Source: Deltaproteobacteria bacterium (GTDB taxonomy: Bacteria > Desulfobacterota > Desulfobacteria > Desulfobacterales > Desulfosarcinaceae). Taken from it: a stretch of DNA of 43,584 bases. Position 1 is the stretch's first letter. Each line of letters starts with the position of its first letter. The position numbers and the translations under genes are program-made. The stretch lies in the NCBI GenBank assembly GCA_020444075.1, contig JAHLLR010000043.1, positions 1 through 43,584 on the forward strand. The letters run 5' to 3'. The notes under the pieces are model-generated. The model searched no databases, was not told the DNA's origin, and saw only the letters and a program-made list of their open reading frames with translations. This document shows, in pieces, positions 1-43,584 of this stretch.

Positions 1-154
1 CCAGTCTCCGGATGCCGGTGGTTTCGAAACCGTCGATGGGATAGGCCCGGGCCTGACCGGCGGCCAGGAGCAGACCGGCGGCCAGGAGCAGACCGGCGGC
101 CAGCAAGCCGGCCAGCGGGCGGAAGCTTTTTTTTACCGTCAGGGTGAAGGGCAT
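1..154 (-). CDS. Exported protein, N-terminal fragment (cut by window edge)
   Basis: An ATG on the minus strand at 152-154 opens a frame that runs off the left edge, so only about 51 residues are visible. They form a classic Sec signal peptide: a basic start (MPFTLTVKKSFRP), a leucine/alanine core, and a likely cleavage after the motif ARA, just before YPIDGFETTG. The hydrophobic core contains the six-residue unit GLLLAA twice, encoded by an 18-bp tandem repeat. The dikinase-like gene ends 63 bp upstream on the same strand, so the two may be co-transcribed. The mature domain lies outside the window and I cannot assign a function. Confidence 0.6.
   Translation of the reverse strand, partial: MPFTLTVKKSFRPLAGLLAAGLLLAAGLLLAAGQARAYPIDGFETTGIRRL
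61..96. repeat. 18-bp tandem repeat, two copies, inside a signal peptide
   Basis: The unit beginning CGGCCAGGAG at 61 recurs at 79 with period 18, and shorter partial copies flank it. Translated on the minus strand it duplicates six residues of the hydrophobic core of the signal peptide of the partial gene at 1-154. The period is a multiple of three, so copy-number change would preserve the reading frame. Confidence 0.7.
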
Positions 155-217
155 GTCGGGTTCGCTTTCTGCGTGCTTATGGTTTCATCGCGGATCCTGG
201 ATGCGCAGGCCGTCCGA

Positions 218-3133
218 TCACCGCAGCACCCATACCAGCGGAATGCTGCGGTTTTCCGCCGGCGGCGGATCCAGCCCGTTCAGGTAATCCTCGGCTCGGG
301 CCTGCCGGTTCTCTACGTAGGGGCGCACCTGGAAGAGCCAGATGCGGTCATCGCGGAACCCCAGTTCGATGTCCCAGGGACCGCTGGAAAAGAGCCCCTG
401 ACGGGCGGCGAAGTGTTCGCGGATGGTGACCGCCAAGCCGCGCAGCCGGTTCAGGTCCTCGTCGCTCAGCAGAGGCGTCTCGAAACTGGCCGCCGCCTTG
501 GCCGTGCCGCCGGTGGCCGGCAGGAGCGTGTAGAAGGCCTCGCGGGCCGGGGAGAGGAGCAGTGCCCCGCCCGCCGCCGGCAGGCGGTAGGATTCGGCCA
601 TCTGTCCCTCGACCGCTCCGCCGGCCCCGCGGCTGAATGCCACGGTGATGTCGTCGGCCGCTCCTCCGGAGACGCCGGTGGTGATCATAACCCCCGATTT
701 GGCCACGTCTACCGCGGGCAGGATCAGGATCGAGGGGAAGACGTTCTCCGCGTTGGTGAGAAAACGCTGCCGCCAGCGGTAGCTGCGCTCGGTGTAGACC
801 GAGGCCCAGACGTCGCGTATGGCCTGGTAAATCTTTTCCTCGCCGCGTACGTTGAAGACCGTCAGGTTCAGTCCGGCGCCCGTGAAATCCTTGAGATCCT
901 CCATGTTGGTGTCGCTGCGCACGAAGACCGGCAGATCGTCCATGGTGGCGCCCAGCAGGGTGCTGAAACGCTCCCGGAATGCTGTTTGGAAATCGGGTCG
1001 AAAGGCCATCCGGCCGATGGCCTCGCGCAGGCGGGCGAGGCGTGCCAGAACCGCCGCCTCACCCTCGCCGCCGGTAAAAATTTGCTGCAGAAACTGCCAA
1101 TAGGAGCCGTCACTCCCGGGCATCGCCTGGTCCATGTGCTGACGGAAGGCGCCGAAGGGGATGGCGAATCCGTTGACCACATTCCCGGGGAAATCGTGCT
1201 TCAGCTGTCCCAGGTTGGCGGCCTTGGGTCCGCACCAGCGTCCGGAGTCGGCCGCGGTCAGTTCGGTGAGGGCAACCGGCGCCGTGCGCGAAAGGTCGAT
1301 GCGGTCCAGGGGCACGCCGATGCGCTGTTCACTGCGCTGGCGCTTCTCCACCAGAGACCACTCTTCGGCGGTCATCTCCTCGGTCGGCTTCATCACCACC
1401 GTACCACCCGGCGAGACGGCGTAAAAGACCGGCCGGCCGGACCAGGGTCTCATGGCGTTAAAATCCGCCGCGGACAGGATGGCGTTGGGAATGCCCAGGT
1501 TGCGCGCCAGAAGCTGGACATGGGAAACCAGGTTGCCCTCGCTGACCGTCAGGATGCCGGCCACCGGCTTGAGATCGGGCGGGGCGTGGGGCAGGACAAC
1601 GATGTCGGCGTACGACAGGGCGGCGTTCTCTTCCACTTGATCCAGTACACTGAGACGGCCCCGGGCATAGCCCGGGTTGACTCCCCGGATGCGGCCCGTG
1701 TCGGCCAGTCCCAGCACCCGGGAGGCGGGCTGGCCGAAGCTGGCGGTCAGGGCCTGGAGCCTGGCGGCAGCCTCGCCCAGAGGCAGCAGCAGCGAGCTGC
1801 GCACCCGGTCGTCGACGAACCCGGCGGCCAGCGGTTCGAAGGCCTGCCAGCGTTTGACCGCGCCGCCGTAATGGGCCCGCACCATGGCGCTGCCCCACTC
1901 GGCGATGCGGCGGGTGGTGTCGGCCGCCGTGTTCAGGGCCGTGAGATCAGTCTCGCCGGTGCCGCCGTCGACAGCGGCAAATGCGGGGGCCACGCGCTGC
2001 CATTCCCACAGCTCCAGGTAGCCGGCACCGGCGCAGCCTTTGGCCGTGATGGCGAGTTTCTCCAGCAGTTCTCCCACCGTGGCGGGCCGCCAGGCGGCGG
2101 TCTGCAGAAAGAGGATATCCTCGACGGTGTTGGAGAGATCTACGAGGGCCAGGCGCCGCGCCGGTCTGGTCGCCTGGCGGATGTCCAGGCGCAGCTGGAG
2201 CAGAAAGCCGGCCAGGTCGCGCCAGTGGGCCGCCGGCGGTTCGGGTTTCCCGCCGCCGGCCGCGGCCGCGACGAGATCGGCCAGTCTTGCACGGCTGGGG
2301 GAGTCGCGGGGCAGCCGCTTCAGAAATCCCTGCAGCCGCTCCTTCTCGCCGGTGTGAAACGCCGCTTCGAGATCCTGGATCAGTCCCGCGATGTCGGCGT
2401 GAAGCTCAGGAGAAAGGTTCGGGTGGGCCGCCAGGAAATCCTTCAGTGCGGCACCGTCCGCCGGATCGGGCTGGCCGTGGAGCTTGACCCGCAGGGGCAT
2501 AAAGGCCGGCAGGGCCTCGGAAATGGCCTGCGAACGGGCGCGGATGGCCTTCCAGCGGTCGTCGTCGGCAAAATGGGGGATGTCGCGGGCTGCCTGCCGC
2601 AGCAAAAAGAACTGGGTTTCCACCAGCAGGTCGTCGCCCAGGACGCTTTTGAGGAAGTCCGCGCCCCACGCGGATTCATCCTCGACCTGCACAGCGCCGC
2701 GGTAATAGCGCGCCTTACGCACTATCCACCCGTCATCCACCCGCTGGAGATACTGCTCCAGCTGGTATTGCTTGAGCCGGCTGAAGTACCGGCCGGCATC
2801 CAGAAAATCACCCGCCGGTGTTCCGGCGAGTATCTGGCCCCAATAGATTCCCTCGTCTTCGGCCAGACGCTGGACCGCTGTTTTGGGCACCGCGTGCTGG
2901 ATGCCGCCCGGGCTGCTGCATCGGGTACTGGCCGGCAGCACGGTCCCGTCCGCGCAAAACCAGCGGATCGACGCGTAAGGTCCCCGGGGATCATCCTTGA
3001 ACTGCCGGACCATGGCTGTCAGTCGTTCCTGATCCTGGCCGTATGCGGCAGGGCATGCCCAAAACAGTAACATGCCGACAACGCTGAGAAAACATAAGAG
3101 CGATCCCCTTTGGCACAACTTTTTCGAGATCAT
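218..3133 (-). CDS. Exported PEP/pyruvate-dikinase-like protein with glucan-water-dikinase domain order
   Basis: Predicted 971-residue protein. The ATG at 3133 is chosen because AGGGGG lies a few bases upstream and because it begins a signal peptide (MISKKLCQRG, then a hydrophobic core ending CPAAYG, cleavage before QDQE); a longer frame to 3193 lacks this. Residues about 30-480 are alpha-helical and unrecognised. A swivelling phosphohistidine domain follows, with the motif VSHVQLLARNLGIP; the presumed phosphorylated His is near residue 538. An ATP-grasp domain of the PPDK/PEP-synthase N-terminal type fills the C-terminus (about 630-945): GPKAANLGQL, VRSDTNMEDL, AIRDVWASVYTER, and IELGFRDDRIWLFQVRP. 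The order His domain then ATP-grasp, and the SHV..ARN signature, match glucan water dikinases rather than PEP synthase. Export is odd because ATP is absent from the periplasm. Substrate unknown; a catalytically altered or polysaccharide-related role are both possible. Confidence 0.8.
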   Translation of the reverse strand: MISKKLCQRGSLLCFLSVVGMLLFWACPAAYGQDQERLTAMVRQFKDDPRGPYASIRWFCADGTVLPASTRCSSPGGIQHAVPKTAVQRLAEDEGIYWGQILAGTPAGDFLDAGRYFSRLKQYQLEQYLQRVDDGWIVRKARYYRGAVQVEDESAWGADFLKSVLGDDLLVETQFFLLRQAARDIPHFADDDRWKAIRARSQAISEALPAFMPLRVKLHGQPDPADGAALKDFLAAHPNLSPELHADIAGLIQDLEAAFHTGEKERLQGFLKRLPRDSPSRARLADLVAAAAGGGKPEPPAAHWRDLAGFLLQLRLDIRQATRPARRLALVDLSNTVEDILFLQTAAWRPATVGELLEKLAITAKGCAGAGYLELWEWQRVAPAFAAVDGGTGETDLTALNTAADTTRRIAEWGSAMVRAHYGGAVKRWQAFEPLAAGFVDDRVRSSLLLPLGEAAARLQALTASFGQPASRVLGLADTGRIRGVNPGYARGRLSVLDQVEENAALSYADIVVLPHAPPDLKPVAGILTVSEGNLVSHVQLLARNLGIPNAILSAADFNAMRPWSGRPVFYAVSPGGTVVMKPTEEMTAEEWSLVEKRQRSEQRIGVPLDRIDLSRTAPVALTELTAADSGRWCGPKAANLGQLKHDFPGNVVNGFAIPFGAFRQHMDQAMPGSDGSYWQFLQQIFTGGEGEAAVLARLARLREAIGRMAFRPDFQTAFRERFSTLLGATMDDLPVFVRSDTNMEDLKDFTGAGLNLTVFNVRGEEKIYQAIRDVWASVYTERSYRWRQRFLTNAENVFPSILILPAVDVAKSGVMITTGVSGGAADDITVAFSRGAGGAVEGQMAESYRLPAAGGALLLSPAREAFYTLLPATGGTAKAAASFETPLLSDEDLNRLRGLAVTIREHFAARQGLFSSGPWDIELGFRDDRIWLFQVRPYVENRQARAEDYLNGLDPPPAENRSIPLVWVLR

Positions 3134-3560
3134 TTGCCCCCTAAACGAAAAGCGGATTGGTGGGAAAAGGGTCCTGGTTCCTGCTGCGCGCATTTCCCCC
3201 CGCCTGCCGAGGAGATTTCGATCTTGCGGCCATCAGCATGGAAATTATTATAGTACACGGACTCGGTTTAGGAAAATGAAAATCGGCGATCCGTTCCAGG
3301 CGGAGGTTTTCATCCGGTGAAGCAATTCATACGGGGGGCTTTGCGAGCCTCCAATTTGGTGGGTTGGCATCTTTGTCAGTGGCGCTCCGCCGGTAGGGAT
3401 TCACATGACTAATGTTCGAATCCATTCCTCCCTTGCATTGACTTTGGCAATTTCAGTAATAATCTTTTGCCATTTGGATCGTTGGTGAATTTACTCTTTT
3501 TCCCGTGGCGTGTGAAAGCGCCGTTCGTGGCAACGGCATGAGACGAAAAATCGGAATCCC
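3134..3560. other. Divergent intergenic region between dikinase-like gene and efflux operon
   Basis: About 430 bp without a convincing gene. It holds the minus-strand TATAAT at 3247-3252. For the plus-strand efflux operon there is a TTGACT at 3438-3443 with a weak -10 (AATCTT at 3461-3466, spacing 17). No hairpin or repeat stood out. Confidence 0.5.
3247..3252 (-). promoter_or_regulatory. Candidate -10 element for the dikinase-like gene
   Basis: On the minus strand the hexamer is a perfect TATAAT, about 115 bp upstream of the start codon at 3133. The -35 region at 17-bp spacing (TTTCCT) is poor, so this is only a candidate. Confidence 0.35.
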
Positions 3561-4691
3561 ATGAAGAAAACCATAATTTTTTCCATTATCGGACTGATCT
3601 TGTTGGTCGGTGTGCTCGGAGGCGTCAAAGGGCTGCAGATCAACCGGATGATCGCCCAGGGCAAACAATTCGTGCCGCCGCCCGAGACCGTGACCACGGC
3701 CGTGGTGCAATCGGCTACGTGGCCGTCCGTATTGACTGCCGTGGGCTCCCTCGAGGCGGTCCAGGGGGTCATGGTAACCGCTGAACTTACTGCCAAAGTG
3801 GTCAAGATCGCCTTTGAGCCCGGCAGCGCGGTGAAGGCCGGAGATTTGCTGGTTCAACAGGACACGACATCGGAGGCGGCGCAGCTCCGTTCGGCGGAGG
3901 CGTCCATGGAACTGGCCCGGCTAAATTTTGAACGGGCCAAGGAACTCCTGCCCCAGAAAGTGATCACCCCCTCCAATTATGACAGTGTCGAGGCCGAATT
4001 CAAGAAGGCTGCGGCCCAGGTGGACGCCATCCGCGCCACGATCGCCAAAAAGACCATCCGGGCCCCTTTTTCCGGCCGTCTGGGGCTTCGTCTGATCAAC
4101 CTGGGCCAGACCCTTAATGACGGTGATACCATTGTATCCCTGCAGGCCATGGATCCGATTTTTGTCAATTTCCAGCTGCCCCAGCAGGAACTGGCCAAAA
4201 TCAGGAAGGGCCTGGCCGTAAAACTGACCAGTGACGCCCTGCCCGGCGAGACCGTCCAGGGCAGCATCACCGCCGTGAATCCGCAGGTGGACAGCGCTAC
4301 CCGCAACATCCGCGTCCAGGCCACGATAGCCAACACCCGGGAGCACCTGCGCCCGGGCATGTTCGTCAATGTGACCCTGGTATTGCCGGAAGTCCAGAAG
4401 GTGCTGACCATTCCTTCCACTGCCGTACTGTACGCCCCGTACAGCGACTCGGTATTTATCGTGGAGAGCAAACCCAATGACAGCGGATCGTCCTCAGCAA
4501 CCGTCGTCCGCCAGCAGTTCGTCCGCCTGGGGGAAAAGCGGGGGGATTATATCACCGTGCTCTCCGGTATCGAGGAGGGCCAGACCGTGGTGAGCACCGG
4601 CGCGTTCAAGCTGCGCAACGGTCAGGCGGTGGTGGTGGACAACACGCTTTCTCCCGAGTTCAAACTGGCCCCCGAACCGCAGGAAGGGTAA
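3561..4691 (+). CDS. RND efflux periplasmic adaptor subunit (membrane fusion protein)
   Basis: 376 residues. The protein starts MKKTIIFSIIGLILLVGV, an N-terminal membrane anchor or signal. It then shows the AcrA/MexE-type order: a biotinyl-lipoyl half (GSLEAVQGVMVTAELTAKVVKI, GSAVKAGDLLVQQD), a helical hairpin (residues about 105-165), the second lipoyl half (TIRAPFSGRLGLRLINLGQ), a beta-barrel (IFVNFQLPQQEL, TRNIRVQATIAN, LRPGMFVNVTL) and a membrane-proximal C-terminus (IPSTAVLY, VRLGEKRGDYITVLSGIEEGQTVVSTG). It would link the inner-membrane pump encoded next to it (4820) to an outer-membrane channel of the TolC type, which is not encoded in the window. Length and domain content are normal for the family. 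The exported substrate cannot be told from sequence. Confidence 0.92.
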   Translation: MKKTIIFSIIGLILLVGVLGGVKGLQINRMIAQGKQFVPPPETVTTAVVQSATWPSVLTAVGSLEAVQGVMVTAELTAKVVKIAFEPGSAVKAGDLLVQQDTTSEAAQLRSAEASMELARLNFERAKELLPQKVITPSNYDSVEAEFKKAAAQVDAIRATIAKKTIRAPFSGRLGLRLINLGQTLNDGDTIVSLQAMDPIFVNFQLPQQELAKIRKGLAVKLTSDALPGETVQGSITAVNPQVDSATRNIRVQATIANTREHLRPGMFVNVTLVLPEVQKVLTIPSTAVLYAPYSDSVFIVESKPNDSGSSSATVVRQQFVRLGEKRGDYITVLSGIEEGQTVVSTGAFKLRNGQAVVVDNTLSPEFKLAPEPQEG

Positions 4692-4819
4692 TCGGGCATA
4701 TCGGACGCGTGGCGTAGGTTGGCTCATTGGAAAGCCTGCAACCGCTTTTCAGTCCTCCGGCAACGCATTTTACCGGTAACTCCAAACGCTGGACCAGAAA
4801 CCAGAAATCCTGTTAACCC

Positions 4820-7800
4820 ATGAAAATTACCGATCCGTTCATCCGGCGGCCTGTTCTCGCCCTGGTGGTCAACCTGGTGATCATCATTGCCGGTCTTCAG
4901 GCCGTGCGGTCCCTCAACGTTCGCCAATACCCGCGCAGCGACAACGCGGTGGTTACCGTCACCACGGTCTATGTGGGGGCCAGCGCCGATCTGGTGCGCG
5001 GCTTTGTCACCATCCCGCTGGAGCGGGCCATTGCGGCGGCTGACGGCATCGATTATATCCAGTCCCAGAGCGCCCTGGGACTTTCCACCATCAGCGCCCG
5101 CCTGAAGCTCAATTACGATCCCATCAAAGCCCTGTCGGAGATCAGTTCCAAGGTGGATCAGGTGCGCAACGACCTTCCCCCGGAGGCCGAGGTGCCCACG
5201 ATCAACGTTGAGTCGGCGGACAGCCAGTTCGCCTCGGCCTACCTGAGTTTCACCTCCGATGTCCTCCAGCAGAATGAGATTACCGACTACCTCGTGCGCA
5301 TCGTGCAGCCGCGACTCTCAGCACTCGAAGGGGTGCAGCGGGCCGATGTGCTCGGCGCCCGAACTTTTGCCATGCGCATCTGGCTCAAACCCGAACGCAT
5401 GGCCGCTTTCAACATCAGCCCGGTCCAGGTGCGCCAGGCCCTGGCGGCCAACAATTTCCTGGCGGCCGTGGGACGCACCAAGGGGTCCCTGATCCAGGTC
5501 AACCTGACGGCCAACACGGACCTGCGCTCCGTCGAGGAATTCAAACGCCTGGTGGTCCGGCAGCAGGACGGCGCCGCGATCCGCCTGGAAGACATCGGCG
5601 ACGTCGTCCTCGGGGCCGAAGACTATGACACGGAAGTGCGCTTCTCCGGCCAGACCGCCGTTTTCATGGGCATCTGGCCCCTGCCCAACGCCAACTCGGT
5701 GGACGTCATCCGTCTGGTGAGCAGGGAGATGGACGCCATCGGCAAGCAGCTTCCCGAGGGCCTGAAGGCACGCGTGGCCTATGATGCCACCAATTACATC
5801 AGCAATGCCATCCGCGAGGTGGTCAAGACCCTGTCCGAAACGCTGCTGATTGTCGTTTTCATTATTTTCATGTTTCTGGGTTCCCTGCGATCGGTGCTGG
5901 TGCCGGTGGTGGCCATCCCGCTGTCGCTCATCGGCGCCGTGTTCCTGATGCAGATCCTGGGTTTTACCATCAACCTGCTCACCCTGCTGGCCATCGTGCT
6001 TTCGGTGGGGCTGGTGGTGGACGACGCCATCGTGGTTGTGGAAAATGTGGAACGCCACCTGAGGGAAGGACAATCCCCCATCGATGCTGCCCTGTTCGGC
6101 GCCCGGGAGCTGGTGGGCCCCCTGATCGCCATGACCATCACCCTGGCGGCGGTCTATGCGCCCATCGGCCTGCAGGGCGGACTGACCGGCTCTCTGTTTC
6201 GAGAGTTCGCCTTCACCCTGGCCGGCGCGGTGACCATTTCCGGTATCGTGGCCCTGACCCTGTCGCCCATGATGGCGTCCAAACTGCTGACCCCGGGGAT
6301 GTCCGAGCGCGGTTTTGCCGGTAAGATATCCAGGGATTTTAAACGTTTCACCGCTTTCTACGGGCGTCTTCTCGATGGCACGCTGAATGCCCGGCCGGCG
6401 GTTTACACGGTCTGGATCGTGGTCAGCCTGCTGACCATCCCCATGTTCCGCATGTCGCCCAGGGAACTGGCCCCATCCGAGGACCAGGGCGTCATTTTCG
6501 GCATTCTCGATGCGGCGGCCAACTCCACCCTCGACCTGAACAGCCGCTATGCGGCGGCGGTCAACGATGCCTACATGAGCTTCCCGGAAACGAAATTCAC
6601 CTTCCAGATCACCCGCCCCAATTCAGGCATTGCCGGCATGGTGGTCAAGCCCTGGGATGAACGCGAGGCCACCGTGGCGCAACTGCTGCCCCGGGTACAG
6701 CAGAAGGTCAGCGCCATTCCGGCGATCCGGCTCTTCGCAGTCTCGCCGCCGGCGCTTCCCGGCGGCGGTAATTTCCCGGTGGAGTTCGTCCTTGCCTCCA
6801 CGGCGGAGCCGGCGGAGATCCTTCAATTCGCCCGGCAGCTGCAGCTCAAGGCCATGGGCAGCGGCATGTTTGCCTTCCCGCCCATCATCGATGTCAAGAT
6901 CGACCAGCCCCAGTCGGAAATCGTCATCGACCGGGAAATGGTGGCCGACCTGGGTCTGGATCTCCAGCAGGTGGGCAGCGACATCGGATCCATGGTGGGC
7001 GGCAACTATGTCAACCGTTTCAGCATCGCCGGGCGCAGTTACAAGGTGGTGCCGCAGATCAGCCGGACAGACCGCCTGAACCCGGACCAGCTGCGCAGTA
7101 TCTACGTGACCGGTCCGGGCAACCAGCTGGTGCCCCTGAGCACGATTGCCACCATCCGCAACTCCACCGTCCCGCGATCCCTGAACCGTTTCCAGCAGCT
7201 CAACGCCGTCACCATCAGCGGCGTGGCCGTGCGGCCCCTAGACGAGGCCCTGCGCTACCTGGAGGACGAAGCCGCAAAAATTCTGCCCAAAGGCTACGTC
7301 ATAGACTACACGGGCGAATCGCGTCAGCTGCGCACCGAGGGCAATACCTTCATCCAGGCCTTCGGGCTGGCGGTGGTGCTGATTTTCCTCGTTCTGGCGG
7401 CTCAGTTCAACAGCTTTCGGGACCCTTTCGTGATCCTGGCCGGCTCGGTGCCCCTGGCTATTTTCGGTGCCCTGGTCTTCACCTTTCTCAAAATGCCCGA
7501 CCCCAATGTGCCCTTCTGGACCCAGGGGTGGACCACCACCTTGAATATCTACAGCCAGGTGGGCCTGGTGACCCTGGTGGGCCTGGTGTCCAAAAACGGT
7601 ATTCTCATCGTGGAGTTCGCCAACAGCCTGCAGCGGCAGGGACGAGCCAAGCGCGAGGCCGTGCGCGCCGCCGCCATGACCCGCCTGCGGCCGATTCTGA
7701 TGACCACCGGCGCTACTATCGCCGGCCATTTTCCCCTGACCCTGGTAACCGGTGCCGGCGCCCATGCCCGAAATTCCATCGGATTGGTCCTGGTGGGCGG

Positions 7801-7918
7801 CATGGCCATCGGGACCCTGTTCACCCTGTTCGTGGTGCCCTCCATCTATATGCTGGTGGCTCGCGACCACTCCAGGGACGTAATCGTGCCGACCCAAGGA
7901 AAGACGGATATTGCCTGA
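4820..7918 (+). CDS. RND multidrug efflux pump, inner-membrane permease (HAE1 type)
   Basis: 1032 residues, the usual length for AcrB/MdtB-type proton-driven pumps. The N-terminus MKITDPFIRRPVLALVVNLVIIIAG is the standard first helix. TM4 carries the paired aspartates of the proton relay (VGLVVDDAIVVVENVERH, D401/D402). Twelve membrane segments in two halves with two large periplasmic loops are apparent; the second half includes FLVLAAQFNSFRDPFVIL and VGLVSKNGILIVEFAN. The gene lies 128 bp after the adaptor on the same strand, and the two form the tripartite-pump pair. No outer-membrane channel gene follows; instead an Nramp transporter comes next. Substrate specificity (drugs, solvents, metabolites) is not inferable. 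Confidence 0.93.
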   Translation: MKITDPFIRRPVLALVVNLVIIIAGLQAVRSLNVRQYPRSDNAVVTVTTVYVGASADLVRGFVTIPLERAIAAADGIDYIQSQSALGLSTISARLKLNYDPIKALSEISSKVDQVRNDLPPEAEVPTINVESADSQFASAYLSFTSDVLQQNEITDYLVRIVQPRLSALEGVQRADVLGARTFAMRIWLKPERMAAFNISPVQVRQALAANNFLAAVGRTKGSLIQVNLTANTDLRSVEEFKRLVVRQQDGAAIRLEDIGDVVLGAEDYDTEVRFSGQTAVFMGIWPLPNANSVDVIRLVSREMDAIGKQLPEGLKARVAYDATNYISNAIREVVKTLSETLLIVVFIIFMFLGSLRSVLVPVVAIPLSLIGAVFLMQILGFTINLLTLLAIVLSVGLVVDDAIVVVENVERHLREGQSPIDAALFGARELVGPLIAMTITLAAVYAPIGLQGGLTGSLFREFAFTLAGAVTISGIVALTLSPMMASKLLTPGMSERGFAGKISRDFKRFTAFYGRLLDGTLNARPAVYTVWIVVSLLTIPMFRMSPRELAPSEDQGVIFGILDAAANSTLDLNSRYAAAVNDAYMSFPETKFTFQITRPNSGIAGMVVKPWDEREATVAQLLPRVQQKVSAIPAIRLFAVSPPALPGGGNFPVEFVLASTAEPAEILQFARQLQLKAMGSGMFAFPPIIDVKIDQPQSEIVIDREMVADLGLDLQQVGSDIGSMVGGNYVNRFSIAGRSYKVVPQISRTDRLNPDQLRSIYVTGPGNQLVPLSTIATIRNSTVPRSLNRFQQLNAVTISGVAVRPLDEALRYLEDEAAKILPKGYVIDYTGESRQLRTEGNTFIQAFGLAVVLIFLVLAAQFNSFRDPFVILAGSVPLAIFGALVFTFLKMPDPNVPFWTQGWTTTLNIYSQVGLVTLVGLVSKNGILIVEFANSLQRQGRAKREAVRAAAMTRLRPILMTTGATIAGHFPLTLVTGAGAHARNSIGLVLVGGMAIGTLFTLFVVPSIYMLVARDHSRDVIVPTQGKTDIA

Positions 7919-7978
7919 TCCGGCTAAGATCTTTTTTCAAAGGTAGTTTTGCCGGGTCCATCCGGTGAGCGGGATGTC

Positions 7979-9271
7979 ATGGAACAACCGGTCCAACCCG
8001 AAATGGCTGAAATCAGCAGTGCCGCCGAGCACGCACTTGCCGGAACCGGCACTAAACGGGGGCTGGCCCGGCTGCTGCCGTTTTTGGGTCCGGCCTTCAT
8101 CGCCAGCATTGCCTATGTGGACCCGGGAAATTTCGCCACCAACATCCAGGGGGGCGCCCAGTTCGGTTACCTGCTGCTGTGGGTGGTGGTGGCCAGCAAC
8201 CTGATGGCCATGCTGATCCAGACCCTGTCGGCCAAGCTGGGCATCGCCACCGGCCATAACCTGGCCGAGCTGTGCCGCATGCATTACCCCAAGCCGGTGG
8301 TGTGGGTGATGTGGGTGCTCATGGAACTGGTCGCCATGGCCACGGATCTGGCCGAATTTTTAGGGGCGGCCCTGGGATTCAACCTGCTGCTGGGAATGCC
8401 CTTGTGGATTGCCGGAATACTCACCGCCATCGTTACCTTTTTAATCCTCATGCTTCAGCATCGCGGGTTTCGGCCCCTGGAGGTAATCATCACCGCCATG
8501 CTGGGGGTGATCGCCATCTGCTACATCGTGGAGACGATTCTGGACCGGCCGGACTGGGGGCAGGTGGCCTACCATGCCGTGGTCCCCGGATTTGCCGGGG
8601 CCGAGAGCGTTCTGCTGGCCACCGGCATCCTCGGTGCCACGGTCATGCCCCATGTGATCTTTCTGCACTCATCCCTGACCCAGGGCCGCATCGTGGTCAA
8701 GGACCCGGTTCAGCGGCGCCGGCTCTTTCACTTCGAAATCGCCGACGTCACCATTGCCATGGGGGTGGCCGGATTCGTCAATGCCGCCATGCTGATCATG
8801 GCGGCCGCCACCTTTCACCAGGCCGGACTGGTTCACATCGCCTCCATCGAAGAAGCCCACCGGACCCTGGAGCCCCTGCTGGGAAGCGCGGCCCGCTGGA
8901 TCTTCGCGGTCTCCCTGCTGGCCGCCGGCCTTTCATCGACCACGGTGGGCACCATGGCCGGCCAGGTGGTCATGCAGGGGTTTCTCGAGCGGCACATCCC
9001 CATCTGGGTGCGGCGGCTGGTGACGATCGGGCCTTCTCTGGCGGTCATCTTTATAGGGCTGGACCCCACGCGAACCCTGGTGATCAGCCAGGTGGTCCTG
9101 AGTTTCGGCCTGCCCTTTGCGGTGATTCCGCTGGTTCAATTCTCCAGGCGCCGCGATCTGATGGGAGATCTGGTCAACCGGCGCATGACCACCGCCGCCG
9201 CCGTTGCCGTGGCGGCATTGATCATTCTGCTCAACATCTACCTTTTGATTCAAACCCTATGGGGAGGGTAG
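7979..9271 (+). CDS. Nramp-family divalent metal (Mn2+/Fe2+) transporter
   Basis: 430 residues from the ATG at 7979. A TTG at 7949 in the same frame, preceded by AAAGG, is an alternative start. The first unwound helix has the family signature DPGNFATNIQGGAQFGY, with metal-binding Asp and Asn. The TM6 signature GATVMPHVIFLHSSLTQG keeps the metal-binding Ala and Met and the MPH motif. About eleven hydrophobic segments are visible. These features place it in the MntH/Nramp proton-coupled Mn2+/Fe2+ importers. It lies 60 bp after the RND pump and 3 bp before a tandem Usp gene, so metal uptake and a universal stress protein are probably co-expressed. The residue after MPH is V rather than the usual N, a mild deviation. 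Confidence 0.9.
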   Translation: MEQPVQPEMAEISSAAEHALAGTGTKRGLARLLPFLGPAFIASIAYVDPGNFATNIQGGAQFGYLLLWVVVASNLMAMLIQTLSAKLGIATGHNLAELCRMHYPKPVVWVMWVLMELVAMATDLAEFLGAALGFNLLLGMPLWIAGILTAIVTFLILMLQHRGFRPLEVIITAMLGVIAICYIVETILDRPDWGQVAYHAVVPGFAGAESVLLATGILGATVMPHVIFLHSSLTQGRIVVKDPVQRRRLFHFEIADVTIAMGVAGFVNAAMLIMAAATFHQAGLVHIASIEEAHRTLEPLLGSAARWIFAVSLLAAGLSSTTVGTMAGQVVMQGFLERHIPIWVRRLVTIGPSLAVIFIGLDPTRTLVISQVVLSFGLPFAVIPLVQFSRRRDLMGDLVNRRMTTAAAVAVAALIILLNIYLLIQTLWGG

Positions 9272-9274
9272 GCC

Positions 9275-10171
9275 ATGTTCAAGCACATTCTGGTGCCCCT
9301 GGATGGTTCCGGCCTGGCTGAATCGGCCCTGCCGGCGGCGGCGGCTCTGGCCACCGCGCTGGATGCCCGGGTGACATTAATCCACATCATCGAGGCGGGG
9401 GCCTCCCCATCGATTCACGGTGAACGCCATCTGACGGATACCGTGGAGGCGCAGGACTATCTCGAAGAGATCGGTCGTCGCGCGTTTCCATCCGGTTTCG
9501 GATTCGACTGTCACGTGCACACGGCAGCCATGAAGGACGTGGCCGGCGGGATTGTGCTCCATGAAGGCGAACTGGCGCCGGACCTGGTGGTCATGTGCAC
9601 CCATGGACGCGGTGGTCTGCGCCAGATGCTTTTCGGTCGGATCGCCCAGCAGGTGGCGGCTTCGGGGACGATACCGGTGCTGCTGGTCAGGCCCCGGGAG
9701 ACAGAGCGCGCTCGACCCTTTGCCTGTCGGCTGATCCTGGCGCCTATGGACGGCACGAGCCTGCATGCCAAAGGGTTGGCCATGGCAGCCGACCTGGCCC
9801 GAACGTTACCGGCCCGGCTGGAACTGCTCACGGTAATCCCGACCGTCGGGAAGCTGACCGGCCGGCAAGTTACGACCAGCCGTTTTGCGCCGGGCACGAC
9901 CCAGGCGATGCTGGAACTGGAAACGGTTCAACTGCAGGAAGACCTCGCGGGCCAGGCCGCTCGATTCGTGAGCCTGGGCATACCCACAGGAACCCGGGTG
10001 GCGCGGGGAGAACCGGCGGCCACCATCGCTGCGGTAGCCGATGAACTGGATGCCGACCTCATCGCCATCGGAACCCATGGCAAAATCGGCGCCGAGGCCT
10101 TCTGGACGCAGAGTATCGGTGCCAGGCTGCTGGCCCGGACCGTTCGACCTGTATTGCTGGTTCCCGTTTAA
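9275..10171 (+). CDS. Tandem universal stress protein (two UspA domains)
   Basis: 298 residues, two Usp domains of about 145 each. Domain 1 opens FKHILVPLDGSGLAESALPAA and ends with CTHGRGGLRQMLFGR; domain 2 opens RLILAPMDGTSLHAKGLA and ends with IGTHGKIGAEAFWTQS. The ATP-binding consensus of Usp proteins is G-2X-G-9X-G(S/T). Domain 1 has C for the first G and GR at the end; domain 2 lacks the final G. Nucleotide binding may therefore be weak or altered. GGAGGG precedes the ATG, and only 3 bp separate the gene from the Nramp gene, so translational coupling is likely. Usp proteins act in the cytoplasm in stress survival; some bind and regulate transporters, which would fit this context but is an inference. 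Confidence 0.88.
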   Translation: MFKHILVPLDGSGLAESALPAAAALATALDARVTLIHIIEAGASPSIHGERHLTDTVEAQDYLEEIGRRAFPSGFGFDCHVHTAAMKDVAGGIVLHEGELAPDLVVMCTHGRGGLRQMLFGRIAQQVAASGTIPVLLVRPRETERARPFACRLILAPMDGTSLHAKGLAMAADLARTLPARLELLTVIPTVGKLTGRQVTTSRFAPGTTQAMLELETVQLQEDLAGQAARFVSLGIPTGTRVARGEPAATIAAVADELDADLIAIGTHGKIGAEAFWTQSIGARLLARTVRPVLLVPV

Positions 10172-10195
10172 CCTCAATTTTTCGGAGAAGCGCAA

Positions 10196-10705
10196 ATGGT
10201 GAATGTTGTCATGGCTGTCTCGGGAGTGGTACTTCTGGTGCTGGGCTGGAAGCTGTTCTGGCTTTTCGTCGGCGTGGTGGGTTTCGCGGCCGGCCTCCAG
10301 GCGGCGCAGCTCTATTTCGGCCCCCATCCTTTCTGGGTGCTCTGGGCGGTCGGGCTGGTGTGCGGGATCATCGGTGCGGTCCTGGCGCTGTTTTTCCAGA
10401 AACTGGCCATCGGTATCGGAGGGTTCGTAGCCGGCAGCACCATTGCCCTTCACCTGTCGCTGATGATGGGGTACGACCCCGGCGCGCTGGTAGCCCTGAT
10501 CGGAGGGATCCTCGGCGCGGTGGCGCTGTATCTGCTCTTTGACTGGGCTTTGATCATTCTTTCATCGGTGGCCGGGGCCGCCCTGATCATCGAGGCACTC
10601 GGCCGGCATGCCCCCTATGCACCAGTGCTTTCTGCAGTATTGGTGGCCGCCGGGGTCATCTTCCAGGCCAGGCTGTTGATGGTTTCCCGAAAAGGAGAAT
10701 CTTAG
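10196..10705 (+). CDS. Polytopic membrane protein, DUF4203-like
   Basis: 169 residues, almost entirely hydrophobic, with about six to seven short membrane helices rich in Gly and Ala (LFWLFVGVVGFAAGLQAAQ, GLVCGIIGAVLALFF, GIGGFVAGSTIALHL, LIGGILGAVALYLLF). The small-residue repeats resemble the DUF4203/TMEM198-like family of membrane proteins of unknown function. GGAGAAG lies 7 bp before the ATG. The gene follows the tandem Usp by 24 bp and is probably the last gene of the Nramp-Usp unit, because a separate promoter candidate follows it. No catalytic or transport motif is visible. Confidence 0.75.
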   Translation: MVNVVMAVSGVVLLVLGWKLFWLFVGVVGFAAGLQAAQLYFGPHPFWVLWAVGLVCGIIGAVLALFFQKLAIGIGGFVAGSTIALHLSLMMGYDPGALVALIGGILGAVALYLLFDWALIILSSVAGAALIIEALGRHAPYAPVLSAVLVAAGVIFQARLLMVSRKGES

Positions 10706-10760
10706 TTTTCCCTAACGCATGGAAACCGAAGGAGAGGTCCATCCGGAGGATATATTTTAA

Positions 10761-10789
10761 TTGACTCGCATAGCCATTACGCCGACAAT
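10761..10789 (+). promoter_or_regulatory. Sigma-70-type promoter for the single-domain Usp gene
   Basis: TTGACT (10761-10766) and GACAAT (10784-10789) are separated by exactly 17 bp. Transcription would start near 10796, about 30 bp before the ATG at 10826, with the GAAAGGAG ribosome site in between. Confidence 0.55.
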
Positions 10790-10825
10790 AAACCCGATAT
10801 CACCCCCTATGAAAGGAGTCCCCGC

Positions 10826-11278
10826 ATGTTTAAAAAGATCCTCTATCCGACCGATTTTTCGGATGTGGCGGCAAAAGCACTGGATTACATCAAACAGCTC
10901 AAAGAAGCCGGAGCCCAGGAAGTGCTCATCCTGCACGTCATCAACCAGCGCATCATCGACGGCCTGAGGCGGCATGCCATGCTGGATAAGGACATCCTGC
11001 AGTGGCAAAAAAAAGCCCGGGAAATCGCCGAAGAGTCCCTGGCAGAGATGAGCAACGCGTTGGAGGATGTCGGCTTTTCGGTGAAGCCCATCATCACCAC
11101 CGGTTTCCCCTGGCGTGAGATCCTCGCGGTGGAAGAGAAGGAGAAACCTTCCCTTATCGTCATCGGCTCCCATGGACGGTCAAACCTCAGCGACATGTTC
11201 CTCGGGGCCGTGTCCGACCGGGTGATCCGCAAAAGCAAGGGGCCGGTCATGGTCATCAAGAGGGATCCCGAGGATTGA
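10826..11278 (+). CDS. Universal stress protein, single UspA domain
   Basis: 150 residues, the standard size of a one-domain Usp. It begins MFKKILYPTDFSDVAAKALDYI, with the Asp of the first strand that contacts adenine, and ends with GSHGRSNLSDMFLGAVSDRV. That closely follows the ATP-binding pattern G-2X-G-9X-G(S/T), with GA in place of GS. It is therefore likely an ATP-binding Usp acting in the cytoplasm under stress or energy limitation. A strong AAAGGAG site and a separate promoter candidate precede it. A small cytochrome c gene follows 47 bp downstream. Confidence 0.9.
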   Translation: MFKKILYPTDFSDVAAKALDYIKQLKEAGAQEVLILHVINQRIIDGLRRHAMLDKDILQWQKKAREIAEESLAEMSNALEDVGFSVKPIITTGFPWREILAVEEKEKPSLIVIGSHGRSNLSDMFLGAVSDRVIRKSKGPVMVIKRDPED

Positions 11279-11325
11279 GACATTACGAACCGCATACACC
11301 GATCGACAAGGCTAAGGAGTGAACC

Positions 11326-11652
11326 ATGAAGAAAACAACGTTAATCGTTTTGGGTATCCTGTTAATTGCACCCTTGAGTTTCGCCGGAGAAAATGGAGAA
11401 ATATTGTTCAAAGGGATGGGTTGCATGTCATGTCACCACCCGGAAACGACATCCAAAATCAATCCTTCCCTTGCGGATATTGCCCACGCCTATCAGGGCA
11501 AGCAGCAGCAATTGATCGGCTATTTGAACGGCATGGAGGATGCCATTGTCAAGCCGGAAAAGGCCGGCATGATGAAGCGCCATGTGGAGAAGACCAAGGC
11601 GTTGACCGATCAGGAACGGTCCGCCCTGGCGGAATTCATCCTGAGGTATTAA
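11326..11652 (+). CDS. Small periplasmic c-type cytochrome
   Basis: 108 residues. The signal peptide (MKKTTLIVLGILLIAPLSFA, cleavage before GENGE) directs export. One heme-attachment motif, CMSCH, lies at residues 33-37 of the precursor. Possible axial methionines are in KAGMMKRHVEK, and the C-terminal helix LTDQERSALAEFILRY is typical of class I cytochromes c (c551/c553 type). It would carry one electron at a time in the periplasm; the partner is not evident from the neighbours. AAGGAG precedes the ATG. Confidence 0.85.
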   Translation: MKKTTLIVLGILLIAPLSFAGENGEILFKGMGCMSCHHPETTSKINPSLADIAHAYQGKQQQLIGYLNGMEDAIVKPEKAGMMKRHVEKTKALTDQERSALAEFILRY

Positions 11653-11767
11653 CCCTAACGTGCGCGCGGAGCCATCGAGACGACGACTGACGCCTGAACA
11701 CCGAACTGCCATCGGCCCGGCGACGTGGGTTGTAGCCTTGTCACCAACGTCTGAAAAGGAACCTGCT

Positions 11768-12607
11768 ATGGCCGCCTTCAATATGATTCAATGCAAACTG
11801 ATCGGTTTTCGGGTTTTAGCAGTGATTTTCATGGTGTTGATCGTATCGGCTTGCGCCGAAGTGCCGATCACTCATCGAGAAGGGCTGCATCTGGTGCCCG
11901 ATGCCGAATTGGTCTCCATGAGTTTTCAGCAGTATCAGGCGGTTCTCGAAAAAAGTCAGCTTTCCACGGATGCCCGTCAGACGGCCATGGTGCGCCGGGT
12001 GGGCATGCGCATCGCCAGCGCCGCGGAAACTTTTCTGAAGGAATCCGGGGCACCGGGCGCCATCGCCAATTACCATTGGGAATTCAATCTCGTTCACGAT
12101 GACAAGACCGTCAATGCGTGGGTCATGCCCGGCGGCAAGGCGGTGGTTTATACCGGCATTTTGAAATACACCCGGGATGAAACCGGATTGGCAGTGGTGC
12201 TGGGTCACGAGGTGGGGCATGCGCTGGCCGATCACGGCAACGAACGGCTCAGCCAGAGCCTGCTGACCCAGCTCGGCGGTATGGCTCTGGCGGTTGCCCT
12301 TCAAAGTCAGCCCCAACAGACCCAAGCCCTGTTCATGCAAGCCTTTGGCGTGGGGTCCAGCGTTGGCTTTCTGCTGCCATACAGCCGGCTGCACGAGAGT
12401 GAGGCCGATCGCATCGGCCTTACGCTCATGGCGCGGGCGGGGTATGACCCGCGCGAAGCGATTCCCTTCTGGCAGCGTATGCAGGCACAGGAACAGTCGC
12501 GACCGCCGGAGTTCCTCTCAACCCATCCGGCGCCGGAAACCCGGATCAGGGATATTCAGGCCCACCTGGCTGAGGCGTTGCCCTACTATCAGAAGGCCAT
12601 CCGTTAA
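11768..12607 (+). CDS. Lipoprotein M48-family zinc metalloprotease
   Basis: 279 residues from the ATG at 11768, which is preceded by AAGGA. A GTG at 11660 would add 36 residues without a sensible signal. The N-terminus ends in a lipobox V-S-A-C (Cys29), predicting a periplasmic lipoprotein. The zinc motif HEVGH is at residues 147-151 and the third ligand lies in ESEADRIGL (from 210). This matches the M48 peptidases of the LoiP/BepA type that degrade or assemble envelope proteins. Unlike BepA, no long C-terminal TPR region is present; the protein ends soon after STHPAPETRIRDIQAHL, as in LoiP-like enzymes. It converges on the ABC transporter gene downstream. Confidence 0.88.
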   Translation: MAAFNMIQCKLIGFRVLAVIFMVLIVSACAEVPITHREGLHLVPDAELVSMSFQQYQAVLEKSQLSTDARQTAMVRRVGMRIASAAETFLKESGAPGAIANYHWEFNLVHDDKTVNAWVMPGGKAVVYTGILKYTRDETGLAVVLGHEVGHALADHGNERLSQSLLTQLGGMALAVALQSQPQQTQALFMQAFGVGSSVGFLLPYSRLHESEADRIGLTLMARAGYDPREAIPFWQRMQAQEQSRPPEFLSTHPAPETRIRDIQAHLAEALPYYQKAIR

Positions 12608-12672
12608 GCGATCAAAAAAAAAGGTGATTAGGCCTGCACTTCGGTTTGACCGTTTTCACCGATAAGCTGCAG

Positions 12673-14625
12673 TCAGGGCGTTGCGAGGGTTTTCCGGTAT
12701 TGCTCGACGGGCAGTATGCGCCATTGATCCCCGCCCTGCAGTTCGAGGACGCAGTCGTGATAATCCAAAAGCGTGCTGCGATGCCCCACGCTGATATAGT
12801 GGATCCCCAATCGCTGCAACGTGCCGTAAAGGTGGACCTCGTTTTCCCGATCCAGGGCACTGGTGGCTTCGTCAAGTACGGCAAATCCGGGCCGGTTGAT
12901 GAGCAGCCGGGCAAAGGCCAGGCGCTGCTGCTCGCCCAGTGAGAGGACATCGGCCCAATCCAGTTCGACCTCGAACCCGCCCATCCGTTCCGCCAGGTCG
13001 TCGAGACGCACCGTTTCGAGCACGCGCTGCAATTCGGCTCCTGGAATATGCTGTTGAAGTCGCGGATAGCGAAGCTGGTCCTTCAACGTGCCCAGCAGCA
13101 TATACGGTTTCTGGGGCAGGAAAAAAATCTGGCCCAGCGGCGGCCGCTGCACGATACCGCTGCCGCGGGTCCATAAACCGGCGATGGCCCTGAGCAGGGA
13201 GCTTTTGCCGACACCACTGCGGCCGACCACCACCAGATTGTCATGGCGATCCAGCGAAAAGGTCAGGTTCTCGATCAAGCGGCGTGCGTTGTCCGGCGTC
13301 ATCAGGGTCATCCGGTCGAGGGCGAAATGGTCAGCCGGCTCGCTTTGAATGCCGGCCGCCTCCCGCCTGTCGGGGGAGACGGCATCGGCAAAGGTTGAGA
13401 GCCGCTGAATGCCCGCGGCGAAATTCGTGATTTCTTCAATCTGGGAAACGATGAGCGACAGGGCCGCATAAACCTGAGTAAAGGCGAAGTTGGCCTGGAC
13501 CATGTCTCCGTATTCGATTTTGCCGCTGAAATAGAGAGAAAAGAGAACCAGAAAAGGCAGCACGACCGGCAGGTAGCTGTACGCGGTGGTGAAAAATGAC
13601 AGGTTCCGCTGCCAGCCGATCAACAGACTGAAATTTTTCAGCACATTGCGGAATCGTCCGCTGATATGGGCCACCTCGGGCCCTTCACCCTGGTAGAAGG
13701 CGATCGATTCGGTATTGTCGCGCACATGCACCAGAGAGTAGCGGAAATCCGCTTCGTAACGCAGCTGGTTAAAGTTCAGGCGTATCAGCCGCCGGCCCAA
13801 CAGCGCGGTCAGCAGAGTGCCGGCTGCGGAATAGATCAGCACGACCATGACCAGCAACCTGGACTTGGACCAGAGAATACCCGTAAACGAGATCAGATCC
13901 ATCAGGGACCCTAATATGATGAGCAAAAACGCCAGCGACGTCCGGGTGAAGGACCGGATGTCTTCCATGATGCGTTGGTCGGGATTGTCGATCAAGCCGC
14001 TGGTTTCGATTTCGTAATAGTTGCGGTTCTTGAAATAGTTGCCCAGAAATTCACCGGTCATCCATTCCCGCCAGCGCATGCCCAGATAACTCTGGAGGTA
14101 ACTGTAGAAGGCGACGACAGGTATGCCGACCAGAAAACCGCTGAAATAGACCGCCACATACAGGTAGGCCATTTCCTGATTTTTTTTTACCAGCGCATTG
14201 GTGAAATAGTTGCCGATATAGCTGAAGGCCACGTTGATCCCGGTTACACAAAGGGACAGGAGCAGGACCAGGGCCAGCAGAAACCAGGCCTGCCGGCGGG
14301 CTTTCAGGTGCCGGCTGAACCCGGTGAAAACGATGACCGGAACAGCCAGGGCGGCCGCAACCAGCAGCCCGCTCCTGGAATGGAAGATGTCCATTACCAG
14401 GGATGTCAGTCCCGATGCGACCTTTGCGGTGAGGGAAGGGGCAAAATGATTCGCGGCGGTAATAATGCCGGCGACGAAAATAAAAAGAGCGCCGAAAAGG
14501 AAGATCATCAGCATGATCATCAGCAGCAGGGTGGACCACCCGGCGCCCGGGACAGTGGGGAAGAAATAGGGTTGCGCAATAACCGCAAAACGATTCCAGA
14601 GCGAAGACTTGGTCTGAGGCATCAT
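12673..14625 (-). CDS. ABC transporter, SbmA/BacA-like membrane domain fused to ATPase (YddA type)
   Basis: 650 residues. The ATG at 14625 is preferred because AAGGGA lies upstream; an ATG at 14640 would add five residues. The N-terminal half has about six membrane helices and the SbmA_BacA-like signature (WREWMTGEFLGNYFKNRNYYEIE, DNPDQRIMEDIRSF). The C-terminal half is an ABC ATPase: Walker A GRSGVGKSSLL (near 466), signature LSLGEQQRLAFARLL (near 560) and Walker B with the catalytic Glu, FAVLDEATSALD (near 581), then the switch His in SVGHRS. Fused half-transporters of this kind (ABC-D-like, YddA/Rv1819c type) move peptides, cobalamin or very-long-chain acyl compounds. The substrate here is unknown. 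The gene stands alone. Confidence 0.88.
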   Translation of the reverse strand: MMPQTKSSLWNRFAVIAQPYFFPTVPGAGWSTLLLMIMLMIFLFGALFIFVAGIITAANHFAPSLTAKVASGLTSLVMDIFHSRSGLLVAAALAVPVIVFTGFSRHLKARRQAWFLLALVLLLSLCVTGINVAFSYIGNYFTNALVKKNQEMAYLYVAVYFSGFLVGIPVVAFYSYLQSYLGMRWREWMTGEFLGNYFKNRNYYEIETSGLIDNPDQRIMEDIRSFTRTSLAFLLIILGSLMDLISFTGILWSKSRLLVMVVLIYSAAGTLLTALLGRRLIRLNFNQLRYEADFRYSLVHVRDNTESIAFYQGEGPEVAHISGRFRNVLKNFSLLIGWQRNLSFFTTAYSYLPVVLPFLVLFSLYFSGKIEYGDMVQANFAFTQVYAALSLIVSQIEEITNFAAGIQRLSTFADAVSPDRREAAGIQSEPADHFALDRMTLMTPDNARRLIENLTFSLDRHDNLVVVGRSGVGKSSLLRAIAGLWTRGSGIVQRPPLGQIFFLPQKPYMLLGTLKDQLRYPRLQQHIPGAELQRVLETVRLDDLAERMGGFEVELDWADVLSLGEQQRLAFARLLINRPGFAVLDEATSALDRENEVHLYGTLQRLGIHYISVGHRSTLLDYHDCVLELQGGDQWRILPVEQYRKTLATP

Positions 14626-14841
14626 CGGGTTTCCCTTCATGAAACGTCAATGGAAAAAACTATTAACCATTTTTTTCGGTTTGACAATCCGGCGGAACCT
14701 TCGATGGATACCGTCACGCGCAAGGGGAATGCCGTGCCCTTTGGATGGTTTCACAAACGCGTCAGGGTATTGCCGGAACACCTGGTGAATGGCGGTCAAT
14801 AGCTGGCCGGCGGGGGGAGAGCGAAGGGTTAAGGACAACAA

Positions 14842-14882
14842 CGGCCGGTGCCTCGCGCATCAACGCTCGGAGACACCGGCCG
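14842..14882 (-). terminator. Hairpin downstream of the OB-fold protein gene
   Basis: CGGCCGGTG (14842-14850) and CACCGGCCG (14874-14882) form a perfect 9-bp GC-rich stem with a 23-nt loop. It begins about 30 bp after the stop of the gene at 14915-15214. On the minus strand it is followed by a modest T-rich stretch (TTGTTGTCC). A weak intrinsic terminator is the simplest reading. Confidence 0.4.
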
Positions 14883-14914
14883 CAGCCGTTCAATGGGTCA
14901 AGGGGCGAGCCCTG

Positions 14915-15214
14915 TTAATCCTGAACTTCCTCGAAATGGGTGACAATGATGGAGCGGGCGGCATTGCCCTCTTTAGACAGCGTGCCGGTGATTTTTACGG
15001 TCTTGCCGATCATGGTCGCCATATTCTGACCCAGAATCTTAAAGGTCTGGCCGTCATCCGTTTTGATCACGGCAGTGCCTTTGTTTCCCTGCTCGACCTT
15101 CCCCTGAATGGTCTGCTGAGTCGCCTTTTCCGCTGCCATGACACCGGTGACGACTACCAGGCCGATTATTACCAATAATGCCGTTGCCAGTCTAAAAACG
15201 TTTTTTTTCTTCAT
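14915..15214 (-). CDS. Small periplasmic OB-fold-like protein
   Basis: 99 residues. The signal peptide (MKKKNVFRLATALLVIIGLVVV, cleavage near MA-AEK) is followed by a short beta-rich domain: QTIQGKVEQGNKGTAVIKTDDGQ, FKILGQNMATMIGKTVKITG and SIIVTHFEEV. This pattern of G-x-V strands resembles bacterial OB-fold proteins that sit in the periplasm. No ligand residues can be assigned. GGAG lies 9 bp upstream of the ATG. A near-consensus sigma-54 site lies about 120 bp upstream. The gene is alone, separated from its neighbours by non-coding stretches. Confidence 0.7.
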   Translation of the reverse strand: MKKKNVFRLATALLVIIGLVVVTGVMAAEKATQQTIQGKVEQGNKGTAVIKTDDGQTFKILGQNMATMIGKTVKITGTLSKEGNAARSIIVTHFEEVQD

Positions 15215-15330
15215 TTTCCAGACTCCTGATGTTGACGGTTTATAAGTTCCATCGAACAGGGTTTATTTTGGATGTCCTATCCGGTGGGATAGCGCTTGTG
15301 ATTCGGTAGTTGATGATGACCGTACTATAA

Positions 15331-15346
15331 ACAATAAGCGTGCCAA
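15331..15346 (-). promoter_or_regulatory. Near-consensus sigma-54 (-24/-12) element
   Basis: The minus strand reads TTGGCACG, four bases, then TTGT. The -24 box is perfect and the spacing is right; the -12 box has T where the invariant C of TTGC is expected. It lies about 117 bp upstream of the OB-fold gene start. The mismatch makes activity uncertain. Confidence 0.4.
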
Positions 15347-15756
15347 AATAAATAATAATAAAAACAGATAGTTAAAATTTACCATAAATTTTTAGGAACC
15401 TGGAGTTCCGCATTATTCAAATCCGCTGGGATCTGAATGATTCCGTTATGGCTGGAATCCGTGATAACCTGTCGATATGTCGAGTATTCAAGGGATAGCC
15501 GGGGATCAGGTCCGTAGCCTGAAAAATGGAGATTCCAGTTCCGCTTTTTTTACCGGCGGGTCCTGCACTTTCCGCTTTTAATGCATTCCGACTCCAATTT
15601 TTTTTAGACGGATGTTAAATTAAATGCACGATGGGACCGTCAGTCGGCCATGGGCCGGATGGGGGATGGGTGTGAAGCAGCCAGCGGGTTTGTCACCATG
15701 ACGCCTTATGGGCGGGGGAAAAACCTTACTCGGGTTGTCCGTAGGGGTCGATTCAA
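15347..15756. other. Non-coding stretch between OB-fold gene and ktrA-like gene
   Basis: About 410 bp with no supported gene. The left end (15347-15400) is AT-rich and lies upstream of the OB-fold gene. A small GGAAC/GTTCC hairpin is at 15395-15409. Two runs of T (near 15545 and 15600) occur without a clear stem. I see no RNA gene. Confidence 0.5.
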
Positions 15757-16410
15757 TTATTCCTTCAGCCTGGCCAGCGCCTTGTCCGGCCCCAGCAGGA
15801 CAAGCACGTCGCTGTCTTTGACGACGAACCGGCCGGTGGGAATCATGACTACGTTTTCAGGTACCAGTTCCTTTATTGCGATGACCTGGATGCCAAAGCG
15901 GTTAATCAGGTTCAGTTCGATCAGGTTCTTCCCAATAAACTCCCTGGGGGGGGCCAGCTGGGCAATGCTGTAGCCCTCCATGAAGGGAAGGTAGTCGAGT
16001 ACATTGGGGTTGTCCAGGCGTTGGGCCGCGGTCAAAGCGATATCCTTTTCGGGAAAATAGATTTCGTCGGCGCCGATTTTCTGGAGAATCCGGCCGTGGG
16101 CCTCACTGACCGCCTTGGCCACCACCCGCTTGACCCCCATATCCTTGACGTTGAGGGTGGCCAGGATGGAGCTGTTGAGCACTGACCCGATACTGATCAC
16201 CACCGCATCCATTTTTTCCAGTTCCAGTTCCCTGAGGGCCTGGGGATCGGTGGCGTCGGCAATGACCGCGCGGCTCACCTTGTCCCGGATTTCCTGAACC
16301 TGCCGGGGGCTGATGTCGATGCCAAGCACCTCGTGGCCTTTCTGAAACAGGGCGGCAGCGAGATAGAATCCGAAATTTCCCAATCCGATCACAGCAAATT
16401 GTTTTTCCAT
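15757..16410 (-). CDS. K+ channel gating subunit, KtrA/TrkA type (RCK_N + RCK_C)
   Basis: 217 residues, the size of KtrA rather than the double-length TrkA. The Rossmann RCK_N domain starts MEKQFAVIGLGNFGFYLA with the nucleotide motif GLGNFG and the ribose-binding acid in LGIDIS. DATDPQALRELELEKMDAVVISIG and the VVAKA strand follow. The RCK_C domain (about 135-217) ends VKDSDVLVLLGPDKALARL. KtrA rings bind ATP/ADP or NAD(H) and gate the membrane subunit KtrB. That partner is encoded 4 bp upstream on the same strand, so the pair is complete and translationally close. They follow SulP1 and CMK1 in the same direction. Confidence 0.92.
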   Translation of the reverse strand: MEKQFAVIGLGNFGFYLAAALFQKGHEVLGIDISPRQVQEIRDKVSRAVIADATDPQALRELELEKMDAVVISIGSVLNSSILATLNVKDMGVKRVVAKAVSEAHGRILQKIGADEIYFPEKDIALTAAQRLDNPNVLDYLPFMEGYSIAQLAPPREFIGKNLIELNLINRFGIQVIAIKELVPENVVMIPTGRFVVKDSDVLVLLGPDKALARLKE

Positions 16411-16414
16411 AATT

Positions 16415-17800
16415 TCATCCGATCATGATGTTTTCTTCGGCAAACTGAAAGCGGTTGATGCGTTCCCGGCTGACGGCAAGGCCGATCACCATCGGACCCA
16501 GCCGGCCGATGAACATGAGCAGCACAATCGTGACGCGCCCGAATGGGGACAGGGTGCCGGTGATGCCGGTGGACAGACCGACGGTTCCGAAGGCGCTGAT
16601 GGCTTCAAAAAACAGCTCCAGAAACCGCCCCCGGGTCTGGGTGTGGGATAGTCCGCCCAGTTCACTCATCATCAGGACCATGACGGCCAGAATGATGACT
16701 GCCGCGCTGATCATGACCACGCTGGTGGCCTTGGATATGCTGGCCTCGGTCAGGGTGCGCCGAAACACCTGGGGCCGGTTGAATCCTCTCAGCCGCGAAA
16801 TCCCCAGAACGGCCAGACCGGCTACGGTGGTGGTCTTCACGCCCCCGCCGCAGGAACCGGGACAGGCGCCGATAAACATGAGGATGCATAGCATGAACAG
16901 GGTCTCGTTGGCCATGATGCCCATGTCCAGGGTGTTGAATCCGGCGGTTCTGGCGCTGATCGACTGAAACAGCGCGGCCAGCAGGCGTCCGGGAAGACTC
17001 AGGGGGGACAGGGCGTTGTTCCACTCCATGAACAGGATCGCCAGGGTTCCGAAAAGGATGAGAAAGGCGCTGGCGGACAGCGCCAGGCGGCTGTGAAGGC
17101 TCAGTCGCTTCATGGTTGTTTTTCTGCCGAAAAATCTGTTTTTTACATCGGCGATGACCACGAAGCCGATGCCGCCGATGATGATCAGCAGGCTCAACAC
17201 GCCATTGACGATCCAATCCTCCCGGTAGCCGACGAAGCTGTCCGCATAGAGGGAAAAACCGGCGTTGCAGAAGGCGCTGACGGCATGGAAAACGGCCGGG
17301 TAAGCGGCCTGCTCCCAACCCGCCGCCGGTGCCGTGCGCAGGTAGAGGCACAGCGCCCCGGCCGCCTCGATGGTAAAGGCGGTGATGAAGATCGCCCTGA
17401 GCACCGAGGTCACCGTCTGTTTACCTTCCCCGTAAGTGAAGGTGTCCTTGATGATGGCCTGGCCGGACAGGGTGGGGCGCCCTTTCATCATCATGAGCAG
17501 CAGGGTGGAGACGGTCAAAATTCCCAATCCGCCCACCTGGATCAAAAGCAGGATCACCAGCTGGCCGAAGAGGGTCAACTGCCGGCCGATGTCCATGACA
17601 GACAGGCCGGTAACGCAGCTGGCCGAGGTGGACATGAAAAGCGCATCCACCAATCCAACGGGCGATCCGGCGGAAGATGCCGGCAGCATAAGCAGGGCCG
17701 TACCCACGGTGATCAGCACGGCGAAACCCAGGATCGCCACACGCGCCGGGGAACGAAGCAGGTGAAAAGAGAGCCGGGAGATCACAGACGCATTATCCAT
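16415..17800 (-). CDS. K+ uptake channel subunit, KtrB/TrkH type
   Basis: 461 residues from the ATG at 17800; a TTG at 17809 is an alternative. The four pore-loop repeats, each with a selectivity-filter Gly, are visible: STSASCVTGLSV, HAVSAFCNAGFSL, SISARTAGFNTLD and EAISAFGTVGLST. The gate-region loop includes GACPGSCGGGVKTTT. These features identify a KtrB/TrkH-type K+ (or Na+-coupled K+) translocating subunit in the inner membrane. The gene for the RCK gating ring begins 4 bp downstream. The upstream gene in the same direction is SulP1, 67 bp away, so K+ and anion transport look co-transcribed. Confidence 0.92.
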   Translation of the reverse strand: MDNASVISRLSFHLLRSPARVAILGFAVLITVGTALLMLPASSAGSPVGLVDALFMSTSASCVTGLSVMDIGRQLTLFGQLVILLLIQVGGLGILTVSTLLLMMMKGRPTLSGQAIIKDTFTYGEGKQTVTSVLRAIFITAFTIEAAGALCLYLRTAPAAGWEQAAYPAVFHAVSAFCNAGFSLYADSFVGYREDWIVNGVLSLLIIIGGIGFVVIADVKNRFFGRKTTMKRLSLHSRLALSASAFLILFGTLAILFMEWNNALSPLSLPGRLLAALFQSISARTAGFNTLDMGIMANETLFMLCILMFIGACPGSCGGGVKTTTVAGLAVLGISRLRGFNRPQVFRRTLTEASISKATSVVMISAAVIILAVMVLMMSELGGLSHTQTRGRFLELFFEAISAFGTVGLSTGITGTLSPFGRVTIVLLMFIGRLGPMVIGLAVSRERINRFQFAEENIMIG

Positions 17801-17867
17801 CAGAACCAATCATCCATTTTCGCGGTCATCTTACCCGGCTCTGCGCCAGCCGGGTTGAGGTTCAGCA

Positions 17868-19649
17868 TCAACGATTTTCACGGGCCGGTTCCACCACGCA
17901 TTGCTTGAAAACCGGTTTGTCGCAGTGCTGGCAACTCACGGTATCGACGTGGGGCAGGATTTCGGCGATGGCTTCTTTCTGGGTGGCGAACAGGTGGTCC
18001 CGGCCGATGGTTTCCAGGTAGCCGCCCCGTTCAAGCACCCGGTTGGCATCGGGTTTGAATTCGCACAGGTATAGGTTTCCCCGCTGCGTGCGGCGTCGCA
18101 GGGCCTCGCGGGCAAGCATTTCAGCGCCGGCAACATCAATGAAATTGATGCCGCACCCCACAATCAGTACATTGCGCTTGCGGGTCAATTTCCTGTCTAT
18201 GTTGTACAGGTACTCGCCTACATGGTTGACGGCCCCGAAGAACAGCGGGCCGTCTATGCGGATGATCTTCAGTTTCGGGCATTCGATTTCCGCTTCAATC
18301 AAGGGGGGGCCGACGGTATCCGGATTCGGTGCCAGATTGGCGATGCGCGGATGGGCGGTGCGGTTCAGGTAAAGAATCAGGGAAAGCAGGACACCCGCGT
18401 AAATGGCGAACTCCAGGTCCAGGAACAAGGTGGCCAGAAAGGTGGTCAGCAGGACCGCTGTCTCCCCCGTGCTGGTTTTCAAGATGGTGCGGATGTGATG
18501 CACGTCAATGAGATGGTAAGCCACCAGCAGGATGATCCCCCCCATGGCGGCGATGGGCAGGTAGGCGGTCAGGGGGGCGATGAGCAGAAGCAGCAGGGCC
18601 AGAAAAGCCGCTGAAAATACGGCTGAAAGCGGTGTGATGGCGCCGGCCTGATAATTGATACCGGAGCGTGTGAAGGAGCCGGAACCGGCGTAGCTGGAGA
18701 AAAAACTGCCGATGATATTAGACAGCCCCTGCCCGATGAACTCCTGGTTGCCGTCGATGGGCTGACGGGATTTTGCGGCAATGGAGCGGCCGATGGAGAG
18801 GGCTTCGATCAGGCCGAGAAGGGCCACGGCCAGCGCTTTCGGAGCCAGTTGACGGATGGTGCCAAAGGAAAAGTCCGGCAGGGAGGGTGGCGGAAGGGTC
18901 GCCGGCATCTGGCCGACCAGATGGATGCCGTGCTGGTTGCCGTCCATCAGCAGGCAGGCCAGACTGCCGATGATCATGGCAAAGAGCATCCCCGGCCATC
19001 GGGGAATCACGATTCTGAAGAATATCGCAGATGCCAGCGTGACCATGGCCACGGCGAGCACATACGGATTGATATGCTCAACTTCGCTGAGGATGCTCAT
19101 CCAGACCTGCAGAAAAGAGTGACCACGCGGCATGAATAGGCCGAAGACATGTTTCATCTGGCTCGTGGCGATGAGGATGGCCGCTCCCGAGGTAAAACCG
19201 ACCACCACGGAATGGGAGACGAAATTGACCAGCGTGCCCAGCCTGGCCAGGCCGAATGCCAGCTGGTATGCCCCCGCCATGAGAGTAAGGGTCAGAACGA
19301 TGCGAATATACTCGGCTGAACCGGGTTCGGCCAGGGGGCTGATGGACGTGAACACGATTATGGAAATCGCTGTAGTGGGGCCGGATATCAGATGCAGGGA
19401 GGATCCGAAAAGGGCCGCCACCACCGGGGTGACGATGGCGGTGTAGAGACCGTATTCCGGGGGCAGGCCGGCGATCATCGCAAAGGCCACACCCTGGGGA
19501 AGAACGATGACGGCACCGGTGAGGCCAGCCAGAAGGTCAGCCTGCAAGGTATCCCAGCCGATGAAATTCCACCAGCGGAGAAAGGGAAACAGCCTCCGCA
19601 GCCAGGATCTGCCATCGGGCGTTGGGGCTTCCAGATTATACCGGTTCAT
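17868..19649 (-). CDS. SulP-family anion transporter with STAS domain (SulP1)
   Basis: About 593 residues from the ATG at 19649; a GTG at 19658 adds three. The membrane part has the SulP signatures GWDTLQADLLAGLTGAVIVLPQGVAFAMIAGLPPEYGLY and the GSGSFTRSGINYQAGA segment, with 12-14 helices. A C-terminal STAS domain (about 450-565) has IDGPLFFGAVNHV and FIDVAGAEML; the usual DSSG-type Ser is replaced by Ala. After STAS there is a tail with VSCQHCDKPVFKQCVV, a C-x2-C plus a third Cys, unusual for the family and possibly metal- or redox-active. SulP members carry sulfate, bicarbonate or dicarboxylates with H+ or Na+; the substrate here is not determined. The gene begins 45 bp after CMK1. Confidence 0.9.
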   Translation of the reverse strand: MNRYNLEAPTPDGRSWLRRLFPFLRWWNFIGWDTLQADLLAGLTGAVIVLPQGVAFAMIAGLPPEYGLYTAIVTPVVAALFGSSLHLISGPTTAISIIVFTSISPLAEPGSAEYIRIVLTLTLMAGAYQLAFGLARLGTLVNFVSHSVVVGFTSGAAILIATSQMKHVFGLFMPRGHSFLQVWMSILSEVEHINPYVLAVAMVTLASAIFFRIVIPRWPGMLFAMIIGSLACLLMDGNQHGIHLVGQMPATLPPPSLPDFSFGTIRQLAPKALAVALLGLIEALSIGRSIAAKSRQPIDGNQEFIGQGLSNIIGSFFSSYAGSGSFTRSGINYQAGAITPLSAVFSAAFLALLLLLIAPLTAYLPIAAMGGIILLVAYHLIDVHHIRTILKTSTGETAVLLTTFLATLFLDLEFAIYAGVLLSLILYLNRTAHPRIANLAPNPDTVGPPLIEAEIECPKLKIIRIDGPLFFGAVNHVGEYLYNIDRKLTRKRNVLIVGCGINFIDVAGAEMLAREALRRRTQRGNLYLCEFKPDANRVLERGGYLETIGRDHLFATQKEAIAEILPHVDTVSCQHCDKPVFKQCVVEPARENR

Positions 19650-19694
19650 GATGCTCACTCATGCTGCGTGTGCTTCCGGGTTTGCTTTTGGGGT

Positions 19695-20501
19695 TCAGTC
19701 TTCCACTACGAACGGGACGATGTTTACCTGGAGAGATTGGATCCCGTCCACCTTTTCCGCCAGCCGTTCGACCCTTGCCGTGATGATTTTTTCATCCACC
19801 AGCGATCCCCGGACGCTCACGAACACTTCTCCATTGCCGGCATCGGCCATCACCTTGGGAAAGTCCTTGACCAGGGCCGCTTCGACCCGGGCCGCCAGGG
19901 CGGCATCGTCGAGCCGTTTTCGGCTGTTGGCCGTGCTTTTGAAGCAGGGCTGGTCAAGGGTATGAAGAATGATGGAAACCGCATCATTCACGCCCATGGT
20001 GCCGATGTGCAGGACCATGTCATACAAAAGGGGGTTCCAGGTGTCCTGGCCGAAAAGCTGCATGCCCCATTTCCGCCGCTCGGCATCGTCGTTGACCAGC
20101 ACCATGCGCGCCTCGTCGGCCGAAATGCCTTCGCGTTTCATCTCCTCGCGCACCCGGTTCTCCAGGTCCCCACTGATTCTGATCTTGAGAACGTGTGAAA
20201 TCCCCTGCAGAAAAAAATGGCCCGCCAGTCCGTGAAATACGACGTTGTCCCGCTGAAGGTGGGTGAGCAGCGCCGCACGGAAGAACGCCACGAAGCGCTC
20301 CTTGCCGGAGGTGAACCGATCCAGGATCGTCGGGGCATCGTGGATCGCCCGGACCAGCTTCAGTTCGGGAATATTGAAATGTTCGGATGCCTCGAGGATG
20401 ATCTCGCGCGAGATACACTCATAATTCAAGGCCCGGGCCAGTTTTTCGGCGACTTCCTTGCCCCGGCTGTAGGATCCCCGGGATATGGTGACAATGGACA
20501 T
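19695..20501 (-). CDS. Cytidylate-kinase-2-like protein with C-terminal BON-like domain (CMK1)
   Basis: 268 residues. The N-terminal P-loop domain (1-195) starts MSIVTISRGSYSRGKEVAEKLA. It matches the cytidylate-kinase-2 layout, with GxxxxGK followed by E instead of S/T. Later motifs are FHGLAGHFFL, VLKIRISGDLENRV, a D-x-E-R motif and LLYDMVLHIG. Residues about 205-265 resemble a BON domain (VEAALVKDFPKV, VFVSVRGSLVDEK, RLAEKVDGIQSLQVNI). This family is annotated as kinase-like; catalysis on CMP is unproven and true cytidylate kinase has a different P-loop. It is the first gene of the unit CMK1-SulP1-KtrB-KtrA and has its own promoter candidate. Three paralogues lie in the window. A regulatory role towards the adjacent transporter is an inference. 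Confidence 0.8.
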   Translation of the reverse strand: MSIVTISRGSYSRGKEVAEKLARALNYECISREIILEASEHFNIPELKLVRAIHDAPTILDRFTSGKERFVAFFRAALLTHLQRDNVVFHGLAGHFFLQGISHVLKIRISGDLENRVREEMKREGISADEARMVLVNDDAERRKWGMQLFGQDTWNPLLYDMVLHIGTMGVNDAVSIILHTLDQPCFKSTANSRKRLDDAALAARVEAALVKDFPKVMADAGNGEVFVSVRGSLVDEKIITARVERLAEKVDGIQSLQVNIVPFVVED

Positions 20502-20616
20502 GAGCGGCGTTTTCCTTCGGTAATAGTAAACGTCGGCACCGTTGATCGGCAGGCTGAACGTCCGTTTAACCTGTCGGGAACGTCAGGAGCGATCATCCAC
20601 CCCCGGCTTACCGTCG

Positions 20617-20646
20617 GTTATAGCGCAAAGGATAGGGATCGTTCAA
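20617..20646 (-). promoter_or_regulatory. Sigma-70-type promoter of the CMK1-SulP1-KtrB-KtrA unit
   Basis: The minus strand reads TTGAAC (20641-20646), an 18-bp spacer, then TATAAC (20617-20622); each box differs from consensus at one base. Transcription would start near 20610, leaving a leader of about 110 nt before the ATG at 20501. The -35 lies 11 bp beyond the stop of the Lon-like gene. Confidence 0.55.
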
Positions 20647-20656
20647 TGGTCAAATT

Positions 20657-22675
20657 TTACGAAACCGCCGCAAGCACCCGGTCGATGGCCTGGGAGAGAT
20701 CATCGATCGGCACGATGTCCAGGGACTGTTTGATTTCATCGGCAATTTCCTGGAGATCGACGACATTTTTTTCGGGCAGCACCACCGTGCGGACACCGGC
20801 CCGATGAGCGGCCATCAGCTTCTCCTTGACCCCACCCACCGGCAAAATGCGGCCGGTCAGGGTGAGTTCTCCGGTCATGGCCACCTCGCGGCGGCAGGGC
20901 CGGCCGGTAATCATGGAGAGCAATGCCACGGCAATGGCCACACCGGCCGAGGTGCCGTCCTTGGGGATCGCTCCGGCCGGGATGTGGATGTGAATATCGT
21001 GCCGTTCAAAAAACGATTCCGGGATGGCGAAGGCATCCACATGGCTGCGGATGTAGCTCATGGCCGCCTGTGCCGACTCCTTCATCACCGTTCCCAGTGA
21101 ACCGGTGAGCGTCAGCTGATTGCTGCCGCGCATTTTGGTGGTCTCGATAAAGACGATTTCACCGCCGGTGCGGGTCCAGGCCAGGCCGGTGGCCACACCG
21201 ATGCGGTCTTTGGCCTGGGTCACCTCGAAGGCAAAGCGGCGGGGGCCCAGGAATTCGGCCACCAATTCATCGGTGACGGCCAGCGGGTCTGCACCGGTTT
21301 GATGATCGACCTGGTCGAGGGCGATTTTACGGCACAGGCTGGCAATCTGCCGCTGAAGGCCGCGCAGCCCCGCCTCACGGGTGTACTCACGAATAATCCG
21401 GACCACCGCCGCGCGGCTGAAGACGATCGACCGGTCTTCAAGCCCGTTTGCATCGATCTCCCGGGGGATGAGATGGTTGAAGGCAATCCGGATCTTCTCC
21501 TGCTCGGTGTAGCCGGACAGTTCGATAACCTCCAGGCGGTCCAGCAGCGCCTCCGGAATGGCGTCGACGGTGTTGGCCGTGGCAATGAACATCACTTTGG
21601 AGAGGTCAAAGGGCAGGTCCAGATAGTGGTCCATGAAGCGGTTGTTCTGCTGCGGATCGAGCACCTCCAGCAGGGCCGCCGCCGGATCACCCTTGAAATC
21701 CTGGCTGATCTTATCCAGTTCGTCCAGCATGAAAACCGGGTTGCTGGTTTCCGATCGGCGGATCTCCTGAATGATGCGGCCGGGCAGGGCGCCCACATAG
21801 CTGCGCCGGTGTCCCCTCAGTTGGGCTTCGTCCTTCATTCCGGCCAGGGAGATGCGTACGAACCGGCGCTGCATGCTTCTGGCAATGGAGACTCCCAGCG
21901 AGGTTTTGCCGGTACCCGGCGGCCCCACGAAGCAGAGTACCGGCCCCCGGTTGTCCAGGCGGGTCAACTTTCGATGCAGGGCGTTTTTCACCGTTGTGCG
22001 GATTTCATCAAGCCTCAGCGGCTTGGCCAGAAAATGATAGGAGCCCTTCTGCATGGCGGAAACCGCCGCCGGCACCGTTGCATACCCGGTAATGATGATC
22101 ACCTCGGTGTCCGGGTTTTTCCGTTTGGCCGTTTCCAGCACCTGCATGCCGTCTGCCTGCTCCATTTTCAGGTCGGTGATGATGACATCGAACGCCTGGT
22201 CTTTCAACCGGTCGATGGCTTCCAGACCGTCGCCGGCGGTGGCCACCTGGTAACCCGCCCTGGTGAGCACATGCTTAAGATTTTTGCGGGTGATCTTTTC
22301 ATCGTCCACCACCAGTATGGTGGGCCGGCGTTCGGACTGCAGAATTCTTACCGCCAGGTGTTCCATCACCCGGTTTTTTATTTCCGGCAGACCATCATGT
22401 TCGGAATCGAGCACCTGCCTGGCGGTTTTGAGATCGAGGCGGTCTTCGCTGGTCCGGTTCCAGGGCAGGTGCGTAAGGTAGTCTATATAATTGATGCCGA
22501 TGGTATGCTCGGCGCTGCCCGCGGGCATTTTGGCGATCCGTTCGATTTCCTTGAGGGTTGCCTGCTCTACCTCCGGCGGCATGCCGGCATCAATGACGGA
22601 GCGGCGGAACTGGCCGATTTCGGACGTCGGAAGCTCCTGTTTCTCCTGGATCGTTTCTTTTCTGAAAAACCGCAT
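20657..22675 (-). CDS. Lon-type protease lacking the N-terminal domain, with inserted response-regulator receiver
   Basis: 672 residues from the ATG at 22675, which has a strong GGAGG site; an in-frame TTG further upstream is less likely. The PUA-like substrate domain of Lon is absent. Residues about 18-112 are the Lon helical segment ([50 protein letters not shown]). A full receiver follows at about 119-237, with acidic pair D124/D125, phospho-acceptor D168, T196 and K218. The AAA+ module resumes exactly where Lon normally continues ([16 protein letters not shown], 251-259; Walker B LDELDK). The protease domain has catalytic Ser576 (PKDGTSAG) and Lys617 (GGVKEK). All catalytic residues are present, so an active, phosphorylation-gated ATP-dependent protease is plausible. 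No dedicated kinase is adjacent. Confidence 0.88.
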
Positions 22676-22967
22676 GCCTGATTTCCTCCGCTTGGGTGTC
22701 TGCTGAAAAGCGCCGGCCTGGAGCATCAACGGATCGTTATCGTCCGGTACGTCAGACAACCGCTTGCAAAAACCGTTCTCACAGAAACGATCAGTGGCAC
22801 CCCAAAAAGAGTGAAACGGTTCGTATCTTCATTCTCCATCTCGGGGAGAGGGTTGTTTTTAGCACTGGGGACGCCCATGTCGGGATTCTGTCCATATTGT
22901 GGGAAAAACACGGCATCGCCGTCAGGTTTGGGGGGATACCAGTTGTCTTTACCCTTCTCAGGTTGCC

Positions 22968-22990
22968 AAATGTTGCGATTTGCAACATTT
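22968..22990. promoter_or_regulatory. Palindromic candidate activator site (UAS)
   Basis: AAATGTTGC, five bases, GCAACATTT: a perfect 9-bp inverted repeat. Its centre lies about 75 bp upstream of the sigma-54 promoter at 23049 and in the divergent region with the Lon-like gene. The core TGTTGC-N5-GCAACA recurs in related form upstream of CMK3. Size and spacing suit a Fis-type dimeric HTH as in NtrC-family activators. Confidence 0.5.
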
Positions 22991-23048
22991 TCAAATGTTT
23001 TTGTAATAGTTTATAACTAACTGTAAAAAAACACAAATTAATTTAACC

Positions 23049-23064
23049 TGGTTTAAGTGTTGCT
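23049..23064 (+). promoter_or_regulatory. Sigma-54 promoter of the Usp/SLC13/CMK2 operon
   Basis: TGGTTT, five bases (AAGTG), then TTGCT. The invariant GG and GC dinucleotides are correctly spaced by 10 bp. Transcription would start near 23075, giving a leader of about 107 nt. A palindromic candidate enhancer lies about 75 bp upstream. Confidence 0.55.
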
Positions 23065-23181
23065 TATTGTAACGGCTTGCCTTTCCCTCCCGCCCGGAGT
23101 TCATGATTTAAAATTGGCCATAAAATAGATCAGTTAAATCCCGTCTGGGTTTATGGCACATGAATTGATTACCCGTTGACC

Positions 23182-23772
23182 ATGAAAACCCTTCTCTTTG
23201 CCACCGATCATTTGACCCCGGACCGCAAGGCGCTGGATTATGCCCTGGTGCTGTGCCGGCGGATGAGGGCCGGACTGGAGGTGCTGCATATCCTTCAGGG
23301 GACAAATTCTGTAGGCAACCCTGGGAAGCATCGCCACACCCCCGTCCACCTGGCCGGGAATGACTATGCGGGCGCCGTGGTGACGGCGACCGTTGGCGAA
23401 GCCGGTCTGCACGATCCGTCGGAAGCGCTGAAAGCGGCGGCCAGTGATCAATTCCAGAGGCTCTTGCCTGACCCACCGGATACCCGTATCGATTATCGCT
23501 GCGTGGTTACCGGTGAACCAACCCGTACCATCATCGAGCGATATGTGCGCAACCACCGCCATATCGTCCTTACGGTTTTCGATCCCCGGTTGCACCACCA
23601 CCCATCCGGTGCCCGGAAGAAAGAGAGCCGTCCGGCGGGGGGGAAAGCCATGCCCAAACTGCCAATCCCGCTGGTGCTCGTGAAAAATGCGCATTCAATC
23701 CCAACCAAACAGGAGGCGTTGCGACATGCGAAATCCATTCAAGAGATCAAAAAAGAACACCCCCACCGCTGA
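23182..23772 (+). CDS. Usp-like protein, divergent
   Basis: 196 residues from the ATG at 23182. It opens MKTLLFATDHLTPDRKALDYALVLCRRMRAGLEVLHIL, the Usp first strand and helix with the Asp kept. It then has VVTGEPTRTIIERYVRNHRHIVLTVFDPRL, matching the second half of the fold, and ends PIPLVLVKNA. The glycine-rich ATP loop is not recognisable: where it is expected there is a basic, His-rich stretch (LHHHPSGARKKES). The C-terminus has a charged tail. No ribosome site is visible before the ATG, which is unusual here. The end overlaps the next gene by 47 bp. It is the first gene of a probable operon leading to the SLC13 permease and CMK2. Confidence 0.7.
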   Translation: MKTLLFATDHLTPDRKALDYALVLCRRMRAGLEVLHILQGTNSVGNPGKHRHTPVHLAGNDYAGAVVTATVGEAGLHDPSEALKAAASDQFQRLLPDPPDTRIDYRCVVTGEPTRTIIERYVRNHRHIVLTVFDPRLHHHPSGARKKESRPAGGKAMPKLPIPLVLVKNAHSIPTKQEALRHAKSIQEIKKEHPHR

Positions 23773-24262
23773 GCTTCAAAATGAGAAAAGGCTTGATGGG
23801 GCAGGTGCCATCGTCGCGTCTGCCGGGGCCGAAATCGGCACCGGATCGGTGGATGGCCGGCTGGTGGTCATGGGCCGGGAGAGTACCTTTTCCGATGAAG
23901 TCATCGACTACGCCATCGATATGGCCCGTAGGATGTCCTTTGAAATTCTGGCGCTCAACAGCGCCCCGCTTTCCTGCGATGCGTTCAGCCTGTTTTCAAC
24001 CTCGCGCAGCAAACTATGCCAGGAATTTCAATCCATCTCCGAGAAAAACGCCCGGGCGTTTCGACAGTCTGCCGAAGCCATCGGGGTTCCCTTCGTCCAC
24101 GTGGTCAAGTTCGATGAACCCGAACAGGCGCTGGCCAGTGTGCAGAGCGAGTACGGGAGTATCGAGTTTGTCATCTCCGATGCCCAGCCGCAGATTGCAT
24201 CGGACCGTGTTGCCGAGAGCAACCGGCTGCGAAACGAGGTGCTGGTCTACGCGATGATTTGA
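23726..24262 (+). CDS. Usp-like protein with basic N-terminal extension
   Basis: 178 residues from the ATG at 23726, chosen for its AGGAGG site. The first 45 residues are charged and probably disordered (MRNPFKRSKKNTPTAE). The remainder looks like a degenerate Usp fold: RLVVMGRESTFSDEVIDYAIDMARRMSFEILALNSAP, then ARAFRQSAEAIGVPFVHVVKFDEPEQAL and IEFVISDAQP. The nucleotide loop is absent. The start lies inside the preceding gene (47-bp overlap in another frame), suggesting translational coupling of the two Usp-like proteins. The function is not inferable beyond membership of this fold, which is itself moderately certain. Confidence 0.65.
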   Translation: MRNPFKRSKKNTPTAELQNEKRLDGAGAIVASAGAEIGTGSVDGRLVVMGRESTFSDEVIDYAIDMARRMSFEILALNSAPLSCDAFSLFSTSRSKLCQEFQSISEKNARAFRQSAEAIGVPFVHVVKFDEPEQALASVQSEYGSIEFVISDAQPQIASDRVAESNRLRNEVLVYAMI

Positions 24263-24303
24263 TCCGTGGCGACAAGCCGCCTAACCGTTGGAGGAGATTT
24301 GAG

Positions 24304-24384
24304 ATGAACAGCCATTTTTTTCTGTCGATCGGACTGATCATGATCGCATTCAGCCTATGCTACTGGTTTCGCAATGAGAAGTAG
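24304..24384 (+). CDS. 26-residue single-pass membrane peptide
   Basis: A short frame with a strong GGAGGAG site 8 bp before its ATG encodes 26 residues. It begins MNSHFFLSIGLIMIAFSL and continues through CYWFR to a charged end, NEK. One hydrophobic helix fills most of it. It lies between the second Usp-like gene (41 bp) and the SLC13 permease (31 bp), all in one direction. Small one-helix peptides encoded beside transporters (KdpF, AcrZ, MgtS types) often bind and stabilise or modulate them; that role here is an inference from position and shape. Confidence 0.6.
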   Translation: MNSHFFLSIGLIMIAFSLCYWFRNEK

Positions 24385-24415
24385 TGCTCAAAAAGATTCG
24401 AGAGGAGTTCGTTGA

Positions 24416-26227
24416 ATGACCCCTGAAATGATTTTGACCATCATCATGCTGACTTTTGCCGTGGTCTTGTTTGTGTTCGAGTGGGTGCGGGTGGATGTCG
24501 TGGGTATCATCATGATGGTCATGCTGCCGCTTACCGGTCTGATTTCACCCAAGGAGGCCTTTGTGGGGCTGAGCAGCAACGCGGTGTGTTCCATCATCGC
24601 CGTGATCATCATCGGTGCCGGACTGGACAAGACCGGCGTGATGAACCAGGTGGCCGGGCCGATCATCAGGCTCGCCGGCAACAGCGAAAGTCGGGTGATC
24701 GCTCTGGTTTCGGGGGCTGTGGGCATCATCTCCAGCATGATGCAGAACATCGGTGCGGCAGCCCTGTTCATGCCGGCCACCCAACGCATTGCCAAACGCA
24801 TGGAGATCCCGGTATCGAGAATTCTCATGCCCATGGGATTCTGCGCCATCATCGGCGGCACGCTCACCCTGGTGGGGGCCAGCCCCACCATTTTGCTCAA
24901 TGACCTGATGACGCTGGGCGGAGAAAAGCTCGCCCCGTTCGGCCTCTTCACCCAGACGCCAATTGGTATCTGCCTGCTGGCTACCGCCATTATCTACTTC
25001 CTGCTGTTCGGAAAGTATATTCTGCCGGCCGCCAAGGGAGAAGCCGATCGCGGAGTGACCGCAGCCCTGATGGAAGAATACAAGGCCCTGGGGAATACTT
25101 TCGAGATTCAGGTGCCGGCGGATTTCGCCGGCCCCAGAACCCTTCAGGAACTGCACATCCGCTCCAAATTCCTGCTGACGGTGGTGGCCATTTACCATGC
25201 CGGTGAAAAGCGTATCAACCTGACCCCCCGGAGCCATAATGAGATCGAAGCGCGGGACACCATCGCTGTCGTGGGCAAGGAAAAAAACGTTCGCAAAATG
25301 GCCGCCGAGCTGGGATGGACGCTGAAGGAGGGGCTCGACACCTTTGCCGAAAGCCTGGCCCGGACCAGTGCCGGAATGGCCGAGACCGTGGTCTCGCCGC
25401 GCTCGGAACTGATCGGCAAGACCATGAACGAGGTCAACTTCAAAGACCTCTACAATCTCAACCCGATTGCCCTGTTCAAGGGCAACCGCATCTATTACAC
25501 CGGGCTGACCCAGATCGCCTTGAGCATGGGCGATACCCTGCTCCTGCAGGGACCCTGGGAGCGGTTTCACCTGATCAAGAACCAGCCGCAGCCGCGTGCC
25601 CTGACCTTTGCCACGCCCCTGGAAGGAGAGATCCTGAGGCCCCAGAAAGCCAAGCTGGCCGTTTTCTGGCTGGTGCTGGCGTTATTCCAGATCATCTTTT
25701 TCAAGATTCAGCTTTCGGTAGCCCTGATGTCGGGCGCGCTGGGGATGGTCGTCACCGGCGTGCTGAGCATCGACGAAGCATACCGGGCAGTGGACTGGAT
25801 GACCGTCTTTTTGCTGGCCGGCCTGATCCCCCTGGGCATGGCCTTTGAGAAAACCGGTACGGCCGCCTTTATCGCTACCCAGGTGTTGGGGCTGCTGGGG
25901 CACCCGTCACCCATCGTGCTGCTCACCGCCGTGGGCATCATGACCTCATGTTTTACCCTGTTCATCTCCAACGTGGGGGCCACGGTGCTGCTGGTGCCGC
26001 TGTGCATGAACATGGCGGTGATGGCCGGTGCCGACCCGCGCATGGCCGCCCTGGTGGTGGGGTTGTCGGCGTCCAACACCTTCGTGCTGCCGACGCATCA
26101 GGTCAACGCGCTGGTGATGCGTCCCGGTGGATACCGTACCGTCGACTACGCCAAGGCCGGCTTCATCATGACCCTGCTCTTCCTGGCCGTGGAACTGACC
26201 ATCATCTATTTTTTCTACGGCGTTTAA
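24416..26227 (+). CDS. SLC13/DASS-family anion permease with two RCK_C domains
   Basis: 603 residues. The N-terminal half has about five membrane helices, a hairpin-like motif MMQNIGAAALFMP and GASPTILLND. The C-terminal half repeats this with FISNVGATVLLVP and SASNTFVLPTHQVNALV. Between them are two cytoplasmic RCK_C (TrkA_C) domains, about residues 225-300 (IRSKFLLTVVAIYHAGEK, EARDTIAVVGKEKNV) and 320-385 (NFKDLYNLNPIALFKG, LSMGDTLLLQGPW). This layout is typical of bacterial SLC13-type sulfate or dicarboxylate/Na+ symporters such as the cyanobacterial SLT family. AGGAG precedes the start. CMK2 follows after 16 bp. RCK_C domains commonly bind regulatory ligands, so the permease is probably ligand-gated. 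The actual anion is unknown. Confidence 0.88.
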   Translation: MTPEMILTIIMLTFAVVLFVFEWVRVDVVGIIMMVMLPLTGLISPKEAFVGLSSNAVCSIIAVIIIGAGLDKTGVMNQVAGPIIRLAGNSESRVIALVSGAVGIISSMMQNIGAAALFMPATQRIAKRMEIPVSRILMPMGFCAIIGGTLTLVGASPTILLNDLMTLGGEKLAPFGLFTQTPIGICLLATAIIYFLLFGKYILPAAKGEADRGVTAALMEEYKALGNTFEIQVPADFAGPRTLQELHIRSKFLLTVVAIYHAGEKRINLTPRSHNEIEARDTIAVVGKEKNVRKMAAELGWTLKEGLDTFAESLARTSAGMAETVVSPRSELIGKTMNEVNFKDLYNLNPIALFKGNRIYYTGLTQIALSMGDTLLLQGPWERFHLIKNQPQPRALTFATPLEGEILRPQKAKLAVFWLVLALFQIIFFKIQLSVALMSGALGMVVTGVLSIDEAYRAVDWMTVFLLAGLIPLGMAFEKTGTAAFIATQVLGLLGHPSPIVLLTAVGIMTSCFTLFISNVGATVLLVPLCMNMAVMAGADPRMAALVVGLSASNTFVLPTHQVNALVMRPGGYRTVDYAKAGFIMTLLFLAVELTIIYFFYGV

Positions 26228-26243
26228 CGAGGAATCGATCCAT

Positions 26244-27095
26244 ATGGCCATTATCACCATATCCCGGGGATGCTTCAGCCATGGCAAGGAGATCGCCGAA
26301 TGTGTCGCCGATCGGCTCGGCTATGAATGCATCAGCCAGGAGGTTTTACTGGAAGCTTCCCGGACCTTTGATGTCCCCGAAGCGAAACTGGTGGCATCCC
26401 TCCATGATGCGCCCGGTCTGATTGCACGGATCACCCATGTCCGAGAGCGAATCATAGATGGGATCCAGGCCGCCCTGCTTGAGCACGTGGTCAAAGACAA
26501 CGTGGTTTACCACGGTTTTGCCGGCCAGATTCTGCTGGACGGCATTGATCATGTTCTCAAGGTGCGGGTGATCGCCGATATCGAAGAGCGCATCAAGTTG
26601 CTGCAACGCCGGAAACCGGTTTCCCGCGAAGCGGCGCTCGATCTGATCGACCGTGAGGATCAGGAACGGGCCGAATGGTATCGCAGCATCTACCGCATCG
26701 ATATGAACGATCCCCGGCTTTACGACATGGTGCTGCATATCGGCCGATTGACCATCGTCGATGCATGCGAAATCGTTTGCCAGACGGCAACCGGCAGCAG
26801 TTTCCGGACCACCGCCCGCTCCTCGGCGGCCCTTGCGGACCTGGCTTTGGAAAGCCACGTCAAAGTCGCCATCCAAGGCGTCTGCAAGGCTGATGTCAGC
26901 TGCCGGGACGGTATCGTCCAGCTTCGCGTCCAGGGCCAGAAGCTGAAACCGTCGGGCGTTGCCAGCCCGCATGTCCAGCACCAGTTGCAGGACCGGATCC
27001 GTGATGACCTCTATGATGAAATTGTCGCCGTTGTGTCGATTATTCCCGGGGTGAAGGATATCGACTGTAACATCGATACGCCCTACTATGTCTGA
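26244..27095 (+). CDS. Cytidylate-kinase-2-like protein with C-terminal BON-like domain (CMK2)
   Basis: 283 residues, paralogous to CMK1 along the whole length. The P-loop region reads MAIITISRGCFSHGKEIAECVA (G9, G14, K15, then E). Next are HDAPG, VVYHGFAGQILLDGIDHVLKVRV, REDQERAEWYRSIY and LYDMVLHIGRLT. The C-terminal part (about 200-280) is a longer BON-like domain: ALESHVKVAIQGV, GIVQLRVQGQ, then after an inserted stretch IVAVVSIIPGVKDIDCNI. GAGGAA precedes the ATG, and the gene is 16 bp after the SLC13 permease, so it is the last gene of that operon. The retained GK suggests nucleotide binding is possible; kinase activity is not established. I infer a regulatory partner of the permease. 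Confidence 0.8.
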   Translation: MAIITISRGCFSHGKEIAECVADRLGYECISQEVLLEASRTFDVPEAKLVASLHDAPGLIARITHVRERIIDGIQAALLEHVVKDNVVYHGFAGQILLDGIDHVLKVRVIADIEERIKLLQRRKPVSREAALDLIDREDQERAEWYRSIYRIDMNDPRLYDMVLHIGRLTIVDACEIVCQTATGSSFRTTARSSAALADLALESHVKVAIQGVCKADVSCRDGIVQLRVQGQKLKPSGVASPHVQHQLQDRIRDDLYDEIVAVVSIIPGVKDIDCNIDTPYYV

Positions 27096-27124
27096 CGAAA
27101 TGAGCAGTTGCAGACGTCACGGGC

Positions 27125-27145
27125 CTCGCCCTTGGGGGCGGGTTT
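27125..27145 (+). terminator. Weak hairpin with short T run after CMK2
   Basis: CTCGCCC and GGGCGGG pair with one G-T wobble around the loop TTGG and are followed by TTT. It lies 30 bp after CMK2 in a convergent gap. The short T run makes it a weak candidate. Confidence 0.3.
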
Positions 27146-27176
27146 CAGGAAAAAAAGGTAAAGATGGGGGATCGAT

Positions 27177-28541
27177 TCAGGAATCCTCCCATCCATAGCG
27201 CTTGAGTTTGCGCCAGAGCGAGACGCGATCGATGCCCATGATTTTGGCGGCATGGGTCTTGTTGCCTTCGGTTTTCTGCAGGACCCATTCGATGTACCGT
27301 TTTTCCTGCTCCTCCAGCGTGGGGATCTCATTGCCGGTGCTGCGATAGGTTTCAATGGTGAGGTTGCGGATGTGATCCGGCAGTTGATCGACCCCGATGG
27401 TGGGGCCGGTGGCCAGCGCCACGGCGCGCTCGACGATGTTTTCCAATTCGCGCACATTGCCCGGCCAGCTGTATTGGCTGAGTAAATCCATCACCCCGGT
27501 ATCGAAAAATTGGACATCTTTCTGCATTTCCCCGGCAATGCGTATCAGAAATCGCTGGGCCAGCAGGGGAATATCCTCCCGGCGTTCGATCAACGGGGGG
27601 ATGTGGATGGTCATGACGTTGAGTCGATAGTATAGATCCTGCCGGAACTGACCGGTACGGGCGTCTTCGTGCAGGTCACGGTGGGTCGCCGCCAGAAATC
27701 GCACATTCACCTGAATCGGATTGACGCCGCCGACCCGCATCAGTTCCCGCTCCTGGATGACGCGAAGCAATTTGATCTGCATGCTCAGGGGCATATCGCC
27801 GATCTCGTCCAGAAACACGGTCCCGCCGTCGGCGACCTCCAGCAGGCCGGCATGTTCACGATCGGCTCCGGTAAAGGCACCCTTTTCGTGCCCGAACAAT
27901 TCGTTGGCCATCAGCTCCTCGGTGAACGATCCGCAGTTGAATGCCACAAACCGTTTGGCCTGGCGATTGCTGAGCAGGTGAATGGCTTTGGCCACAATCT
28001 CCTTTCCCGTGCCGCTTTCACCCAGGATCAGAACATTCGTATCCGCAGGTGCCACCTGGCGGATGGTCTCACGGATGGTTTCCATCGCCCGGCTTTTCCC
28101 GATCAGCGCCGGCATCGGTCGGCTGCGCTGCAATTCATCCCGGAGCCGTTGATTTTCCAATAGAAGCCGGTGCTTGATCAGCGCCTCGCTCACGATCTTG
28201 CGCACCTGGTCAATTTTATAGGGTTTGGCAATATAGTAAAAAGCGCCATCCTTCATGGATGTGACCGCCAGATCGACCGTGGCGTAGCCGGTGATGATGA
28301 TCACTTCGACCAGCGGCTGCAACGCCTTGCACTTTTCCAGGACCTGCAACCCATCCACGCGTCCCATTTTAAAATCGGTGATCACCAGATCGAAAGGCTG
28401 ATCCTTAAGCAGTGCAATGGCTTTTTCCCCACTATCCACGCCGGTGACGTCGTAACCTTCGCGATCGAGGATGTGCACCAGATTCTTTCGCGCCAGGTCT
28501 TCGTCTTCAACGACCAGCAGGGTCTCTTTTTTCGCCGTCAT
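27177..28541 (-). CDS. NtrC-family sigma-54-dependent response regulator (intact)
   Basis: 454 residues from the ATG at 28541, which overlaps the stop of the upstream kinase gene by ATGA. The receiver (about 8-120) has VVEDED, phospho-acceptor D56 in VITDFKM, T in IITGYAT and K in AKPYK. The AAA+ domain has Walker A GESGTGKE (174-181), the sigma-54 contact loop GAFTGA (221-226), Walker B TVFLDEIGDM, and the PGNVRELENIVERAV motif. The Fis-type HTH ends the protein (NKTHAAKIMGIDRVSLWRKLKRYG). All functional motifs are present, so it should activate sigma-54 promoters when phosphorylated, presumably by the kinase encoded just upstream. It is the only intact sigma-54 activator in the window and so the best candidate for the promoters at 23049 and 31187. 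Confidence 0.93.
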   Translation of the reverse strand: MTAKKETLLVVEDEDLARKNLVHILDREGYDVTGVDSGEKAIALLKDQPFDLVITDFKMGRVDGLQVLEKCKALQPLVEVIIITGYATVDLAVTSMKDGAFYYIAKPYKIDQVRKIVSEALIKHRLLLENQRLRDELQRSRPMPALIGKSRAMETIRETIRQVAPADTNVLILGESGTGKEIVAKAIHLLSNRQAKRFVAFNCGSFTEELMANELFGHEKGAFTGADREHAGLLEVADGGTVFLDEIGDMPLSMQIKLLRVIQERELMRVGGVNPIQVNVRFLAATHRDLHEDARTGQFRQDLYYRLNVMTIHIPPLIERREDIPLLAQRFLIRIAGEMQKDVQFFDTGVMDLLSQYSWPGNVRELENIVERAVALATGPTIGVDQLPDHIRNLTIETYRSTGNEIPTLEEQEKRYIEWVLQKTEGNKTHAAKIMGIDRVSLWRKLKRYGWEDS

Positions 28542-29995
28542 CCGGTTTCCGAAGTCTGTCGATTGGGTAGACATACGGTAAACGTTGTCCCTTCGCCGGG
28601 CCGGCTCTCCACCGAGATGCGGCCCTTGTGTTGTTCGATGATGCCGTGGCTGATGGACAGGCCCAGTCCCGAGCCGCGTCCATCCGTTTTGGTGGTAAAA
28701 AACGGGTCGAAAATCTTGCCCAGCGCATCTTTTTCAATACCTTTGCCACTGTCGGAAATCCGAAAGCAAAAGGTTTTTTCACCCTCGGGCTGTTCGGCGC
28801 TGATTTTCAGTATGCCGCCATCCGCCATGGCCTGCAGCCCATTTTGGATCAGGTTGATCAGCACCTGTTGCATCCGTTGGGCATCCAGATCAGCCTGAAT
28901 GTGCTCGGGGATATCGATCTCCAGGTCGACGTTGGCCGGTAAATCGCCTTTGATCATCTGGATCGTTCGGGCTATCAGTTCCTTGAACTGGATCGGTTTA
29001 GGGTTGAATGCCCCCTTGCGGGAAAACTCCAGGAGCGCTTTGACGATATCCCTGGCCCGGTCGATCTGCTTCTCGGTCTCTTCCAGCAGTTCGCGCTTGA
29101 ATGCCATGTTGTCGTCATCCAGCTCTTCGAGGAGGATCTGAACCGAGGTGGAGATGTTGTTCAGCGGGTTGTTCAGCTCATGTGCGACACCCGAGGTCAG
29201 GGTTCCCAGCGATGCCAGTTTTTCATTCTGAACCAGTTGCTCATTGCGCCGGTTCAACTCGTGGATCATGTGGTTGAGGCTGGTTACCAGGGATTCAAAG
29301 ACGTCGCCGCTGGAGATGGCGGGAATGCCGGCATAGGTTCCCGAGGCGATTTTTCGAATGGCGGTTTCAATGGATTCGAGCGGTTTGTTGATGTTAAAAT
29401 ACATGAAAATCGCAATGCCGAAAGTCAGGACAAAGATCGCCGCCAGGGCCACGTAAAGGTAGTAACCGGACTCGTGGACCAGTTGGATGACCAGTCGGCG
29501 CTCCCGGTTGAGGATCGATTCAAAATCATTGGTCAGGAGGCGTCCCAGATCACGGATTCGGCCATTTTGCTGCTGTACCATGCCTCCGGTGCGGATGTCT
29601 GCCGCACCCGCGGAAGAGAGGCGATGAGCGCCTTGGTTGCCCGTGATGGTTTGCAGGGCGGCGAGGTAGTCCAGAAGCGCCTGGTGTCTCTTTTCCAGGT
29701 CCCGCTCCACCGTGTAACGGCCATGGACGGTGATGACCTCCTTGAGGCGTGCTTCGGCCAGTTTGACATAATCGATGGATTGGTCCAGATCTTCGGCATT
29801 GTGAAAGAGAAAATAGTTCTTTTCGAAACGCCGTGCCTCGAGGATCATGTTCAACACCTGATCCTTTTTTTCGATGATCTGCAGCTTTTCGGTGATCAAC
29901 TGATACTTGTAATAGTTGAGAAACCAAATCAGCGTGCTGACCAGTATAAAGAGGGTGAAGCTGACGGCTATTTTTTTTCGGATGCTGATTGTCAT
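28538..29995 (-). CDS. Membrane sensor histidine kinase (HAMP, HisKA, HATPase)
   Basis: 485 residues. TM1 (about 9-28) and TM2 (about 180-200) flank a helical periplasmic region of roughly 150 residues, probably a four-helix bundle (ILEARRFEKNYFLFHNAEDL). HAMP follows (NKPLESIETAIRKIASGTYAG), then the HisKA H-box LTSGVAHELNNPLNNIS with phospho-acceptor H272. The ATPase domain has all boxes: INLIQNGLQAM (N), ISDSGKGIEKD (G1), FDPFFTTK (F) and GSGLGLSISHGII (G2). Its stop overlaps the start of the NtrC-type regulator (ATGA), so the two form a classical pair. A sigma-70-type promoter lies just upstream. The signal is unknown. Confidence 0.92.
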   Translation of the reverse strand: MTISIRKKIAVSFTLFILVSTLIWFLNYYKYQLITEKLQIIEKKDQVLNMILEARRFEKNYFLFHNAEDLDQSIDYVKLAEARLKEVITVHGRYTVERDLEKRHQALLDYLAALQTITGNQGAHRLSSAGAADIRTGGMVQQQNGRIRDLGRLLTNDFESILNRERRLVIQLVHESGYYLYVALAAIFVLTFGIAIFMYFNINKPLESIETAIRKIASGTYAGIPAISSGDVFESLVTSLNHMIHELNRRNEQLVQNEKLASLGTLTSGVAHELNNPLNNISTSVQILLEELDDDNMAFKRELLEETEKQIDRARDIVKALLEFSRKGAFNPKPIQFKELIARTIQMIKGDLPANVDLEIDIPEHIQADLDAQRMQQVLINLIQNGLQAMADGGILKISAEQPEGEKTFCFRISDSGKGIEKDALGKIFDPFFTTKTDGRGSGLGLSISHGIIEQHKGRISVESRPGEGTTFTVCLPNRQTSETG

Positions 29996-30032
29996 GGATC
30001 GGTCCCTGAGGATGGATTGTCAGCTGGGGGGT

Positions 30033-30060
30033 TGTATAATCGGATGGCAAGGTATGTCAA
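30033..30060 (-). promoter_or_regulatory. Sigma-70-type promoter of the kinase/regulator pair
   Basis: On the minus strand a perfect TTGACA (30055-30060) is followed after 16 bp by TATACA (30033-30038). Transcription would start near 30026, about 30 bp before the ATG at 29995, with AGGGA in the leader. Confidence 0.6.
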
Positions 30061-30141
30061 CAGCGACACGCGGTCATGGACCATACCACCCGAGATCGTC
30101 GCCTGGTGGAAAAGACCATGAATCAGGGGGCACTGCTGCGG

Positions 30142-30170
30142 ACCGCTTGCATCATAACGATGCAAGCGGT
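30142..30170. repeat. 12-bp perfect inverted repeat at the CMK3 stop codon
   Basis: ACCGCTTGCATC and GATGCAAGCGGT flank a 5-nt loop (ATAAC). The right arm touches the stop codon of CMK3. No T-run follows on either strand, so it is not a standard intrinsic terminator; it could stabilise the 3' end of the mRNA, cause weak termination or bind a protein. Confidence 0.65.
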
Positions 30171-31141
30171 TAAAGCTGTTGGACGGCCTGGATTCGGTTG
30201 CCCTGTTCCTGCCGTTGCGTCAACACCGGGAAATTGGCTGCTGCCTGATCGTGAAGGCGTCGGCGACATCGGGTAAAGCTGCGGAATAGCGCTTCGGACG
30301 GGAGCTCAAACCGGCAGCGGCGATAAATGTCGGCCTGGAAAAAATAACGGCCGGCCCTGGTCTCCACCTGTTGAACACCCTCAATCTGGAGAATCCGCCG
30401 TTCCAGCTTCTTATTCAGCCTGTCCAGCAGGAGCACCGGCCGATCAACGGTGAGCCGGATGTGGCCCTTTTGGGCAGTGACGGATACAGGATATCCGCCT
30501 TCGGACAGGAGCACTTGAATTTTGGACGCCAATTTCAAATCGTTGAGTAAATCGGACTCGTTGTCACGTGCGGCCATTTCAGTTTGCATCAGCTGCTCCA
30601 AAATCAACCGGCCCGCGGTTTCGGTGTCGAGCCGGTCCGAAGGGACGACCAGATCATAGGCGTTTGCATCGAATGGGTCGCCGCCGAAGACATGGCGGCA
30701 CCACTGGAATTCTCTGCGGTCCCGGCGATCAATGATAGTTCGGGCCTGGCGTTCATTCGCGGTCGTGGCGTCAAGTGCCCGTTGTACGCGAAATCGGGGT
30801 TCGGCGGTGACCAGCACATTCAGCACCTGTGGCAGTTGTCTGGTGGTCGGGAGTCCCCGGGACCCATGAAAGACGGTTGTCCCCTCTCCGAGTTTTTCCA
30901 CTAAAACCGAGTTGATATAAGCCATTGCCCGCTCGGTGCCGTGGGTCAAGCGGTTCAACATCCCATCGGGTGATTTCATGAAGCGTTCCAGGCGGTCAGC
31001 CTTCACGTTGAAACGCTGGCCGGCCGCTTCGATCAGGTCGCGGTCGGAGACGATCGGCCAACCGGTCCGCGAGACAATCCAGCCGACAATTTTCTGGGTT
31101 TTGGTGAATACTTCCCCATGGATGCACAGATGGGTCGTCAT
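30170..31141 (-). CDS. Cytidylate-kinase-2-like/BON protein with degenerate P-loop (CMK3)
   Basis: 323 residues from the ATG at 31141, chosen for its AAGGAG site; an upstream in-frame start at 31177 would precede the probable transcription start. The N-terminus MTTHLCIHGEVFTKTQKIVGWI aligns with CMK1 but has lost the GK of the P-loop. Other family features remain: VSDRDLIEAAGQRFNVK, TVFHGSRG, VLNVLVTAEPRFRV, DRREFQWCRHVF and AYDLVVPSDRL. A BON-like region follows (about 205-275: IQVLLSEGGYPVSVTAQKGHIRLTVDRP, ILQIEGVQQVETRAG). A C-terminal basic extension of about 45 residues is unique to this copy. It is the one copy not beside a transporter; it sits between two NtrC-type regulators and has its own sigma-54 promoter. 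Probably non-catalytic; a regulatory or adaptor role is inferred. Confidence 0.75.
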   Translation of the reverse strand: MTTHLCIHGEVFTKTQKIVGWIVSRTGWPIVSDRDLIEAAGQRFNVKADRLERFMKSPDGMLNRLTHGTERAMAYINSVLVEKLGEGTTVFHGSRGLPTTRQLPQVLNVLVTAEPRFRVQRALDATTANERQARTIIDRRDRREFQWCRHVFGGDPFDANAYDLVVPSDRLDTETAGRLILEQLMQTEMAARDNESDLLNDLKLASKIQVLLSEGGYPVSVTAQKGHIRLTVDRPVLLLDRLNKKLERRILQIEGVQQVETRAGRYFFQADIYRRCRFELPSEALFRSFTRCRRRLHDQAAANFPVLTQRQEQGNRIQAVQQL

Positions 31142-31186
31142 GGCTGCTCCTTGATTGATGGTTGCGATTAAACCCAAACATTAAGA

Positions 31187-31201
31187 GCAACGTTTATACC
31201 A
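31187..31201 (-). promoter_or_regulatory. Sigma-54 promoter of CMK3
   Basis: The minus strand reads TGGTAT, five bases (AAACG), then TTGCT. Box sequence and spacing fit the -24/-12 consensus, with the invariant GG and GC present. Transcription would begin near 31176, leaving a 35-nt leader that includes the AAGGAG site. Candidate activator sites lie about 150-190 bp upstream. Confidence 0.65.
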
Positions 31202-31343
31202 ATCACCACGCTTGCAATTAACTGATTAAAATTATTAATATTTTCTAGAATCCGGGTGGTGCGTGAAAATCGGGCAAACCGTTACCATTCGCAACGATCG
31301 CCATGATTTGTCAAATTGTCTAATTAATTCAAAGTCATATGTG

Positions 31344-31384
31344 CTATTGCAAAAACTAACATCAACTGTTGCTTATTGCAATAG
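31344..31384. promoter_or_regulatory. Candidate activator-binding region (UAS) upstream of CMK3
   Basis: CTATTGCAA (31344-31352) and TTGCAATAG (31376-31384) are a perfect inverted pair about three helical turns apart. The right one belongs to TGTTGC-N5-GCAATA, nearly the same core as the palindrome at 22968-22990. Position, about 150-190 bp upstream of the sigma-54 promoter at 31187, is typical for enhancer sites. Confidence 0.5.
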
Positions 31385-31403
31385 ATGGGTAGGCCGGTGA
31401 GGA

Positions 31404-32882
31404 TTAATGCGGCGGGTTCGCGTTGGCTTTGATCAGTTTCAATTTGCGCCACAGGGCTGCGCGGCTGATCTTCAGTATCTCGGCGGTCCTGGATTTGTTT
31501 CCGCCGGCGGCTTCAAGCACCTCAATGATGTAGCGGTTTTCCAGTTCCGCAAGGGTGAGAAGATCTCCCGGTTCAGGGGGTTTGACGGATGACGCCTCTT
31601 CAAGAAAGCGTCCCGGGAGGTGTTTTAGATGGATTGTCTTGCCGTCAGCAATAATGACGGCCCTTTCGATGAGGTGAGCCAGTTCACGGACATTCCCGGG
31701 AAAAGGGTAAGCCGAAAAAATGTCGATGACCTCCGGCGCGATCGATTCAACCGGTTTTTTGAAGTCATCGCTGAACTTCCTCAGCAAATAGCTGCATAGG
31801 GGCAGAATGTCGTCTTTTCGATCCCGAAGGGGCGGGATGAAGAGATTGAAAAAAATCAACCGGTCGTACAGCACTTCATCAAAACGGTTGAGTTCGACCC
31901 GCTGGGCCAGATCGGTTTCCGTGGCAACCAGGATGCGGATATCGGCGGTTCCGGTTTGGCCCGCGGCGGCTCTCGACCGGTCGATGGTATCAATGGTTTT
32001 TAAAAGCTGCGACTGCATGGTCGCGGGCATCTCCTCCACCCGGTCAAAAAAGAGGGTGCCGACCTGGTCAGCAGCGAAGATACCCCGTTGGGATTGGATA
32101 GCTTCACATAGATCGACTTTTCCATAGCCGATCAGTTGGTGAACAAATTGCGCGTTGTCCAGATCGCCGCAGTCGATGGCCAGGAAGCGTTGAAGACGTC
32201 GGGCACTTCTGGCGTGAATGACCCTGGCGGCCAGTTCCTTGCCGGTTCCGTTTTCTCCCGAAAACATTACCGTGCAATCCAGCGGGGCCAGCCGTCCAAT
32301 GGTTTTCCTTAGTTCCTGCATGCTCGACGTTTCGCCGACAATTCTCAAATGCCGGTAGTCGATGGGGTGATCCGGCCCCTCGACAGTCGATGATTTTTCA
32401 TGTTTGGCTTTTGTAAAATGACGCGGGGAATGTATCTCGATCTCATTGGCGGCCGGGATGCCCGACGGGGCGACTGCAGCCGCGGGGGAGGCTGCGGGGC
32501 GAATGACCACAACGTTGCCATCGGTGTTCAGTTTCCTGATAAAATGCCAGAAATCCCCCATCTCCTCTTTTTCGAAATAGAGGGTGTTGAGCGATTCGGT
32601 GGCCTGCTTGACCTTGTCGTTTCCATGACCGGTGAGCAGGATGGTTTTTAAGTCGGGTTTAATTTCCTTGAGTTTGGTGATCGTCACCAGTCCATTCATA
32701 TCGGGCATCTGAAGATCGACGATGGCCAAGTCAATTAAATTTTTGGTCACAATATCGATTGCCGCCATGCCATTGGTTGCCGTGAAAGGGACGAACCCCA
32801 TCATTTTCATACGCTGGGCAATGGATTGGAGCAGTTTTTCTTCATCATCGACCAAGAGGATTTGATTTATCGGTGCGGTCAT
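31404..32882 (-). CDS. Degenerate NtrC-family response regulator (no GAFTGA)
   Basis: 492 residues. The receiver has LLVDDEEK, phospho-acceptor D56 and LLTGHG, but the conserved K-P is K-E. A linker of about 50 residues, Ala/Pro-rich and then charged, precedes the AAA+ region. Walker A is intact (GENGTGKE, 209-216). The sigma-54 contact loop GAFTGA is replaced by VDLCEA (about 256-261), and Walker B has DR instead of DE (TLFFDRVEEM, 276-285). The arginine-finger/sensor region PFPGNVRELAHLIERAV and a Fis-type HTH (NKSRTAEILKISRAALWRKLK) are kept. It should still bind DNA, but is unlikely to activate sigma-54 polymerase. A repressor, or a modulator competing with the intact regulator, is a reasonable inference since the recognition helices share LWRKLK. 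Transcribed divergently from the receiver/kinase operon. Confidence 0.88.
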   Translation of the reverse strand: MTAPINQILLVDDEEKLLQSIAQRMKMMGFVPFTATNGMAAIDIVTKNLIDLAIVDLQMPDMNGLVTITKLKEIKPDLKTILLTGHGNDKVKQATESLNTLYFEKEEMGDFWHFIRKLNTDGNVVVIRPAASPAAAVAPSGIPAANEIEIHSPRHFTKAKHEKSSTVEGPDHPIDYRHLRIVGETSSMQELRKTIGRLAPLDCTVMFSGENGTGKELAARVIHARSARRLQRFLAIDCGDLDNAQFVHQLIGYGKVDLCEAIQSQRGIFAADQVGTLFFDRVEEMPATMQSQLLKTIDTIDRSRAAAGQTGTADIRILVATETDLAQRVELNRFDEVLYDRLIFFNLFIPPLRDRKDDILPLCSYLLRKFSDDFKKPVESIAPEVIDIFSAYPFPGNVRELAHLIERAVIIADGKTIHLKHLPGRFLEEASSVKPPEPGDLLTLAELENRYIIEVLEAAGGNKSRTAEILKISRAALWRKLKLIKANANPPH

Positions 32883-32944
32883 GTTTTCTTTCCCCCCGTC
32901 GGTGCCAATTTTTTTACCATTTCTTACAATCGACCATCAAAGTG

Positions 32945-33005
32945 TTTACAAATAAAACTTTTACCTTTATATGCTTCATATAAAGTATGTTTATCGGTCA
33001 GTCAA
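32945..33005. promoter_or_regulatory. Overlapping divergent promoters sharing a palindrome
   Basis: Plus strand: TTTACA (32945-32950), 17 bp, TATATG (32968-32973). Minus strand: TTGACT (33000-33005), 17 bp, TATATG (32977-32982). The two -10 boxes are the arms of a perfect inverted repeat, CTTTATATG-CTT-CATATAAAG (32965-32985). The promoters serve the degenerate regulator (start 32882) and the receiver/kinase operon (start 33024), and both polymerases could not bind at once. Confidence 0.55.
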
Positions 33006-33023
33006 CTTAAAAAAAGTTGCAAT

Positions 33024-33395
33024 ATGAAACATTTTGATATACTGATTGTCGATGACGAACAGCGCTATGCCGATATGCTGGCTAGACGCTTGGGGCTGCG
33101 CAGCCTGACCTGCAAGGTCTGTTATGACGGCCAGACGGCCATAGCCATCGTCGGCGAGGAATCTTTTTCAGTGGTTATCCTCGATCTGCGATTGCCCGAC
33201 CTCTACGGAACGGAGGTATTGACCCGGATCAAGCAGCGCCGGCCCGAAACCGCGGTTATTATCCTGACCGGTCACGGGACGGAGAAGGATCGGGAGCAGT
33301 GCATGGCCCACGGGGCGCATTCCTTTATGAACAAACCGCTGGACATCGATCGGTTGGTGGCCATGATGGCCCGGATTAAAGAGAGAACGTCATGA
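33024..33395 (+). CDS. Single-domain response regulator (receiver only)
   Basis: 123 residues: one receiver domain with no output domain. Key residues are the acidic pair in LIVDDEQ, phospho-acceptor D54 (VVILDLRLP), T in ILTGHGT and K in FMNKPLD. Such CheY/Spo0F-like proteins act as phosphate intermediates or bind partners. The ATG at 33024 has no clear ribosome site; AAAAAAAGTTGC precedes it. Its stop overlaps the start of the next gene (a sensor kinase) by ATGA, so it is probably a partner of that kinase. It is the first gene of a long plus-strand run to about 40.4 kb. Confidence 0.9.
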   Translation: MKHFDILIVDDEQRYADMLARRLGLRSLTCKVCYDGQTAIAIVGEESFSVVILDLRLPDLYGTEVLTRIKQRRPETAVIILTGHGTEKDREQCMAHGAHSFMNKPLDIDRLVAMMARIKERTS

Positions 33396-35152
33396 TGAAA
33401 TCCCTGAACCGGCTTCGGGGGGCCATATGGCCTCGGTTCCACCGCAACCATGACGAGCATCTGAATCCTTATTATACTTTCCAGGATTACCGGCAGACCT
33501 GGGGCATGACTATTTTTATTCTGATGATGACCGCCCTTGTGCCGCTGGTCGTCATGACCCTGATCTATTACCAGCTGATCGAAACATCCATCAATACCGA
33601 ATCCCTCCTGCGTACCGAGCGGCTGGCCTCCAACGCCCGCAGAGCGGTCACTTTCTTTCTGGAAGAGCGCCTGGCAGCCCTGACGTTCACGGTCAATGAA
33701 ATGGGCTACGACCGGTTGACCAATCCCGGGCGCCTTTCCGAGGTCCTCCGGAATTTGAAGTTGGGGTTTGGCGGGTTGACCGATCTGAGCGTCATCGCGG
33801 ATACCGGAACCCAGGTGACCTATGCCGGCCCCTTCAATCTGGAAGGCAAGGATTACAGTAACCAGCCCTGGTTCATGGAGTGCCACCAGCACAATGCCTG
33901 CGTCAGCGAAATCTTTTCGGGCTACCGCGGCGTTCCCCATATCGTTGTGGCCGTCAAGTCCATGCGCCCGGACGGTCGGTTCTTTGTGCTGCGGGCGACC
34001 CTGGAGACCGAGCGCCTGATACAGACCCTCTCATCCTACAAAACCGGGGAGCATGCGGATATATTCCTGGTTAACCGCGATGGCCTGCTCCAGACCCCCT
34101 CGCAGTTTTACGAAGGGGAATTCCACCATATGAATATTCCCGTGCCGGCCTATTCCGATCGGACGAGAGCCGTGATGTCGACCGATCGCAGCGGTCAACC
34201 CATCCTCATCGGCTATGCATTCATCGACACCAAAATTGCCCCCACATCGTTTATCCTCATGGTGGTTAAGCAAAAAGCCGGGATGATGAAAGTGTGGCTG
34301 GATCTTCGATCCAATATCAACTGGTTTTTTGGCTTCAGCGCCTTGATTATCGTCGTTGTGATCACTCTCACCTCCACGGTGATGGTCAATAAAATATTCC
34401 AGGCAGACCGGCAAAAGGCCGAAACCATGGTGGCTGCGGAGCGCAACTGTCAACTGGCGTCCATCGGACAGCTGGCCGCCGGGGTGGCCCATGAAATCAA
34501 CAATCCGCTGGCACTGATCAATGAAACCGCCGGTTATGTGAAAGACCTGTTCACCATCAAGCAGCAGTACAAGGAAGACCCGGATCTGCTGGAACACATC
34601 GATTCGATTATCGATGCGGTGGCGCGTTGCGGCACCATCACCCGGCAGCTGCTGGGCTTCGCCCGCCATTTTGACGTTCAAACCCAGCCCATCAATTTGA
34701 AGGACATGGTTGCCGATGTGATCAATTTCCACAAGAAAGAGGCGGAATACCGCAATATTAAGATTCATGTGGATATTCCGGAAACCATTCCGCTGATCGA
34801 GACCGATCGGGGAAAACTGCAGCAGATCATCCTCAATCTGGTGAACAACGCCTTTCAGGCCATCGACAACGGGTGTTTCCTGGACGTTCGGGCCGAGATG
34901 GATGGGCCGGAACAGGTGCGCCTGTTCATCCGTGACAATGGGTGCGGTATTTCGGAAGAGCATCTCAATAAAGTCTTCGAACCGTTTTTTACCACTAAAA
35001 AGGAAGGGCAGGGGACCGGTCTCGGCCTCTCCATTACCTATGGCCTGGTCCAAAAACTTCATGGAAACATCACCGTTCAGAGTAAAACGGGTCAAGGGAC
35101 CACGTTTGTGGTCACGCTGCCCGTCCAAATCAAGAAGGAAACCCAATCATGA
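33392..35152 (+). CDS. Sensor histidine kinase with periplasmic Cache-type domain
   Basis: 586 residues. TM1 (about 38-61) and TM2 (about 310-333) flank a periplasmic region of about 250 residues with double-Cache features: [45 protein letters not shown] and [17 protein letters not shown]. The cytoplasmic part lacks HAMP and goes directly to His[18 protein letters not shown], with H367. The ATPase domain is complete: [11 protein letters not shown] (N), [11 protein letters not shown] (G1), FEPFFTTK (F), [13 protein letters not shown] (G2). Cache domains usually bind small molecules such as organic acids or amino acids. Receivers are encoded on both sides with ATGA overlaps at each junction, pointing to a tightly coupled phospho-transfer unit. 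The ligand is unknown. Confidence 0.92.
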
Positions 35153-35532
35153 AGGTGCTGCTGGTAGATGATGAACAGAAATTCGCGCTGATGCTGGCCA
35201 AGCGGTTAGCATTAAGGGAGATTCAGACGGAAGTCTTTTTTTCCGGTGAAAAGGCCCTTGAAACGGTGCAGCAGGGCAATCGTTTTGATGTGGCCATCCT
35301 CGATGTCAAGATGCCGGGAATCGGCGGCATCGAGTTGAAGCGGAGACTGGGTCTGCTGGACCCGGCGATGAAGTTTGTCTTTCTGACCGGCCACGGCTCC
35401 AAAATGGATTATACGGCCGGAGTCCAGGAGGCGGAGAACTACCTTCCCAAGCCGTTGCAGATCGAGGAGCTGATGGAAACCCTGAATCGCCTGACCGAAG
35501 GGCCGACAGCCGCCGCCGATCTCGACGGCTGA
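35149..35532 (+). CDS. Single-domain response regulator (receiver only)
   Basis: 127 residues, one receiver: LLVDDEQKFA, phospho-acceptor D52 (VAILDVKMPG), T in FLTGHGS and K-P in YLPKPLQ. A short Ala-rich tail follows and there is no output domain. Its start overlaps the stop of the Cache kinase (ATGA). With the receiver at 33024 it brackets the kinase, so the kinase has two possible single-domain targets. A gene for a kinase-like protein without ATPase domain follows after 65 bp. Confidence 0.9.
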   Translation: MKVLLVDDEQKFALMLAKRLALREIQTEVFFSGEKALETVQQGNRFDVAILDVKMPGIGGIELKRRLGLLDPAMKFVFLTGHGSKMDYTAGVQEAENYLPKPLQIEELMETLNRLTEGPTAAADLDG

Positions 35533-35597
35533 TCGGGGAGGGGCGACCTGCCGGGTGCTCCCGCAGCGGGAACTGAGTTTATAGGGGAGGGATACGG

Positions 35598-36317
35598 ATG
35601 GACAACGCGAAAGATTGGTTTGGATACGACAGCCTGGCCTTTTTCGGAAAGGTTAACGCCTCGATTTCCCATGAGCTGAAAAACGTCATGGCCATCATAT
35701 CTGAAACGGCCGGACTGCTCGGCGATCTATCGGAGATGGCCAGGGGGGGGACACCCGTCGACCCCGATATGCTTATCAGCAGCACCGAAAGCATCATCGA
35801 GGAAATCCAGCGGGGATTCACCACCATCCGACAGATGAATCGGTTCGCCCACAGTGTCGATACCCCCGTTGTATCCGTCGATCTGATGGAAATCCTGGAC
35901 CTGGTCCGCAATCTTTCCGGATACCTCTCCTTCGCCGGGAAAACCAACCTGCACACCGGTGAAGGGACTGCCCCCATGGCGCTGACCTGTCCGTTCATTC
36001 TCCAGGCAATCATCTATCAGGCAGTGGTGCTTACGTTTCAGAATGCCGGTCCGGGGGCGGAACTGGATATATCGGTTCAATCCAAAAACGAATCGACCTG
36101 GCGGATCCTTTTTGACGGCTTCAGTCCCAAGGAATTTGAGGTATTCCCCGATGACCGCATCACGCACATGGCGGCATCGATCGGCGTTTCCATCGATTGG
36201 GATCGCAGTTCGGATCGCCTTGAGATCGATGTTCCGGTCTCCCTGGAAGGCCTTCCGTCGCGGCCGGGTTCACCGGAAATGCAGCCGGGGGGAAACGGGA
36301 GCAGGAACAGGGCATGA
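35598..36317 (+). CDS. Histidine-kinase-like protein with HisKA segment but no recognisable ATPase domain
   Basis: 239 residues, preceded by a strong GGGAGGG site. Residues about 15-90 look like a HisKA/DHp helical hairpin with an H-box, NASISHELKNVMAIISETAGLL (H25), and a second helix ending IRQMNRFAHSV. The remaining sequence has the length and strand pattern of a HATPase fold (ILDLVRNLSGYLSF, FILQAIIYQAVVLTFQNA, ISVQSKNESTWRILFDG, LEIDVPVSL). The N, G1, F and G2 boxes are missing, so it cannot bind ATP in the usual way. It could be a histidine phosphotransferase between the several receivers or a scaffold. No signal peptide or membrane helix is present. It lies between receiver and SulP2 genes in the same direction. 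Confidence 0.72.
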   Translation: MDNAKDWFGYDSLAFFGKVNASISHELKNVMAIISETAGLLGDLSEMARGGTPVDPDMLISSTESIIEEIQRGFTTIRQMNRFAHSVDTPVVSVDLMEILDLVRNLSGYLSFAGKTNLHTGEGTAPMALTCPFILQAIIYQAVVLTFQNAGPGAELDISVQSKNESTWRILFDGFSPKEFEVFPDDRITHMAASIGVSIDWDRSSDRLEIDVPVSLEGLPSRPGSPEMQPGGNGSRNRA

Positions 36318-36370
36318 TCTGGTTGGGTTTGCTCAGGGCAATGGCGCGGCTGGATGATGGCCGGAAATAA
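36314..36370 (+). CDS. Mini-ORF resembling the C-terminal tail of the downstream receiver
   Basis: An 18-codon frame begins with an ATGA overlap at the stop of the kinase-like gene. Its translation contains LGLLRAMARLDDGRK, which matches the C-terminus of the receiver protein at 39933-40427 (LGLLKALARLDDNEK) at 11 of 15 positions, including the position of the stop codon. It may be a translated small peptide, or the surviving 3' end of a receiver gene whose body was deleted. No independent ribosome site is visible. Confidence 0.4.
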   Translation: MIWLGLLRAMARLDDGRK

Positions 36371-36428
36371 AACTGCGACGACCGGGCAAGGGTCTAAGCA
36401 ACGGAAAACATAAGGATAGGAGTGGCAC

Positions 36429-38561
36429 ATGGTGGCAAAGGTATTTCCCTTTTTGGCGTGGTTCAAAAACTACGACAAGGCATCTCTGCAACTTGACGCG
36501 CTTTCGGGCCTGACCGTGGCCCTGGTTCTGATTCCTCAATCCATGGCATATGCCCAGCTCGCGGGACTGCCTGCCTATTACGGACTTTACGCCTCTTTCC
36601 TGCCGCCGATGATTGCCGCGCTGTTCGGATCGAGCCGCCAACTGGCCACCGGGCCGGTGGCGGTGGTATCGCTGATGACCGCGGCCTCCCTGGCGCCGCT
36701 GGCCACTGCAGGCAGCCCCGGATACATCGCCTATGCCATCCTGCTGGCCCTCATGGTCGGCATTTTTCAGCTGACGCTGGGCATCCTGCGGTTGGGGCTG
36801 GTGGTCAATTTTCTGTCTCACCCGGTGGTCAACGGCTTTACCAACGCCGCCGCCATCATCATCGCTTCTTCCCAGCTGTCCAAAATGTTCGGTGTATACG
36901 TCGACACCGCGCCGCACCATTATGAAACCATCATCAATGTCGTCAAGGCGGCCGTCCACTACACCCACTGGCCGACCCTGGTGATGGGGGCGTTCGCCTT
37001 CGCCGTCATGTACGGCCTCAAATGGCTGTCGCCGCGGATCCCCAATGTCCTCGTGGCCGTGGTCATCACCACCTCCATCTCCTGGGCAACCGGGTTCCAA
37101 CACGATCGAAACGCCGGCATCGACGCGATTGAATCCCCGGCCGTCCGCAGCCTGATCGAACAGTTCAACGCGGCAGCCTCAGCGCTGCCCTCGCTGGCTG
37201 AAGGGCGGGCCCGGTTCGGTGAAGCATCGAACAAGGCCAAGCAGAGCCATGACGAGATCGGCGTCCTGGATGCCGAGCACCAGGTGGACGTGGTGAACCT
37301 GAACATCTCACGCCTGCAGGCACAAGCCCACGGCTGCCGGGAGCAAATCAGAGCGATCCTGCTGGCCGGCGTTCCCCAGGCCGATGGATCCCTTATTTTT
37401 TATCCGGAAGAGCAGCTTCCTGTCGGTATGGAAAGCGACGGGCGGACATGGCGCATCAAGGTCGGTAATGAACCCCTGGACACCGGCAACCTCAAGATGA
37501 TGGGCGGCGGCGCAGTGGTCGGCACCATACCCAAAGGCCTGCCGTCGCTGAGCATACCGCCGATCGACCTCGGGGTCATGCTGCATCTGCTGCCGTTCGC
37601 GGCGATCATCTCGCTGTTGGGATTCATGGAAGCGATTTCCATTGCCAAGGCCATGGCCGGTAAAACCGGGCAGCGACTCGATCCCAACCAGGAACTGATC
37701 GGTCAAGGGTTGGGCAACATCTGCGGTGCGATCGGCAAGAGCTATCCCACATCCGGTTCGTTTTCACGCTCGGCGGTCAATCTTCAAGCCCGGGCCGTTT
37801 CCGGATTATCGAGCGTTTTCACCAGCCTGGCGGTTGTAATTGTTCTTTTATTTTTTACGCCGTTGCTTTATCATCTTCCTCAATCCGTGCTGGCAGCAGT
37901 TATCATGATGGCCGTTATCGGTCTGCTGAACGTGTCCGGTTTTATCCATGCCTGGAAGGCAAAATGGTACGACGGTGCGATCTCTATTATTTCGTTTGTC
38001 GCCACCATGGCATTTGCACCCCACCTGGATAAGGGAATCATGATCGGTGTCGCGCTTTCGCTGATGGTTTTTCTTTACAAGAGCATGCGCCCCCGGGTGG
38101 TTTTTTTGTCCCGGTCGGAGGACGAGGAACTTCGCTGCGTAACGACCCATGGGCTCCAGGAATGCCCGTATGTGACCCTGGTGCGCTTCGATGGCCCGCT
38201 CTTTTTTGCCAATGCCAGCTATCTGGAGGACACGATTACCGAAATTATACGCAGCAAAGAGGGCCTCAATCACATCCTCATCGCAGCCAACGGGATCAAT
38301 GACATCGATTCATCGGGTGAGGAAACCTTGTCGCTGCTGGTGGATCGGATCAGAAGCAATGGAATCGACATATCGATGAGCGGGGTCAACGAGTCGGTCA
38401 TGGAAGTGTTCGGCCGTACTCACTTTCTGGCGAAAATCGGTGAAGACCATCTTTTCCCGACATTGGAAAAAGCCATCGTCTCCATCCATGAATCCGCTCA
38501 CGAGAACGATCCGGAAGCGAACTGTCCGCTGTTGACCGCTTGCCGACTTGTTGAAGCCTAA
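36429..38561 (+). CDS. SulP-family anion transporter with large cytoplasmic-type insert and STAS (SulP2)
   Basis: 710 residues, longer than the usual 550-600. The SulP core is clear: DALSGLTVALVLIPQSMAYAQLAGLPAYYGLY, GSSRQLATGPVA, then GFMEAISIAKAMAGKTGQ and SGSFSRSAVNLQARA. Between two halves of the membrane domain lies a hydrophilic insert of about 135 residues (about 224-360), mainly helical with coiled-coil character (VDVVNLNISRLQAQAHGCREQI), then a beta-rich part (GSLIFYPEEQLPVG, RTWRIKVG). The C-terminal STAS domain (about 560-690) has VRFDGPLFFANASYLED and keeps DIDSSGEETL, unlike SulP1. AGGAG precedes the ATG. CMK4-REC follows after 15 bp, repeating the transporter/CMK pairing. Sulfate or another inorganic or carboxylic anion is the likely cargo. 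Confidence 0.9.
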   Translation: MVAKVFPFLAWFKNYDKASLQLDALSGLTVALVLIPQSMAYAQLAGLPAYYGLYASFLPPMIAALFGSSRQLATGPVAVVSLMTAASLAPLATAGSPGYIAYAILLALMVGIFQLTLGILRLGLVVNFLSHPVVNGFTNAAAIIIASSQLSKMFGVYVDTAPHHYETIINVVKAAVHYTHWPTLVMGAFAFAVMYGLKWLSPRIPNVLVAVVITTSISWATGFQHDRNAGIDAIESPAVRSLIEQFNAAASALPSLAEGRARFGEASNKAKQSHDEIGVLDAEHQVDVVNLNISRLQAQAHGCREQIRAILLAGVPQADGSLIFYPEEQLPVGMESDGRTWRIKVGNEPLDTGNLKMMGGGAVVGTIPKGLPSLSIPPIDLGVMLHLLPFAAIISLLGFMEAISIAKAMAGKTGQRLDPNQELIGQGLGNICGAIGKSYPTSGSFSRSAVNLQARAVSGLSSVFTSLAVVIVLLFFTPLLYHLPQSVLAAVIMMAVIGLLNVSGFIHAWKAKWYDGAISIISFVATMAFAPHLDKGIMIGVALSLMVFLYKSMRPRVVFLSRSEDEELRCVTTHGLQECPYVTLVRFDGPLFFANASYLEDTITEIIRSKEGLNHILIAANGINDIDSSGEETLSLLVDRIRSNGIDISMSGVNESVMEVFGRTHFLAKIGEDHLFPTLEKAIVSIHESAHENDPEANCPLLTACRLVEA

Positions 38562-38576
38562 AAGGAGGAGTTATCC

Positions 38577-39821
38577 ATGCCAGTCATTTCCCTGTTCAGC
38601 GGCAGTTATTGCAACGAGAAACAGGTGGTCCAGGAAATTGGTGCCCAAACCGGTTATCGGCTGATTTCAGACAATGAGATTGTTGCCGAAGCCAGCCGCC
38701 TTTCCGATATCCCCGAAAACCGGATCGAAAGGGTGTTTGCCGATAAAACATCGGTATTCAACCGCTTGACCCGTGAACGGGAGCGTTCGCTGGCGTACCT
38801 CCGGCTGGTCCTGGCAAAAAACCTCTCCGAAGACGACCTGATCGTTGGCGGTTTTGCCGGTCAGCTTATCCCCCGCGAGATCCATCATGTGCTGCGGGTT
38901 TGCCTGATTGCGGATATGAATTCGCGTATTGCCGTCGCCGCCGGCGAGCGGCACATCACCCAGGCCGAGGCCCTCAAAATCATCCATCGTGAAGATGAAA
39001 AGTGTGCCGCCTGGATGTATATGCTATATGGCGCCAAAGATCCGTGGAGTGCCTCCCTTTATGATATTTCCTTTCCGACCGACAAGACTTCGCCGGACGA
39101 AATTGCTAAAATAATAGAAAAAAGCATTGCCACGTCGGTTATCAAACTCGCCGGTCGATCCAAAACGGCTGTCGATGATTTCAATATTGCCGCCCACGTG
39201 GAAATCGCCCTTGCCAAGAAAGGCCATACCGTTGGGATCGACGTCCGGGCAGGCGCCGTCACATTGACCATTAACAAGCATGTGTTGATGCTCAACCGGC
39301 TCGAAGAAGAGCTAAAGGAAATCGCCGGCCGGGAGCCGGGGGTAACATCGGTTGAAACCAAGGTGGGGCCCGGGTATTACCAGACTGACGTGTACCGGCG
39401 CCAGGATTTCGAAGCACCCTCGAAGATCCTGCTGGTGGACGACGAAAAAAAATACGTCCAGACGCTATCCAAACGGTTGATGATGCGTGAACTGGAGTCG
39501 GCCGTGGTTTATGACGGCGAGTCGGCCCTCGAAATGGCTCGGGAGGATGAACCCGATGTCATGATCTTAGATCTCAGAATGCCCGGTATCGATGGTATCG
39601 AAGTGTTGCGTCGCGTGAAAAAGACCCACCCGGCGATCGAGGTTATTGTCTTGACCAGCCAGGGATCGGAAGCCGATAAAAAAACGTGCATGGAACTGGG
39701 TGCGTTTGCCTTTTTGTCAAAATCGGTGGATATTGATGAACTGAGCAAGACCATCAAGGCCGCTAACGAGAAAATCCGTCGGACCCGGGGGGGCCAGACG
39801 TCGAACCCAACCGATGGATAG
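38577..39821 (+). CDS. CMK-like/BON protein fused to a response-regulator receiver (CMK4-REC)
   Basis: 414 residues in three parts. Residues 1-195 are the cytidylate-kinase-2-like domain: MPVISLFSGSYCNEKQVVQEIG (P-loop degenerate, G9 kept, G14 lost), VGGFAGQLIPREIHHVLRVCLIADM, HREDEKCAAWMYMLYG and LYDISFPTDK. Residues about 203-262 are BON-like (HVEIALAKKGHTVGIDVRAGAVTLTINKH, EIAGREPGVTSVETKVG). Residues 283-395 are a receiver: ILLVDDEKK, phospho-acceptor D332 (VMILDLRMPG), LTSQGS, and K-S in place of K-P. AGGAGG precedes the ATG, and the gene is 15 bp after SulP2. The fusion ties this family physically to two-component signalling, and the position ties it to an anion transporter. The kinase-like part is probably non-catalytic. 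The likely role is phosphorylation-controlled regulation of SulP2, an inference. Confidence 0.82.
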   Translation: MPVISLFSGSYCNEKQVVQEIGAQTGYRLISDNEIVAEASRLSDIPENRIERVFADKTSVFNRLTRERERSLAYLRLVLAKNLSEDDLIVGGFAGQLIPREIHHVLRVCLIADMNSRIAVAAGERHITQAEALKIIHREDEKCAAWMYMLYGAKDPWSASLYDISFPTDKTSPDEIAKIIEKSIATSVIKLAGRSKTAVDDFNIAAHVEIALAKKGHTVGIDVRAGAVTLTINKHVLMLNRLEEELKEIAGREPGVTSVETKVGPGYYQTDVYRRQDFEAPSKILLVDDEKKYVQTLSKRLMMRELESAVVYDGESALEMAREDEPDVMILDLRMPGIDGIEVLRRVKKTHPAIEVIVLTSQGSEADKKTCMELGAFAFLSKSVDIDELSKTIKAANEKIRRTRGGQTSNPTDG

Positions 39822-39932
39822 GTCGCATCGTTCCGGTGCAGCGGCCCGGTTCGGATGAACAGACACTGGCGGCTGCGGCGAGCCTGATTTTGAGGATCAT
39901 CGTATTTTCAACCCACACAGGTGGAGGGTGTC

Positions 39933-40427
39933 ATGGAAACGGACAACACGATAAAAATTCTTTTGGTCGATGACGAAGTCAAATTTTTAAAGGCGGTATC
40001 GGAGCGGCTGGCCATCAAGGGTTTCGACGTAACGACGGCAACCAACGGAGACGAGGCCATCGACGCGGCCAATAAAGGGGGTTTTGATGTGGCGGTGCTG
40101 GACCTGCAGATGCCGGGTACCGACGGCGCTCAGGTTCTCAAAATTCTCAAACAGAATCATAAATTTATCGAAATCATCATGCTGACCGGACATGCCACGG
40201 TGGATTCGGCCGTGGAATGCACCAAACTCGGCGCATTCAAATACCTGGAAAAACCTTACGATTTCGATAAAATGGTAGACGCGCTCAAAGAAGCCTATCA
40301 GGCCAGGATGAAAAAGAAATTCGAACGCAATCAGAAGCGGATGGATGCCATTCAGAAGCTGTCCATGCACCAATCTCCGCTGGGTTTATTGAAGGCACTG
40401 GCCCGTCTCGACGACAATGAAAAATGA
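39933..40427 (+). CDS. Response regulator with receiver and short C-terminal helix
   Basis: 164 residues from the ATG at 39933 (GGAGGG site; a GTG at 39921 overlaps that site). The receiver has LLVDDEVKF, phospho-acceptor D57 (VAVLDLQMPG), T in MLTGHAT and K-P in YLEKPYD. It continues with a charged helix (EAYQARMKKKFERNQKRMDAIQ) and a C-terminal tail SPLGLLKALARLDDNEK. No DNA-binding domain is present. The tail is nearly repeated in the mini-ORF at 36314. The gene is 111 bp after CMK4-REC and is probably the last of the signalling run. Confidence 0.88.
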   Translation: METDNTIKILLVDDEVKFLKAVSERLAIKGFDVTTATNGDEAIDAANKGGFDVAVLDLQMPGTDGAQVLKILKQNHKFIEIIMLTGHATVDSAVECTKLGAFKYLEKPYDFDKMVDALKEAYQARMKKKFERNQKRMDAIQKLSMHQSPLGLLKALARLDDNEK

Positions 40428-40555
40428 CAGGCATTGAACCGAACCCATGCTGCACACCCGCGCGCGTGAAGGGCAACCGGCATGCTCGTCCATGAACGGC
40501 GTGAGGTCGCGCAGGATCGACCCTCGCTTCAGAGAAACGGCACGCAGATAAAAAA

Positions 40556-41041
40556 ATGCCAGTAACGATCAGCAGAAATACGATTCAGCCCGCTATCGAT
40601 CATAGACGTCCGGTGCCTGACGGCAGGACGATCGTTCCTGCCTGGCGCTGGATGTGGCTTCTTTTTTTCCTAAGCGGTGCGCTTCTCTGTGTGGACGCAC
40701 CGACTGCCGTTTACGGAAACCAGGCGATGCAGTGGGACTCCCCGGTCGTCCGTCAAGCCCAGGAGGTCTGTTTCCTCTATTGCAACCTCTGCGAAATTGT
40801 CCTTTCCAGATCGAACACCGCCAGTTTTGACATTCCTGCAGGCGCCCATCCGACCATGGACCGATGGGCATGGATGGTTCCCGTTGAGTCGGAATCACCG
40901 GATAAGGAGTTGGCCCCGGTAAAGGTCACTATCATCCATGGCCTCCGTCCTTCGGGCATCGCCTGCCACGGCTATTTACCGTGCCTTCCCAAGAGAATTT
41001 CCCGCCTATTGTATCTGCAAAAAAAAGCCCTATTGTGTTGA
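40556..41041 (+). CDS. Hypothetical secreted or membrane-anchored protein
   Basis: 161 residues, not recognised. A hydrophilic N-terminus of about 30 residues precedes one hydrophobic segment (WRWMWLLFFLSGALLCVDA) that may be a late signal peptide with cleavage near VYG-NQA. The remainder has five or more Cys (CFLYCNLCEIVL, IACHGYLPCL) and a basic C-terminal segment. The ribosome site is weak (only an A-rich run precedes the ATG), so the start or even the gene is uncertain. No other frame in this stretch looks better. Confidence 0.4.
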   Translation: MPVTISRNTIQPAIDHRRPVPDGRTIVPAWRWMWLLFFLSGALLCVDAPTAVYGNQAMQWDSPVVRQAQEVCFLYCNLCEIVLSRSNTASFDIPAGAHPTMDRWAWMVPVESESPDKELAPVKVTIIHGLRPSGIACHGYLPCLPKRISRLLYLQKKALLC

Positions 41042-41153
41042 AGCCCACCACCGGTGCCTGATCTTCATGCCGGATCAGCCGCCCTGATCTGAAACATGTG
41101 GGAAATTTTATCGACGGTGTCTTTGGCAACCCGCCAATCTGTCTGTGTCAAGA

Positions 41154-41159
41154 TATAAT
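41154..41159 (+). promoter_or_regulatory. Candidate -10 element for the small lipoprotein gene
   Basis: A perfect TATAAT lies 42 bp before the ATG at 41202. The -35 position at 17 bp (CCGCCA) does not match consensus, so an activator or a different sigma factor may be needed. Confidence 0.35.
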
Positions 41160-41201
41160 CTGAATCGTGAAACCTAACCTGAAAACCAAAGGAGATTTAT
41201 C

Positions 41202-41585
41202 ATGAAAAAAACACTTTCGATGCAACCCGTTGTCCTTACCGCTGTTTTTTTTCTTCTGTTTTCGATGGTCATCGGCTGCGGCAGTGAAAAGAAATTGGAG
41301 ACGCAGATCAGCGGTTCGTGGCAACGCGCCGAGGGTGGTGGCACTGTAGAGATCAACCTTGACAAAAATCCGACATCATTGGTTTTTGACGGCAAGACCT
41401 ACGCTGCCGCCATCGATAAAGTTGATAAGGGCCACAACAGTGTTCATCTCAAGGTGGCGACGGACAACGGGACGTCGGAGGAGTGGATCCTGCATCAGGT
41501 GTGGAATGACAACGGATCTTCATTCAAGCTGGCCTTCATGCACAACGGCCTGCAGGAGACCCTGGTGCCCGCCAAACAATCTTGA
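41202..41585 (+). CDS. Small lipoprotein
   Basis: 127 residues with an AAAGGAG site. The signal peptide ends in the lipobox V-I-G-C (FSMVIGCGSEKK), so the mature protein is a lipid-anchored envelope protein of about 100 residues. The rest is a beta-rich domain reminiscent of lipocalin-like or META-type small domains (GSWQRAEGGGTVEINLDKNPTS, VHLKVATDNGTSEEWILHQVWND, FKLAFMHNGLQETLVP). The start GSWQRA...TVEI is typical of proteins annotated lipocalin-like, but I cannot assign a ligand. It is a stand-alone gene with a large inverted repeat downstream. Confidence 0.8.
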   Translation: MKKTLSMQPVVLTAVFFLLFSMVIGCGSEKKLETQISGSWQRAEGGGTVEINLDKNPTSLVFDGKTYAAAIDKVDKGHNSVHLKVATDNGTSEEWILHQVWNDNGSSFKLAFMHNGLQETLVPAKQS

Positions 41586-41642
41586 TGGGCGTTGCCTTTA
41601 AAGGAAGGCAGAAGGATCGATCGAAACACGAAAGCGGGAGCC

Positions 41643-41686
41643 TTTTCCAGCTCGCTGGCGACGAGGTTCGCCAGCGAGCTGGAAAA
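41643..41686. repeat. 19-bp perfect inverted repeat with 6-nt loop
   Basis: Arms 41643-41661 and 41668-41686 are perfectly complementary over 19 bp; the left arm starts TTTTCCAGCTC and the loop is CGAGGT. It lies 57 bp after the lipoprotein gene. The stem ends in A-T pairs on both sides, so a transcript from either strand would end the hairpin with four A rather than a U-run; it may still act as a terminator-like or RNA-stabilising hairpin. Confidence 0.8.
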
Positions 41687-41769
41687 CGATGGTTGTCCCC
41701 GCTGAGGGGGGGGGCCGCAACTTTCCGACAGGGAAGATTTAATAAAAATAGTCAACGGTGAAAGCTCAC

Positions 41770-42597
41770 ATGTACGCCAATTTGTTCCATGTATTCCGAA
41801 ACACACCGCTGGGACGGGAAACCTTGATGCAGTCCCTTTACTTCTGCCGGTCATTGGATGTAGGATTGACCCTATACATACCGGATGCGGTTCGTTTTAT
41901 GATGTACTTCGATCAGGATGCCGTTCAGGTCGACCTTGACCGGTCCTATCTCAATGAGCCGGAAACGGCCGCCGAGCGGGCGCTTGCCCTCGCCGCCGAG
42001 GCTGGGCTGAAACCCCGTCTGCTGCACCCCAAAAACCGCACCGCCAGCGATCTGCCGGACATCCCCACTCATTTCGGGTTCATGTGCTGCCCGCGCAGTG
42101 TCAGTGATCTGTCTTCAAAAATAGGTTTGGGGTATATCGGACCGAAAGTCAGGCGAATCATTCGTTCGGCGGATTTTCCCGTTTTGCTGACCTCGCCGGT
42201 ATTCAAACCCTGGAAAAGCGTCGCCGTGTTATTCGGCGGGTCAGACAGTGCGTTAAATGCGCTTCGATCGGGCATTCAGGTTTCCAGACGATCCGGATAC
42301 CCCCTGGACCTGTTTATCCAGCTCGAGCAGGATGCAGGCTATTATGAGCAGCGAATCCGGGAGGCGGGGCTCGATGAACCACTCGCTCGACATTGTCGCG
42401 ATCGGTACCAGTTTGCCAATGGCGAGTTTTCCCACAACCTTTACAGCCTGCCGCATGACGCATTGGTTCTATCGGGCGCCTATGGGCATGGATTGATAAA
42501 TAACATGCTTTTCGGAAGCAAGGTGGAACTCGCCCAGGCCACACTGACCAACAATATGCTGGTCAGCGGTCCACGTGCAAAGACTCATTTAAACTGA
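41770..42597 (+). CDS. Tandem Usp-like protein
   Basis: 275 residues from the ATG at 41770 (GTG at 41758 is an alternative). The first half is a divergent Usp-like domain (LMQSLYFCRSLDVGLTLYIPDAV, AAERALALAAEAGLKPRLLHP, FPVLLTSPVF). The second half is a clear Usp domain: KSVAVLFGGSDSALNALRSGIQVSRRSGYPLDLFI, and at the end LSGAYGHGLINNMLFGSKVELAQ. That contains a perfect G-2X-G-9X-G(S/T) nucleotide motif, so ATP binding by domain 2 is likely. It is a stand-alone plus-strand gene about 80 bp after the large inverted repeat. It is one of five Usp-type genes in the window. Confidence 0.82.
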   Translation: MYANLFHVFRNTPLGRETLMQSLYFCRSLDVGLTLYIPDAVRFMMYFDQDAVQVDLDRSYLNEPETAAERALALAAEAGLKPRLLHPKNRTASDLPDIPTHFGFMCCPRSVSDLSSKIGLGYIGPKVRRIIRSADFPVLLTSPVFKPWKSVAVLFGGSDSALNALRSGIQVSRRSGYPLDLFIQLEQDAGYYEQRIREAGLDEPLARHCRDRYQFANGEFSHNLYSLPHDALVLSGAYGHGLINNMLFGSKVELAQATLTNNMLVSGPRAKTHLN

Positions 42598-42674
42598 ACC
42601 GACGGCATAATCCAAACAGATGGGTCAATCACTGCCTCCAAACACTTTCCGATGGCTGGGCGGCAGGTGAGATC

Positions 42675-43424
42675 ATGGGACAGGGTTTCCCCGGACATTC
42701 GACGATGAAATTCAAGACTGCAGCTAAACTATTTTTTTTGTCCATGGTGCTGGTGCATTCGTATCCGGGAGGGTCTATTGCCGAGGCGGATTCGACCGTT
42801 CAGGAGATGCAGACGGTTACGGCGTTCTCGTATCATGCCGGTCCGGGTGATTCCCGGCAGACCGCACGTGCACTGGCCCTTTACGGCGCGACACACAAGG
42901 CTGTTTTATTGTCGGCCGACCATCTCGCCGACAGCGGATTGTTGAAAGATTACGGGGACAGAAAAATGGAAATTTTCTGTCTCGTTGCCGATGAAATGCC
43001 ATACCGCATGATTGATGAATCGTTTTCTGAAAAAACCGGGATCGCCACAATAAAGATAAAAAGCAGTGCGTCGCTGAAAGATTTTGTCCGCGCCGAGATC
43101 AGGGATGCTGCGTTTGAGAAAGAAGAAATGAATTTTTCATTGCAGGAAGAGTTGGAACCGGTGGTTTCGCCGACCATCGCCCCGGCGCAGGAATTATCCA
43201 GAGCGTATCGCTACATCCGAAATCACCACTGGCGGATGGCAATTATCTACCTGGACCATCTTGAGAGAAAATATCCACACTGGGCCACCCTTTTTCTGGC
43301 CAAGGCGATGGCTTATCTGGGAATGAATGAAACCGACAGGGCAACCAGCGCCCTGACGTCGGCCTGTTATTTGGGCGAGCAGGACGCCTGCCTGAGAATG
43401 AATGAGTTGGATCCATCGGATTGA
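42675..43424 (+). CDS. Exported protein with C-terminal TPR-like repeat
   Basis: 249 residues from the ATG at 42675 (AGGTGAG site); an internal ATG at 42705 would give a shorter signal. The N-terminus contains a signal peptide (MKFKTAAKLFFLSMVLVHSY, cleavage near IAEA). The central part (about 45-165) has an LPP20/flagellar-T-like look, with SRQTARALALYGATHKAVLL and ATIKIKSSASLKDFVRAEIRDA, but I am not certain of that. Residues about 175-245 are helical pairs like TPR/Sel1 repeats (AYRYIRNHHWRMAIIYLDHLERKYP, WATLFLAKAMAYLGMNETDRATSALTSACYLG). TPRs mediate protein contacts in the periplasm. Partner and function are unknown. Confidence 0.7.
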   Translation: MGQGFPGHSTMKFKTAAKLFFLSMVLVHSYPGGSIAEADSTVQEMQTVTAFSYHAGPGDSRQTARALALYGATHKAVLLSADHLADSGLLKDYGDRKMEIFCLVADEMPYRMIDESFSEKTGIATIKIKSSASLKDFVRAEIRDAAFEKEEMNFSLQEELEPVVSPTIAPAQELSRAYRYIRNHHWRMAIIYLDHLERKYPHWATLFLAKAMAYLGMNETDRATSALTSACYLGEQDACLRMNELDPSD

Positions 43425-43542
43425 GTCGCGGTATGCCCGGGGGCCCACTGGTGAAGCCCTGGCTGATTAATCAATGGAATAAACCGGACCTGCGGTCATG
43501 CACCAACGATAAAAATGATCAGCGGGTTGAAAAGGATTCAAG

Positions 43543-43584
43543 ATGGAAGGGGCTCTGCTTCCGATAGTTGTTTTTCTGGCGGTC
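43543..43584 (+). CDS. Start of a membrane protein (cut by window edge)
   Basis: An AAGGA site precedes an ATG at 43543. The 14 visible residues, MEGALLPIVVFLAV, form the beginning of a hydrophobic helix. A transporter of the SLC13/CitM type could begin this way, but too little is visible to assign it. Confidence 0.45.
   Translation, partial: MEGALLPIVVFLAV

Follow-up and report, generated by a model that had tools for sequence, protein, structure and literature searches.

REC-Lon is a 672-aa Lon-type protease that carries a response-regulator receiver (REC) domain between its helical linker and its AAA+ core and lacks the N-terminal LonN domain. It is encoded on the minus strand at 20657..22675 of the window, the stretch of 43,584 nucleotides from a Desulfosarcinaceae genome that was analysed as a whole. 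REC-Lon is a member of a known, little-studied family already noted in sulfate-reducing bacteria, and the present analysis provides an exact insertion site, a distribution, a likely origin and a shared-kinase prediction for it. The analysis directly supports the architecture, the conserved chemistry, a single catalytic clade, the kinship of the receiver and the conserved gene neighbourhood. According to the proposed scheme, REC-Lon would descend from a LonA-family protease that lost LonN and acquired, in the loop leading from the last linker helix into AAA+ beta-1, a receiver akin to the one in a co-encoded NtrC-type regulator. The NtrC regulator and REC-Lon are probably both phosphorylated by a single histidine kinase (28538-29995); phosphorylated NtrC would switch transcription of a divergent Usp/anion-transporter operon, and phosphorylated REC-Lon would switch proteolysis. 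Taken as a whole, this scheme is considered likely. If it is true, a two-component system controls proteolysis directly and needs no adaptor, and the motor of an AAA+ protease can accommodate and exploit a domain placed at its ATPase core.

The REC-Lon reading frame starts with an ATG at 22675, which is preceded by a ribosome-site-like AGGAAA, and its stop codon ends at 20657. An alternative in-frame TTG start is located at 22759; the ATG was selected because relatives have an M-x-F/I-F/K-type start in common, and the start shared in alignment A1 therefore reflects this choice. Pfam matches in the 672-aa protein are Response_reg (residues 120-229, 1.7e-28), AAA (247-385, 1.1e-24), Lon_lid (409-459) and Lon_C (467-668, 3.1e-83), and no match to LON_substr_bdg (PF02190) was found in it. 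The 700-aa form passes the TIGR00763 (endopeptidase La) model with a score of 716.8 against a cut-off of 608.05. On the minus strand, the retained Lon three-helix linker and a box II-type helix (residues ~22-115, from AlphaFold and profile columns) are encoded at 22331..22612, the REC domain (residues 119-240, with D168 as phospho-acceptor) at 21956..22321, and the AAA+ domain (beta-1 from residue 246), lid and Ser576/Lys619 protease domain at 20672..21940. The genome of the window has nine Lon_C matches, including four full-length Lons besides REC-Lon, and LonN is present in all four of these canonical proteins.

The AlphaFold model of REC-Lon (pLDDT 87.3, pTM 0.84) features linker-region helices at residues 17-29, 34-48, 55-68, 82-92 and 97-115. 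The last of these is followed by the receiver, which runs from a strand at 119-123 to a helix at 222-240, and then by AAA+ beta-1 at 246-250, so that the receiver is joined to the ATPase core of the model through short connections of 3 and 5 residues. A PDB structure search with the model returned only Lon among the 50 matches listed, and the best matches to the receiver part alone are NtrC1 and other NtrC-family entries. Profile columns ~10-115 of REC-Lon match canonical Lons, which shows that the linker is retained. Among the matches listed from named genomes, the receiver is absent at the insertion site in 77 of 80 Lon loci, some of them cut or partly matched; in these 77 the linker and AAA+ are contiguous within ~13 residues where both are matched, and profile columns ~115-240 are absent. 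The remaining three, each matched without a break, are REC-Lons: L039 from Desulfobacter vibrioformis, 90% identical to the REC-Lon of a sampled same-order member; L040 from a Desulfocurvus MAG, which has both the architecture and the gene set; and L041. L074, a further candidate, was rejected as a plain Lon in the profile comparison. Helix 97-115 corresponds to the AAA+ box II helix, and because this helix precedes the receiver, the receiver interrupts the AAA+ module itself and does not stand in the place of LonN. The initial annotation had described a Lon without LonN and with a receiver before AAA+, placed at the joint of the helical segment and the AAA+ start, and had named structure prediction as a check; the Pfam search, the profile comparison and the modelled order of linker helices, receiver and AAA+ beta-1 all agree with this description. 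The interruption of the AAA+ module and the conserved neighbourhood of kinase, NtrC and transporter genes go beyond what the annotation described.

The same annotation had asked how often the arrangement occurs and whether LonN is always missing. A linker-REC-Walker A profile detected REC-Lon in 81 of the 389 genomes that make up the class sample, about a fifth of them, with 83 matches at E <= 1e-71 that include two each in G345 and G379 and a few fragments. Plain receivers predominate among the matches that follow from 2e-52 on, and those in G383 and G367, which resemble REC-Lon fragments, were left out of the count. In the phylum sample REC-Lon occurs in 36 of 297 genomes at E <= 1e-55, four of which are also in the class sample; the even sampling is within the phylum, and the figures hold for the class and phylum samples. 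An earlier report also places the type in Thermodesulfovibrio, Thioalkalivibrio and Dechloromonas (PMC3333781). A search for plasmid-borne REC-Lon returned 62 plasmid records at E <= 1e-60, none covering 80% or more of the query. An assembly or sequencing join behind the receiver insertion, which had been raised as a concern, is rejected by the recurrence of REC-Lon in both samples, including in single-contig genomes. Of the 44 REC-Lons compared, L185 lacks its N-terminus because of a contig end; in all 43 others the distance from the previous stop to the linker is 163 residues or less, which is too short for LonN, and LON_substr_bdg is matched by 0 of 13.

Phosphorylation of the receiver most likely alters ring assembly or ATPase activity directly. 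In NtrC1-type ATPases, the REC domain controls ring assembly and ATPase activity, and a direct effect in REC-Lon is favoured because of this analogy and the short connections in the model. The fullest version of this reading, in which phosphorylation gates the ring or ATP hydrolysis in cis, the receiver comes from the co-encoded NtrC, and one kinase matches transcription with degradation, is judged to have an even chance of being correct. The loss of LonN that accompanies the gain of the receiver also suggests a different role, since substrate choice in REC-Lon must then come from elsewhere: the receiver may be a docking platform that replaces LonN and recruits substrates or partners in cis depending on phosphorylation, much as RssB and CpdR do for ClpXP as separate proteins, with the ATPase unaltered. 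This alternative is unlikely, as the receiver is not N-terminal and its insertion at a single site in AAA+ with short connections favours mechanical coupling.

The origin of the receiver was traced with trees of the catalytic domains and of the receivers. In a REC-free tree of the catalytic domains, which took 39 of the 44 REC-Lons (L152, L153, L179, L182 and L183 were dropped by filters), these 39 form one side of a branch with an SH-aLRT of 98 in a quick search, and several independent fusions are unsupported by this result. In the present sample, LonN seems to have been lost and the receiver gained along a single stem. The nearest outside row is a LonA with LonN at 9227-11563 of locus L097, a candidate for the pre-fusion state, and none of the typical REC-Lon neighbours is present in the 11.6 kb of sequence covered at that locus. 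In each of three genomes the receiver of the syntenic NtrC is the best non-Lon match to the Lon receiver among 150 candidates scored per genome, of which 119, 132 and 124 match at E <= 1e-10. A tree of receivers, built from 123 columns and with very long branches, places 41 of 41 Lon receivers and 32 of 36 NtrC-family receivers opposite a 46-row side (support 99/93) that contains all 24 background receivers. The Lon/NtrC side includes three further rows, of which one comes from a cut NtrC and two share a branch of length 6.25; the Lon receivers are not one clade in this tree (3 changes).

The NtrC-type sigma-54 response regulator of the window is encoded at 27177..28574 (minus strand), and its receiver is the best non-Lon match in the genome among the candidates scored. 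Its gene is overlapped by that of a HAMP-HisKA-HATPase histidine kinase at 28538..29995 (minus strand), which is probably the shared kinase of NtrC and REC-Lon. Between this pair and REC-Lon, the divergent operon on the plus strand consists of a Usp-like gene at 23176..23772, a second conserved gene with no Pfam match at 23687..24262, a CitMHS/DASS-type transporter with TrkA_C domains at 24416..26227 and a cytidylate-kinase-like gene at 26244..27095. The Usp match in the window is weak (E 0.0013), its 19.7 bits staying below the cut-off of 24, and that in L163 passes the cut-off with 27 bits. A second cytidylate-kinase-like gene is located just downstream of REC-Lon at 19695..20501 (minus strand).

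Neighbourhoods were compared at 41 loci, the window and 40 others. The histidine kinase and NtrC families are both present in 35 of the 41, the window among them, and at 32 of these 35 the NtrC receiver is on the Lon side of the receiver tree. L152 and L155 have a cut or split NtrC gene, and the L152 piece is also on the Lon side; in L169 the local NtrC receiver is on the background side, and G284 has a 160-bit receiver elsewhere. The pair is absent locally at six loci. Five of these run into contig ends (L154, L168, L172, L179 and L185), and the contig of L156 (G040) has other genes and no such pair over 13.9 kb upstream and 2.7 kb downstream, so contig ends were dropped as a full explanation. 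Three of the pair-less genomes carry a high-scoring receiver on a different contig (177 bits in G358, 152 bits in G103 and 143 bits in G076), level with or close to the 148-152 bits of known partner receivers in the genus of the window; the best receivers in G040, G053 and G111 are at the background level of 129-134 bits (150 of 269 candidates scored for G053). These cases count against a universal presence of the pair beside REC-Lon, and the likelihood given to the scheme as a whole is left as it was.

A transporter is found at 36 of the 41 loci, 24 of the CitMHS/DASS type and 12 TauE/SafE exporters; among the five loci with none, contig ends truncate four (L170, L172, L179 and L185), and L157 has none in 5.6 kb. 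CitMHS/DASS genes are seen beside REC-Lon in the window, L149-L155, L162-L168, L173-L176, L181-L183, L186 and L187, and TauE/SafE genes in L156, L158-L161, L169, L171, L177, L178, L180, L184, L188, L040 and L041. The presence of both types in the same position hints at anion transport as a common theme. The divergent operon usually also has Usp-like genes, and cytidylate-kinase-like genes occur at 22 of the 41 loci. The window holds four of the latter, starting at 19695, 26244, 30170 and 38577, and in the last (38577-39821, plus strand) the domain is fused to a C-terminal receiver (PF13189 and PF00072). It also holds two SulP sulfate-permease-type genes at 17868-19658 and 36429-38561, and the second shows two disjoint matches to the transporter model, which suggest a large internal insert. 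A second sigma-54 regulator at 31404-32882 (minus strand) seems degenerate: the match of its receiver is confined to profile positions 1-88 of 111, and a GAFTGA-type loop is not evident by eye. In the divergent region, sigma-54-like sites of at least 10/11 occur at 10 of 38 loci versus 1.8% of shuffles, and sites of at least 9/11 at 20 of 38 versus 14% of shuffled sequences. In the divergent region of the window the best site scores 8/11; a site at 23154-23169 has one mismatch and lacks the -12 GC, and the whole window shows no excess of sites (20 matches versus 23.8 expected).

The kinase-facing residues of the two receivers were compared at six alpha-1 positions, which set kinase specificity according to work on other regulators. 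Lon receivers mostly feature I/M/V-T/A-N-L-H/Y-V/I at these positions and partner NtrC receivers I/L-A/S-N-L-H/Y-I/V. Identity between Lon and NtrC-family receivers is 60% within a locus (36 pairs, four of them with an NtrC outside the partner group), 57% across loci and 15% against background, and since the first value is barely above the second, the likeness shows a shared family specificity and not locus-by-locus coevolution. At position 21 the two receivers are H/H at 21, Y/Y at 7 and discordant at 4 of 32 loci; the agreement at 28 could be explained by relatedness alone.

The similar kinase-facing residues and the co-encoding are also what would be expected of a feedback device, in which REC-Lon competes with NtrC for phosphate or degrades the kinase or NtrC to end the response. 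A similar system of Desulfovibrio vulgaris Hildenborough argues against this. There, a three-component system named in 2011 comprises the Lon-containing response regulator DVU3303, the histidine kinase DVU3304 and the response regulator DVU3305 (PMC3333781), and DVU3305 is listed as a sigma-54 activator of both operons (PMC4641369). In 2023, DVU3303-3305 were reported to be detrimental under 6.25 mM chlorate with all pairwise cofitness values >0.9, and the target anion transporter DVU3299 to be important under the same condition (PMC10102598). Others have shown that DVU3303-3305 act together. A simple brake would be expected to give opposite fitness, so the cofitness of the same sign counts against the feedback device, a reading that is rather unlikely. 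The initial annotation had regarded two-component control of proteolysis as unusual; the 2011 report and the 2023 mutant phenotype are a precedent. In the open-licence literature, a search for DVU locus tags led to these three papers only and no biochemical test of any REC-Lon was found; the genetic phenotype in D. vulgaris, a tractable strain, makes the switch question directly testable.

Intact receiver Asp, Walker motifs and Ser-Lys dyad had been described for REC-Lon of the window, and these features are conserved over the 44 REC-Lons. The phospho-acceptor D168, D125 and K218 are present in 44/44, D124 in 43 with one Glu, and T196 is Thr in 41 and Ser in 3. K257, D318, E319, N368, R380, R438 and pore Y293 are likewise invariant, and pore V294 is found in 39 of 44. 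Ser576 and Lys619 are present in all 42 REC-Lons that have this region, a count without L153 (contig end) and L152 (reading frame stops early inside the contig). A vestigial or purely structural insert is very improbable given this retention of the phosphorylation-site residues. Phosphorylation control is the best reading of the conserved chemistry and the NtrC-like kinase-facing residues, from which phosphotransfer to the receiver and an effect on proteolysis are inferred.

REC-Lon resembles the LonA proteases (TIGR00763, S16) in its linker helices, AAA+ domain, lid, Ser-Lys protease and pore Tyr; it differs from them in the lack of LonN and in the receiver inside the AAA+ module. The NtrC-family regulators NtrC1 and DctD likewise have a receiver adjoining an AAA+ ATPase, but in REC-Lon the output is a protease, the receiver follows a box II-type helix and there is no DNA-binding domain. 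RssB and CpdR place proteolysis under receiver control as separate adaptor proteins for ClpXP, whereas the receiver of REC-Lon is fused to the protease itself. DVU3303-3305 match by description and gene set: a Lon-containing response regulator with an adjacent histidine kinase and sigma-54 response regulator, and next to them an operon that encodes UspA-type proteins together with a putative anion transporter. The window differs from this arrangement in that its kinase-NtrC pair is located on the far side of the divergent operon and in its additional cytidylate-kinase-like genes.
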